Positions 1 through 64,000 of a stretch of 64,000 nt of DNA are shown here, piece after piece (the first letter of the stretch is position 1; each line of letters starts with the position of its first letter). Under the pieces are notes generated by a model, which did not search any database, had not been told where the DNA came from, and saw only the letters and a program-made list of their open reading frames with translations. This stretch comes from Agarophyton chilense (taxonomy: Eukaryota; Rhodophyta; Florideophyceae; Gracilariales; Gracilariaceae): assembly GCA_030374765.1 (NCBI GenBank), contig JARGXX010000033.1, positions 372,001-436,000 of the forward strand, read 5' to 3'. Position numbers and translations under genes: made by a program.

Positions 1-3000
1 TCTTCTGATTCACTGCAGCAGGGTGGAAATATGGTAAAACAGCCTGTACTTTCGTCTGACATCAATCAGGCGCAGCAAATGCGACAAGACACAACAACGC
101 GGAGAGGGAGCCATGTCGGAGGACTGCCAAACTGGGAGTACATGAGCCCTTTTACGGAGCTGCAGGTCGCTGTAGATGACGTTAATTGCGAGCTTGAAAC
201 CTGATTTATTTCAGAAGTGACAGATATTTTGCGGAATTTGGAAGCCGATATCTGTAGTAGTACGGAAAAAGAGGTAGCGTTAGGTGACAAGGGAGAAGCG
301 CAGGAGAATTCTGCTTTCTCTAGACTAGAGGCAATGGAAGTGTTCTTACCCAACAGTTTACTTGAAAAGTATGCTCCTGGGCCAACAGGTCCTTAACGAA
401 AAGAGGAAAAGGGTTTGTATCTGTGAAAGAGCTTCGTGGAGTTGTCATTTTGCACGTTTTAAGTGCATCGTACGGCACCTCTCCGACAGTGATGTACTCG
501 AGCGACGAACAAAACAGCTTCTTGCAGATGGGTATCAGGTCAAGTCGGTATAGAGACGTGTGGTCAGCACTAAACTCTACTATGGAGAAAAGAGGGGGAA
601 CGGAATCGCTCTCAACTGGATGGCGTCTGAGATCGAAGGTTGCAAACGACCTTATTGGTGAGCTCGAACATGATGTAGCAGCTGTTAACAGGAGGCTGCT
701 ATATGTCCCAAATGGTACAGTGTGCTCCTTGGACGATGATCACTAGCGATTGTCCTCACGTGCAGTTACCTCCATAACGACCCTTAAGGAAATCAAATTC
801 CCCACGAAATCCTTAGGACCTGTGTGCAATGTAGTTTGTTCGGCGTTGACTTCTGTTTTTATAGCCGGTAATTATTCCAGACCGCAAGAGCACCTCATTG
901 ATACTTGGTTCGCATCGCCCAGCTCATTCAAGAAGCCCCGACAAGAGGGTCTCTACTACCAATGGAAGATGCCATTTTTGCCTCCGACAGGGGCTATAAC
1001 TGCAGTAAAAGCATTGCGTTTGTTAGTGATGTGCTCGGAGCAACTTGTTTTGGAACGCACAAACGATCCTTGGACTACCCGTTCGTGTTTGGCGATGGAC
1101 CAATACGGAAGAAGCACAAAGGTATGGTAATCGAGGAGAAAGGCTGCAGAGCTGTATATGCAGCAAAACAGTAAGTTGGCAAAGGGACAATGAGAAAACT
1201 CCATGCATCTGTTTACAGGGAGAGTTGCTCTGGGAGGATTGCGTCGATATATAGCATCAATGAAAGAATGTTTGGCTCCTCTCATTTTACTTTGATACCT
1301 AAGGATAACTTCAGAGGCTTGAGAGATTTGGAAAAACCGAAGGAAATGAAAAACTTCTTCAGTTGACAAGTTGGTCGAAGGGAGTTACAATCTGTAACAG
1401 CCGACTCAATATCCCAATCTCGAAGCCATCTCGATGAGCATGTCAGTTCTCTGCATCATCTAACATTGTTTCAGTCCGAGGATCCAGTCTGGTTTCTACT
1501 ACGTGCCTTCTGGTTTACGTCACGCACGTCCATCGGATTTGTCAGAGTCATTGCGAAGTCGTTCGATGAAAGAATGGACGTGTTTTCAGAATTATTATAT
1601 GAACTGAGGGATGGTGACGTGCAGGTTGGAATAGAAATTGCAGAACTGTGAGAAGGCCTCAATCAAAAATGGAATCTGCTTGTGTCTTGCTTGGCCATGT
1701 GCAAAGAACTGAACAAGTTAAACGTAAATGAGGTGGGACTGTCCCATCATTTATTGTCTCTAGAGGTGCCAGCATTGCAATCATATCGGAAGACGGAACT
1801 CAATGACATCCTTGAAAAAGCAGGAAGACACCAAAGTGCTTCAGTTCGTAAGAACGAACTCATAGATATGATCGCTGTCCTGCAAGGAGAGGTGAGGGAT
1901 GGGTCCATAAATTTGGATGGAGTGCAGCTTACAGACTTGAAACGCAGCCAGGAGAGAGGCAAAAAACTTTTCCAGCAGCTCAGGAAGGCTTCTATTGAAG
2001 CCTGGGTAATAAAACCATTGGTGTCGACCGTTGGCATGCGAGAAGGTAGTAGAAAAGAGCCTGAAGTACTGCGAGCTTTGCCTAAATTCCTAGCCAACCC
2101 AAAACTTGTGTTGCAGAAGGCTTTAATCCCCTTCGAAGACGTCATTCTAGACTTGATATCGATATCAAGTGGGAGATCTCCAAATGTACGTAATGAAGTG
2201 GATGAGTTGGCGGTGAGAAGAAGCCTCGTCATGTGCAACGCCTCAAGAAGAATTGATTGCATAAAAACTGTGGGGCTAGTTTGTAGTCAGAATAACCAGG
2301 TGATGGGTGACAGCCGGGATGGAATCTGTGCATTCACAGATGAGCTTGGCAATTGCAACGTGGCTGCTGTTCAGGTGAAGACAATGACTTCCACCAAGAC
2401 TATCGAGGAGGCAAAACTTATACAGACAAGGACATCGAAAGCTCTCATATAAGAGATCATTGGAGAAAACGAGCATAATGTTTTTCTCTTCCGGCAAACC
2501 GTTCCGAACACAACACATAGATTGCAATGCTTGCATCAGGCCATGGTGACAGGAACCCAAACTGTTGTCTATATTGTCGGGAAGGGAGGCTCAATATCCA
2601 TCGGTGAAATTAGATATTTGGTGTTTATTTCCTTCTCAGAAAAAGTCTTAGAAGCTCATAAATATTGCTTGGAGAGTATTCAAAAGACTACTTTTGTTTG
2701 GATTGGAAAACCTCCCATGGAGCATCCGGAGGAGTATGACGCGATACTGAACAACTCACAAGCATCTGAACTACAAAGTTTGTCATCATATTATTCTCTA
2801 AGTCAGGCTTTAACAATGAAAGTGAAAATATAGAACATTCTCCTTCCCCACGCTCGTATGATTCGACCTCGTATTTTAGTTTATTGCAAAGATCTGAAAT
2901 GCGGGGTTGATGAAAACTCGAGTCGCATGAAATCTTTCGCAAGGGCCAATGTTAGCAAAAGTCCAATCGTCACAATAATTGGAAGACTACTTTCAACGCA

Positions 3001-3595
3001 GGTGTCCAACGCCGGACTTGTGCACTCAATGGCCCTTTCCAAAGAGTTGGGACGATTTAGAGGAGATGTTGACGCTCTACTTGACCACCGCAGGGAATAC
3101 CGTCAACTTCCAAAACGTATTTCAAGTTGTCAAACCGCCGATCATTTTGTCCGTAGGCTTGCAAAAAAATGGATTGCAAAAAGAATAGGCTCCCCAGTTT
3201 AAGACAATCTTCAGAACCCACTCGGGGAGAGGGATATCAAAATTGTGCCATGGTTTTCGCGTAATGCAGTCCTCGAATACAACAAGATGAATAATCGCGC
3301 GCTCCGGCTGGGTGGTGCAGAGGGTCACGAACTCATTTCTGCTCAGGCAGCCTATTGAACGCTTGCGGTTTTACTTTCATGTACCGCAAAAGTCGCTTCG
3401 TACCGATTCTAGACAGAATAATTGGTGTCAAACTTGTCTCCAAGCTTCATGTGATTCGTGCTGGGAAGAGTGGCTCACAGAACCCCGTTCAGTGAAGAAG
3501 AATCCGTTTAGAGCTCGTATCGAACGCTTCAAAGCATCCGTGGATGCACGCTTTGGCTCATTGTCTTCCAGAAGACGTCGTGTTAGGAATTGAGC
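1..3595 (+). pseudogene. Degenerate piggyBac-like transposase-nuclease fusion gene
   Basis: This is a plus-strand coding relic spread over three frames, homologous block by block to the minus-strand transposase at 4021-7263. Visible blocks in order: an N-terminal piggyBac-like helix region (about 423-600, with MGIRSSRYRDVWSAL); the first catalytic acidic block SLDDDH (about 730-746, matching TLDDDL in the other copy); the second block ASDRGY (about 983-1000, matching TADRGY); a 256-codon open stretch (1682-2452); a nuclease C-terminal part (about 2460-2833); and a Cys-rich tail with WCQTC and CDSC (about 3430-3480) followed by an Arg-rich end. The left end lies outside the window and I could not find its inverted terminus on the right. 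Many stops and shifts show that it is dead. It is tail-to-tail with the other copy. The homology is seen directly; the piggyBac assignment rests on the family pattern of acidic blocks plus C-terminal cysteines. Confidence 0.7.
1682..2452 (+). pseudogene. SAP-like motif and N-terminal half of YqaJ-like nuclease (part of relic)
   Basis: This is the longest surviving open piece of the relic (256 codons). Residues about 30-65 (ELNDILEKAG, then VRKNELIDMIAVL) resemble a SAP DNA-binding helix-extended loop-helix. Residues about 105-135 (AWVIKPL, then GSRKEPEVLRALP) align with the G-x-x-x-E segment of the nuclease in the minus-strand copy (SWFSSAR, then GTCTEQAVLNAL). Residues about 205-235 (GDSRDGICAF, then AAVQVKTMTS) match its SADVIA and EIKT motifs. 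The E of the E-x-K motif is Q here, so the catalytic site is probably lost. The next block, read in another frame from about 2490, has the typical YqaJ pattern H-x-L-Q-x-x-M-x-V-T-G. It could be read as an isolated hypothetical gene, but the alignment to the second copy argues against that. Confidence 0.6.
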
Positions 3596-3738
3596 TCAGG
3601 CTTTTGGGGGTGGATGAAAAGTGATGTTGTTGATGAATTAGGAGATTGGAAATTTTAGTGATAAAATATGGTGATTTTGGAGATATTTTCCATGGTAAAC
3701 CTGCTTTCAGCCTTTTCTTTGGCTCCCCATTCCCATAT

Positions 3739-3777
3739 CCCTAATATTTTCAGTAATGTACGGTGTATCGTACATTA
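3739..3777 (+). repeat. Left terminal inverted repeat with terminal palindrome P1
   Basis: A 15-bp CCC-starting terminus is followed directly by the 24-bp near-palindrome P1 (3754-3777, core GTACGGTGTATCGTAC). P1 is the exact reverse complement, 24 of 24 bases, of palindrome P3 at 7503-7526 near the other end. It is probably a transposase binding site. Confidence 0.75.
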
Positions 3778-3959
3778 ATGTTTACGTGGTTGTAGTGGCG
3801 TTCGTGAATTTTTGGGGAAACTTTAAAGGTGACAGGGATGGTATGGAGTATGTCAGAAGAAGATGTGAAAATTTTGAAACTAAATGGTGGTCGGGATCCC
3901 TGTCATTTTGCATGGGGAAAAATGGGTTTCACATCACCTCAAACAGAGGCAAAATTGCT

Positions 3960-3983
3960 TTATGTACGATGCACCGTACATTA
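3960..3983 (+). repeat. Internal subterminal palindrome P2
   Basis: A 24-bp near-palindrome with core GTACGATGCACCGTAC, differing from P3 at two positions. It lies just beyond the 3' end of the transposase gene, about 180 bp inside P1. Confidence 0.7.
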
Positions 3984-4020
3984 GAACAACAACAAAACAA
4001 CGTTTAAAGTAGGACCATCC

Positions 4021-7000
4021 TTATTTATAGGTACTACGAAGTCGAGATCGTAGAGATCGTGGCTCGGACTCGGTGCTACGACGTCGTTTACGACTCGGAC
4101 CGTCAGAAGATGACGCACTTATACCTTCATTTCCTTCACCACTAGGCTCTGGCGTTATCCGTGGCGAGCGTGACAGCCGTCTAGCTTCTAGGCGCCTGTT
4201 CGAGTGCCAAATATCCCAGCACGAGCGCCGGGAACCCGGAAATGTTCTCACACAAAGATGTACATCACAGGTACAGCATTAAAAGCATGACCGATGACCT
4301 CTAAACCCTTGGGTTCCTTTTCTATTCATGCCGCAAAGAGCACACCATTTCTCGACACGCAGCTGCTTCTGATCATGCCCAGGAACATTTAAGCGAAGTT
4401 TCGTGCCGTCACTAGAATTAAAGAATTGAAGTCTGTATCTCTGCTTTTTTCTTGCCATTTGTCGTAACATAGAGGCCTCCTCCCCGATTATACTTTTGGG
4501 AATGCACTGTGAGGCATCATACTGCATTCCAGTCTGTAGTTCCATAACATCGCCGTATCTTAATAGTTCTGTACATGCATCTGCGGAAAAATTTGCTAGT
4601 GAACCAAGAGTATTTAGCTTATGTCGAAACGAACTCAAGTTGTGAAAGGTTTCAAAATCATCCACCAAGGCATTCTTTTCCATGATCCTCCAGGCCAAAA
4701 AGGAATTCACGAAGAGGGTTTTAAGCGTTTGGCCAACAACTTTCTGCTCCCATTTTAACTTTGTTGTGGCACTTCTTAAAATGGCCCGTGCCTGTGCGCT
4801 GCCGTCCACACCACCTTTCGTTTTCGAATACATGCCTTGAATTCCGTGTTTGAACAGTTTTAAAGGTACAAATGCATCGTGGTTGGTGACGTGAGTATTG
4901 ATAAGTGTCCAAATCACAATCCGTTCCTTCAGTAAACGCTTCGTGGTGACGTCGACGAAGGAAGGGACAACAGGAGTGTCTGTGTGCGCCCATGTAACGA
5001 GTGGTCCAGCTTGAGATACTAGGCAATCCTTGTATGCCCGAAGCTTATCGTTAGAGGCATACAGTAGAGTACAAGAAAGTAGAGCCGTCTCTGAGCTGAC
5101 TGCATAAATGCTGTAGTTTGTATTGATGACCAACATCTGCTGCAGTACCTGTCCGATGTGTTCTTGGGGCATGCGTTGTAGCATGGAAGCATCCCCAACC
5201 TTCATGCATGCTAAATCCAGACTAGCATTATTTAACGCTCTGTTTAAGGACGACGAGGCTACACTTGTCTTGATCTCCACGGTAGCAAGGGCCACATTGT
5301 CCTCTCCACCAATGGCGCTCGCAAAAGAAGTTTGTGCCAAGTCGATTCGGGCAATTACATCTGCAGAACAGGCCAGCCAGCTGGGCTGTTTATCGGCTAG
5401 CATTCCACACTCATGTATGCTAAGAACGAAGGGTTTTTTGGAAAGAGCATTAAGGACTGCCTGCTCAGTACACGTTCCTCTCATCATACTTTCATTAGAT
5501 CTAGCTGAACTAAACCAAGAAGCACCTAGCCTCTTCATTTTCTTAGACATTGTGTCCTCATGCGGAGATCCGGGCGGCGGCAAGTTAAGACCTGATCTGA
5601 AGTTTGCATCTGCCAATAACGTTGCCCCTGCCGTAATTCCAGTAATTATAAACTGCCTTAGAATGAACCAGTCGGCACACCGTTGTCCCACTGTTAAAAT
5701 GCGGCAATGAGCATGGCAGTGAAGCTCCACAGTATCCCTGTCGTCTGTTGCATCACTCTGTGGTATGACTAGTTTCCCGTCGTTGGTGCGTTTGCTGAAT
5801 AGAAATTTACGATTGCTTTTAGAGCGGGGAACAGCAATCCAGCACTTAACAAGATCTGCCAAGCCATTCGGGAGTAAATAAGCAAACCATAGTACTTTTG
5901 CAAACTTGTTCGAGCCGCGTTCTCTTATCATGACGGATGTGACAGTCTGTCGCTGCCCGGACTGCTCATCTTTAAACACCTTTTCCGCATACCTGCTGAG
6001 CGGTCCTTTCTCAGGGCTATCTTCAATCAGGAATCCCGCATCTCTGTCAAAAATGTCGGGATCAACCCTAACTTCTGGTTCATTAATAAGATCTCCCTGT
6101 ACAGAACCTGATTCCTCTGCCTCTAGATCCTCTCTCGCAGGAATGAAATGTGAAATGCCGACAAAAGGGTGGGCTTTCAGGAGATGCTCAGGCATGATGA
6201 AAATAATGCCGATTCCTTTCTTATCAAGACTTGGAACCATACTGAACTTACCATAACCGCGGTCTGCTGTGACGATGAGACCCGTTAGCGACTGTTCACC
6301 TCTCATTTCCAGTAAAGTTTCTATAATCTTCTCCACATTTAGGGACTGCGATTCCCCTCTTCGCCGAAACCGAACGAATAAAGTGATTCGAAAGAGAGCG
6401 TCGGCCACTGCATCGACGCAATGTCCCTCTTTGTCAGCTTTTCGGGAACTTAGAAGCTTGACTTGGTTGTCCACTGCCCGGGTTCCATAAAGATCATCAT
6501 CTAACGTCGCAAATGTATGCGCAGGAGAAAGAAAAACTCTGCTAGACATTCGGTATGCTGCTCGTTCGAACTCATTTAAACGCACAGTCTGATCCCGCTG
6601 GGAGTTCCAAACGGCTTCCCCATTTTCTCCGCGTCTCGTAGCTGAGTAAGCCAAGATATTTGTGGAAATGTAGGGAACGAGGTCGAGAGAAGGTACAGGG
6701 CAGTCCATCTTCTGCAGCAGGTTAATACATTTTGATAAGCTAAACCCCGAACACTGTGAAAACATAAAGACAGCCACGAAGTGAAATAAGTCAGGAACCG
6801 TGAATGGGTCTATTCCAGTGTCAGCCATTACACCCTTTTCATTGAGCCAAACTAAACAGCGTTGAAGAACCTCCTGCAAAAACAGCACGACATAGCTTGA
6901 GCGCGAATGGCAGAGACGAAGAATGCTTAATTAGGTATCAAGGCGATCGATAGCTGCGCGACAGAATAATCTTGCACGCTGTGACAGGGCTTCAGATACA

Positions 7001-7263
7001 AAATCATTGTTCATCCGTACTTTTTCTCCTGCCACTTGCTTAAGTTTCCATCCGTCGGATGGTTTGGTCCCAGACGAGGACTGGGTGCGGGAGGCTCTCC
7101 GAGCCCGAAGGCGTCCTCTTCCACTACCACGGGGACGACCTCTTCCCCGAAGTCCTCTACGAGGCGTTTGTGGACGCGTGGCGTCCGTGGCCGCGACGAG
7201 GGTGCTCTGCAGGTCATTAGCCTCATTATGCTCTACTTCTGGTGCGATATCGACAGTAGCCAT
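4021..7263 (-). CDS. piggyBac-like transposase fused to YqaJ-like nuclease (two in-frame TAA)
   Basis: From the ATG at 7263 (context AATCATGGC) the frame runs to 4021 with no shift. TAA codons at 6931-6933 and 4279-4281 split it into 110, 882 and 85 codons. The first part carries an RGRGRPRG AT-hook-like tract. Counting residues from the codon at 6888, acidic residues expected of a DDE/D transposase lie in TLDDDLYGT (about 130-132), TADRGYGK (209) and RCADWFILRQF (406). Residues about 455-650 carry PD-(D/E)XK nuclease motifs: GTCTEQ (E475), WLACSADVIA (D510), VEIKT (E538, K540) and IGQVLQQM. The C-terminal cysteine cluster typical of piggyBac (CALCG, then CCTCDVHLC, then SCWDIWH) is interrupted by the second TAA, so the stop removes half of a conserved domain. 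The protein would act in the nucleus to excise and insert the element. Both stops could be CAA turned into TAA. Whether it is a recent pseudogene or tolerates readthrough cannot be told from one copy. Confidence 0.7.
4940..5526 (-). other. YqaJ / lambda-exonuclease-like PD-(D/E)XK nuclease domain within the transposase
   Basis: This is the domain span inside the fusion gene. The order W...R....G-T-x-x-E, P-x-W-L-x-x-S-x-D, E-I-K-T, H-x-x-Q-x-x-x-Q-M is the family signature of YqaJ-type alkaline exonucleases. All putative catalytic residues (E, D, E, K) and the downstream Q are present. The domain follows the DDE core directly rather than interrupting it. Confidence 0.65.
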
Positions 7264-7502
7264 GATTTCTAGGTATTTGTGATGAGTACAGGAATGTTCT
7301 GAGGGCTTGGTGGTCTTTCGGAGGTGCCGCAGGGGTCCTGAGGAGGGATAGAAGGCTGGAATGCACAATTTGTGGATTTAAGCTTAGTTTAACACGTGGA
7401 CAGTAAAGAAGAGCCTCCTCTTCAAGATGGTGTGAACATAATCGCTCTCTAATTCAGCCTTTAAGAGCTGCGATGATTCAAAGAAGTTCCCAAAACAGGA
7501 CC

Positions 7503-7526
7503 TAATGTACGATACACCGTACATTA
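7503..7526 (+). repeat. Internal subterminal palindrome P3
   Basis: A 24-bp near-palindrome with core GTACGATACACCGTAC, upstream of the transposase gene. It is an exact inverted copy of P1. It is spaced 29 bp from terminal palindrome P4, so the right-hand pair is tighter than the left-hand pair. Confidence 0.75.
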
Positions 7527-7555
7527 GCTGTTTTTCTACATTTTTGATTTTTTGC

Positions 7556-7591
7556 TAATGCACGATGTATCGTACACTGCAATTATTAGGG
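7556..7591 (-). repeat. Right terminal inverted repeat with terminal palindrome P4
   Basis: The inverse of the left end: CCCTAATAATTGCAG on the minus strand (7577-7591), overlapping by a few bases the palindrome P4 (7556-7579, core GCACGATGTATCGTAC). Confidence 0.75.
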
Positions 7592-7595
7592 ATAT

Positions 7596-7949
7596 CTTAG
7601 AGAATACTGCTCCGTTTGATCTCATTTTAGCTCCGATCGAATATCTTATTCAAAGCCTTCCATCCATGGCGATAATTGGGGCAAAATAGTAAGGTGGGGA
7701 AGCTCTAGGCGTCTTTTTGGAATTTTATAGAATTGCGGTATCATCGTTTCGTACGGCACAGGGCTACAGTACACAGCTACAATGGACATTTCCTCTCAGT
7801 GACTACAGTGACAACTCGCTACGTTCGTACTTTATCGCTACGCATTCTAAGAAAGTATTAATTGGCAATGTAAGAAAATAAAATTTGACAACTTTAATTC
7901 AATTTTTAATACGAAACTACAGTGTTTTTAAACTACCACGCGATGATAT
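7596..7949. other. Intergenic, no gene seen
   Basis: AT-rich sequence between the piggyBac-like element and retrotransposon E1. I see no convincing coding sequence. It ends with GATAT (7945-7949), the target duplicated by E1. Confidence 0.6.
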
Positions 7950-9124
7950 TGTAACGCAATGCGCTACTCGAAAGACCAGCCGCGGGCGGCGAGAGCTACG
8001 CACAGGCAGAGCCTGGAAAGCCGGGGTCGGCTATCTGGCCCTAGAGTCCGCAACGACTCAAGAGAGGCGTCGTCTCACAGGCGAGGAGTGTCGACTAGAC
8101 ACAGACTCCTATCGTTCCACAGGAGCTCTTGGCGTCCGGAAGACGTGCTCGGAGTGGTGTCGATCCGACACGAACCGAAGTGATCGGCCTGGATATACGC
8201 CGCGTATGACGAGTAGCCGGTGCGAGCCCCGGGATTGTACCAGAGCCCGGACGAGCGCCACGACCCTAACGTCGGCAACGACGCACCAACCACTTCCCCC
8301 AACGGGTGGCGATAACAAAGCAGGGCAAGCCCTGAGATTGTACCAGCGCTCAGACGAGAGCGTCTGCTTGGCTATGCCGACTGGCGCCACAAAGTGGTAA
8401 TCAGTCACACCCAACGGGTGACGATAGCAAAGCAGGGCAAGCCCTGGGATTGAACCAGCGCCCAGACGAATGCGCCTGCCTGCCTTTACCAGCTGCACCT
8501 GGAAGTGATACTCACTTATTCGAGGCTCCCGATCCACACCTCGGTATCCAATGGATACGGGTCTACAATCTGCTCGGGCAGTAGAACTGCCAGCGGTCCA
8601 ATAGACCGAGCGAAAGTGCAATGAGCCACGCGGCGACCGATGGCCGTGAGGGCAAGGACTAGACGGGGAATCCTCGATAGGCTAAAACGCGAGCTCTGCA
8701 GCAGTTGATCAGACTGTTGCCTGTCTTGTCGGAGTCGATTGGGAACGAAGGTCTGATAACCCCATTGTCTCAAGACACGAACTAGTAGTTCGGAGGGCCT
8801 CTGGCCTTTCTTTGGACTTTACTTCGGTATAGCCCCCGGCGACCCGGCGCCCAAGTACCGCCGGCCGCTTAGCAGGTAGCCATTACGATAGATTACAACT
8901 AATAAATACAATTAAAAATTACAAGGCAGCAGTGCAGAGCACTGTATGGTGCCAACCACACGAACTAGCTGCCGGCCATTGCCACACGTATGACACCTAG
9001 CGCCATGCACGTTATTTCATCCTGGCAGTATGCCAGCTATTACGGCGTCGTCACTGCTTAGTGTAAGGAGGTCGGAGGAGGATGGCTACTTGTCCTCAAT
9101 AAGAGCCCGGCGCGTTGCGTCACA
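7950..9124 (-). repeat. E1 3' LTR
   Basis: The boundaries come from direct comparison with 17520-18698: identity begins at TGTAACGC and ends at GCGTCACA, after which the sequences diverge. It contains imperfect 112-bp internal repeats. Confidence 0.93.
8298..8520. repeat. Two imperfect 112-bp tandem units inside the E1 LTR
   Basis: AACGGGTG(G/A)CGATA recurs at 8301 and 8413, and the following AAAGCAGGGCAAGCCCTG recurs in phase. The same pair lies in the other LTR at about 17868-18090. On the sense (minus) strand each unit has a hairpin with stem CTGG/CCAG and loop TTCAATC or TACAATC, reminiscent of a tRNA T-arm. Confidence 0.7.
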
Positions 9125-9140
9125 TCACCCCCTTCTCAGC
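9125..9140 (-). other. E1 polypurine tract
   Basis: On the minus strand GCTGAGAAGGGGGTGA directly abuts the TG of the 3' LTR, as expected for the plus-strand priming site. Confidence 0.8.
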
Positions 9141-9228
9141 TTGTAGCGTCTCCGCTACAGCCAAGAGTGATCCCGATCACAAGACAGCACAGCATCGCTG
9201 ATATTGCTTCAACTGTGCCACGCACAGT

Positions 9229-11049
9229 ATGATAAGAACGGATCCCTGGAAGCGCCGCCGCGATGGCCACCGCGAACCGCTCTTCGATCGATCGCTTCAA
9301 TGGGTTCGCTGGGCCTCAGAGACAACCTTGTCTCGTCCTGAAGTCCCAATAGGACTCGGAAAAGTAGCCACATGGCTACGAGATGTCGCAGACATCGAAG
9401 AGTGCTTCCGCTCATACACCTTCAGAGAGATGGCTAGCCATCCTTCATCGGACCTGACCGTGTGGGGTCGCCGTCACTTCTTGCAGCTGCTAATCGAACG
9501 ACGAGCGCGTCTTGCCGCGTTCCGCCGCTTAATTTCCGATGACTTCATCGGCCGGGTAGACAACGAGTTCTACCGACGTCCGGCAGATGAGCCGTACGTA
9601 GCGAGGACGCTACGCGAAAGCTTCCTGAATAGGGTTGAAAGTTGGGCGGACGACCGCCCTCTGGTTCCCAAGCTTTGCTTGCCTTTCCCGTACCTCTACG
9701 AGGATGCTGAGGGGATTCCCTGGCTGACCACCTTCGAGGAAGTCCACAACGGCATGGGTGCCGAGGAGATTGAGCGCATCCTACGGAATCCGAAAATACT
9801 CCGTGTGCTGCCTCCGACGGTCATCCGTGACAACGGAGCCAATTGGGTCCTCGACCCCTGTAGGCGCGATGCGTCAGGCGAATTTGTCGCAAGGGTACTA
9901 CCTCCAATGGACGCTTGGCTCGACCAAATCATGACGTACACGCCACATTCTTGGCGACAATTCGAGCGCATGCGCCGACATAAGTACCAGGTTCTGGTAG
10001 CCTACCACCAAGTCGAGGTCGACTGCTTCCAGAAAGATGTCATCCGCGACATATCATGGCCTTTTCCATCGTGGTGGGAGGAAGTTGAAGTCCCGTACGG
10101 GTTCTTCAACGAAATTCCGCCGGTAGTCGTCTACCGTGGCTCATACTTCACCACGTATCCTGGATACCAAACAGTGCTCCGCACTGAATGGGCCTGCCCG
10201 GTGGCCCGCCATCTCATCTATGAGGCCCGCGCGGGTCGCTTATGGTGGATCCCTCCACCGGTACGCAAGGACATAAGAGATCTTAATCTCACTGGCGTCG
10301 AGCCCGATCTGGCTGATGACGAGCGACGCAACGCCGAAGCGAAGAATCTGGAGACTCTACTCGAATTTATCGACAAGACCTGGTGGTCTTCTCTTCCAAA
10401 AGACGGGGTGTTTCCTGACTTCCCTGCGACGCCACGCGTCCAAATGTGTGGCGCAATGCGCCCTGCCCACAACGATGGAGCAACTCCAGTGCATTGCGGC
10501 TGTGATTGGGTTGTCTTCAACCCAATCCTTTGGACTCTGGACATTCCAGAACAATACCTAGTCATCCATGACCAAGGAGGCAACCTCGTTGTGGAGAATC
10601 CGCGGGCGGACTTCATCGCTCCTCTCTCTGTAGGCCGGGTATCTACCTCGTCGAACTCGACGAAATCGGTACGCCTTGCAGAATGGCGTCGCCAACAACT
10701 AGCGAAGCTAGCCTCCGAACCGAAGGATGTCGACATGGTCGACCAACCGTTGGTTAAACGGCCAAAACTTGGATTGGTGCCCGCACCGCCAAGTGAGCTT
10801 GCAAAAGAGAACTCCGCTGCAGCTCTTCTGGATGCCCTCAAGGCCTACGGGGTGACGAGCCTTGCTCAACTCCAGGCCAGGATGGCCAACAACCCTTCGT
10901 CAACGCCGGGACCCGCTGCAGTAGCCGCACCAACCACTTCGACTACGGGGGCTATCCCTGATATCAGCAGCACTGCCGTGCCTACAGGGCCGTCGACGGC
11001 CCCTGGGGACGAACTCCTAGATAGTGAGGAGGAATTATCTCCAGTGTAG
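9229..11049 (+). CDS. Antisense-encoded conserved retrotransposon protein (606 aa), unknown function
   Basis: The frame is fully open, starting 105 bp inside the E1 3' LTR and convergent with pol, which ends 175 bp beyond its stop. No known domain is recognised. I see no signal peptide or clear membrane helix, so it does not look like an envelope protein. The core is rich in Trp, Tyr, Pro and Arg. Residues about 290-345 contain PPVVVYRGSY, then RTEWACPVARHLIYEAR, then LWWIPPPVRKDIRDL, followed later by DWVVFNP. The same order of blocks occurs in the antisense frames of E2, E4 and E5. The C-terminal 130 residues are low-complexity (Ala/Pro/Thr/Ser-rich) with a basic KRPKL stretch and an acidic end. 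Antisense frames between integrase and 3' LTR are known in plant Tat-lineage elements such as Grande and RIRE2. Regulation of sense expression or a structural role is only a guess. Confidence 0.85.
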   Translation: MIRTDPWKRRRDGHREPLFDRSLQWVRWASETTLSRPEVPIGLGKVATWLRDVADIEECFRSYTFREMASHPSSDLTVWGRRHFLQLLIERRARLAAFRRLISDDFIGRVDNEFYRRPADEPYVARTLRESFLNRVESWADDRPLVPKLCLPFPYLYEDAEGIPWLTTFEEVHNGMGAEEIERILRNPKILRVLPPTVIRDNGANWVLDPCRRDASGEFVARVLPPMDAWLDQIMTYTPHSWRQFERMRRHKYQVLVAYHQVEVDCFQKDVIRDISWPFPSWWEEVEVPYGFFNEIPPVVVYRGSYFTTYPGYQTVLRTEWACPVARHLIYEARAGRLWWIPPPVRKDIRDLNLTGVEPDLADDERRNAEAKNLETLLEFIDKTWWSSLPKDGVFPDFPATPRVQMCGAMRPAHNDGATPVHCGCDWVVFNPILWTLDIPEQYLVIHDQGGNLVVENPRADFIAPLSVGRVSTSSNSTKSVRLAEWRRQQLAKLASEPKDVDMVDQPLVKRPKLGLVPAPPSELAKENSAAALLDALKAYGVTSLAQLQARMANNPSSTPGPAAVAAPTTSTTGAIPDISSTAVPTGPSTAPGDELLDSEEELSPV

Positions 11050-11224
11050 CTGTCCAAACCTTCTTTTCATAAAACAAATGCGTTCCCTTGAACACCTGCT
11101 TGCCTCCTTTGCTCTATCATTCCAGTAGGTTAGCCATCTAGCGAGTGTGTTGGGATTGGTACGGGGTCTGCTCCAGCCGCAATAGCGGGGATCCCGCACA
11201 GGTCCAACAGTTTCAGTGTTTTGT

Positions 11225-12034
11225 TTACACTTGCAAGTTTGCCTCAGCGGGTTCCACTAGGTCATGAGTGGAGCCATGGTTAGCTCGCAGAAGTATCTCA
11301 TCCCGGTCGGGGACGCTGATCTTCCGTCGTCGGCAGTAGCGAGCCACGAGGTTCCACGGCAGGCTATCAGCGGTGTGGAAGGTGTCTTCCTCTGCTGTAT
11401 ATCCGAGCCACCGAACTTTGTACTCGCGTTTCTCCGCCGCTCCCTGGGTATGACCCACTATCTTGTCTATGACGCTTTCGTCATCTCCCGTCACCCCGGG
11501 CGGCTTAGACGCCCCAGTGACCACGTGGTCCAAGTTATGACGCTCCTCGAGTCCATCGTTCTCAATAAGAACCGTGTGGTTTTCCTCGTCACCGCTGATG
11601 ACCTTGTAAGGTCCAACGACCTTTCGACTCAATTTACGGGAGATCTTCTCACCTGGAACCTCTGGCTCCCTAAGGTCTAAGTGCCTCCGCAGGTACACAT
11701 AAGTACCGGGTTCCGGCATTCGCTTCTCAACGACGCGAGCATCGTACTGCTGCTTGTAGCGTTGCTGCGCTTTAGTTAAGGCACCGGTCGTGCGCGACAG
11801 CAGTTGACGCAGCTGTGTCAAAAACTGCATCTTAATCTCGCGAAGAGCCTTCCCTTTTAGGGTTCCGAGTCTCTGTAGAGCCAGCGGCTCTGGGGCGTTA
11901 GCAAGTACCACCTCGAACGGGGAATGGCCCGTGCTAGAATGGACTTGTGTATTGTACCCAAAGGTCAGCGCATCGCTGTAAAGGTCCCAGTTGTGCTGAT
12001 GCTCAGCAACATAATGCCTCAAGGCAGACAACAT
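11225..12034 (-). CDS. pol: E1 pol: integrase C-terminus and chromodomain
   Basis: This continues the integrase frame after a TGA at 12038-12040. It begins MLSALRHYV, the stretch that follows the catalytic Glu helix, and has a GPYKV (GPY/F) module at about residues 145-150. A chromodomain follows (about residues 185-245: SVIDKIVGHTQG, then YKVRWLGYTAEEDTF, then RYCRRRK). Chromodomains direct integrase to modified histones and place E1 among chromoviruses. The usual W-E-P of the chromodomain is replaced by F-H-T, so histone binding may be weakened. Confidence 0.85.
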   Translation of the reverse strand: MLSALRHYVAEHQHNWDLYSDALTFGYNTQVHSSTGHSPFEVVLANAPEPLALQRLGTLKGKALREIKMQFLTQLRQLLSRTTGALTKAQQRYKQQYDARVVEKRMPEPGTYVYLRRHLDLREPEVPGEKISRKLSRKVVGPYKVISGDEENHTVLIENDGLEERHNLDHVVTGASKPPGVTGDDESVIDKIVGHTQGAAEKREYKVRWLGYTAEEDTFHTADSLPWNLVARYCRRRKISVPDRDEILLRANHGSTHDLVEPAEANLQV

Positions 12035-12037
12035 GGT

Positions 12038-12934
12038 TCAGTTGAACCTCTCGACTTGACCGTTGGTCTGCGGATGGTACGTGGACGTGAAGAGGTTCTT
12101 GATGCCAAGGATTTGGCAGGCGATCTGAAAGAACTTCGAGGCGAAGTTAGATCCATTGTCCGACAGGACAGTGACGGGTGGTCCGTAGACAAACACCCAA
12201 TGGGTGCAGAACGCCCTTGCAATTGCGAACGCATCGGTGTTCGACAAAGGGATGGTCTTCGTCAACTTTGTGAAGCGGTCACAGATCCCCAGCAAGTAAC
12301 GATTACCTCTACTCGTAGTCTGAAGTGGCCCCAGGATGTCGATCGCGACACTTTCCAGCGGTGCGGTCGCCGGGAACAGCTTCAATCGGGAGCTTTTTCT
12401 CAGGAGAGAAATCCTCTCCTTCACACACGAGTCACACTCGTTGACCAAACGGTACCCATCGGCGGCCATGCTTGGCCAGTAATAGCGTCGACGCATCGTG
12501 GCGTACATCCTTCGTCCTCCCGGGTGTCTTGCGACACCGGGGTAATGATGCATATGCATCACGCGCTCCCTTAGCGATTTTAGTGTGAGCACCTGCTCGC
12601 TTTGATCTATTCTAGCTTTGCGGACTAGTACTCCATCGTGGTCCGTGTACACACGGAATTTGGGGTCATGGAGAGACCGTTCTCTCATGTCCTCACAGAA
12701 CGAGTCTGTGGCTTGCTCGCCGAGCAATTCTTCTAGCGAAACCGCCGTAAGCTCATGTTCTTCAACGTCGAGGGCGGCATCCCAAGGATGCGAGGCATTG
12801 CAGAACGTGATGCTCGGGCCTGTAGCCTCCGACTCACACACAAAACAGGGTATGTCTTCTGAAGGTCTCATAGCGGTCTCACCATCTGTGGGCATGCGCT
12901 CTAAGTAGGGCCGTAATATGGTCAGCGCCCACAC
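12038..12934 (-). CDS. pol: E1 pol: RNase H end and integrase catalytic core
   Basis: Residues about 90-135 carry the zinc-binding H-H-C-C module (HHYPGVARHPGG, then CDSC). The DDE core is intact: VAIDILG, LSDNGSNF and GQVERFN. The frame then meets TGA where RFNRT is expected, which fits one CGA-to-TGA change. At the N-terminal side the sequence passes from RPYLER directly to MPTDGE. About 58 residues of RNase H present in E2 (from the T-D-H motif to the A-D-A-L-S-R motif) are absent, without a frame change. Confidence 0.9.
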   Translation of the reverse strand: MWALTILRPYLERMPTDGETAMRPSEDIPCFVCESEATGPSITFCNASHPWDAALDVEEHELTAVSLEELLGEQATDSFCEDMRERSLHDPKFRVYTDHDGVLVRKARIDQSEQVLTLKSLRERVMHMHHYPGVARHPGGRRMYATMRRRYYWPSMAADGYRLVNECDSCVKERISLLRKSSRLKLFPATAPLESVAIDILGPLQTTSRGNRYLLGICDRFTKLTKTIPLSNTDAFAIARAFCTHWVFVYGPPVTVLSDNGSNFASKFFQIACQILGIKNLFTSTYHPQTNGQVERFN

Positions 12935-12949
12935 AACTGCGATACATTC

Positions 12950-14131
12950 TCACTCCGTAGTGGAGTATCTCCTCTCGGTGGCGGACAAGGTCCGGCTCCA
13001 ATACCCAACTGGATGATGGATTTCGTTATGAACTTGCGTCAAGACGCAACCAATCTGGCCAGCACTGGCATCGGTCTCCACCGTAAACGGGCGGTCTGCC
13101 CTTGGTAGCTTTAAAACTGGCGCGTGCGTCAGTGCTTGCTTAAGCATTTCGAACGCTTCTAACTGCTCAGCTGTGAGCTGCGGCAATCGAGGTGAAACCC
13201 CTTTCTTCGTAAGCTCCGTCAGCGGTGCAGCAACTTTCGCGAAATTTCGCACAAAACGTCGGTAGACGTTGCACATTCCGAGAAAGGATCGAACTTCAGT
13301 CTGCCTCGCAGGTGGTCGCGCCTTCTGGAGAGCCTCAAGGTTCTTCGTGGCAACTTCCAACAGGCCCGGTTTGATTACGTGGCCAAGGTAATCTACTGAC
13401 CTCCGAAAGAAGTGACACTTCTTCAACTTCAGGGTTAACCCTGCGTTTCTGAGAACAGTGAGTATCTCGTCCACATGTCGTATGTGTTCGTCCGCATTTT
13501 TGGAGAAGATGATGACACCATCAATATACACCAGGCAACATTGCCATTTGAATCCTGCTAGCAGGATATCCACGATTCTCTGGAACGTTGCTGGGGGGTT
13601 GCAAAGCCCAAAGAGCATACGAGTGAACCTATAGGTCCCTGCGTGACACGTGAACGTGGTTTTGTCCTGATCTTGAGGCGCGACGGACAGTTGCCAATAC
13701 CCGCTATTGTAATCTAGCGTGGTAAAGAACTGGGCCTCGCCCAAGCTGTCAAGACACTCTTCTATGCGGGGTAGGGGATAGGTATCTTTCACGGTAAGGG
13801 AGTTGAGGCGCCTATAATCTACGCAGAAGCGTAGGCTTCCGTCGGGTTTCGGAACAAAGACAACTGGGCTTGCCCACTCTGACCTGGCCGGTTCGATGAC
13901 ACCTGCATCAAGCATACGCTTAACTTCGGCGAACTCGTGTTCTCTAATCTTCGGTCCAGCTCGATAAGGCTGCGAGTGAACAGGGGTTGCCCCTGACATC
14001 AACTTGATCCGATGAGGAGGTCCTCGAATCTCTCCAAGCTTACCGCTCCACATGTCTTCATGCTTACCAAGCATCTCTTTCACGGCACGCTGCATCTTTG
14101 GCGAGATCTCCAAGAGATCTATCGAGTCCAA
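12950..14131 (-). CDS. pol: E1 pol: reverse transcriptase and start of RNase H
   Basis: Ty3/gypsy RT. WASPVVFVPKPDGS, then FCVDYRRLN, then TTLDYNSGYWQ (first catalytic Asp), then FGLCNPPATFQR, then the active-site box reads VYIDGVIIF. The second Asp of YxDD is Gly (GAT to GGT), which should abolish polymerase activity. The tether and RNase H begin at about residue 330 (VETDASAGQIG). It ends at a TGA in the E-x-E-C-I-A-V-V-W-A motif and the frame continues unchanged. It is in frame with the protease segment upstream, separated only by TAA 14240-14242. Confidence 0.9.
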   Translation of the reverse strand: MDSIDLLEISPKMQRAVKEMLGKHEDMWSGKLGEIRGPPHRIKLMSGATPVHSQPYRAGPKIREHEFAEVKRMLDAGVIEPARSEWASPVVFVPKPDGSLRFCVDYRRLNSLTVKDTYPLPRIEECLDSLGEAQFFTTLDYNSGYWQLSVAPQDQDKTTFTCHAGTYRFTRMLFGLCNPPATFQRIVDILLAGFKWQCCLVYIDGVIIFSKNADEHIRHVDEILTVLRNAGLTLKLKKCHFFRRSVDYLGHVIKPGLLEVATKNLEALQKARPPARQTEVRSFLGMCNVYRRFVRNFAKVAAPLTELTKKGVSPRLPQLTAEQLEAFEMLKQALTHAPVLKLPRADRPFTVETDASAGQIGCVLTQVHNEIHHPVGYWSRTLSATERRYSTTE

Positions 14132-14239
14132 GAGGCTCGTTGGAGGCTCGGTCGTCTGCGACTCTCTAGTGTCACATGCCGGGTGTGGCCTGAGGTTTCC
14201 GGGTTCCGGTTCCTCGGGTTGTCGATCGTGCAGGATTGC

Positions 14240-15109
14240 TTAGATGTCTGACGGGCGCTGCGGAACAGCACGACCAAGGACTTGTCCTTTACAAAGCGTC
14301 ACTTCGTGACGAGCGAAGTTGGCGACAATAACTCTGAACGGTCTGTTGCTGCGAACGTTCGCGACGCCATTCGCCAGACGAACGCGATATTTGTCGAAGA
14401 GCTTCTCTTCTGGCTGGAGGAAGAAACTTTCTCCATCGGCGCACCTCGCCCAGACGATGGTTTCAGAGCTAGGAGAAAGGGCTATCTTCCGTGCAACGTG
14501 AATATGTCTGCAATGGTAGAAGGGGTCCTTCTTTAGCTTCTTTCCCTCACCCTTCGGTGGCGTGTGACGCCAATCAGATGCCGGTCGTCGGTATATCGAA
14601 ACAGATGAGCAGTTACTCATATATAGGGTCCCTCTTTTAGGGTGGATAGCGTCAACATGCTTATCGATGAAATCACATCCTAGGATCAAGTCTGTACTCA
14701 GACGTTCGGCGACCAGGAATGGCACGCGTGCCAGATAATCCGCGATGCGGACGGTTAGCACGGTGGTGCCGCGTATTTTGAGGGCATGCCCTCCTGCGTC
14801 GTTAAGTCCGAGGGACTTCTGAGCGGGTGCCAATGGGGTTATCCTCAACCCCGGAACTGCATCCTGGTGGATGAGGTTAGGAGCGGCCCCTGTATCCAAT
14901 ACGGATAAAACCTCCATGGCATCGTCTTTGGTAAAGCCCACACGGGCTACAACTTTGTAGTTGAAACGTCCTATTTTGAGGACGGGGTCCTGTTGCGGCG
15001 TAACAACTTCTGCACACTTGTCTAATAGACACTTGGTAACGATTTCGTCACCTTCGTCTCTGATATCCGGAGTCTTAGAAGAAGAGACTTGGGCCTCTAA
15101 GTCCGGGGG
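14240..15109 (-). CDS. pol: E1 pol N-terminus: retropepsin-like protease
   Basis: The aspartic protease motif LDTGAAPNL is followed by the flap-side ILGCDFID (I-L-G-x-D). The frame is -1 relative to gag and overlaps the gag end, since no stop is seen back to about 15109. That implies frameshift or reinitiation. It closes with TAA where the RT linker continues in the same frame. The protease would process the Gag and Gag-Pol polyproteins. Confidence 0.85.
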   Translation of the reverse strand, partial: PPDLEAQVSSSKTPDIRDEGDEIVTKCLLDKCAEVVTPQQDPVLKIGRFNYKVVARVGFTKDDAMEVLSVLDTGAAPNLIHQDAVPGLRITPLAPAQKSLGLNDAGGHALKIRGTTVLTVRIADYLARVPFLVAERLSTDLILGCDFIDKHVDAIHPKRGTLYMSNCSSVSIYRRPASDWRHTPPKGEGKKLKKDPFYHCRHIHVARKIALSPSSETIVWARCADGESFFLQPEEKLFDKYRVRLANGVANVRSNRPFRVIVANFARHEVTLCKGQVLGRAVPQRPSDI

Positions 15110-17415
15110 ACGTTTCCCTCATCTTGGGGCTCAGCGTTGTCCTTGCGACGGACCTGGGGTTGCGCGGACACCGCGCTAGGTCGTAGGGCCTGGTATCCTC
15201 TTCGTGGAGGCGTGAGTCCTGCCACGAAGTAGACCATCGCCGGCATCCTTGCCGCTATCTCTGGAGAGGCCTCCATTATACGCTGTCGAGCCTGCGCTCG
15301 CATGGGCGGAGTGATCCACTCGCAATCAGCGACCACGTGGTCGGGATTGGCGCATAAGTAACAAGCTCCGTAAGCTTCGCGTCGCGGCGCATGCTGGCTC
15401 CGCCGGAGCCTTCGATCAACCCATCCAACGCGCTTGGGCTGCGCCCACTCCTCCATACGGGTGTTATAGTTTGACACTACCAGAAGCGCGGGGTCACTTT
15501 GTCCCAACGGGTGAGATTGCGGAAGGGTTTCCGCCTCTGTTGTGCTACAACTGTAGCTTGGGTCCGTAGGTGGACCCTCTACATCGGTGCCGATATGCAG
15601 TATGGCGTCGTCGCCAAGATTACGGCCTGTTAGAGCCGTATCGGTGGAAAGGGTCGTACCCTCCAGTGACATCACCGGTGCCTTAGCCTGATACGGCTTA
15701 ACATTCAACGGATGCCTGAGCGGTTGCGTCAGCCGTGACGTATGTCCATGAGACATAGCCAATTCAACCACAGCGTCCAAGGTCGTAAATCGATCGCGGT
15801 GGAGCTGGCGGTCTCGTGTCACACACGAAGCGACGCTGGGCAAGAGCCCTTCGATAAAGGAAGCAATTTGCTCTTCCTGTGAATAAACCCCACCAAGTCT
15901 CGAGAACTTCAGGCGGACACGCTGTGCGAAAGACTGCTCAGTCTCACCAGCCCTCTGGCGTAGTAATCGGAGATCACGTACTAGATCCTGGATATACTCA
16001 TCCTTCGCGTAGCTGCGTAGCAGCCATTGGATAGCCTCTGGCCATGACTTGATTCCCGTGGAGGAATCGTCAATCGCGTCCACGTGCAAAGCACTGTCGT
16101 ACGCTATACGGGCATTGCCCGTCAGGAAGTACGGGAGTACTAACTTTGCCATACCTTCGGAGATGCCGTTGTTATTGGCCTCGCGTTTGAACGCGGCTGA
16201 AAAGTTCAGGACTGACATAGGATCTGCTCCGTCGAACCGACGGTTCGCCATGGTGGTATTGAACCGCTTGACCATAGAAGCGACACGTCGCTTAACTTTC
16301 GAGCTCTCGCTTGTTTCTCGATTATCTAACCGATATGTCTTGTACGACAAGACTTTCTTGAAGCGGCTATTAGCAGGGTTAATCTCTGCAAGATTGTGCT
16401 TCCGCAAGTCCGCACCGGACTCTGAGCTCGAGGATGATATATCATCCGTGGACGAAGATTCCGAACCGGATTTGCGCTTCACCTTAGGGCGTTTGCGCTC
16501 CTGCTTGGCTCTGGAAGCCCTGGGCTTGTGTGAGGGAACCTCACCTTCTGATGGAGAAGTACCATGCTTCATAAGGAATTCTACATGGCCTTGCTGGGCA
16601 GCTCGTTGGAACTCTAGGTCCTCGACCTTCTTGTCCAGGTTGACAATTCGAGTCTCTAGGCCCTGGAGCTCCTGTCCATTAGAAGTGACACCTCCTCGTT
16701 GTGTGGCATGCAACACCTGGCGGGGGTTCTCGACCGCAAGAAAAGATTGAAGGCGTTGTTGCAGCGCAGCTTGCACTTCACCTACAACCTTTACAGTTAG
16801 TTCGGCGAGTCGAGCTTCGAGGGATTCCCTCCAACTCCGCTCAGCCTCGTTAACCTGCTGGGTCACGAGCCTGGGCACGAGGTCTACGACCTCGGCAACG
16901 ACGAGCTGTCGGACTTGCACCGGTACTACGTCCATTGGAGGTCTTGGGGATGGAGTTTCATCCACGTTGATAGGAATTCCTCCCGTGGGTGGGGCATGAA
17001 GACCTTTTTCAGGGGGAAACACTTTACTGGGACGAACGGTATCAGTCTTCGTAGACTGTTTGGCTGGGGGGTCCAGCCTCGGTAAGGGAAGGGGAGTGAA
17101 CTCCACCCTAGGCGAGGTAGCAAGAGCTACCGATGGTGTGTTCACTAGCACACTAGGACCTGCAGGTCCGGAGGAAGAAGGTTCTTCCACGACTGGGGAG
17201 GGTGAGGAGGCTGCATCTCTCGCAGTCGCTGACTGCACCTCCCCGGGCGTCGGGCCATGGGCTAACTGGGCAACTCGGAAAAGTGTCGAGCGTTTGCTTC
17301 CGCTGAGTGCTGAGGCGTCGTTCTTTATAGAACTAGCCTCTCGACCACTGACCGAAACGGACTGATTGTCGTTCGAAGTCGAACGCCTGAAGAAAGCACC
17401 TGATCGGGTGCTCAT
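15097..17415 (-). CDS. gag: E1 gag polyprotein (772 aa)
   Basis: It starts at ATG 17413-17415, about 80 bp after the PBS. The N-terminal third is Pro/Ser-rich, then a predicted coiled coil (about residues 190-280) and an acidic/basic low-complexity stretch. A capsid-like region follows (about 340-560; SWPEAIQWLLRSYA, GETEQSFAQRVR), and one CCHC zinc knuckle CYLCANPDHVVADC lies near residue 690. The long disordered N-terminus makes it larger than most gypsy gags. It is intact in this copy, so E1 may still supply Gag although its Pol is dead. Confidence 0.88.
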   Translation of the reverse strand: MSTRSGAFFRRSTSNDNQSVSVSGREASSIKNDASALSGSKRSTLFRVAQLAHGPTPGEVQSATARDAASSPSPVVEEPSSSGPAGPSVLVNTPSVALATSPRVEFTPLPLPRLDPPAKQSTKTDTVRPSKVFPPEKGLHAPPTGGIPINVDETPSPRPPMDVVPVQVRQLVVAEVVDLVPRLVTQQVNEAERSWRESLEARLAELTVKVVGEVQAALQQRLQSFLAVENPRQVLHATQRGGVTSNGQELQGLETRIVNLDKKVEDLEFQRAAQQGHVEFLMKHGTSPSEGEVPSHKPRASRAKQERKRPKVKRKSGSESSSTDDISSSSSESGADLRKHNLAEINPANSRFKKVLSYKTYRLDNRETSESSKVKRRVASMVKRFNTTMANRRFDGADPMSVLNFSAAFKREANNNGISEGMAKLVLPYFLTGNARIAYDSALHVDAIDDSSTGIKSWPEAIQWLLRSYAKDEYIQDLVRDLRLLRQRAGETEQSFAQRVRLKFSRLGGVYSQEEQIASFIEGLLPSVASCVTRDRQLHRDRFTTLDAVVELAMSHGHTSRLTQPLRHPLNVKPYQAKAPVMSLEGTTLSTDTALTGRNLGDDAILHIGTDVEGPPTDPSYSCSTTEAETLPQSHPLGQSDPALLVVSNYNTRMEEWAQPKRVGWVDRRLRRSQHAPRREAYGACYLCANPDHVVADCEWITPPMRAQARQRIMEASPEIAARMPAMVYFVAGLTPPRRGYQALRPSAVSAQPQVRRKDNAEPQDEGNVPRT

Positions 17416-17496
17416 GACTGGGTCCGGGTGACGACTTGGGCAAAAAGACGAGTATCTCCTTGAATTTGAAGAAGTGAGACTGCGTAGTCTCTTGTG

Positions 17497-17515
17497 TTTC
17501 TAAGTCGGGAGACCA
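17497..17515 (-). other. E1 primer-binding site
   Basis: On the minus strand TGGTCTCCCGACTTAGAAA begins four bases inside the 5' LTR. The same motif follows the 5' LTRs of E2, E4 and E5. It would pair with a tRNA ending CGGGAGACCA, as some eukaryotic tRNA-Tyr do; the tRNA identity is not proven. Confidence 0.8.
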
Positions 17516-17519
17516 GAAA

Positions 17520-18698
17520 TGTAACGCAATGCGCTACTCGAAAGACCAGCCGCGGGCAGCGAGAGCTACGCACAGGCAGAGCCTGGAAAGCCGGGGTCGG
17601 CTATCTGGCCCTAGAGTCCGCAACGACTCAAGAGAGGCGTCGTCTCACAGGCGAGGAGTGTCGACTAGACACAGACTCCTATCGTTCCACAGGAGCTCTT
17701 GGCGTCCGGAAGACGTGCTCGGAGTGGTGTCGATCCGACACGAACCGAAGTGATCGGCCTGGATATACGCCGCGTATGACGAGTAGCCGGGGCGAGCCCC
17801 GGGATTGTACCAGAGCCCGGACGAGCGCCACGACCCTAACGTCGGCAACGACGCACCAACCACTTCCCCCAACGGGTGGCGATAACAAAGCAGGGCAAGC
17901 CCTGAGATTGTACCAGCGCTCAGACGAGAGCGTCTGCTTGGCTATGCCGACTGGCGCCACAAAGTGGTAATCACTCACACCCAACGGGTGACGATAGCAA
18001 AGCAGGGCAAGCCCTGGGATTGAACCAGCGCCCAGACGAATGCGCCTGCCTGGCCTTGCCAGATACACCTGGAAGTGATACTCACTTATCCGAGGCTCCC
18101 GATCCACCCCTCGGTAACCAACGGATACGGGCCTACAATCTGCTCGGGCAGTAGAACTGCCAGCGGTCCAATAGACCGAGCGAAAGTGCAATGCGCCACG
18201 CGGCGACCGATGGCCGTGAGGGCAAGGACTGGACGGGGAATTCTCGATAGGCTAAAACGCGAGAGATACCTCTGCAGCAGTTGATCAGACTGCTGCCTGT
18301 CTTGTCGGCGTCGACTGGGAACGAAGGTCTGATAACCCTATAGTCTCAAGACACGAACTAGTAGTTCGGAGGCGTCTCTCGCCTCTTGGACTTTACTTCG
18401 GTCTAGCCCCCGGCGACCCGGCGCTCAAGTACCGCCGGCCGCTTAGCAGTTAGCCATTACGATATATTACAACTAATAAATACAATTAAAAATTACAAGG
18501 CAGCAGTGCAGAGCACTGTATGGTGCCAACCACACGAAGTAGCTGCCGGCCATTGCCACACGTATGACACCTAGCGCCATGCACGGTATTCCATCCTGGC
18601 GGTATGCCAGCTATTACGGCGTCGTCACTGCTTAGTGTAAGGAGGTCGGAGGAGGGTGGCTACTTGTCCTCAATAAGGGCCCGGCGCGTTGCGTCACA
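17520..18698 (-). repeat. E1 5' LTR
   Basis: The partner of 7950-9124; a few short indels explain the 4-bp length difference. It holds the same tandem 112-bp units. The sense promoter should lie here, but I could not pick a TATA box with confidence. Confidence 0.93.
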
Positions 18699-18703
18699 GA
18701 TAT

Positions 18704-19379
18704 CCACGCGACTTAACCATAAATTAAATAAGTCCCAGCCAGAAGTTCCCGATATTTTCCCGCCTTCCATCCAAAAGAAAGGCTTCTTAGTTCTCTTAAC
18801 CTTCACTTCGCGTTATTATTTGCCACCTACTTTAGTTGGGTATTGTTAGATAATAATGAAATATACCCGTCGAGGCTGCCAGAAAAATTTCAGGAAATGA
18901 TACTAAATCCGGATTCAGAACGACCCATTAATGGGGTCACTGTATTCAAACGTAGAATCAAACTCTCCTACAGACTCCTCCGCAACGGGATTAATTCCGC
19001 CGAAACGAATCCTCCCCGATGCCTTGCAAGAATTGCTCGACAGGCCATTCGGGTAGCGTTTCTCTCTTGTACCAATAGAAAGAGGGGTGAATATGCTCGA
19101 CATATAAGCAAATAATTACACATCAAAGTCCATCAGGTATGCTTTGGATTCCTCTTCTTGTGCTCCTTACATTTGTCGTTTTCGTGCACTTGTTTTCTTT
19201 ATATGGCCGTCCTATTTGTCGGACGCCCCTACGATAGGAAACACATCCCGAATGCCCATCGAATTAAAAATTACAGTTGCTGTTGTCATTTTTTCTATGC
19301 TTTGTTCCAGTCACCTTGATCAGCCAAGGCTGATTTGTCCTCCTTAAACTCCTTCTAAAGTTTCGCCGACTTGTGAAGC
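18704..19379. other. Flank of E1, no confident gene
   Basis: Short interrupted frames on both strands. A minus-strand stretch at 18915-19103 (62 codons) may be a decayed continuation of the remnant frame at 19380-20172, but nothing recognisable is present. Confidence 0.4.
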
Positions 19380-20172
19380 TTACGCTTCATTGACTCGCAT
19401 ATCAAATCGTCGTGCTCTTTTTCGAGTTCTCTGGCCGCTTCCCAGTTTTCAGTCTTATCACCCATTATCACTGCCTCAAATCTACGAATTGTAAACTCCA
19501 CTGCCAACTCGTTTTTTGGCTCTTATATGCCCAGCGAGCTGATGAGGCAGTCAATAATCCGAGCTAGCGTTGCAGCTTCCCGGCGGTTTCGAATGCCCGT
19601 CAAATGACGAGCTTAAACCCACGCAGAGACTGTCGGATATTTCGTCAGGGCTTTGGGGAGCATATCTTCACCTTCAAAACTGTGAACCGATTGATGTTGT
19701 TCAGGAAACGGTTTGCTAGCGAGAGCAACCCAGAACTTCTTGTTATCCTTCTGCCGCTTCAAATTCAAAGTCTTCCACGCCAGGATCGAAATTCCTTCAT
19801 CTCCGTCATTGGACTCTGAGCCAGAGTCATTGCCGGAATCGACAACAACCCCTTCCATCGCCCGTATGATGTTGGCGAGAAAATCCTCCCCCTTTGATTT
19901 CTTCTTTGAACTCTTCCACGACTCCTTCAATTTCTTTATGTCCTTAGTCATGCGCTTTGGCACCTTCTCCAACACTCCATGAAAGAACGAATTCCTTGCA
20001 TTTCACTGAGGCGGGCAGCAGTTTCTTCCTCTGAGTCAGAATCTGGAGCGGACTCGGACTGGTATTTACTCGATAACTCACCCACTTTGCCACCTACTGA
20101 GCGTTTTGAAAGCTCCAGAGGTTTCTGATCCGAGACGGTTACAACTATAGTACTCGCAACCTCCCTAGAAGG
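19380..20172 (-). pseudogene. Remnant coding region split by E2 (downstream half)
   Basis: A minus-strand frame reading from the E2 insertion point. It first runs from 20172 to about 19980, Ser/Glu-rich and acidic. After a 1-base shift near 19975 comes a 120-codon stretch (19613-19975) with KWKSSKKK-like basic and SGNDSGSESNDGDEG acidic tracts. After a TAA it runs on to about 19380 (GDKTENWEAARELEKEHDD). The mixed charge and absence of a catalytic motif suggest a gag-like or host structural protein; I do not recognise the family. Its upstream half is at 32234-32529, beyond E2. Confidence 0.5.
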
Positions 20173-20461
20173 TGAAGTGCAACCCTTGTGAGGGCCGTTT
20201 TCCAGGACTTGGTTGTTTTTCCGCCTCGGGCGATACTTGTGAGATCTATCAGTAGTACCGCTACTAGCGGGTTGGCGTAGCCAGGTGTATACGCGTTGTA
20301 CGCGAAGTGCACCGGCGGCCGTGCGCCGTGGCCCCGATTCGGGTGTGACTTACCCACGTGTACCACGGGTGGCCCAGGACAGGTTGGCACAGCATAGCTG
20401 GATATTTCTCTATTTATTTAGCTTTATTACACTAGGTTAGGGAGCTCTCTACAGTATTCTA

Positions 20462-20492
20462 CACTATATAGTGCCAGGGCGACCTCGCCCTG
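20462..20492 (+). promoter_or_regulatory. E2 LTR TATA palindrome and adjacent hairpin
   Basis: CACTATATAGTG (20462-20473) is a perfect 12-bp palindrome and a plausible TATA element. It is followed at once by CAGGGCGA/TCGCCCTG, an 8-bp hairpin with a 2-base loop. The same pair is at 31584-31614 in the 3' LTR. A diverged LTR relic at 42975-43350 keeps the hairpin with different paired bases. Confidence 0.5.
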
Positions 20493-20510
20493 ACACTCAG
20501 TAAACCTCCC

Positions 20511-20800
20511 CAACCAGGGTTCTTGGCTCTAAATCTTTTTCCGCTTTCGCGAGTCTTCCACACTCTACGGAGGTGAAGCCGCGTTACTAACGGTAGACTT
20601 ATCCACCCTGCGTCAACAGGAGACTCACCGCCGTTAGCGTGTATATCTTTCATACCAACCAGGGTTCTTGGCTCTAAGTCTTTTTCCGCTTTCGCGAGTC
20701 TTCCACACTCTACGGAGGTGAAGCCGCGTTACTAACGGTAGACTTATCCACCCTGCGTCAACAGGAGACTCACCGCTGTCAGCGTGTATATCTTTCATAC
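20511..20800 (+). repeat. 145-bp tandem duplication in E2 5' LTR
   Basis: CAACCAGGGTTCTTGGCTCT starts at 20511 and again at 20656, and the following 145 bases repeat with few changes. The 3' LTR has the same duplication (31633 and 31778), so it predates this insertion. Confidence 0.9.
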
Positions 20801-21114
20801 CACTGCCGTGTTCTCGCCCCAGTATTGGGTTTGCTACATATTTCTTTTGGCTCTCGTGGCCCATGCCCCCGATCGCCCCCACTGGGTGGTCCCTTCTTTA
20901 TCACTCGCCCACTCCCGTGGAATACAGCTCATACCTGGTCTGCTCCCTTCTAGCATCCCGCACTCTCCCCGCTTGGCGTGCCGGTGAACTTCGGCCTTAC
21001 ACCCCGACTTAGTCGTGTTCGCTCCGGAGAAGCTCCGTCGCCGTGCTACCCTCCTTGGAGGAAGACTCGGACATCTTCGTGTGTTTCCGCTGCCCTTGGT
21101 GTTGCACTACAAAC

Positions 21115-21134
21115 TGGTCTCCCGACTTAGAAGG
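21115..21134 (+). other. E2 primer-binding site
   Basis: TGGTCTCCCGACTTAGAAGG, three bases after the 5' LTR; the same priming motif as E1, E4 and E5. Confidence 0.8.
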
Positions 21135-21271
21135 CTAAGCGGACCTGGTTTGGTTGTTTTTCACATTGCTGTGCTTTCTTCTCTCGTCGAGATCTGCTTT
21201 CCAATTTCTTGGTTTGGACACACTTGGTGGAAGCTTTTGTTGTCCTATTCTTAGTGGTCAACGCTACAACC

Positions 21272-23400
21272 ATGTCACGACTACCGACGGAAGCGGAACC
21301 CGCGATCACGCGGAGCCGTTCCGTCAATGACGTGGCGCCTGCGGACCCTGGAAGGGTTCCCCGCCGTTACCTCAAGCCGCTCCGAAAGGCAAGAGTAAGG
21401 GGTCGAACTCCTCCAAGAACAACAAGCTACCGCCTAATGCGTCGAAGAATGGACCCAATTCTGGTGCTGGACCGGCCCCTGCCGTGGATGACCCGGCTCC
21501 TGCCGACGAAAAGGCCCAGGAAAACGAGTTCCACATCGACATAAACTCAAGTGTGAGGCAGCAGATCCGCGTAATGCGGGAAGCGCACAATGCCTTCGTG
21601 GAAGAGTTCGAAGCCCTGCGTTCCAGGTGTGATGGCTCTTCTATGAAGGAAGTGGTTGGCGACCTCCACGTGTTGCGGGCGGACGTCAACACCCTGTTGG
21701 AATGTTTTGGTTGTCCCGCCGCTTACGTGGAAGGTGTCGAGACCCGATTCAATCGTGTTAGCGCCCGTTTCCAGACGTTAGAGCAAACCATCTTGATGGA
21801 AGACGTCCCGGAGAAGCCGGTTGCTGTGTCGCACCAAGTGAAACACGAGAGGAAAAAGGACGATACCCGCAGTCGGCGTGGAAAGCGTGACAGCGATGAC
21901 TCGGACTCGTCGAACTCCTCACGGTCGTCGCGTGGCTCTCACCATTCAAATGGGTCGGACTCGTCAGATTCGTCTTCTGACGATGGCCATCGCAGGCGTT
22001 CATCCCGTTCTAAACGGTCGTCTGCCACCCAAGGTGTGATCCGCGCCCGCGAGAAGGGAAGGAAACACTCCGGGTTGAATGAGCTGAAATGCACCAACCC
22101 CCTAAACAAGAAGTTGGTTTCTTACCGATACTATCGGCTAGAGAACTCCTCTTTGGATCGCACGCCCCGTGGCACGGGTAGAGTGAAGGATTGCATAAAT
22201 CGTATGCAACTGTCCCTCAGGAACCAGAACTTTTCTGGAGAAGACCCCATTTTGGTATTGGATTTCCTTGCGAGGTTCTTCGCCGAAGCGGATATTCTCG
22301 GTATGACCGAAGGACAGGCGTTTATTGCACTCCCGTACTTTATGAAAGGCCTCGCCGAGGATCAATACAACTCTGTAAGAGGTTCGTCTAGAGCCTCCGA
22401 AGGAGGGGTAACCTGCTGGCCAGAAGCAGTACAATACCTCTTGAGGTCCTACGCCACTAATCACGCGATTCAGTCGACCATTCTCGCTCTTCGCGATACG
22501 CGCCAGAAGTCTGGAGAAACGGAAACCGAATTCTCGGTGCGCCTGAACAAGGCTTTCCACCGTAGTGGGAACGTACACTCCGCCGGAGAGCGCTGCACCA
22601 TGTTCATCGATGGACTGAACCCCGCTATCCGAACGCTCGTTGCCCGTTACCGGGAAGACCGAAGGAAGACCACGTATCTGGGGTTGGTCCAACACGCGCA
22701 AGCGGAAGGTGACGCTTTAAGAGCTCGTGCTCCCGGACACAGGTCGCGAACCGCCAAGGCGTTGGTGATGGAAACGAAGTCGCCATCCCTATCGCTGATT
22801 GCGAGTGAGCGCCCCAAACAGGAATACGACAACGTACACTTCGCCCGAAGCGATATCCATTCGGTCCCGACAACCGAACTACCGTCTACGACGGACGACT
22901 CATATGACACGGCCCAGGATGGACCCCTGCTGTACGCAGACTCTCCCCGTGTTCACGGACCTCGCATCCCGTATTCAAACGGTGCGCTCCGACAGAGTCG
23001 CCCTGGATGGAAGGATACCCGCCAAGCGGTGAAGTTCACGGATGCTCGCTCCGGTTTGCAGCCCTCACGCCAGGGACTCATATGCCACATATGCTACGAA
23101 CACGGTCACATTTCACCGGACTGTATCCTCACCATGAGGGAAGTAGCCCGTGTAATCGGTAATTATGAGGCGTTGACCCCAGTGGAAAAGTGGATTGTTC
23201 CGATGACGTCGTATCTTCGAGCGAAGATCGATTTTCCACGGAGTATTCCGGAGGCGAAACCGCGCAATGCGTTGCTTTACCCTGCCGAGCAGGCTCCCGA
23301 CCACCGCCCCGTTCCTTCAAACCCCGCCGCTGGCGCCCCATTGCTAGTGGTTCAGGATTCTGAGGCCCCGCCCCAGGCGGATGGGAATCAGGAAGACTGA
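21272..23400 (+). CDS. gag: E2 gag polyprotein (frameshifted near N-terminus)
   Basis: The likely start is ATG 21272 (ACAACCATGTC). The frame shifts near 21358, in a C run, into the main 638-codon frame, as expected from loss of one base. The protein has a coiled-coil region, a long Ser/Asp and Arg/Ser-rich tract, a capsid-like region (GVTCWPEAVQYLLRSYA, GETETEFSVRLNKAF) and one CCHC knuckle CHICYEHGHISPDC. It is clearly homologous to E5 gag and more distantly to E1 gag. Pol follows in the -1 frame, overlapping the gag end. Confidence 0.85.
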
Positions 23401-23438
23401 CTTCGGGAGTCTCCTCTTCGGGAGAGGCGTCCCCAACA

Positions 23439-23894
23439 GTGAGGTTGACGATGCCCGAGGCGTCTCCGCCTCGCTCCCCGGTCACAATCCTCACGAGGAA
23501 ACAGGCCGTCTCAGACGTGGACTCTGAACACTTTGGTGTTCCACGTCGACCGTGGAAACGTGTTCTTAACCGCCGGTTCCCGGATAGAGTCTTAGTAATG
23601 GGCAAGCGCAATTACAAGGTGTATGCCTACCTTGGCCTTTCTACCCAGTTTATGGTTCGAGTCTTTACTGTTTTGGACACAGGTGCTGGTCCGAATTTCA
23701 TCGTGGAGTCGCTGCTGCCCCCGCCCTTGCGGTCTCAGATCCGCCTTGGCGTGGCGCCCGACGTTGCGGACGCGAATAACAACATTGTCAACGGTGGGAA
23801 CCGTCGCTCTCGTCGTTCGCTTGGGCTCCTTCGTGGTGAAACTCGACTTTATTGTATGCCGGAAATTGGCTGCCCCCATCATCTTGGGATGTGA
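23439..23894 (+). CDS. pol: E2 pol N-terminus: protease active site
   Basis: Contains VLDTGAGPNF, the retropepsin active site. The frame is -1 to gag and open back into the gag end. About 100 bases after the motif it leaves the productive frame. A one-base insertion near 23795 shifts pol into the next frame, where VVKLDFIVCRKLAAP and IILGCDFC continue the protease. Confidence 0.8.
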   Translation: MRLTMPEASPPRSPVTILTRKQAVSDVDSEHFGVPRRPWKRVLNRRFPDRVLVMGKRNYKVYAYLGLSTQFMVRVFTVLDTGAGPNFIVESLLPPPLRSQIRLGVAPDVADANNNIVNGGNRRSRRSLGLLRGETRLYCMPEIGCPHHLGM

Positions 23895-26800
23895 CTTCTG
23901 TGAAAGATTCGTTGACGTCATAAGGCCCCGCTTAAAGCGTGTTGAGATGGAAGACGGCTCGTCGCTCCCGATTGTCCGTCGTCCGCTGCGGCGTGCCTCC
24001 AAGAAGCACGTACCGCTCCCTGCCGCGCAGGAACCTCCACCCGCTTCTCGGGAGTCTACCAAGCTCCGCGTGGCTGCGTCTGTTCGAATCCGTCCAGAGT
24101 CCCAAGTATGGGTGCGTGTCACTTCCCGTCAACACGGTTTACGAGTCATTCAGCCTCTCTCATCTCTGTACGATGGATATCATCTCGCCGTGGCGAATGG
24201 AGTCGTGCAGATTGTCCCAGACAAGCCATTCACCGTGCTCGTTGCCAATCTGGGCTCCACCCCCCAGTCACTGGTGAAAAACCAACTTATTGGATCGGTA
24301 ATGCCTCACCCCACCGCGATGGTCCCCACTAGGCTGACCGCTGCCGAAGTCCTCGGTCTCGTTCACTCTAAGGAGGGGGAGGAACCTGCCGTCCAATCAC
24401 CGAATGATTCGGAATCGCAACCTGCCGAAACAGAAAAGAAGCCCATTCCGACGAGTTACGACCGGGTAGACCCCGTGAAAGAACTCGAGGAGCTCGACCT
24501 CGGTCATGTACCGGAGTCAAACCGTGAAAGTCTGCGTGAGATGTTACGGGAGTTTACCACAATGTGGGATGGCTCTCTTGGTGAGATAAATACAACGGAA
24601 CACCGGATAGATTTATTGCCGAACACCCGACCGGTGGCTCAACACCCTTACAGGGCAGGCCCCAAGGCTCGAGAAGAGGAACAGTTCCAAGTGGACAAAA
24701 TGCTCCGAGCTGGAGTGATCGAACCGGCTCAGTCGCCGTGGGCATCCCCAGTGGTACTGGCTCCGAAACCCGATGGTTCCTGGCGCTTTTGCATCGACTA
24801 CCGTCGCTTGAATGATGTTACCGTCAAGGACGTGTATCCAATCCCACGAATGGATGAGTACATCGACTCTCTCGGCACTGCTACCATGTTCACGGCTTTG
24901 GACGCCAATTGGAAATATTGGCAGGTTCCCGTTAGGGAGGAGGACCAAGATAAGACTGCGTTTGTCTGTCACTCGGGACTCTACCGTTTTAAACGGATGC
25001 CTTTTGGTCTAACCAATGCTCCCGCTACCTTTCAGCGTGCTATCGACTTTTTGTTGGCCCGCTTTAAGTGGCGTACTTGCCTCGTCTATTTGGACGATAT
25101 CATTGTATTCTCAGACAATCTGGATGACCATCTCACCCAAGTCAGGGACATAATGACCACGCTACGTGACGCTGGAATAACCCTCAAACTGAGGAAATGT
25201 GAGTTCTTTACCGATACTGTGAAGTATCTCGGGCACATTATCCGTCCTGGACGTGTAATGATCGAGGAAGCTCGAGTGAGGTCCCTTCGCAAGGCGAAAG
25301 AACCCGCTACCCAGACGGAACTGCGCTCCTTTCTAGGATTGGTCAACGTCTACCGACGGTTTATCCCTAACTTCGCTGACATCGCGGCCCCCTTGAACGC
25401 GCTTCTGCGGAAAGGTCAACCACCTAAACTGGACCCATTTACGTCCGCCCAGACGGATGCTTTTAACTCCCTTAGGGAGGCTGTCACATCAGCACCGATT
25501 CTATCGTTACCGAAACCCAGACTACTGTTTTCCGTGGACACAGACTCTAGCGACTACCAGGTAGGCTGTGCGCTCTTTCAAACTACTCCCGAAGGAGAAC
25601 GCAAACCCATTGGGTACTGGTCCCGCTCGCTCAATTTCCACGAGCGGAACTACTCCGTGTCGGAGAAGGAGTGCCTCGCAGTTGTGTGGGCCCTCTCTAC
25701 ACTCCGCCCCTACCTCATGGGTGTGCACTTTACCGTTTACACGGATCACTCGTCCCTACGATGGCTCATGACCATCTCGGAGCCGTCAGGCCGCTTAATG
25801 CGTTGGAGACTCCGCCTCGCGGAATATGACTTTGAAGTGATCTACAAGAAGGGCACTCAGAACGCGCAAGCGGACGCGCTCTCGCGTTTACCCACGAATG
25901 GAGAAGCTCTAGCCGTCGATGACGAGGATATACCTTGCTTCGTCGTAGACGATGGAACACCGGGAAACCCGGATTGGTTACACGATAAATGGAACGAAAG
26001 CCCGGAATCGGACGATGATATTGACGCATTGCTCGTCTCGGACGATTCAGAGAAACCCCCGCCGGGTAATTTTGTGCCGATACCCCCGGAGGAGATGGTC
26101 AGAGAACAGCAGGGTGACCCCTTCTGTACGAAGATTTGCGCCTGGTTTAATGGCGGTGCACAACTCCCTTTCGAGGTGAACGATCTTGGATACCTCGTTA
26201 GGACGGTTCAGTCACCCCCACAAGTCGTGGTGCCGCATACTCTACAGTCTAGAGTTTTGCATCAATCGAACTATGCGAAACTTGGTGGAAACGCCGGTGG
26301 ACGGAAGCTCTACCTCACTTTGCGAAGGAACTTCTGCTGGCCCGCCCTGGCGGTGGATTGCTACGCAACGGTGCGGTTTTGTACCGAATATGCTAAGAAT
26401 CGGGTTAAACTTCGCAAGTACTCAACGAAGTTGAAACTATTCCCGGCACGGGCTCCTCTCGAGTTGGTCGCCATTGACATCCTCGGCGAGCTTCTCACCA
26501 CACGACGTGGGCATAAGTTTTTACTCGTTATCACGGATCGTTTCTCAAAACTGGTTCGGACCGTACCTTTACGGAAGATATCCGCTTTCACGGTTGCACA
26601 AGCACTTGTAACCCATTTGGTATTCGTCTACGGCCCGCCGGTTAATCTTCTATCCGATAACGGAAAACAGTTCGCATCGCAATTCTTCGAGGACGTGTGC
26701 AGGATTCTTGACATCAAGAACCTGTTCACAACGACCTATCACCCCCAGTGTAATGGGCCAGTGGAGCTGTTTAACCGAACGCTATTATCGTCTCTCCGTT

Positions 26801-27147
26801 CTTACGTTGCCGACGACCCAAAGACATGGGATTTATATACCGACGCCTTGACGTTCGCGTACAATACGCAGGTACACCGTACTACGGGCTTGACTCCATT
26901 CGAACTGGTCTTGTCCCGCCCTCCGCCCGCTCTCGCGTTAGAACCCCAGCCCACGCTGGATGCGTTCCCTTCCGTGAAGGATTATCGCCACAGGTGGAAA
27001 GAGTGGCTTACGAAGCTGATCCCGGTCGCCCGAAGCTCGATGGCTCGTGCCCAAGCCGCTTACAAGCGTGATTTCGACTCTCGCGTACGCGGTAAGGCCC
27101 CGCCAATCAAAGCCGGTGACTTCGTCTTCGTCCGTAAGGAGTACTGA
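23797..27147 (+). CDS. pol: E2 pol: protease end, reverse transcriptase, RNase H, integrase
   Basis: The open frame formally extends back to 23623, but its first 55 codons are out of the productive frame. Domain order: protease I-L-G-C-D-F; RT with WASPVVLAPKPDGS, TALDANWKYWQ and VYLDDIIVF (all catalytic Asp present); RNase H with VDTDSS, SEKECLAVVWALS, YTDHSSLRW and QADALSRLP (complete); integrase core with VAIDILG, LSDNGKQF and GPVELFN. The integrase zinc module is damaged: the second His is replaced (GGNAGG where E1 has ARHPGG) and the C-x-x-C reads CTEY. It ends at TGA 27145-27147, where CGA would continue the same frame into the GPY module. Confidence 0.9.
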   Translation, partial: GTVALVVRLGSFVVKLDFIVCRKLAAPIILGCDFCERFVDVIRPRLKRVEMEDGSSLPIVRRPLRRASKKHVPLPAAQEPPPASRESTKLRVAASVRIRPESQVWVRVTSRQHGLRVIQPLSSLYDGYHLAVANGVVQIVPDKPFTVLVANLGSTPQSLVKNQLIGSVMPHPTAMVPTRLTAAEVLGLVHSKEGEEPAVQSPNDSESQPAETEKKPIPTSYDRVDPVKELEELDLGHVPESNRESLREMLREFTTMWDGSLGEINTTEHRIDLLPNTRPVAQHPYRAGPKAREEEQFQVDKMLRAGVIEPAQSPWASPVVLAPKPDGSWRFCIDYRRLNDVTVKDVYPIPRMDEYIDSLGTATMFTALDANWKYWQVPVREEDQDKTAFVCHSGLYRFKRMPFGLTNAPATFQRAIDFLLARFKWRTCLVYLDDIIVFSDNLDDHLTQVRDIMTTLRDAGITLKLRKCEFFTDTVKYLGHIIRPGRVMIEEARVRSLRKAKEPATQTELRSFLGLVNVYRRFIPNFADIAAPLNALLRKGQPPKLDPFTSAQTDAFNSLREAVTSAPILSLPKPRLLFSVDTDSSDYQVGCALFQTTPEGERKPIGYWSRSLNFHERNYSVSEKECLAVVWALSTLRPYLMGVHFTVYTDHSSLRWLMTISEPSGRLMRWRLRLAEYDFEVIYKKGTQNAQADALSRLPTNGEALAVDDEDIPCFVVDDGTPGNPDWLHDKWNESPESDDDIDALLVSDDSEKPPPGNFVPIPPEEMVREQQGDPFCTKICAWFNGGAQLPFEVNDLGYLVRTVQSPPQVVVPHTLQSRVLHQSNYAKLGGNAGGRKLYLTLRRNFCWPALAVDCYATVRFCTEYAKNRVKLRKYSTKLKLFPARAPLELVAIDILGELLTTRRGHKFLLVITDRFSKLVRTVPLRKISAFTVAQALVTHLVFVYGPPVNLLSDNGKQFASQFFEDVCRILDIKNLFTTTYHPQCNGPVELFNRTLLSSLRSYVADDPKTWDLYTDALTFAYNTQVHRTTGLTPFELVLSRPPPALALEPQPTLDAFPSVKDYRHRWKEWLTKLIPVARSSMARAQAAYKRDFDSRVRGKAPPIKAGDFVFVRKEY

Positions 27148-29142
27148 AACCCTGAAAAGGAAAAGAAGGACAAGCTTTCTTCCGTCGCGGACGGTCCTTA
27201 CAAGGTCATTTCGGTGAAAGACGACACCATCGTGGTGGAAATTGTCGACGCTCATGAGCGGATCTCCAGAGACCGCGTTGTACTCGCCCCGCCACCGACG
27301 TTGGAAGTAACCGAAATGGGTCAACAATCCCTCTCTGAGGATGATGGTGTTCGGCACACAACAGTGTCTCAGCCCGCTGCCGTGGTTTCCAGACCTTCTG
27401 CGTTACCACACCCTACCCGGGGACTCTCTAACTTGCCGATCTTATCGGACCAAGGCCAGAATGGCCTCTCTTCTCTCACGCCACGGCGCGGTGTCTACCC
27501 CCGCCCGTTGGGCGTTTCAACCACTCCCCATGCCGCTCCGTCTCAGGAGAGGGAGGAGGCTCATAACTTTCGTCGAGAGACGGAAACCGCTTCGTCGCGT
27601 CATGGCAACCGTGGTCCACGGACTCCTGGACACACCAGCAAGAACAAAGGTGATCCGGACGTCCCGTCTACCGACGTGCCATCTCCGCGTTTGCGCGCTA
27701 CAGCCGTTGCTGAACCCTCTATGGGAAGCGCCACCGCATCTGCGTCTGATCGCACTCCCCACGGGGACTCTACTCGACAGGGCGCACCACGTAGTGGAAA
27801 TCCTCTCGCCGAAGCGAAACCGAAATCGTCGCAGGATGCTGTTCGCCCTCGCGATACTGGACCGGCTATGCCGTCGAGCGTTGACCCGCAGCCCGTGGGT
27901 CACGGTTGGTCGACACCAGCTACGCTGGAAAACTTAGAGCACGCCCTCGCAGGCCCCTCTAGGCCGAATCGATCGGAAGTGGTCCCTCGTACTGTACGGC
28001 AGAACACACCGGCTAAGCCGGGCAAGCACACCGTAGCAGACGGGAGATTCACACCCAGCACGCTTGATGCTGGTTCAGAACCCGCGCGAAGTGGCGGACG
28101 CACTCCGGGTGTCTCGGTTGACCCCGACAGCGTTGTCGAAGGCGCACCGGTCACTCCGGAGAATGTGCCCGTCAAGGACGGAAGCACCTCGTCGCCGAGT
28201 GAAGTTGAACCCTCGAAAGGGATAGTTGAGGACGAACTCGCTCCCTGCAGGGGTTCCTCGCCGCGCACTTCGCCGCCCGTTGGTGAGGAAAACACGGTTG
28301 ACCCGGAGTTCCACGCCCGTCGCGGTACTGTGTCGCTTAAGCGAGCAGACATACAGGCAGCGCCGTTGCACACGCCCTCACGTGAGGAGGCGGAACGCAG
28401 CACTGCGCGGAGTACTCCCAGCCATCAGCCGGACGTGTCACGTGACCAGACGACACCCAGCTCGGGAGATACGCCAATCAACGCCCAAGGCGGCTCACCC
28501 GGCAAGGCACGACGCCCCGTGATGAAACCGCCTCCCGCGTCAAGTCCAGCACCGTCGCGACGGATTTCACCCCGACGACTCGCGGAACGCGACCGCGAAA
28601 CCCAGCCTTGAGATGAGTCCGCGTTCCCCCGAAGGGTGGCCTCTGCACGAGAACTCTCGGAAAGCATTCCGACCCAAAAACTGGGAGAATTGCCCCACAG
28701 GAAGGCCTCCGGCCGAAGCCGTCGAACTGACGCTCTTCGTCATGACGCCTTGGCGGAAGCAACCCGCCAAGCGGCCAAAGCAACCCGGAACCCGGTTCGT
28801 TCCCCTACCCAGGGCATGGAAAGGCAACGCTAACCCATGGACCCCTCGGGGGAAGCGCACAGTAGCCCACACGCACCCGCGGACGTACACCGGTTTGGTC
28901 CGGTGACGCGTACACCGCAAGGGCGGGAAGTCTACGAGAAGGAGTTCGTGGTCGACCACATAATGAAGCACTCATACCATCCGGATGGTTATATTCAATA
29001 CCTCGTCCGTTGGTACGGTTTAGGGCCCGAATGGGATTCGGATCAGCCGATGGAACATCTCCCACGTTCGAAGGTGGTGTCATATCACCGCAGAACGTGG
29101 ACGGGAATCCCGGCATCGGTTGTTAAAGCCCAGGTGGGATAA
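27148..29142 (+). CDS. pol: E2 pol C-terminus: GPY module, long disordered linker, chromodomain
   Basis: In frame with the integrase segment. DGPYKVIS (GPY/F module) lies at the start. About 550 residues of Ser/Thr/Pro/Arg-rich low complexity follow (27300-28900) with no recognisable fold. At 28940-29110 comes a chromodomain (FVVDHIMKHSY, then YLVRWYGLGPEWDS, then KVVSYHRR). TGA 28609-28611 and TAA 28831-28833 interrupt the frame without shifting it. Chromovirus integrases normally have a far shorter spacer, so the linker is unusual. It ends 302 bp before the end of the convergent antisense gene. Confidence 0.75.
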
Positions 29143-29444
29143 CACCCACCTCGGTGGAAGAGAAAAGAGAAGTAGGTTTGCTTGAGAACAGGCTAGTGAA
29201 GGAAGGTTTTGGGTTACACAAGTCACTTGGTTTTTATTCGAAGCTATCGATGGAATACCGAGCACTCGGGATACTACTCTAAGTCACAAGGGAAAACTCC
29301 CCATCGGGATCGCGTGCCCCGTCACGGGTTCGGCTCACCGCCCTCTGGTTGGTTACCTCCGTGGAGGCCGGTGATCAAGGCCTCGCGCATCGCGGCAACA
29401 TCGCCACTCGCTGCGTTGGTCCCGAGCCCCACCTGTCGCAGGAA

Positions 29445-31021
29445 CTAGGAGATCACGGCCGCCTGACCCGCCGGAGCGGAGCTCGCATCGCCTGGGGCGG
29501 ACGCCCCACCACTTGGGAGATTCACCGGTGGAACCGGAGGTGGTCCAGCTACCGCGTACTCCGACCCAGCCCCCGCGGGGTTATCCAAATCCACATAGGG
29601 CGTGGCTGATGCCCCCGCGCTAGAGGGACCTTCCGCTTCGGATCCCTCGACCCCCGCCTCGGCGTACGCTTCCCCGTCGTCGGGTTCGTTGTCCACCATT
29701 GGATCGTCGCCGTCGTAGACGTGGTAATATTCATCCGCGTCCACGAAACCGATGGGATGCCCCTCGGGGATATGGCGCGGTGCAAACCGGAGTTCGTTCG
29801 CTTCCTCCGCGGAGATTTCGTGCCGTTCCCAAGGGTCAAAGTATACGAAATCACCTCCCAAGGGAGTACGCCTTCCTGGTGACAGGTCCTGACCCCGGCT
29901 ACCCACAAGGCGCCCGCTTTGTTCAATCGGAACGGCGGTCCAGTCCAACTGGTCGATGTAATTGAGAAGACCCGCCACTTCCCCGGCGTTGGTTACTCCA
30001 CCAAGTGGGATGCTCAGGTCCAGGCTGCGAATCGCGGACCTCAACCGGAACGGGAGGAACCACAGTCTGTACTGGTCATACACCTCCCAGAGGAGGAACA
30101 CCGCCGCGCGGACTGCCCATTCGGTAATCACCACGGACTACAGTCCGGACTCGGGATCCTCGATGAGGTACGAACCGTAATACGTGATGACGGGTGGCAG
30201 CTCGATGTAACAGCCCCGGCAGGCCTCGAGGTTCGACCACCGCGGTGGAATGAGGACATAGCGACCCCGTCGGTCGGCCACGCGAAGGCGTTCGATCTCC
30301 ACGTTCTGATACGGGACCAAATACCCGAATCGGGATCGTGCTCGACGCTCGAAGCGGATCAGGGCGAGGAAGTTGGCCGGCGCAAGTCGACGCATGTAGC
30401 GGAATTCTGCCCGGATAATCGGTCGCGTCCAGCACATGGCCTCTTGCCATGCTATCGGGATGCCCCTCCACGAGAGTGTTTCCAAACCCGCCAGGCGGTT
30501 GACGTAACCAATCTCACCTTGAGTGCGGTAAAGCCGAATGTCGGTGTCGAGACCATCGGGGATGGGATATTCGAAAGGAGCCCGGCGAAGCCGTTGATGG
30601 CCAAGAAGGACGAAGGCCGCATGAGCGGAAGCCGAGGTTTCCCTACCCCAGCGCGCCACAGCGTGGACCGGAACTGCTACGCGGCGTCGCCAATCCAACG
30701 AAGTTGTCGCCACGGCCGGAATATCGCCCGGCAGCATCCCGTTTCCATCGGTGTACATCGCTATGAGCGCTCCGTTTAACACCGCAATCGGGTGGAACCA
30801 CGGCGCAAGCCGGAGAACGGACGCATGATGCCCAAGATGGCGCCCGACAAGCATGTCGTATGGCGGCCACCCTCTCGGGGGGAACATTCCGTACGGAGCA
30901 GCAGCGGCGTTCGCGATAGGAATCTGTGGCGCAGCCGATGACGCGCTTTGCGGAAGCGGAGCGGACCGGAAGCCGGAGAAGTACCCGGCAGGGAGACGGT
31001 TGGGTTGATTGTTTTGGTTGC
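29445..31021 (-). CDS. E2 antisense-encoded conserved protein (one in-frame TAG)
   Basis: It reads from ATG 31021, about 270 bp inside the 3' LTR, towards pol. TAG at 30138-30140 falls in G-L-x-S-V-V-I-T-E-W; the E5 homologue has TGG (Trp) there, so one G-to-A change explains it. The core blocks are RFGYLVPYQNVEIERL, then ELPPVITYYGSYLIEDP, then TEWAVRAAVFLLWEVYDQYRLWFLP, then SPGRRTPL, then DFVYFDPWE. It resembles E5 closely and E1 and E4 more distantly. The N-terminal 70 residues are Asn/Pro/Ala-rich and the C-terminus is Gly/Ala/Pro-rich. No membrane segment or known fold is seen. Function unknown. Confidence 0.8.
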
Positions 31022-31277
31022 TCATCGGTGAGCGAAGAGGCCGGATGACCGGAAGAAAAGACCGGCGAAGCGGGAGACGATGCCGAGGAATCGGAGGACT
31101 GGCACGCAAGGTTGCGGATTCGGTTGAGATGGAACGTTGAGAACGGTTGTTGCCAGGAGACTGGAGTTTTGCCGCACTGCGTTTGTTGGCATCGGATGAA
31201 ATGGATCCCAGCGAGCTGGTTGCACTCTTATGCATTCGTCTCGGCGCGTTTCCCACCATCGCAGATGTCGTACTCGC

Positions 31278-31293
31278 GCCTCAGGAGGGGGAT
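31278..31293 (+). other. E2 polypurine tract
   Basis: CAGGAGGGGGATA-type purine run directly before the 3' LTR. The same core AGGAGGGGGATA abuts the E5 3' LTR, linking E2 and E5 as one family. Confidence 0.8.
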
Positions 31294-32233
31294 ATGAAGT
31301 GCAACCCTCGTGAGGGCCGTTTTCCAGGACTTGGTTGTTTTTCCGCCTCGGGCGATACTTGTGAGATCTATCAGTAGTACTGCTACTAACGGGCTGGCGT
31401 AGCCAGGTGTATACGCGTTGTACGCGAAGTGCACCGGCGGCCGTGCGCCGTGGCCCCGATTCGGGTGTGACTTACCCACGTGTACCACGGGTGGCCCAGG
31501 ACAGGTTGGCACAGCATAGCTGGATATTTCTCTATTTATTTAGCTTTATTACACTAGGTTAGGGAGCTCTCTACAGTATTCTACACTATATAGTGCCAGG
31601 GCGACCTTGCCCTGACACTCAGTAAACCTCCCCAACCAGGGTTCTTGGCTCTAAGTCTTTTTCCGCTTTCGCGAGTCTTCCACACTCTACGGAGGTGAAG
31701 CCGCGTTACTAACGGTAGACTTATCCACCCTGCGTCAACAGGAGACTCCCCGCCGTTAGCGTGTATATCTTTCATACCAACCAGGGTTCTTGGCTCTAAG
31801 TCTTTTTTCGCTTTCGCGAGTCTTCCACACTCTACGGAGGTGAAGCCGCGTTACTAACGATAGACTTATCCACCCTGCGTCAACAGGAGACTCACCGCTG
31901 CTAGCGTGTATATCTTTCATACCACTGCCGTGTTCTCGCCCCAGTATTGGGTTTGCTACATATTTCTTTTGACTCTCGTGGCCCATGCCCCCAATCGCCC
32001 CCACTGGGTGGTCCCTTCTTTATCACTCGCCCACTCCCGTGGAATACAGCTCATACCTGGTCTGCTCCCTTCTAGCATCCCTCACTCTCCCTGCTTGGCG
32101 TGCCGGTGAACCTCGACCTTACACCCCGACTTAGTCGTGTTCACTCCGGAGAGGCTCCGTCGCCGTGCTACCCTCCTTGGGGGAAGACTCGGACATCTTC
32201 GTGTGTTTCCGCCGCCCTTGGCGTTGCACTACA
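31294..32233 (+). repeat. E2 3' LTR
   Basis: The partner of 20173-21111, with the same 145-bp duplication; about twenty differences, mostly transitions. Flanked on the right by GAAGG. Confidence 0.93.
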
Positions 32234-32529
32234 GAAGGCCCCGCCTTCGACGCACTTCCTTCGAAACTTGGGTATGTTTTATCTTCAATGCACTGGAATA
32301 CGGTATCCACTACACCCTCTTTAGAGATCCCCGGTACCTCATTCCTGATTACACGAAGAAGAAAATTTTTACTCTGCGAATTTTCTCCAAGGTAATCTAA
32401 GAGATTACTTCGAAAATCTTTTCTAAGGATGCCGAAAGAACCCATCCCCATGCCCTCGATTTCCTGCACGAAAGCCCTGCAGTTTGATATTTTATTTGTT
32501 GCAGGTCCATCACCTCTGAGAACGGTCAA
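32234..32529 (-). pseudogene. Remnant coding region split by E2 (upstream half)
   Basis: A minus-strand frame that runs into the E2 insertion point. Removing E2 and one GAAGG copy joins it in frame to the acidic stretch at 20172-19980 (SASKAGPS into REVAST). Visible motifs (RAFVQEIEGMGMGSFG, FLLRVIRNEVPG) are not diagnostic for me. It is older than E2. Confidence 0.5.
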
Positions 32530-33440
32530 CCCATTCTGTTTTCGGGACTACTTTAACCTGTAGTACACGATTGCGCGTTTAGGAGGGCTGCTAATGGCTG
32601 GTCCCGTGACCTCAATAGGTCCAGCTGCAGCCTGACCTCCGTACAACTAGAACTATGTCCCTGCCTCGTATCCGCCACTTTACTGAGATTCATGCCTCGA
32701 CAACACTACCGACAGTTACTAGTGGGTAGAACTTGGTGCTTTAAACACCCTTGTTCTACTTCAATACGCAGAGCGCTTGTTGCAGAAATTTAAACCACAA
32801 TTATTTAGAAAATACTTCAGAAATCAAAAACCAATATCACAAAAAGCCGTTGATTACAATTTGTTTTAAAAAAGCGTTATGAGACTAGACTAAAAAACAC
32901 GCAGAACCCCCAGATAAATACGGCTTTCACGCGATTTCTCGGGTCTGATGATAAACTTGCGCACGGAGAAAAATCTCTGACCATCCAATTAAGGACCCTT
33001 ATGTAATCCCGATTTTGGACTTCAACACAAGCAACGCCAGTACAGCACAACAGAGAACAAATCATACGGGACTTCACTTAAGCTCTGCATTTCGTCGAGC
33101 CACGCCTTAAAAAATTAGTATTCACCCGCATACCGCAACGCCCGGCCTTGAAATATTGATAATTTAAATTCCTCAGAAACTTGAAACAAGTTTCAAGAAT
33201 TCTGAAAAATACACCAACTTATTAGGGATCACTGACCTACAGAGGCCTGATCACTTCCCTCTCCAACAGGGATCCCTCCCTGTCTTTCTCCTTAGCCAGC
33301 TTACGCTGCCCAGTCGACACCACGAGGAGGTGGAGTAAAGCTTTAGTCGACCAAACGCAGTTGCGTCAATTTTTCGTCAAGTCTCCGGAAATAACAATCC
33401 CTACGCAGGCTCTGGATAAAACAAAAACATTGTTCGCATA
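32530..33440. other. Intergenic, no gene seen
   Basis: AT-rich, no sustained frame and no recognisable repeat unit. It ends with ATTAG next to the E3 5' LTR. Confidence 0.5.
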
Positions 33441-33445
33441 ATTAG

Positions 33446-34524
33446 TGTGGGTCGCGGAATGTGTAGAAAGTTCTGCACTGCTGGCACACACGTGTAGAGT
33501 GTGCCAGACGCGGCTAGAACATCAGCGTCATTACTGTAGCTGACGTCACGGTCTCATTTTCGCCACGCTGGGCATATTTGGCGCAACTTGATTGGTTAGT
33601 GTGCTGCTCCAACGGCTTCTAGAAGCCAATGGAGTAACCTAGAAGCACATAGGGTAGAAATTAGTTTCTGAGTAGTTCTGAATGCTTCAAAACTCTATAA
33701 AAGGAGGTCCAGAGTCGCCGACTTCGGTCTCGACTCACCTCAAGCCATCGACACACACTTCAAGCACCCACCCCCCACATCTTGCAATCATTCTTTCAAC
33801 CTATTCAACTTTAATCGTCAATCACCAAAGCGCGCAACGCTAGCGCGTATTGGGGTGGGGCACTACCGTCGCTAAGAACGGTTGAAGCGCCATTAGGCGT
33901 GGACGGGAGACGGGCAGCGTGTACCAACGGCGCTTCTGTCGGCTGTGAGCCCCCACTGGAGCTTTTGCTCGGATAACAGTGACGGTCGAAAGACCTGGTG
34001 GTTTCCGGACGGTTGTGCTGGACGGGATTCTGTCCGCAGGCGACGTGCCGTGTAACCCTTCCCGTAAAAGGCCAGCTTGGGTGTATGAGTGAAGGCATAT
34101 CTCGCTCTCATTAGCTCTCCTCGGGAAGCCTTGTAGGGATTGTATACGCGTGCTTCTGGTTGGCGCAGAAGTACGTAGGCTGCAGAAATCGTCTCACATC
34201 CGGAGTGTCTTACCGGAAGCCGAGTGTCTGACACTTAGTAGCCCTTGACATAAGTCTCGGGTTGCGCGTCGTTTGAAGAAGTTTTAAGAAGTCGTCGGAG
34301 TTCTACAAGAGATTGAGCCTGTGCTCTCTCTTTGTTTTCATTTTTCATTAGTGTTGGGTTGAGTCCTTTTGGTCCCCACACTCTTCTGTTTTCTGCTTTG
34401 GCCTTTGTTCTTTCTTGGCCGCTTTCATCTTTTGGGGCTTTTGAGTCTACGAGAAGCACGTTTTCATTCCTTTATTCGCTTTAACTTTAGCCCCCTGCGT
34501 CACAGTCCCGTGATGGCGCCCACA
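33446..34524 (+). repeat. E3 5' LTR
   Basis: Aligned end to end with 39138-40216. The gag start codon ATG 34513 lies inside its last 12 bases, so the LTR supplies the first four codons (MAPT) of Gag. Confidence 0.95.
33481..33702 (+). promoter_or_regulatory. E3 LTR promoter elements
   Basis: In order: a 9-bp inverted repeat CTGGCACAC/GTGTGCCAG (33481-33507) enclosing ACACGTGT; the CRE-type palindrome TGACGTCA (33541-33548); an inverted CCAAT (ATTGG, 33591); palindrome CTTCTAGAAG (33616-33625); CCAAT (33626-33630); and TATAAAA (33696-33702). This is the layout of a Pol II core promoter; transcription would begin about 25-30 bp after the TATA box. The same set sits 5692 bp downstream in the 3' LTR (TATAAAA at 39388). 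Confidence 0.65.
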
Positions 34525-35346
34525 TGGTACTCTCGAGGAGGCAGTTCTACTGATTCCGGTTCCGTTTTTACAAGCTTTGACGGATCTTCCATCGATGTTG
34601 TTAAGTTTTTCTTTTACTTCGAGAATGTCGCGATGAGAGGAAAATCTAATGAAGATATGGCTCTTGAGTTGCTCGGTTTTCTCGAAGACAAAGCGTTCGA
34701 GTTCTACTACGATTCATATGCGGTGAATGGCTCACTTCGTGATGAAGCCAAAGACTACCGATCCGTAAAGCAAGCTTTCATTACACGCTTTGGAAAGGTT
34801 GAAGAGCCCGAAGAAGACATGCGCCTTGCAATCTCCGCTAAACTAGATTATGCGGATTTGGTTGGTTCCTTGAGTCAAATGGACAACCTCTTTATGAAGG
34901 CGGGATTCAATGCCAAAGATAAGTTTGGTTTATTGAAGAAAGCAGTAATGGCATACGCTGATCTTGCCCAGTTCGTTGTTTTCCGTGGTGCAGATGATTA
35001 TGGTGAGTTAAAGGCACAAGTAAAAGCCTTTGACGCTGCCAGGAAGGCGATGGGTAATCACGTCCCCTTCAACACACCTCCTAAGCGGATCGTTCAGAAT
35101 CAAAAGTTCTCTGAGAAAGTAGCTTCTCACGCTTTGGAATCCAGGGTTGACAAACTCTCTGAGCAGTTTGCACAGCTTTCACTGATGATGAAGAAATCCC
35201 AAACGGAGCGCAAAGACTATGAAAGGACTTGCTCGTACTGTAGAAAACCTGGACATTACGCATCGCAGTGCGATTCAAACCCCCATCGAGATACAAGATG
35301 CTCTCGTTGTGGAAAGCTTGGACATTCAGAGATCACCTGTTGGTGA
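34513..35346 (+). CDS. gag: E3 gag
   Basis: 278 codons from the ATG within the LTR end (GTGATGGCG). A capsid-like region (about residues 20-190; DMALELLGFLEDKAFEFYYD, YRSVKQAFITRFG) is followed by a coiled coil. Two CCHC zinc knuckles, CSYCRKPGHYASQC and CSRCGKLGHSEITC, typical of nucleocapsids, are at the end. It terminates at TGA (35344-35346), after which the same frame stays open into protease apart from a TAG at 35623. Confidence 0.9.
   Translation: MAPTWYSRGGSSTDSGSVFTSFDGSSIDVVKFFFYFENVAMRGKSNEDMALELLGFLEDKAFEFYYDSYAVNGSLRDEAKDYRSVKQAFITRFGKVEEPEEDMRLAISAKLDYADLVGSLSQMDNLFMKAGFNAKDKFGLLKKAVMAYADLAQFVVFRGADDYGELKAQVKAFDAARKAMGNHVPFNTPPKRIVQNQKFSEKVASHALESRVDKLSEQFAQLSLMMKKSQTERKDYERTCSYCRKPGHYASQCDSNPHRDTRCSRCGKLGHSEITCW
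34525..34541 (+). other. E3 primer-binding site
   Basis: TGGTACTCTCGAGGAGG begins at the base after the 5' LTR, as expected for a tRNA 3'-CCA primer, and also encodes part of Gag. It differs from the motif shared by the other four elements. Confidence 0.6.
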
Positions 35347-36393
35347 AGAATTCGACCAGAAGAAACTCGTAAAGTATGGGGTACGAACGAAGATCCTGGA
35401 GCTGCAAAGGAAAGTCAAAAGGGACCCGATCCTGTCTCAATTGTCACCGAGAAGTCTGATGAGGTTGATTTAGTTGCCACAACCAAGAGAAGTGCTGATG
35501 GCGAAGCTCTGCCAAAACAGCGCCGTTCAGATAATGGTGCACCCATTCCGTTCTTACTTAATCCAGCTCGAAGTGACGAGAGAGTTCGAAGACCAAAGGT
35601 TCATGAACAGAAACCAAGGAAGTAGAAGCAGAGGAAATCAAAGAAAGAGAGTCTTCAAGATCACGCTAGCGAGTATAATGTTCTCACTGAGTTGGCAAAT
35701 GCCTCGGCTGGACTGACCTTTGGACAACTTATCAGAGGAGATGCAGATGACGCTAAGAAAGAGATTCGTAAGCTCATCGGGCGTAAAAGCAAGGTTCGTC
35801 GTCCCTTCGTTGGTCCAGTCGGAAAGCAACCTAGGCGTCTTAAGGCGGTTTCTGTCATGTTATATGGTACTGAGACCGAAGCTTTGCTTGACTCTGGAGC
35901 TGTTCCCAACCTCATGTCATCTAAGCTATGTGAGAAATTAGCATTGGAGCCCAAGGAAACCACCAAGAAGATAACCGTTGCGAATGGACAAAGTGCAGTA
36001 TGTAAGGGAATACTCTATGATCTCCCGATATCATTCGGGGGAGTCTCTGTTCCGTTAGACTTTCTCGTGATTGAAGGTCCTCCGTTTGACGTTATCGTGG
36101 GTTGTCCAACTCTTGAAGCCTTGCAAGCCTATCTAGATCTCGGAAACCAGCATGTCAAGATGAAAATCAACGGAAAGAGAGTGACGCTTGCCTTTGACTA
36201 TACTCGTGTTGAGGCACCGGACGAAGGTGGATATAAGACCGATAGCGAAGACTTCACTTCCGACTCTGGTGCTGCGATTGACTCTGAAACTGCATCTGAA
36301 GATGATGAAGAGCTCGTCGTTGTTTTGACGGAAAAGAACCAATGTGATACTCCTGAAGAGGTTCCGCAGCTAGATGCGACTAACAGCCATTAA
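35347..36393 (+). CDS. pol: E3 pol N-terminus: protease
   Basis: Same frame as gag. A charged linker with TAG at 35623-35625 precedes a retropepsin domain with LLDSGAVPNLMS (D-S-G active site) and VIVGCPTLEA. It ends at TAA 36391-36393; the next codons continue RT in the same frame. Both stops could be C-to-T changes of CAG and CAA. Confidence 0.85.
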
Positions 36394-38025
36394 AATGAGA
36401 ATTTGCTTCTTTCGAAACTGTGTCACATCCTAGAAACCGAAAGAAATGAATTGGTTTCTTGTCTGGAGGACTCTAATATCATCGCTTGGTCTGTGACGGA
36501 CTTGCGCCCCGCAGATGTGCCTGTTTCACATTCTTTCGAGCTTACGACTGACAAGCCGATATATTTCAGACCCAGGAGGATGTCGCCCAAGCACAATGAG
36601 TTTGTTCGCAAGGAAATCGATCTTCTTTTGGAAGCTGGTATCATCACCCCTTCTAACTCTGCCTGGGCGTTTCCAGTTGTCATTGCGTCGAAAAAGGACG
36701 GTAGTGCAAGGTTTTGCGTAGACTATCGAGAGCTCAATCGAGTGATGAAAGCCGACCGCTGGCCGTTACCACGCATGGAAGAGATTTTCGATGAACCGGG
36801 AGGCTGTTCTGTTTTTACCACCCTCGACCTCTTCTCCGGGTACTGGGAAGTGAAGATGTCCAAGGAATGCAAAGAGATGACGACATTTGTCTGCAGATAT
36901 GGAACCTTTATGTTTGAAGTCATGCCGTTTGGTCTCATGAATGCTCCGTCAACCTTCCAGCGGATGATGGACCATGTTCTGAAAGGCCTATCATTTGTTC
37001 GAGTCTATATTGATGATGTTGTCGTTTTCTCTCGAAGTCTTAGAGAGCATGTGGTCCATCTCAAGATCGTTGTTGATCGCATCTCCGAGCACGGTCTGAA
37101 GCTAAAACTGTCGAAATGCTTCTTTGCCATGTCAAAGGTTTCCTTGCTAGGTCATGTCATCGACGGAAGTGGAGTACACGTAGACAAGGAAAAGATCTCG
37201 AAAATCCAGGACGCTCCAGTTCCCACTACCACTACAGAACTTAGATCTTTTCTTGGACTAGCTGGGTACTACCGAAGGTTCATAAGAAACTTTGCAGAAA
37301 CCTCCGCTGTGCTTCACAGTGCCACTTCTGGAAATAGAACGCTGACTTGGACGGAAAAGATGTCAGAAGCTTTCAATGGTCTCAAGAAGAAGATGACTGA
37401 GCCCCCAGTGTTGTCATTCCCGGACTTCGATCAGCCATTCATCGTTGAGACGGATACCTCTAGCGTCTCACTCGGAGCGGTTCTCTCCCAGAAAAAGGAA
37501 GATGGAAAGACACATCCGTTGCAGTTCGCCAGTCGTACTATGAAAGCTGCGGAAAGAAACTATTCCGCATGTGAAAGAGAAGCATTGGCTGTGATATTCG
37601 CTCTGAAGAAGTTCAGGGTGTACTTGCTCTCGTCGATTCCATTTAAAGTCATTACAGACCATATGGCATTGAAACACACCTTTCAGAAGCGTGACATACA
37701 TGGGCGTTTGGCTCGTTGGCTAGATTTCTTATCCGAGTATGACTTTAAAATCGTGTATCGTGCCGGAAAAGAGAATGGTGCCGCCTATTACCTATCGAGA
37801 ATTACTCTTGGTGATAAGATCGAAAATGAAGAAGATGAAGGGGACTTAGTCTGCGTATCGGGTGAATCTGATGACTTCTCCGGTCTTGAGCCACTATATG
37901 CAAATATTGCACGTTTTCTGTGTGGTTTGCCCATAGATGAAAGTGACGCATCTACCCGCCGGTCCATTAGACGAAATGCGAAGATGTTTCTGGTGTGGGA
38001 AGGCAAGTTATTCAAAAGGGTGTGA
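36394..38025 (+). CDS. pol: E3 pol: reverse transcriptase and RNase H
   Basis: RT has WAFPVVIASKKDGS, FCVDYRELNRVM, TTLDLFSGYWE and VYIDDVVVF, so all polymerase Asp residues are present. RNase H follows (VETDTSS, CEREALAVIFALK, TDHMALKH), but its last catalytic position reads GAAYYLSR where D-x-L-S-R is expected, a one-base Asp-to-Tyr change. It ends at TGA 38023-38025 and the frame continues into integrase. Confidence 0.9.
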   Translation, partial: NENLLLSKLCHILETERNELVSCLEDSNIIAWSVTDLRPADVPVSHSFELTTDKPIYFRPRRMSPKHNEFVRKEIDLLLEAGIITPSNSAWAFPVVIASKKDGSARFCVDYRELNRVMKADRWPLPRMEEIFDEPGGCSVFTTLDLFSGYWEVKMSKECKEMTTFVCRYGTFMFEVMPFGLMNAPSTFQRMMDHVLKGLSFVRVYIDDVVVFSRSLREHVVHLKIVVDRISEHGLKLKLSKCFFAMSKVSLLGHVIDGSGVHVDKEKISKIQDAPVPTTTTELRSFLGLAGYYRRFIRNFAETSAVLHSATSGNRTLTWTEKMSEAFNGLKKKMTEPPVLSFPDFDQPFIVETDTSSVSLGAVLSQKKEDGKTHPLQFASRTMKAAERNYSACEREALAVIFALKKFRVYLLSSIPFKVITDHMALKHTFQKRDIHGRLARWLDFLSEYDFKIVYRAGKENGAAYYLSRITLGDKIENEEDEGDLVCVSGESDDFSGLEPLYANIARFLCGLPIDESDASTRRSIRRNAKMFLVWEGKLFKRV

Positions 38026-39093
38026 AATGGTTTACGAGTTGTCCCTAAAATCAATACGCGACGTACCATCGTGAAGTCTTTTCACGACGACATAGGACAT
38101 TGGGACTTGAAGGCAACGAGAAAGTTCATCACCGAGAGATACTGGTGGCCTTCCATGTATGAAGAGATAAGCAAGTATGTCAAGAGTTGTGACCTGTGCC
38201 AGAGGTTGGCCCCGCTTCCTCGTTACTATAGTAACCTTCACACCCCCATGTCTTCTCTCTTTGAGGTCTTTTCCATCGACTTTGCTGGACCTCTTCCTAC
38301 CACTAAGTCCGGAAACCGCTTTCTTTTGGTTTGCGTCGAGCACTTGACCGGATGGCCTCTAGCTATGGAAACAAAAGGATCCACATCACAGGAAGTTATA
38401 CAGTTCGTTAGAAAAGAGATCATCTCTCCTTATGGCCTTCCTCGAGTCATTGTATCGGACACTGCCACTTGCTTTACATCAAAGTCTCTCGTCGCGTTGA
38501 TGGATGATCACGGCATCAAGTGGAAGACAGTCTTGGCATACGCACCCATGTCCAATGGAAGGGCAGAAAGAATGATTGGTACTCTCAAAAGAGCATTAGG
38601 AAAGAAAGTCTTGGAAAACCGTTCGAATTGGGACGAGCAGTTGCCTTCAGTTCTTTACGGGTACCGACGTAGGCAACTTGCCAGTGGAATCTCTCCGTTC
38701 GAGTTACTTTACGGCGTGAAGCCACGTATGACTTCGGATGAAAGTGGTGTTGTAGCCCGGGATGGAGACTCTTTGAGCGAGTTTCGAGCTTTGGAAACAC
38801 TAGCGTCATTGAATCACAGAGCTAAACGTTCCGCACTAAGGAATACAATTGATCAAGATACAGTCCCTATCACGAAGTTTGAAGTCGGTGATCTGGTTCT
38901 TGTGGCTCGTGGAAAAGCTTTAAACAATACGGTGAAGTGGCCCGCTTTCTCTTCAAAATACTTTGGTCCTTGTCGGGTGGTCAGGGAAAATCACCCCCGA
39001 TATATTTTGGTTTCTCAACACGATCGGTACACACGTAATGGGATACACGCTCGTCGTTTGAACAAATATGTTACGCGCCCTCTGGATGTTTAG
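38026..39093 (+). CDS. pol: E3 pol: integrase
   Basis: The H-H-C-C module is intact (SFHDDIGHWD, then CDLCQRL), as is the DDE core: FSIDFAG, IVSDTATCF and NGRAERMIG. The C-terminal module has YFGPCRVVRE (GPY/F-like). There is no chromodomain. The stop at 39091-39093 lies 44 bp before the 3' LTR, leaving room only for the polypurine tract (about 39122-39137, GAGGTTGGGGTAG). Confidence 0.9.
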   Translation, partial: NGLRVVPKINTRRTIVKSFHDDIGHWDLKATRKFITERYWWPSMYEEISKYVKSCDLCQRLAPLPRYYSNLHTPMSSLFEVFSIDFAGPLPTTKSGNRFLLVCVEHLTGWPLAMETKGSTSQEVIQFVRKEIISPYGLPRVIVSDTATCFTSKSLVALMDDHGIKWKTVLAYAPMSNGRAERMIGTLKRALGKKVLENRSNWDEQLPSVLYGYRRRQLASGISPFELLYGVKPRMTSDESGVVARDGDSLSEFRALETLASLNHRAKRSALRNTIDQDTVPITKFEVGDLVLVARGKALNNTVKWPAFSSKYFGPCRVVRENHPRYILVSQHDRYTRNGIHARRLNKYVTRPLDV

Positions 39094-39137
39094 ATTTCCA
39101 GGTCGCCGCGGCGTGGCAACCTTTGAGGTTGGGGTAG

Positions 39138-40216
39138 TGTGGGTCGCGGAATGTGTAGAAAGTTCTGCACTGCTGGCACACACGTGTAGAGTGTGCCAGA
39201 CGCGGCTAGAACATCAGCGTCATTACTGTAGCTGACGTCACGGTCTCATTTTCGCCACGCTGGGCATATTTGGCGCAACGTGATTGGTTAGTGTGCTGCT
39301 CCAACGGCTTCTAGAAGCCAATGGAGTAACCTAGAAGCACATAGGGTAGAAATTAGTTTCTGAGTAGTTCTGAATGCTTCAAAACTCTATAAAAGGAAGT
39401 CCAGAGTCGCTGACTTCGGTCTCGACTCACCTCAAGCCATCGACACACACTTCAAGAACCCACCCCCCACATCTTGCAATCATTCTTTCAACCTATTCAA
39501 CTTTAATCGTCAATCACCAAAGCGCGCAACGCTAGCGCGTATTGGGGTGGGGCACTACCGTCGCTAAGAACGGTTGAAGCGCCATTAGGCGTGGACGGGA
39601 GACAGGCAGTGTGTACCAACGGCGCTTCTGTCGGCTGTGAGCCCCCACTGGAGCTTTTGCTCGGATAACAGTGACGGTTGAAAGACCTGGTGGTTTCCGG
39701 ACGGTTGTGCTGGACGGGATTCTGTCCGCAGGCAACGTGCCGTGTAACCTTTCCCGTAAAAGGCCGGCTTGGGTGTATGAGTGAAGGCATATCTCGCTGT
39801 CATTAGCTCTCCTCGGGAAGCCTTGTAGGGATTGTATACGCGTGCTTCTGGTTGGCGCAGAAGTACGTAGGCTGCAGAAATCGTCTCACATCCGGAGTGT
39901 CTTACCGGAAGCCGAGTGTCTGACACTTAGTAGCCCTTGACATAAGTCTCGGGTTGCGCGTCGTTTGAAGAAGTTTTAAGAAGTCGTCGGAGTTCTACAA
40001 GAGATTGAGCCTGTGCTCTCTCTTTGTTTTCATTTTTCATTAGTGTTGGGTTGAGTCCTTTTGGTCCCCACACTCTTCTGTTTTCTGCTTTGGCCTTTGT
40101 TCTTTCTTGGCCGCTTTCATCTTTTGGGGCTTTTGAGTCTACGAGAAGCACGTTTTCATTCCTTTATTCGCTTTAACTTTAGCCCCCTCCGTCACAGTCC
40201 CGTGATGGCGCCCACA
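39138..40216 (+). repeat. E3 3' LTR
   Basis: The partner of the 5' LTR. Its TATAAAA (39388-39394) points towards the host gene that starts 148 bp past the LTR end. The LTR-borne ATG (40205) opens a 91-codon upstream frame ending at 40480 that overlaps the host start codon in another frame. Confidence 0.95.
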
Positions 40217-40364
40217 ATTACTAAAACCAATGAATGTGTACAGGTAGGTGCGTTGGCGCTCGGCTTACACCTTTCGCACGGGAAAGTTTCCGCCGGCGTT
40301 TCACGAGTGCAGTGCAGTCGTGAAACGCTCGCCTTCATTGAGCCGCGACCTGACAAGCCGCACC

Positions 40365-41366
40365 ATGAGCTCTCCATCTCGAGCGCCGCTCAAGCTGGAC
40401 CTCCATCTCTGTCGCCGCCGTTTGACGCTTTTTCTGCCGTTCATCGCCATCTTAACACTACTCTCCGTAATTTCCGATAATCGGTCCGTCCCGCGCGGCT
40501 TCTCCGCCACATGCAGCAGTCGCTCCGAGCCGCTGCATGGCGGCGACTGCGAGGCGTTGCGGGAACCTAGACGCCCGACATGGGCGTGCACGGACAGCAT
40601 GAAACAGGCACTTCCTAAGTTCATCTCCTTGTACAACTCGCGCCCGGTTCGAAATAACACGGGCGGTGTTATGTTTGACCATGCGTTTGCGTTATGGTAC
40701 ACGCTGCGAATGGAACAGCCCAAGACGGTGATCGAGAGTGGCGCGTTCAAGGGACTGACCACATGGATCATACGAACAACTCTGCCTACCGCGCGCATCA
40801 TCTCACTTGATCCGGCCGAACCGAGCCGCCGATTGAAGGGTGTGGAATACTTGACAGATAAGTACTTCAACGACTTTTCCAGTGTGGATTGGGCTACAAT
40901 GGGCGTTGACCCTAAAGAAACGCTCGTGTTTCTGGACGATCATCAAAGCTCATTCCGTCGAATCTTCCTTGATAACAAGCACTCTTTCCGTCGCTTCATC
41001 GCGGAGGACAACTATGGATACCTTGAAGGAGACAACGTGAGTCTCAAATGGGTGTGCGAACTGACGAGGAAGTCTTTGTGGGCGGGCTCCGTTCGCGATA
41101 ATTTTGGAAAGAACCACACAGCACAGAGCTGGGAGCAACACTTACGTCTTGGGGAGCATCTGAAATCCACGCTTCGTACATACTACGAATTCCCGCCGGT
41201 GGCATCCATGGAGCTAACGCATCAACGTCGATACGATGAGAAGCACACCACGCCTCCGATCGTGAAGGATGCCGCGTTCTTTGAAAAACATCTTGCACCG
41301 TTTGGAGAACGTGAGTTCGCCGCGTACACGCACTTCTGTTTCGTGGAGCTGATGACACACAGTTGA
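40365..41366 (+). CDS. Predicted type II membrane protein with methyltransferase-like fold
   Basis: An intronless frame of 333 codons. I chose ATG 40365 (GCACCATGA, good context) over the longer frame because the upstream part is unlike protein and abuts the E3 LTR. Basic residues (LCRRRL) precede one hydrophobic segment (about 20-37, LTLFLPFIAILTLLSVI), predicting a signal anchor with the rest in the Golgi/ER lumen. The body has VIESGAFKGLTTW (glycine-rich motif I of class I SAM-dependent methyltransferases), ISLDPAE and LVFLDDHQ (acidic motifs). A conserved Asp-Asn-Tyr-Gly region (EDNYGYLEGDN) follows. I infer a carbohydrate or small-molecule modifying enzyme; substrate unknown. Codon use is balanced and GC-rich, unlike the nearby relics. 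It is the only convincing host gene here. Confidence 0.75.
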   Translation: MSSPSRAPLKLDLHLCRRRLTLFLPFIAILTLLSVISDNRSVPRGFSATCSSRSEPLHGGDCEALREPRRPTWACTDSMKQALPKFISLYNSRPVRNNTGGVMFDHAFALWYTLRMEQPKTVIESGAFKGLTTWIIRTTLPTARIISLDPAEPSRRLKGVEYLTDKYFNDFSSVDWATMGVDPKETLVFLDDHQSSFRRIFLDNKHSFRRFIAEDNYGYLEGDNVSLKWVCELTRKSLWAGSVRDNFGKNHTAQSWEQHLRLGEHLKSTLRTYYEFPPVASMELTHQRRYDEKHTTPPIVKDAAFFEKHLAPFGEREFAAYTHFCFVELMTHS

Positions 41367-42974
41367 AGTAAGATGTGCTTTGCATGGCGCTTGCGCCATT
41401 GCGCTCGTAACTTAGCTAGGATCGAGGCGCGCCGTACCTTACGAAAGGTTACATCCAAACCTCTTTCCCTTTTGCCGAATATGCCGAGTCGTCGTCGTCG
41501 ACTGTTATAAGGATTCCCACAGGTATTAGTTCAACAGGGGTGGCCGCCCCCCGGCGCTCCCGCCGAAGAATCGCTGTACAGTGCGCAATGCGAGCAGGTT
41601 AAATTGTGCACTGTAAAACAAATTGGCGTCAACGCCTAATTTTTCAGCAACAGCAGCAAAGCTCACAGCTCATTGGCGCATACACAATCTCTTTCTGGGC
41701 TGCCCGCGCAGGGTCCCGCCCGAACCCCTGTACTGCCCGACAGCGCACGTGAATGCGCCAGCTAATTCTTGTTGGGCTGTTATATTTGGGCTGTTATAAG
41801 GAGTGTGTTGAGAACGAGTGTCGCACCCCTCCAAAAGGGGGTGCAGTGCGCCGTCGCCGTGGTTTTGGCGGGAGCGTTCCACGTGGCCATGTTGGTCAGA
41901 ACCCCCGGCGGTGGCAGACTGAGCAGGTGGCAGGTCTGGGAGGTTGCAGGTCGGGGAGGGGACAAGGCTAGCGAGTAGGCAGGCTGACGAGGTGGGGAGG
42001 TTGGGGAGAGATAATGCTGGGGAGTGGGGTTCTGGCGGAGGACTTAGGGCTCGGAGGTGAAGCATTGGGCAGAGGGCGTTGCGGGCTGAGGCTGTGGCGA
42101 GTAGCGCCGCCAGCCGCCAAACGACGCGTTCTACTTGGCGGATAGGTGGGCAGAGAGGAGAGGGATGGGGATCAGTTGGTGGACGGGTTTCCCTCGCGGT
42201 GTTGCGCGCTGCAAGCCACCAAAGGCTGCATTCCGCTTGTCGCGTGCGATATTTCGGAGATGTGGGACAGAATGGAGACATGTTTTATTGGCGGCGCGCA
42301 GCGCCTCAAACGTCCGAATGCCGCGTCTCACTTATACTATTGTAAACATTTGAACAGGTTGCAACGATTCTGTTGGCAAATTGCGTTGATCATCCTTTAA
42401 AGAACTACAAGGTTATACTCCGTAGGTCCGACTGTCCGACTCCAACAAGCTCAGCTTGAGTCAATCATTCAAGTGCAAGGAGAGGGTGAGGATTTGTATT
42501 ACAGACGAATACATTCATTCTATTCTAATTCAAATTGAGTTAAACTTTAGCACATTGACTCATCCGTGATATGACTGTCACACGGTGGGACAGAATCTTC
42601 ACACTCCGGTTCACATCTTTCTACTCATGCGAAGCGAAAACGAAAACTGAGAGGTGTAGAGCCTAACCTTAAGCACTTTGTGCCTTCCACGAACCAGATT
42701 ATCATCTCAAGAGAAGGAGGAAGGTCAGTCGTAGTTTTATTAGTGAAGTGCAAGACCTTCGAGAATGGTTTCCTAAGACTGATGGGTTTTTCGCGGATGT
42801 GCGAGCTGTGAATAATACAGCTATATGCGGAGCATCATCGCCATCTACCAGGTCGGCGAATGAGTCATACACATATGCATGCGCCGTGGCCCCATCAGAA
42901 TGGTATGACTGGAACACGTGTAGCAAGGATGACTGAGATGTGGTTAGTAGCATTGCTGTATAATTTAGATACTT
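41367..42974. other. Intergenic, no confident gene
   Basis: GC-rich, repetitive-looking DNA (41460-42330), then AT-richer sequence. Several frames of 60-200 codons exist, but their translations are low-complexity or overlap on both strands, with no motif. Confidence 0.5.
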
Positions 42975-43350
42975 AACTTATATCTTACACCTATGTAGGG
43001 AGATACACTACAGTATGTAGTGCCTCGGCGACTCCGCCGGGACACCAAGTAAACTCCAGAACCCAAGGAGTCTTGGCTCTAAACCTTTTCGCCTTCGCGA
43101 GTACTCACACCTCTAAGAGGATAGTCCGCGCAGCTTACGGCTGGTTTATCCTCAACAGGAGGTCCACTGACACTGTCGTCGTGCCCCTTTATACCCACCG
43201 ACGTGGATTCTCACCCCAGTATTGGGTTCCTTATTATTCCCCTATTATTCCCTTATTCTACCCACTTTCGTTTTTTGTTTCCCCCGTTTCCTTATTGATG
43301 ATTGTTTTGTTGTCTCGTGGTTCCGGACTCCCGACCACGTGCCCTCACCG
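42975..43350 (+). repeat. Diverged LTR relic related to E2
   Basis: The order of blocks matches the E2 LTR from its TATA region: a GTAGGGAG...CTACAGTAT block, GTAGTGCC, a hairpin CGGCG/CGCCG, AAGTAAACTCC, GTCTTGGCTCTAAACC, CTTCGCGAGT, TCAACAGGAG, and TCACCCCAGTATTGGGTT. No second copy or internal region is nearby, so it is a partial solo LTR. Confidence 0.65.
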
Positions 43351-44574
43351 TAACCATTGCTTTGAACTCATCTACCCTTTCAAGGATATTTGTTTTAATC
43401 CACTACAGACTGTATTAGTCTCGGAAGTGGTAGAAAAAAACAGGCAAACACAAAAATAAATAACCAGAACTGCCCAAAGTAGAAACGATTCATGAAACAA
43501 GACCTATGGTTCATAAATATATAAGTACTGATACTTTAGGTGCCGTTTTGTCGTCCCCGACTTTATGATTCAAAGGTCTCAGCAAGATGCCGGTCAAATG
43601 GTTGTGGGTTTGCTTCCGCCTTCGTCACCTGTGCCATGCGCCATTTATTTTGCCAATAGGAAAAAGCGTTAATGTACAGTTATCGCAGAATCGCTGTTGG
43701 CCATAAAACATTTCAAACGAGAAGGCTGTGAGAGAGGATTGGGTCGTTGAATGTTGGAGAGATGAGGGCGATGAGAGACAGGATACGCCGGAGAAGTCAA
43801 ACTTTACAGCGGTCTGTTTATGAGAATATTTGGCGTTACGTGTTGCTGGAGTTGCTTTTCTCTCTTCCTTCTCCAGTGCTTCGCTCAGTGTCTGGCTGAG
43901 CAGATTAGGTAGCCGATGCTCCTTCCGATTTGCGTTTTCCTGTTCGATCGTCCTCTCTGTTGTGTTTTCCTGCTATTTTCATTTTAGATTAGTGTTTTAT
44001 CACTTTCATTAGTGATCTGCTCTCCAGCATGCTGTCAATCGTGTTTTGTTTTCTGATAAAAACGTATTCTTACCGTTTAACTCGACTTTGTATGTTTGGT
44101 GACCTCTCTTCCTTCTCAATATGACTTCTTGCTCCTCGTGTCTGCTTTCTGTCATGTATTACGCGTTTTCCAACAGCAGTACTGTAAACAAATAAAATCC
44201 TATATACTAGATAATTATCTACGGAAATATAAAATAAAATATCTGGTGATGGCACCTTACAAGTTACTAAAATACGGTATCCACTATAATAATTCTAATT
44301 TCCATTCTTTTCATGAAGTAGCAGTTCATATAATTCCTCGTATTCGAGTATATTCCAAGCAATAGCTTATGATTTCCGTATATCGACTTTGCAATATTTC
44401 GCAGTTTCGAACTGAGATGCATCCTGATTGCTACAAGCATGACAAAACTTTCTCTCTGAATCTGAGACTGGAAAAACAGGGCACCCTTTTTCTGTTCTTC
44501 TTCCTTGCGGATACGATTCTGGATGTCTTTTTCTTCCCCACCCAAAGTTCTCGGACATTTTTTCAGAATATGGT
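43351..44574. other. Intergenic, no gene seen
   Basis: AT-rich sequence with short frames only. A 105-codon minus-strand frame (44267-44584) has no recognisable motif and runs into the E4 LTR. Confidence 0.5.
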
Positions 44575-45183
44575 TGTCGTACAATCACCTCTGGGGTATG
44601 CTACTGTCATGTCTCGGAAGCGTTTTGACGCTCGACCTTACAAGGTAGACGTAGTAAAACTCGATGGTAACAGGACATCGTGAAAACCCGCAGGGGTTAA
44701 GTGCGAGGCGACTAGCCTATGCCGTGTAGGTAAACGATGGTAGAAGTCGATGCGCGGGAAAGCCTGCGTGGTATTTGAGAAGCAATAAACCATAATGTAT
44801 GGTCGTGACCTAAGTGATGCCTGCCTTTATCATATAAGGTTTAGGGAGGTGCAGTTCCCTATATGCAGTGGACTGCACTCTCCAGATCATCCGAGAGGTG
44901 CCAGCAAGGCACGGTCTCTGACCTAGTGTCAGAGACCTTGCCAGCACTGGCTACAGTGCCAGGTGGCCACTCAACTACTGTAATAAAATACGCATCATTA
45001 CAATTACTATCACTAAGAATTACTCAACCAGAAGATACATATGAACAATACACGTGGCTGACAACACCTAGATTGTAGCCCGCCCGGAGCTATGTGGCCG
45101 ATGATTCCTCGCACCCATCACCTACAAGGTCAGCGCAGTGTATTGGACACCTTAAAGTTCAACCCTTCTGCCACTAAAGGACA
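44575..45183 (-). repeat. E4 3' LTR
   Basis: Begins TGTCGTACAATCACC and ends AGGACA, aligned with 61841-62474. The right copy carries about 25 extra bases near 61885. Confidence 0.85.
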
Positions 45184-45200
45184 ATCCCCCTTCCGACCCA
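45184..45200 (-). other. E4 polypurine tract
   Basis: On the minus strand GGGTCGGAAGGGGGAT adjoins the 3' LTR. Confidence 0.7.
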
Positions 45201-46025
45201 CAAGGCACGCCCCGTGTCTTCCTTCATCACACCATAGAGTTGTAGCGAGCGACAGCGGCGCGGGCATCAGAGTAGTGTCTGAGCGCGGCGCTGGATTCCT
45301 TGAGGTTCAGAACTCGGTGCCAGTTTTGGTTGGGGGAGGGCGCGCGACGACGTCGGCGCACGCATTGAGCGACAACCACTCAGGTAGGGACTGTCATGAG
45401 GGCGATGCAGTGTAGCTAGCACGCTCTCGGACACCTTTTCGGTAGTGGCCCTGCTTGCTTGCGATTCTGCTTCCGCATCGCCCACTGTCTAACCAAGTTG
45501 GTATCGCATCCTTCCCGGTTACTCCAACTTCATTCCTCTCCTAGGTCCCTGCGCAGCGCCGTCCCGCCTGGTCGTTCCCACGGCTCGACAATCCTTCAGG
45601 TAGTACTGCCCTTAATTGGCGGCGTCGCGACCGTAACCGTACTGTCCGGCTTTTCCCTGAAGGTTTCCTGGCTTCTCGATCTTTCAGGTCTCTTCTACCT
45701 TGTAAGGATTGACTTGTGGCGCCGGTGGGGCCTGAGCCTGCATCGATAAAACCATTGAGGTGTTGGCCTGGGTCCGTGGTGGAGGCTTCCGGTTGTGTGA
45801 CCTTATTGGTGTTGAGCGGCCCCGTCGGTAATTACGCGACCTTTTTCCGGTTTTGCATTCCGGTTTACCCTCAACTTAATGACAGGATCCCGCCACCTCC
45901 GCGCTTGCGTTTGAACCCATTCAGTACCACGTCGGTGCACCTCGCGCCGCCTCGCGGATTCGTAACCGATACCTCGAAGGGGTGGTTCGTCCCCACAAGC
46001 AGCACCAGCGCTCGGGAGACGTGAG
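45201..46025. other. E4 leader of the antisense gene, no gene seen
   Basis: 825 bp between the E4 polypurine tract and the antisense gene. It is longer than the equivalent 105-275 bp in E1, E2 and E5. Short Pro/Arg-rich frames only. Confidence 0.45.
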
Positions 46026-48224
46026 ATGCCGGTTACCATTGACGTCAACGAAGTTGGAGATTCCGAGGGGATTGATACCCCTGCAGTTATGTCTTTAAGG
46101 TCGGATTGGTCCCGTTCCACGATACCTCAAAGGTCTGGACCCGCTCGCGACTGCACGCCGGCCACTGTTGTACCCGAAAGGTCAGTGTCGGTACTAATGG
46201 AAAGGTTGGATCCGTTGGTCGTCTCCTCAGAACGGACCGAGGAGGTTTTACTTCAGAAGGATGAATACCCGCTGGTGTTCACCTCGGCGGTGGAGGTCGA
46301 GTCATCACCTCGTTCGTCGGGTCGAGCTGCGGCCTTCCCAACCATGTCAGGGAGCGGCCCATCTTGTGGCCGTGGAAGCAGTGGTACTACTAAGAGGGTA
46401 ACTCGCTCGACTTCGCGAACGCCTACCAACATTGGGTTTCGCAGTATGCCTGTCCCTGCGACTGTGTTCTCCCCTGGGACTCCGGCTGACCCGTACCAAC
46501 GCAGTGGTGGACTTCCTTCGACGACCCAAACCAATTGGGCTCACAATCTCGCGTTTGGTGCGGCGAACCGGACGACGAGTCAGTATGGACCTATTGGTAT
46601 TACCTTCGACCAGGTGACGAACAATGACCTGTTGAAGCACGATTAGCCTGTGGCGGTAAAGAGTTCGTCGTTGCCGGCAGCTTTTACCAGACCACAATTG
46701 GATACCTACTTGGGTTTGTCCTGTTGGGACTGCGAGCGCCTTCGCTCCGTTCCCTTGCTCTTGAAGAAAAGGGACCAAGAGTCACAACCTCGTCAGGGTC
46801 AACTGAGATGTTTCCAGAGTCGGCAGCGTCATACACCTTTGAGGTATTTCATCCCGCCGATATATCCGAGCGACTTGCCGTATGTGCGCATCGAACCGGA
46901 GCTGGATTATTACCGTCGATTGGTGGTGCAAGTGTGCCAGTACCCGTCTATTCCGGAGACTTACCTTCCGGGTTCACCTGACTTGGTTTCCCTGAATCGG
47001 CCTTTCACCACTATCAATTGGGCTGACCGTTGTAGGTCGGGCGAGGATGCAGCGACGGAGAGTCGCATTAGCACTCGCAACTCGTACACTTGCGTTACGC
47101 ATATGCTTCATAACGTCGAGTACTTCTCACAAACTACGAAGGATAGACGCGATTGGAACGTGCTTCGACCAGAGTCGCAGGAGTCCTATGAGTTTCCGTT
47201 ATCAAAGAGCGTGCCCACTCCGCCGGTCTTGGCGTACTTCGGCAGTCAGATTTCCTGAAACCTAGAGCGGTATTACCTCATTTGGTCGATTGCCCTCTCG
47301 GAGTGGACCGTATTGGTTACCATCCTGACTCTGGAGGCCGCCCGTTACGGCATCGATGGGGATTGTCGCAATCCCGACTCTGACATATACCGAGATGGTG
47401 TTCAACCTGTAGGTCGCATTTTCTTCATACCTCCGAGGGTTGCCCAGGATATTTCCCGATTTGGTTACGAGAACATCGTGGAGGGGACCGACTATACCGT
47501 GAAGGATTTGGACTCGTATTTCGAGCAGAGCAAGAATTACCACTGGGATTCCCATCAAGGTTGGGAGGCTTTCGATCCCGCAACTTGGGAGGTTGTGCCT
47601 CGCCACGCCCAATACTATCCCAGAGAGCCTCCTGTTTATAGAGCTCCCGTGAGCCCCGAACCTTATCACGGTACTATGGAGACACCAGTTGGTCGGTATG
47701 CTGGTTCCTTCCCGTCCGAGCCGTTACCTCAAGGTCGTAAGTCGCCTATCCCTACGGGTGTGACTCCTACTCAACCGAGCTCCTCGCAGGTTGCTGATCA
47801 GGTTCGACCTCTGTTGGTGGGTATTGCTCGTCCTCCACCTCAACCTATGATGAATTCTCCGGCCGTGGTCGGTTTGCTGGCTCGAATTCGCCAGTCTTGC
47901 GTCACCAACTTTCAGAGGGCTGGGCCTACCTCCGTGGTAGCTGCATTGACGCTCCTTGAAGGTTTTCTGCCGTGCCATGCGCAATACATGAAGGTGCTGG
48001 ACCAACTTGGTGAGTTACGGAATCAGTTCCAGTTGGACATGTACCAACTGGCCACCCGTCAGTTTGCTAATCTGGCAAGCATCTCTGCTGCTGCGCCATC
48101 TGATCCTTTGACGGATCCCCTTCTACGGGAAAACTTGAACCCAGCGGTTTTTCAACCTGCTCTGGCGGTTTCATTCGGTCATCCTCTTTTGGTTTCGACT
48201 CCTCTCCCCAGTGGCGGGGGCTAA
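46026..48224 (+). CDS. E4 antisense-encoded conserved protein (two in-frame stops)
   Basis: One frame of about 733 codons interrupted by TAG (46644-46646) and TGA (47256-47258). The N-terminal part is low-complexity. The conserved core lies across the second stop: TPPVLAYFGSQIS, then YLIWSIALSEWTVLVTILTLE, and later GWEAFDPATWE. These match PPV-x-x-Y-x-GSY, EW and F-D/N-P in E1, E2 and E5. The C-terminus is Pro-rich and then helical (FQLDMYQLATRQFANL). It is the most diverged member of the family. Function unknown. Confidence 0.7.
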
Positions 48225-48464
48225 CGCTCCTTCGCTACCTCTTGGGTCGATGGCTCCTAGCATTTCCGCGGGTTTTCCTCCGTGGGTAGTCAATAACCCG
48301 GGTATTCCTGATTCCAATGCTCCTAAATCGACAGGTCCTTCTTAAAGTAAATTGTTTTCTCTTTTACTGTTCCATTCGGTTGTTCTTTCGTGTCCTCCCT
48401 TGTAAGCAATCTGACGCATATGCGTCCACCTTCTGCGGAAAACGACGTATTTTTCCCCCCTGTC

Positions 48465-48832
48465 TTAGGCCTGAGTACCACGAAGGTCTAAGGTTAGCCG
48501 TCTGCAGGCATCGGATCCTTGTGACAGCGCCAATACCTGTGGGGGTATTGCAGTTGGGGGTTCGAGGGTATCCTCTTCTGGGCCCCAGCCGTACCATTTG
48601 ACGGTGTACTTCAGACAATTGTAGGTTCGCGTGTGGTCCATCAGATGGTCAACGGGAAAGTCCTCTGAGGTTTGGTCCTGATCTTTCGGGGGAAGGACAC
48701 CTTGAGGGTTCATATGCTCCGAGTTGGGAGCTTTGTGTGTGGGAGCCAGGTCGGCACTTTCCGCTGTTACCGTGTGAGGTTCTATTTCCGTCCCTGTTTG
48801 AAGGATGTAATCCGGATCATCCCATTGAAATT
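48465..48832 (-). pseudogene. pol: E4 pol chromodomain, separated from integrase by E5
   Basis: Reading from the E5 junction: FQWDDPDYIL, then an acidic linker, then a chromodomain (DFPVDHLMDHTRTY, then YTVKWYGWGPEEDTLEPP). Joined across E5 it continues the frame ending VNDEF at 55559. The open frame above 48832 belongs to E5 LTR sequence, not to E4. Confidence 0.75.
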
Positions 48833-49720
48833 TGTAGGACAACGCTTGGAGCGGGGACACCACGAAGATGTTCGGGATCTTCCTCTCTTGAGAGACAGGC
48901 CTCAGGCGGAGGAGACGAGTCCCAGCGGAGCACAGAAACAGAGTCACTCTGGAAAGGCAAGACAAAGTCGGGTGTAAGACCCACGCCAATCCGGCGGGAT
49001 ATACCTAGAGTGTTTAGGTGAGCACCGCACACTCCGGGGTGTGACCAATCCTAGGGGGAGCGGTACCACGGCGATTGTCGGAAAAGGAGCGAGGAAACAG
49101 TCGTATGAGGTGGACGAGCGAGGTGAGTGAGGCGGCCACTCACGAGAGCCAAAAAAAGGAGAACAAGAAGAAAACGGGGGCGAAACCCTATACAGGGGCG
49201 AGACTACGATAAGTGTCGGCGATTAAAAATGAACCCACAGTGGTGGTAGAACTCTGTTCGACAGAGAGGTGGATGAGCTAATATGCGACGGGCGCTCACG
49301 CAGTATGCGGTGAAGACGCGCCGAAGGCGAAGAGTTCAGAGCCAAGACTCCCTCCTTGGTCTCCCAAGAGGATGTTTACTGGGGAGCAGTGCTCAGCATC
49401 CTAAGTAGCGTGGCGTGCGGCCCCTGACAGTGGGCGCACGCCCGAAAAATAGACACTACATAGCGATAGCGTAGCTAAATAACTACTAAATAATACTAAA
49501 AAATACTAACCATTAGTTAGAATCCGGGCCACGTGTGGCACGCCTCGCACTCGAGCGTTGGCATCCGTGCAGTCGACGTGTTCCACCAGTGTGCAATTCC
49601 GGTCCTAACCGGCCGTCAGCACGGAATAGCGGTATAGCTTGTCATAGCCCAAGCTATTCCTCAAGCGAGCGAACTCTCTAAGTCCTGGGAAGAAACCCCC
49701 TTGAAAGGCATTGTCCTTCA
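48833..49720 (-). repeat. E5 3' LTR
   Basis: Starts TGTAGGACAACGC and ends TTGTCCTTCA on the plus strand; aligned along its whole length with 54666-55553. It shares short blocks with the E2 LTR (GTCTTGGCTCT region). Confidence 0.92.
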
Positions 49721-49736
49721 TATCCCCCTCCTTAGG
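49721..49736 (-). other. E5 polypurine tract
   Basis: On the minus strand CCTAAGGAGGGGGATA abuts the 3' LTR; its core is identical to that of E2. Confidence 0.8.
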
Positions 49737-49959
49737 TGACGAACACGCCGTCGACATGGCGGGGAGGCAACGGTCCAACCGACATAAGAGCGAGCCACGT
49801 AACGCGTCCAGCGACCACTCGACTGTCGAAGGCAGAGCTGCACACCCGAATGACAAACGCACCAACGCCGTAATCACTCCTCGAACTAAGAACGCTCTTC
49901 CGCATCGTACGCCAACTTCCCGCGACCACATCCCGATACCTCGGCGACCAGTACTTCCG

Positions 49960-51432
49960 ATGAACGGTGGTAACAATCCCGCCAGGGTTACTTCTCTGGT
50001 TTTCATTCGTCTCCCCTTCCGCGGGGGAGTGCCTCGTCAACCGCGCCGAGCCGATCCTGGGGTCCCGTTGAAGCTTCAAGCCACATCACTCCAGTGGAGG
50101 ACACCTGGCCCAGTTACGACGAACTCGTCGGGTTAAACCCGCGTCAACATGCGGCGATTCTCCGGAGAGCTCCGTGGTTCCATCCGACAGCGGTCTTCGA
50201 AGAAGAACTCGTGGCCGCGTATGCTGATGGCAATGCGCGTCTCCCGGGCGAGCTGCCGGCTTTGATCACCACTTCGTGGGACTGGCGACGCCGTGTGGCG
50301 GTTCCCATTCACGCGATTCTGCGGCGAAGGCGCGAGTCGGCGGAAGAGGCGCGTTGTACCTTCGTCTGCATCGGCTACTCACGGATCAACCGGGAAAACT
50401 TTCAATACCCCATCCCCGACGAATTCGGCTTCGACCTACGGAATGTACCGGACGCAGAGTGAGATCGGCTATTGTGACCGCCTTGCAGAGTTGGAAACTT
50501 ACGCATGGCGCGGTCAACCGCGAGCGCGTCAAGAAGCGATCTGCTGGGTCAGTCCGATCATTCGTGCCGAGTTCCGTCACCTTCGTCGTGAGTCCCGATA
50601 TCGCTGGTTACAGAACTTCATCCGCGAGGAGCGTCGGGGTAGATCCCGCTTTGGGTTCCTTGTTTCTTATCAGAACAGGGAGATAAACCGGATTAGTCCC
50701 TTCTATCTGTTCGGGCGATACGTTCCCCTGCCTGGGTGGTGGTCCTACGTCGAGGTGTGCCGGGGATGTTTCGTGGAGTTGCCTCCAGTCCTCTCCTATC
50801 TGGGCTCGTACCTCATTGAGGATCCGCACTCCGGCTTATGGTCCGTGGTTCTAACCGAATGGGCAGTCCGCACCGCGGCGTACATCTTGTGGGAAGCCTA
50901 CGACCAGTATCGACTGTGGTATCTTCCTCCGCAATTGCGTGGTTACATCCAGCAGCTGGACCTTCAACCACCTCTTGGAGGTGTCAATAACGCTGATGAA
51001 GCTCAGGAGCTCATCGACATCATTGGGCGTGTCGACTGGGCTGTCGTGCCTGTCCAACAGAGCGGCCGTGGTCAAGAAGTCGGTGGGGCTGATCTATCTC
51101 CGGGGCGTCGCACGCCGTTGGCGGGAGATTTCATCTTCTTTAACCCGTGGGAGCAGCAAGGGATCTCCGAGGCGGAGGCGTCGGCACTCTGGATGGCTCC
51201 GCGAGGCATACCATACGGGCGCCCCGTGGGGTTTGTCAACTCGGATGACTTCTACTAGGCCTATGGCAGTGATGATCTCCCGGAGAGGGCGGGCGAATAC
51301 CGTGGCGACGACGTCACGGAAGACATGGGAGACCCCAATGATGCCGATAATAAGGCGCAGCCGGCGCAGGGAGCGACTCAAGCAATTGCAGTCGTCGATC
51401 CAGTGGCGGCGGCGTTGCGGGACGAACGGTAA
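49960..51432 (+). pseudogene. E5 antisense-encoded conserved protein (frameshifted)
   Basis: It starts at ATG 49960 (MNGGNNPAR, compare MSNQNNQPNR in E2). A shift before 50091 brings in the frame with SYDELVGLNPRQHA and RRAPWFHPTAV. A one-base insertion near 50445 leads to the main frame, 50450-51258 (YRTQSEIGYCDRLAELE, RFGFLVSYQNREINRI, ELPPVLSYLGSYLIEDP, TEWAVRTAAYILWEAYDQYR, SPGRRTPL). TAG 51256-51258 is followed by a further 57 codons in frame. It is close to the E2 protein and lacks known domains. It is kept although pol has been lost. Confidence 0.7.
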
Positions 51433-51555
51433 GTTATCGAGGTTCCCATACGCCCAGAGGCTGTCGTGATCTCCCAGTTCCTTCGGGGTGTTGAACTGAA
51501 CGCGCAAGTGGCGAGCGGCGACATCGGTGCGATGAGAGACGCCCTCGCGGCACGC

Positions 51556-52437
51556 CTAAAAGGCGGGAGTAACTCCACTAGCGACTCGGTTGGCGATCAG
51601 CACGTGAAACGGTTGGTTTGGCTCCACATGGACGATTCCATTCGCAATTGCGAGGCTGTGCCTGTCATACAGTGACGACAATGGTTGCAAGACCCGGAGT
51701 CCATGTTGACGGGAGGTTACATTCACCATCATTTGGGACTCAGGCGGGACGCACAACGACGCTGCGACGCGGAGCTTATTATATACACGGTTATCCGGTC
51801 CAGGTTCCTGTGCTGCCGGTAGCGGGACGTGCTTCTTCGTGGCACGCCTAAGTGGACGACGAACGATTGGAGTGGACGATCCATCCTCCATCTCGACACG
51901 CCGTTGGCGGGGGAAGATCGCTTCGACGAAGCGGTCGCAAAAGTCGCAACCCAAGATGACTGGGGCGGCTAATTTCCGACATACGACGAAGTCGAGTTTC
52001 ACCACGCGAGCGCCAACGCGGACTACCAGTTCTATGAACCCCACCGTATCCAACGGTTTGTTGTTCGCGTTAGCGACCTCCGGGACGTGGTAACGGCGGA
52101 TCCTAGACTGCAAAGCAGGCGGTAACACTTCCTCCACGACAAAGTTCGGACCGGCACCGGTGTCTTAGACGGTAAGGTGTCGCACCATAAACTGGGGTGA
52201 AAGGCCAAGATCAGCATAGACCTTGTAGTTTCTCTTGGCCATCACCAGAACTCTATCCGGGAACCGGTTATGGGAAACACGTTTCCACGGACGACGCCGA
52301 ACACTAAAGTGTTCCGAGTTCACGTCATTGACGGCCTCTTCCCTTGAAAAAATTTTGACGGGGGAGCGAGGCTTGGACGCCTCGGGCGCCGTCGACCTCG
52401 ACTCTGAAAGCGCCCGTCCTTGAGAGGAGACTCCCAC
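51556..52437 (-). CDS. pol: E5 pol N-terminus: protease (3' truncated)
   Basis: Frame -1 to gag. TAA at 52165-52167 lies one codon before DTGAGPNF, the active site. The domain continues VVKLDFVVCRKLAAP, VILGCDFCDRF and SRQHGLRVLQPLSSLYD, nearly parallel to E2. Homology to E2 stops at HVLIANR (about 51575), after which eight unrelated codons lead to a stop. The RT region expected next is absent. Confidence 0.8.
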
Positions 52438-52439
52438 AT

Positions 52440-54500
52440 TTAGTTTTTCTGGCCCTGCTCCGCCGGAGGCGGCTGCTCAGGACCTTGAGCAGGCAACGCC
52501 GGGGCATCAGGTCTAGAAGGTACCGCAGAAGCGGTGGGGTGACCGACCACGTCGGTGACACGGGATTCCGGTGCAGGTACGATCCGAGCTCGAGGAAGCG
52601 ACACGTGACGTGGAACATCCATTCGAGCACGGATATACGATGCAATCGAAACAGCTGCTTGGTCCTCCGGGGATAGGGCCTCGAAATTGACTACTACTTG
52701 TGCCCATTCTCGGAGGGGCAACACACATTGCGGAGAAGTATGGCCTGGTTTGTAGCAGAGATGAAAAATCAGACCAGAAGGCGGCGTTGGGTGGCAAGGC
52801 GCGGCGAACTTCACCGCGGGGCGGGTATCTCTCCAACCAGGACGCGAAAAGCGGACATTACCACTCTCTTGTGGGACGCGTGGCGCACGGACGCGACCGT
52901 TATCCGCATAGAGTAGCGTGTCATCCTCAATCACGTATTGTGACTCGTCCAAGGTTGAGGGTAACTCCGTTGTCGGGATGGAATGAACGTCGCTATGGGC
53001 TAGCTGCACGTTATCATAATCTCTTCGAGAGGCCTGTTCGTCGATCATCGAAGCTGACGGGGTACCCGGTTGTAACATCAACGCTTTGACGGACCTAAAC
53101 CTGGATCCAGGAGTGCGTGCGCGCAGGGCTTCACCTTCTGCGCGAGCGAACTGCACTAGTTCCAAATACGTGGCTTTAAGTCTATCCTCTCGACGTCGAG
53201 CAACAAGAGTCCGGATCGCCGGGTCCAAACCATCGACAAACATGGTACAACGCTCTTCAGCGGGGTGAACATTGCCACAGCGGTGAAAGGCCTTGTTAAG
53301 ACGCGACGAATAATCGGTTTCCGACTCGCCTGGACGTTGGCGAGTGTCCCGCAGGGCGCGTATCGCCTGCTGAATGGCGGAGTTAGTAGCATTGGACCTC
53401 AGGAGGTACTGAACCGCTTCGGGCCAGCAGGTTACCCCTCCTTCGGACGCGCGTGATTTACCTCCGACAGAGTGATACTTGTCTTCTACAAGCCCATGTA
53501 AGAAGTACGGTAAGGCAATGTAGGCCTGTCCCTCGTTCATTCCAAGGATGTCAGCTTCCACGACAAAGTGTTCCAAGAAATCCTACACCAATATTGGGTC
53601 TTCTCCAGAAAACAACTGGTTTCGTAGTGAGAGCTGCATTCGCTTAATGCAGTCCTTCACTCTTCCCGTACCACGGAGTGTACCATCCAAAGAGGAGGCC
53701 CCCAAACGGTAGTACCGGTATGAAAAGAGCTTCTTAAAGAACGAATTGGTCGGTTTCAGCTCCTTCAAACCTGTGTGCTTCCTTCCCTTCGTGCGGGCGC
53801 GGATCACACCAGGTGTTGCTGTTGACCGCTTAGACCGTGAGGAACGTTCACGGCGAGCTACTTCCACCGATGAATCGGAAGAGTCGGACTCCGAGGATGA
53901 GGAATCCGACGGTTCCGGATTCGTGTTACTTCGCTTCTTTCGATCCTGGCGGTTCTCTTCCTTATTTCCTTCGTGGAATACTGCAACCGGCTCGGCCGGA
54001 TCATTCCCAGACACTAGGGTTTGTTCCAACGTCTCTAGAAGGCTTCGGACGCGCGAGAACTTGTCCGCGACGTCCTTGACAAAGGCCGAGGGTCCACCAA
54101 GGAACTCTAGAATCGAGTTCAAATCCGCACGGATGGCACGGAGGTCCTCAGAAAAATCCTGCGTAGCAGTGTCATCCACCTTCTTGCGAAGGGAATCAAA
54201 CTCCTCTGCAAGGATGACTTGAGCTTCCCGCAAAGAGCGGAGTTGCTCTTCCACAGCTGCAAAGCTGGGATGGAGAGTGACGTCCCTAGCAGGGGAAAGC
54301 ATCTGGGCAGCGGCAGACGCCGGTCCTGCTCCACTTGCTGTGGGTGTCAAATCAGAGACGGGAGGTCTCGAGGTTTTTCCATCTGGCACGCCAGTCGATC
54401 CACCGGTATGAGACCGTGAACGGACCGAAATACTGGATGGTTGCAATGGTTCCGGTGCACCGGTTTGACTCCGTGTCCTCGGACGGTCTTTGGAAGACAT
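52440..54500 (-). CDS. gag: E5 gag (one in-frame stop)
   Basis: From ATG 54500 (MSSKDRPRTRSQTG). Ser/Pro-rich N-terminus, coiled coil (QVILAEEFDSLRKK), a Ser/Asp tract, and a capsid-like region (VTCWPEAVQYLLRSNA, ESETDYSSRLNKAFHRCG). One CCHC knuckle is HLCYKPGHTSPQC-like: the first Cys of the E2 motif (CHICYEHGH) is Phe here, so zinc binding may be impaired. TAG near 53583 replaces the Leu of I-L-V-L-D-F and the frame continues unchanged. Confidence 0.83.
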
Positions 54501-54643
54501 GAGATCAGAATCCGTTACACGTGAGTATCCAAACCCGATCGGCTAGTGGGGCCGAGAAACTTCCTCAAAGAGGGCAACGGAGATCAATCTCAATTTGTGA
54601 GTCCTCTTTCCGATTAATCGTGACTGAGTGTGCCCGACTCAAA

Positions 54644-54662
54644 CTTCTAAGTCGGGAGACCA
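54644..54662 (-). other. E5 primer-binding site
   Basis: On the minus strand TGGTCTCCCGACTTAGAAG lies three bases inside the 5' LTR, the same as in E1 and E2. Confidence 0.8.
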
Positions 54663-54665
54663 GTT

Positions 54666-55553
54666 TGTAGGACAACGCTTGGAGCGGAGACACCACGAAG
54701 GTGTTCGGGATCTTCTTCTCTTGAGAGACACGCCTCAGGCGGAGGAGACGCGTCCCAGCGGAGCACAGAAGCAGAGCCACTCTGGAAAGGCACGACGAAG
54801 TCGGGTGTAAGACCCATGCCAATCCGGCGGGATATACCTAGAGTGTTTAGGTGAGCACGGCACAGTCCGGGGTTTGACCAATCCTAGGCGGAGCGGTACC
54901 ACGGCGGGTGTCGGAAAAGGAGCGAGAAAACACTCGTATGAGGTGGACGAGCGAGGTGAGTGAGGCGGCCACTCACGAGAGCCAAAAAAAGGAGAACAAG
55001 AAGAAAACGGGGGCGAAACCCTATACAGGGGCGAGACTACGACAAGTGTCGGCGATTAAATATGAACCCACGGTGGTGGTAGCATTCTGATCGACAGAGA
55101 GGTGGATGAACTAACGTGCGACGGGCGCTCACGCAGTATGCGGTGAAGACGCGCGGAAGGCGAAGAGTTCAGAGCCAAGACTCCCTCCTTGGTCTTCCAA
55201 GAGGGTTTTTACTGGGTAGCAGTGCTCAACATCCTAAGTAGCGTGGCGCGCGGCCCTTGAGAGTGGGCGCGCGCCCGAAAAATTGACACTACATAGCGAT
55301 AGCGTAGCTAAGTAACTACTAAATAATACCAAATAATACTAGCCATTAGGTAGAATCCCGGCCACGTGTGGCATGCCTCGCACTCAAGCGTCGGCATCCG
55401 TGCAGTCCACGTGTTCCACCAGTGTGCACTTCCGGTCCTAACCAGCCGTCAGCACGCATTTGCGGTATAGCTTGTCATAGCACAAGCTAGTCCTCAAGCG
55501 AGCGAACTCTCTCAGTCCTGCGAAGAAACCCCCTTGAAGGGCATTGTCGTTCA
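54666..55553 (-). repeat. E5 5' LTR
   Basis: The partner of 48833-49720; roughly 96% identical by eye. Confidence 0.92.
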
Positions 55554-55558
55554 GAATT

Positions 55559-56785
55559 CATCATTCACCTCAATTGGGGTGGAGTCCTCCGAGGGTCGAG
55601 TGCGCAGAGCTACCGCTCTGGGCTCTCGGGCTGAGATGCCTGCCTCCATGCGATGTTGAACCGTTTCAGGGGCTACCGTAATAAGGTCAATTGATATAGT
55701 ATTCGGTATTCCGTCCTTGTCAACCGTAACGGTGTGGTCTGATGCGTTCAATACCTTATAGGGTCCCCATGATTTGGGTAGAAGCTTCGAATTGATATCT
55801 CTATCAATAGCTTCATCGTCCGCTTCATCACCCAGCCATGGTCTTTTACCTGAAGGCGGGTTGCCTATGTAGACATATTGTCCCGACGATAAAGAGACCA
55901 CTTTGTTTACCCTACTGTCATAATCGGCCTTGTACCGCTTCTGGGCTGCAGTGAGGTTGCTCTCTGCATGTGTGAGAGCCCTCCTCAACCTCACAAGGGT
56001 ATTTTGCTTGACTTGGGCAGGGGTCAGTGCGCCAGCTGCAGTGCTGGTAGTATGATCTCCCTGCACTACAATACCTGGGGGGTGTCGCGAAAGAACCAAA
56101 TCAAATGGAGTGGTCTGCGTTGACCGATGTACCTGAAGGTGAACGGTTGCACCAGCTCATCCCACCCAGTTTGGTGCTCTTCCATATAGTGTCGTAGCCT
56201 TGATACCAATGTGTGGTTAAAGTGCTCGACCTGGCCGTTCGTCTGCGGGTGGTAGGCCGTAGTGATATAGTGCTTAATACCCAATAGGTTACAGACTGCT
56301 TCGAAGAACTTCCATGCCAAGTTTGAACCATTATCGGTAAGTAGGTACAGTGATGCGCCATACGGGTAGACCCAATTGTTGAGGAACGCGATCGCCAGCG
56401 TGGTTGACTTCGTCTCCTTTAAAGGTATCGCTCTCCAGAGCTTCGAGAACCTGTCGGTGATCACTAGATTGTGCTGATACCCACTCTTGGTTTTGGGAAG
56501 TGATCCTAGAAGACTTATTGCAACAAACTTCAGTGGACCCGCTGCTGGAAACAGCTTGAGGTACTTTCGATGCTTTCGAATACCACGGCGGGTACGAACA
56601 CAAGATTCGCACTGACCTACAAAGGTATAGACATCATGGGCCATATGAGGCCAATAGAACTGTTGCCTCAAGGTGTAATACATCCTGGTGGCACTGGGGT
56701 GTCCCGATAGTCGCGGGTAGTGCGCGAGATACAAGACTCTCAAGCGCAGTGCCTTCAGAACCACCTTTTGAAGGCTATCATCCAA
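55559..56785 (-). pseudogene. pol: E4 pol: integrase
   Basis: The zinc module HYPRLSGHPS then CESCV is intact. In the DDE core the first Asp is Ser (FVAISLLG where VAID is expected), the second is present (LTDNGSNL) and the Glu is present (GQVEHFN). A frameshift near 56090 moves into the C-terminal part (55551-56099) with WGPYKVLNASD (GPY module). The reading ends VNDEF at the E5 insertion. The first-Asp change alone would abolish strand transfer. Confidence 0.82.
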
Positions 56786-56788
56786 GTT

Positions 56789-58577
56789 TCACCTTCTCAC
56801 GATGTATCCATTGTGGTCCACATCGAACGGTGATCCTTTGAAACCAATTTGGTCAGCTAGGGTTCTGCAGTACGCATCCTGGGCCTGTTCTCGTATAAAT
56901 TCCTCTCGGGTTACGGGCATGACGTTCGTTTCCTCTAGGGTCAGTATCTGCGTTGCCATGTCGGTGTTCCGCAAAGAACCTTCTTCAGGTAAGTCCCAAC
57001 ATCCTTCTAGGTGTTCGCCGGTACCATTTTGGTTTGATGACACTAAAAAGCAAGGGATATCATCGTCAACCGGTTATGTCTCTAACCCTGAGGTGTTTAA
57101 GCGTCACATAGCGTGAGCAATATTGTGCTTAATACCTGGACGGTACTGTACGTCGTATTTATACTTCGAGAGTCTCAACCTCCAACGGGCAAGTCTACCA
57201 GACGCATCTGCGAGTTCGGGGATCCACCTTAAGGCGTCGTGGTCCGTGCGCAACGTAAAGCGCTCACCATAAAGGTATGGACGGAGCATCAACATGCTCC
57301 ACACTACTGCTAGACATTCCTTCTCGGTTGCCGTGTAGTTCTGCTCCGCCTCATTCATAGCGCGGCTCCAGTATCCTATAGGTATTTTGTCTCCTTTGTG
57401 CTGCTCCTGCATGAGACAACAACCAATTTGGGCATGGGATGCATCTGTATCCAGCGTGTATGGTAGACCTGTTTTCGGTAACGCTCATATTTGCGGCGAC
57501 AACAACGCTCGTTTCAATTCCTCAAAGGTGTCCATTTTTTCGTTCGATAGATTCTCAAACGGTTCAGGTTCACCTTTCTGGAGCTTCTTGTTGAAAGAAG
57601 CCGATATTTTCGCGAATCCCTTCACAAAGCGACCATAGACGTTCCATAAACCTATAAAGGATCGTACGTCTGTCTGGGATCGTGGCAACTTGACCTCCTG
57701 AACGGCTCTACTCTTGCTTGGCGCAACCTCTAGGGTACCAGGGCCTATGATGTGTCCCAGGTATTCAACCGTTCTGGTAAAGAAGACGCGTTTGCGTAGC
57801 TGCAGCGTCACCCCCGCCTCAGCTGGGAGGGTTAGTACGGTGCGTACGTGTGCAAAGTGCTCTTCTACCAATCTGGAATAGATGATTACATCATCGATTT
57901 ATACCAAGGCGGTTGTCCATTTAACCTTCGAAAGGATGATGTCCAGCGCCCTTTGAAAGGTGACTGGAGCATTGCGTAACCCGAACAGCATCCGCGTGAA
58001 GCGAAAAAAACCTGCATGGCACGTGAAGGTCGTTTTGTCTCGATCTTCTTCACCTACGGGGTACCTGCCAATAACCACAATTGGCATCCAACGTGGTAAA
58101 TATCTGCACATCTCCCAAGGAGTCGATGCACTCATCTATTCTAGGTATTTGGTATGGATCCCTGATGGTCACGCTATTGAGCCTCCTGTACTCCACACAA
58201 AACCTCATACGGTTATCCTCTTTCTTCTGAAACAGAACCACGGGACTAGCCCAATCTGAGTTGGCTGGTTCAATTACCCCTTCTTGGAGCATTCGCTCCA
58301 CTTCTTTGAGTTCTATTTCTCTCACCTTCAGACCTGCTCGGTATGGTTGCTGGTAAATCGGCTTCGAGTCAGGGAGGAGCTCGATGCGATACTGTGTGGC
58401 CTTAATTTGGCGCAGATGGCCTGACCACATGGTTTCGAACTCCTCCAGAAGGTCGATAATACGGCCCCGCAGTTGGCCGTTTTCTTCACCGATCTGGACT
58501 GTATCTTGCCATTTCCTCTCAGGTTCCGGTTTCTCTTCTTTGTCTACCGATGCCTTATCGGTTACTTTCGCTTCCAA
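56789..58577 (-). pseudogene. pol: E4 pol: reverse transcriptase and RNase H
   Basis: RT begins about 58400 (WASPVVLFQKKEDNR, FCVEYRRLN, TTLDANCGYWQ). A one-base insertion near 58048 shifts the frame. The YIDD box is broken because its Tyr codon is TAA (57899-57901), followed by IDDVIIYS. RT resumes at 57485-57871. RNase H (57104-57484) has LDTDASHAQIG, TEKECLAVVWSM and TDHDALRW. Its final Asp motif reads I-A-H-A-M-stop, so it is also lost. A linker region extends to 56789. Confidence 0.82.
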
Positions 58578-58585
58578 GTTGGTAT

Positions 58586-59485
58586 TTATCGATCCATTTG
58601 TGGTTGTGTACGCATTTGCGCACCCCCTTCCTTATCGAGGGCGACCTCGCCGAGATCAGTGTGATCTACGGTGAAGACCCCTTTTGGTGCCGGTAGTGCG
58701 ATGCCAACATTGGTATTTTTTGGCAACTTCACGTCATGACTGCTGGAGTTGCTGAGACACGCCTTAAAGGGTTGATTTGGGATGTTGTCGACAATCCCGT
58801 TGGCCATCAAGGTGAGGTGTCGATGTGCTAACCTCGGATGGTTTTGTAATATGACCAGTCCGGTGGTTGCACACGACACCGGTACCAATATTTGGTGCAT
58901 TGGCGGGATAACAACCTGTTTGGTAATGCGCACTTAGTTGGAGACCGTTTCGGTGGATACCCTCTTCTTTGGTTTGACGAACCATCCCCGTTTGGTTTCC
59001 GTATTACCTAAAATGGAAATTCGTCCCCCCTGACGTAGGGCGACTGTATGGGAACCAGGAAGGATTGCTTTGACATGTCTGTCAATGAAGTTCGTACCTA
59101 GTAGGCAGTCTGTCCGTTAACGGTCGACAACAAAGAATTGCAGTCTTACCTTTAAGTGTCCGAGATGCATCACCGTGGTGAGCATACCTCGAAGCTTTAA
59201 TGGGCGCTCATTTGCATCCACCAGTGGGTTGTTGTCGGGAGATCGGCTCAAGTTCCGAAGTACCGCCTCAGGTATGACGCGGGAGTTCAGGACGTTTGAG
59301 CCGGCCCCCGTATCCAACACGCAGGTGACCGGAACCGCAAGGCGATCGGAGAAACACATTGAAGCACGTACTTTATAGTTGTTGCACATCATACGACAAA
59401 CCGGATCTGGTTGTGACGTGTTCTCTTCCACCTTCAAGGTTCTGGGTATCGATTGGCCTTCCGATTGCAGGTTGGGCTCGGCCAT
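58586..59485 (-). pseudogene. pol: E4 pol N-terminus: protease
   Basis: CVLDTGAGSNVLN is the active site. TAA 59117-59119 falls just before L-L-G-T-N-F (flap-side motif) in the same frame. Later text (58586-58933) has HRHLTLMANGIVDNIPNQPF, as in the post-protease region of E2. The frame is -1 relative to gag, as in E1, E2 and E5. Confidence 0.75.
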
Positions 59486-61817
59486 TACGCCAACCGCTCT
59501 GTGTGTTCCTCATGTACGGGAGGGGTGGAGTCCATGTTCGGTGTTTCCTCGATGGTATTGACCTGTACCGGTGTACGGGGTTGGAACCTATTTGGTGCTT
59601 GCGTTGAAGACCCATAGACGCGTTGGTGATTCTGCATGCGAGCCTGAATCAACTGTTCTCTCATCTCTGGAGGTAAGTTTGCGCAATTGTTTTCCAAATG
59701 GTCTGTCGCGAGACAGAACCAGCAAACGAGGCCTCCAGTTTGGGGGTCTCGCGTTACTACTGAGGGGGGCTTCGAAACCTGGTTGGTAGGAGCAGGGGCG
59801 TAGGATGTGGGTGGGGAGTTATGGGAGCTCGCTCCTGGCATCCTATGCGAGCTCACCGAACTCGGCGGCGATTGTACCGAGTTTGGTGTACGCGTTGACG
59901 ACCAATTTCCTACTGTCGACGGTTTCGAGAACTGCCTTTGGGTCGCTACCAAGTGGATAGCAGTTCCTGTAGATACTTCGATGTGCGACCTACCCTCTGA
60001 GGTTGTTGTGTCTTCAATTTCCAAGACTGACCTTTTCGGTTTAACCTTCGAGGTTGGAGGCATGGCTGGTCTCTTTCTAAGCCGAAGGGTATCTCCAGAG
60101 CCCTTGGAGTATCGAGCCAGCCCATTGTAGTCTACCTTTCGGTTAGTGGCCAGGTAATTGCGTACCGGGGAAGGGATCGATTTGTCGACATTGTTCGCAA
60201 ATAGCGACTTTAAGCTCGAGGTAGTGAACACATTACCACAGCGGGTTGCCAGATTCCACAGCGCGAGCGAAAACTCCGATTCGGTTTGCCCAGACCTTTG
60301 ATGGTAGGCAAAGACTTCCGAATAAGCCTCTTGGATAACCTCATCGGTGGCGTATGTTTCCAAAAGGAAATTGACCACTTCTGGGTATGACTCCCACATC
60401 TCTGTGCCATCCTCATCCATCGCTAAGGTTTTGCCGCGGAGCGTACCCTGCAGCAAGTAGTATGCTTGTCCTTTAAGGTAAAACTGAAATAGCCACATCG
60501 CAGCGCCCTCAGAAAAACCATTTTGGTCACATGCAAACTTGAACATCTGTAGAAACTCAATTATCGCAATAGGATCTGTACCTGTGAAGGTTGTGTCCCT
60601 CATTTGGAAACTGAGCTTCTTGTGGTGCTTATAATCTTCTGAGCCACTTCTGGGGTGCATTCAGAAGACTTGTTGATCAACCGATAAGTCCTGTAGTCAA
60701 CCGCTTTGGTGAGCATATCGTTCAGGGGTTGGTGCACCTCCAGGTCTATTTCGGTGTCCGAATCAAAGTCGGGCGACTCATTGTATCGCTTTTTACACTT
60801 TCGGTTCGTTTTCAACCACTTCTTCGTCGACCTGTTCGTTTTCTTCTTCTTCTTACCTTTACGGTCATCATCCGACGATGAACTTGTATCGGAACTGGAG
60901 TCTGACGAGTCGGGGTCTGAATCATCCTCTCGATTCTTTCCCCTCTTTGTCCTCCGCTTCTTCCCTTTTCGGTTTCTTCGTCGCTCATCCAACGAGTCAG
61001 ACGAATCGTCCTTGGGACCACCTCCATGGGTATCCTTTTGAACAAGACCTGTAATTGGTGGCAGGTAAATGTCTTGAGGATCTACCTTCCCGGGACCTCT
61101 TGACTCTGCCTTTGACCTTTTAGGTACTCGTTATCAGTAGTTAAATGTTTGGAATGGGTGGAATGACCATTTTGGAACCCTTGTGGTATGCGCTTTGCGA
61201 TGTTCACCTGTGTGGGTCGGGATTCTGCGAATCCCTCGGAAACCCAAAGCTCCTGCACAGCGTGGTTAACACTCTCCCTAGCATCTCTAAAGAGATACTG
61301 TTTCACCATTTCAGGTATCCTGTCCGATAGCTCTTGAGCTGATCGGTCAACCACAATACGGGTAAACGCATCGACGTCCATTGAGGGCGGAACCATCCGA
61401 GTATCCGACTTCTCCTTTACAGTTAATGCATCCTCGACCGCAAGGGTGACGAGCGCTTTCGCTCGCTCTTCGAGCTGAGGCCATAGCTCCTCCGCTGCAA
61501 CCTCAATTGGTAATTACCTTTGAGGTTCCGTTGCCATAGGCGGCGGACCATGTACCTTTCCGGTTTTGTCCCGAGGGTGCCGGAGTAGCTCCTCGGGGGT
61601 TTCCAGAATCGGTTGAGCCGATGGGGCTCCTTTAAGACCTTTATGGCTTGGCGGGGCGTTTGCACCACGCGTATTCCTTTTAGGTCGTTCCATTTGTGAC
61701 CAATAGTGGTATTATGTATTGCTTTGCGGGATTTCCTGAAGCCATATAGGTGTACGAGCGTCCAATCGTTCTCGAAATCTCGTGTGAACCGTGAAGGTAC
61801 GACGAAACCTAAAAAAA
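59485..61817 (-). pseudogene. gag: E4 gag
   Basis: Three frames: a decayed N-terminus (about 61082-61817), a Lys/Arg- and Asp/Ser-rich tract (60600-60992) and a 391-codon capsid-nucleocapsid part (59485-60660). That part has ESYPEVVNFLLETYA, GQTESEFSLALWNLA and one knuckle CWFCLATDHLENNC. The domain order matches the other gags. Confidence 0.75.
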
Positions 61818-61837
61818 CTTTCGAAGTCGGGAGACCA
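61818..61837 (-). other. E4 primer-binding site
   Basis: On the minus strand TGGTCTCCCGACTTCGAAAG; one base differs from the E1/E2/E5 motif within the first 17. Three bases separate it from the 5' LTR. Confidence 0.75.
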
Positions 61838-61840
61838 AAA

Positions 61841-62474
61841 TGTCGTACAATCACCTCTGGGGTATGCTACTGTCTTTTCTCGGGAGCGTAGTGAGGCTCA
61901 ACCGTAGGGAGCGTGTTGACGCTCAAGCTTAAAAAGTAGACGTAGTAAACCTCGATGGTAACAGGACACCGTGAAAAACCGCAGGTGAAAACGGCGGGGC
62001 GACTAGCCTATACCGTATAGGTAAACGATGGTAGGCGTCGACGCGCGAGAAAGCCTGTGTGGTAGTTGAGAAACAATAAACCAAAAGGTATAGTCGTGGC
62101 CCAAGTGATGCCTGACTTTATCAGATAAGAATAGGGGAGGTGCAGTTCCCTATATGCAGTGTACTGCACTCTCCAGATCACCCGGGAGGTGCCAGCAAGG
62201 CACGGTCTCTGACCTAGTGTCAGGGACCTGGCCAGCACTGGCTACAGTGCCAGGTGGCCACTCAACTACTGTACTAAAATACGCATAACTACAATTACTA
62301 TCACTAACAATTACTCAACCAGAAGGTACATGTCAACACTACACGTGGCTGACAACACCTAGATGTTAGCTCGCCCGGAGCTACGTGGCCGATGATTCTT
62401 CGCACCCATCACCTATAAGGTCAGCGTGTTGTATCAGACACCTCAAAGGTTAACCATTCCGCCATTATACGACA
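61841..62474 (-). repeat. E4 5' LTR
   Basis: The partner of 44575-45183, including a 25-bp segment near 61885 absent from the left copy. Confidence 0.85.
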
Positions 62475-62495
62475 TATACATTCATTAGTTAAATT

Positions 62496-63456
62496 ATGGG
62501 TCGTGGCGCACCTTTGACATGTTCTAAAAAGCTGAAAATCATTACATTAGTGGATCAGGGTATGCTTCCAGCAGATATATCCCGAAAACTCAGGCGCAGC
62601 CCAAAGACAACCAGGACATTCATCAAAAACCCCGCTATACGGGAAAAAGCGTTCAACCGGCCAATCTAGATCAGTATCCCCGGCCAATAAGCTTTTTATT
62701 AAGCGAGAAACATACCGTAACACTTCATCTTGCGAAATAAGTTTCAAAATCTAAATTTGTTTCTATCACGATCTACCATATGGCGTGAAGTCAACCGTCA
62801 AAATTTGTTCAAGTACACAAAAATGAGGAAAACGTTTTTCTAAAAGATGATCACAAGAAAATGGAGTGTAATGGTGTGCTTTAAAGGCTTATTGTTTAAC
62901 GGAATGGAATATTTTAATCTTTTCTGACCAAAAAAAATTTAACCTTGATCGTCCAGATTGCTATGTATTCTATTGGCATGATCTACGAAAAGAAATGAAA
63001 GAAATTGTGACCAGGCATTCATGAGGCGCATCAGTAATGGTTTGGGAAGGACGATTTGCGAAAGAAGCAACTGATAGGGCTTTTGTTGAAACAAGAATGA
63101 ACTTTGAGAAGTATGTTGAGGTTCTAAAATGCACGGAGAAGAAGTTTTTTTCAGCAAGTTTTTGCACCTGTGCATAAGTATAATTTTATGAAACAGTGGT
63201 TCAATAGTCTACGTATGTCGGTTATGGAATGGCCTGCGCGCTCTCCTGACCTCAATCCTATCTAAAACATTTGGGAAGTTTGGCCCGACTGGATTATGGG
63301 CAAGGAAGGCAATTTGATACTGTTTTTGATCTAAAAAATTGTATCAAAGATTGCTGGGAAAATATTGACTGTAATGCTATCAATCCTTTTATAGAATCAA
63401 TGCCAAAGCGTTGTATAAGTGTTATACAGGCTAAACGAGCAAAAATAAACTACTGA
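62496..63456 (+). pseudogene. Tc1/mariner-type transposase relic
   Basis: It starts MGRGAPLTCSKKLKI with an N-terminal helix-turn-helix (VDQGMLPADISRKL, RSPKTTRTFI). It then decays through several frames. It ends with WPARSPDLNPI then NIWEV (hallmark of the C-terminal catalytic region) and SMPKRCISVIQAKRAKINY. The second catalytic Asp is lost (FQQVFAPVH where D-N-A-P-x-H is expected). Many stops. I could not define its inverted ends; the E4 LTR lies 22 bp upstream. Confidence 0.8.
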
Positions 63457-64000
63457 ACTCGCGTTAGAATAAAAAGGATGCAATAAAGGTTTTGTTTTTG
63501 AAACGGTTTTTTTACTTGAAATTTTTTTAACACTAACTTTTTTAGGTTTAATGTAGCCAAAACGTCAATTTTTGGAAAATTTTCGCGAGGGATATGATTT
63601 TGAAACATACTTTATGCCCAGACCAACTCCGTCGGCGGCGAACAGTATCAATTAGAGTAAAGTACTACCTTCTAATTAATTTCCAGTGTCCGTAATGACG
63701 AGTGTAGCGGATTGAGGTTGCACGAAGGTTGAACGAAGGTTTCACGAAGGGTTGAGTGACTGAGGTGACTAGAGAAGAGAGGTAGGCGAGGTTGAGGTAG
63801 AAGAGCAGAGCGAGTTGAGCGGGCGCACCCAAGAATCCGACGACCGATGTCTTTATTCCCTCGTCAGAGGTCCGGCGAGTGCCGGTCCTCCTTTTATCTG
63901 GGACGAAGTCAGGGTGTGACCCGCGAACCTGTAGTCTTCCAAACTATAGTACTCACTCCGTCCGGACTAAAAGTAGAATAACTAGAACGGTTACAGACAG
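63457..64000. other. No gene seen; possible edge of another repeat
   Basis: AT-rich tail, then from about 63700 GC-richer sequence with CGAAGG repeats (three within 63720-63760) of the style of an LTR or its flank. No frame of note. Confidence 0.35.

Follow-up and report, generated by a model that had tools for sequence, protein, structure and literature searches.

The 606-codon open reading frame that lies antisense to gag-pol in the first of five LTR retrotransposons in the window (the whole 64,000-nucleotide stretch of red algal DNA analysed here) is probably a true coding gene with an accessory role in a Ty3/gypsy lineage, kept by purifying selection whilst its carrier elements were multiplying. 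An earlier reading of the letters alone (hereafter the sequence-only reading) had put forward the idea that such antisense frames encode a conserved protein family, and this proposal is supported by profile links between element families, by dN/dS and by the closure of the sense frames at the site.

Carrier elements and their antisense frames

Five LTR elements (E1–E5) were mapped by self-comparison of the window (Table 1). With their LTRs, the order protease, RT, RNase H, integrase and a Ty3-like RT, the carriers are Ty3/gypsy LTR retrotransposons, and, among solved structures, Ty3 Gag-Pol is the nearest to the pol of E2 (E=1.8e-106). The pol frame of E1 contains in-frame stops at 12038, 12950 and 14240, and its chromodomain match (PF00385, E=8.4e-5) scores 22.9 bits, below the cut-off of 25.1; a Pfam search found no chromodomain in E2. 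E4 is nested inside E5; it holds gag but, of pol, only the protease part, with no RT found. E3, filled by gag-pol, is without an antisense frame of 120 codons or more.

Table 1. Coordinates of the elements, their antisense frames and associated features in the window
Feature	Coordinates	Strand	Remarks
E1 antisense ORF	9229..11049	+	606 codons, ATG start, no stop
Conserved core of antisense protein, residues 236-433	9934..10527	+	hhalign E=1.5e-13 against E2/E4 type
E2 antisense frame	29445..31259	-	in-frame stops 30138-30140 and 29445-29447
E4 antisense frame	50266..51258	+	330 codons, open
E5 antisense frame	45966..48224	+	three pieces split by stops; relation by profile
E1 element	7950-18698	-	LTR identity 96.4%
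E1 3' LTR (relative to gag-pol)	7950..9124	-	
E1 5' LTR	17520..18698	-	96.4% identical to 3' LTR
E1 pol frame	11225..15118	-	protease, RT, RNase H, integrase, sub-threshold chromodomain
E1 gag	15097..17415	-	Retrotrans_gag 3.3e-6
E2 element	20173..32233	+	LTRs 20173-21111 and 31295-32233, 97.7% identical
E2 gag	21484-23400	+	
E2 pol	23623-27147	+	
E3 element	33443-40216		LTR identity 98.9%
E4 element	48831..55553	-	LTRs 48831-49720 and 54664-55553, 93.4% identical
E5 element	44616..62474	-	LTR matches 44616-45183 and 61907-62474, 88.2%

Further features of the elements were recorded alongside. The pol frame of E2 continues for 487 codons (27148–28611, + strand; rich in Ser, Pro and Arg) after the stop at 27145–27147, an extension of which L065 and L068 match only the first 88–109 residues, and both E2 LTRs contain a 145-base tandem duplication (20510–20802 and 31632–31924). 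The same 18-base stretch, likely a tRNA primer-binding site, directly follows the 5' LTR of E1, E2 and E4 (at about 17500, 21115 and 54655); it was absent from E5 at the place inspected.

As the sequence-only reading had claimed, the E1 frame is fully open and occupies the interval between pol and the 3' LTR on the strand opposite to gag-pol. It meets the pol frame tail to tail across a gap of 175 nt, and its ATG stands 104 nt from the edge of the LTR. When 9125–11224 was shuffled 500 times with dinucleotides preserved and all six frames were read, the longest open stretch had a mean of 155 codons and never exceeded 342, so a frame of 606 codons lies beyond chance. The further claim, that the frame is intact despite a dead RT, held in part: E1 pol does carry in-frame stops, but the piece encoding the RT domain is complete. 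Because E1 is young by the identity of its LTRs (96.4%), an intact frame beside a broken pol is weak evidence, and survival of the frame taken alone was rejected as an argument.

Relatives had also been reported in E2, E4 and E5. Homology was established with tblastn of the E1 protein for E4 (E=7e-17) and E2 (E=9e-15) and with profiles for E5 (just 0.27 by tblastn), but all three window copies are broken; even the E4 frame, though open, starts with ~45 residues read in a different frame from that of full-length copies. On account of this shift, the idea of E4 as a pol-less lineage propagating with an intact antisense gene was rejected. A short, protease-only pol beside the antisense frame was seen in L031 alone of 30 loci, the other 1500-base flanks being too short to judge.

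Relatives across the genome

Copies were sought throughout the genome assembly (79,762,974 bases in 135 contigs). As the loci are the best-scoring matches, the counts that follow are lower bounds and intact copies are over-represented amongst them. A search with the E1 protein yielded at least 72 scored rows, at least 42 of which, at no fewer than 34 places including E1 itself, are of E1 type (84–100% identity); the remaining 30 are 34–39% identical within residues 236–412, in open frames that reach 689 codons. In eight of the 30 E1-type loci fetched, the matched part is free of in-frame stops, and six of these eight span all 606 residues. The best 121 of 1862 candidates scored with the E4 protein include several frames of 639–667 codons, and the best 124 of 713 scored with an E5 piece include frames of up to 876 codons; three E5-type stretches remain open for at least 838, 835 and 870 codons, as far as the retrieved sequence extends. 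Some of the genome relatives have open frames of 606 to over 830 codons, and, as in antisense additional ORFs of the aORF-3R type, the gene occurs in many copies and related families.

The arrangement seen in E1 recurs at these loci. An integrase end lies on the strand opposite to the antisense frame at all 30 E1-type loci, and opposite-strand pol was found in three of four stretches downstream of E4-type frames; in the fourth, beyond L032, gag and protease belong to a different family and share the strand of the antisense frame. These genes, in L067 (C75:165000–168200), are 34–49% identical to those of E2.

Two observations on the assembly itself are worth recording. Firstly, some E1-type antisense frames (L004–L008, L010, L013, L022 and L025, on contigs C5, C78 and C7) are evenly spaced, at intervals of 9,734 bases on C5 (five frames) and C78 (two) and of 9,745 bases on C7 (two), as if the elements stood in head-to-tail arrays with LTRs in common. 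Secondly, of the 13 phycobilisome-linker matches in the genome, three lie on contig C39 and appear there again after 185,684 bases, a distance that would suit a plastid genome whose circle had been assembled more than once. The 13 matches also point to a red alga, probably a florideophyte, as host; the 5.8S rRNA is not of the fungal type, and an oomycete host was set aside after a search for elicitins gave 0 matches, its controls likewise giving none.

Homology between families

Profile comparison joined the E1, E2/E4 and E5 types through one core containing PPV..Y.GS, EW and a later PP..R motif. In single hhalign comparisons of profiles of 7, 16 and 3 rows, made without a shuffled control, E-values were 1.5e-13 for E1 against E2/E4, 1.1e-8 for E2/E4 against E5 and 2.2e-6 for E1 against E5. 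The RTs of the carriers are 57% (E1–E2), 50–52% (E1–E5) and 49–66% (E2–E5) identical, and 35–46% identical to that of E3, which lacks the antisense gene. Because the gene occurs in three families whose RTs are 49–66% identical and is missing from the more distant E3, these sequences fit one gain in the common ancestor of the E1, E2/E4 and E5 families.

The same distribution dictates that any capture of a host gene must be old. Acquisition of such a gene by the ancestor of the lineage, with the product still doing its host-derived job for the element, would account for the lack of similarity to known retroelement proteins and for the opposite orientation, and capture is discussed for plant cases; nevertheless, no host copy was recognised among the best-scoring candidates, the surroundings of a minority of which were read, and we regard this origin as unlikely.

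Selection on the antisense frame

Evidence that the protein itself matters comes principally from two comparisons, one between families and one within. In the first, E2 was set against L046, a copy of E4 type. The antisense frame gave a dN/dS of 0.30 (dS 1.6), with divergences of 0.374, 0.342 and 0.605 at the three codon positions, whilst the five other frames gave 1.18, 1.52, 1.30, 0.465 and 1.46. In windows of 100 codons, dN/dS was 0.17–0.33 across codons 100–550 wherever dS was measurable (the first two windows and 400–500 are saturated), climbing to 0.44–0.91 toward the C-terminus. Pol itself gave 0.07–0.105 when E2 was compared with the copies behind L065 and L068.

The second comparison separates changes private to one copy, taken as having arisen mostly after insertion, from those shared by two or more copies, taken as having arisen mostly during the spread of the elements. 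Amongst E4-type copies (29 of 30 loci, a near-duplicate having been removed), private changes comprised 262 synonymous, 637 non-synonymous and 32 stops (dN/dS 0.96), and shared changes 114 synonymous, 165 non-synonymous and 1 stop (dN/dS 0.57). Private and shared changes differ by Fisher tests both in the ratio of non-synonymous to synonymous changes (p 3e-4; 0.07–0.94 in control frames) and in stops (p 0.003), and the shared dN/dS of the five other frames was 1.14, 1.00, 1.12, 0.71 (mirror) and 0.94. The antisense frame is thus the lowest of six in both tests, which is the outcome that the dN/dS check suggested with the sequence-only reading had looked for.

These results also bear on whether antisense RNA, rather than protein, is what matters, transcription serving to regulate the element (for example through dsRNA) and the frame being incidental. 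Such possible roles are discussed for other elements (PMC7264820), but an explanation of this kind is improbable here: dN/dS and the codon-position pattern single out the protein frame, and stops are nearly missing from the shared changes of the E4-type copies.

The same reading had named a mirror effect, in which the conserved blocks merely reflect a conserved sense-strand function, as grounds for refutation; such a function could be a sense gene or an RNA structure. In favour of it, the mirror sense frame, whose wobble positions coincide with those of the antisense frame, comes next lowest, at 0.465 between E2 and L046 and again amongst the shared E4-type changes. A true gene produces a similar by-product, however, since the mirror of pol gives 0.19–0.24. 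Moreover, in the seven sequences tested the antisense frame is the only open frame at the site: sense frames carry 7–35 stops (the mirror frame 7–21) and the other two frames of the antisense strand 11–28, so that no open sense frame exists and a mirrored function is highly improbable.

The remaining families are less decisive. For E1-type copies (24 of 30 loci), dN/dS was 0.85 for private and 0.61 for shared changes, and 0.73 and 0.81 (private) and 0.55 and 0.38 (shared) for the two adjoining pieces of pol; shared values were 0.86–1.79 in the other five frames and 0.68–1.12 in LTR control frames. With a non-significant difference between shared and private changes (Fisher p 0.18) and an LTR control reaching down to 0.68, the E1 type alone does not decide the matter. 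Three pairs of E5-type copies, picked as intact, gave pN/pS of 0.54–0.57 (mirror 0.66–0.72, other frames 0.73–1.20), and two short E5 pieces from the window, at 0.72 and 1.06, were no better than controls (0.42–1.52). From these substitution patterns, and mainly from E2/L046 and the E4-type copies, we conclude that the antisense protein is under purifying selection, weaker than that acting on pol.

Nature of the product and its expression

The antisense protein has near-balanced charge, 13–21 Trp and many Pro. No significant Pfam match was found for E1, the A1 members, L046, L062 or L063; NCBIfam and PHROGs gave sub-threshold matches or none, and solved structures in the PDB gave no significant match (best E=1.5 for E1 and 0.068 for the A1 profile, with no match to L046). 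The viral contigs scanned held no relatives of the E1 or E4 antisense protein, and AlphaFold predictions from six window rows were too poor for use (mean pLDDT 38.6 and 34.5).

Anatomy offers some guidance to expression. The ATG lies just past a polypurine stretch 35 nt from the LTR in E2 and the E4-type copy L043, and, as in E1, this proximity suggests that an antisense mRNA would start in the 3' LTR or at its edge; no clear promoter or poly(A) signal was seen in the upstream sequence inspected. The LTR would then drive gag-pol one way and the antisense gene the other, as in complex retroviruses. By analogy with proposals for plant elements, the favoured role is that of a regulatory accessory protein made from a separate antisense mRNA, and the product may tentatively be viewed as aiding expression of the element or shielding it from silencing, as opposed to being a structural or enzymatic part.

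Comparison with known systems

Additional antisense ORFs are known from plant Ty3/gypsy elements (maize Grande gene23, rice RIRE2, Silene Retand); they are published with function unknown, and a regulatory role from a separate antisense mRNA is proposed for them (PMC7264820, PMC11963269). The algal gene shares with Grande, RIRE2 and Retand its position between pol and the 3' LTR and its occurrence in many copies and related families (same sources). It differs in its red algal host and, in contrast to Retand, which carries the TRP28 domain (PF04195), in the absence of that domain from E1, the A1 members, L046, L062 and L063 by Pfam search; Retand is moreover described as a non-chromovirus, whereas carrier E1 has a sub-threshold chromodomain. 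The suggestion that this is a case separate from the plant Tat-lineage frames stands only insofar as the protein has no Pfam domain and hence no TRP28. The brtn gene of fungal Boty (Botrytis cinerea) is an antisense accessory gene at the same site, and was compared with the algal gene by description.

The open-licence papers searched contain no report of this gene in red algae. The kind of gene is already known (Grande, RIRE2, Retand, Boty) and the protein family is apparently new. Frame-resolved evolution in a red alga shows that selection acts on the antisense protein itself; a single genome with three families provides material for comparison, and the core offers a new handle for probing other algal genomes.

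Amongst viruses, the likeness to HTLV HBZ and other retroviral antisense genes is one of layout, their expression from the 3' LTR side (PMC7264820, PMC11963269) being something that we only infer here; unlike HBZ, the algal protein shows no bZIP, since it has no Pfam match, and unlike a retroviral env-like gene, which follows pol in sense, it is antisense. It is conceivable, though we hold the idea loosely, that the new family is a standing third gene of a whole red algal Ty3/gypsy lineage, one that the shared ancestor of the three families already carried, expressed from a bidirectional LTR and separate in origin from TRP28 and brtn. If so, antisense accessory regulators would be a recurring invention of retroelements.
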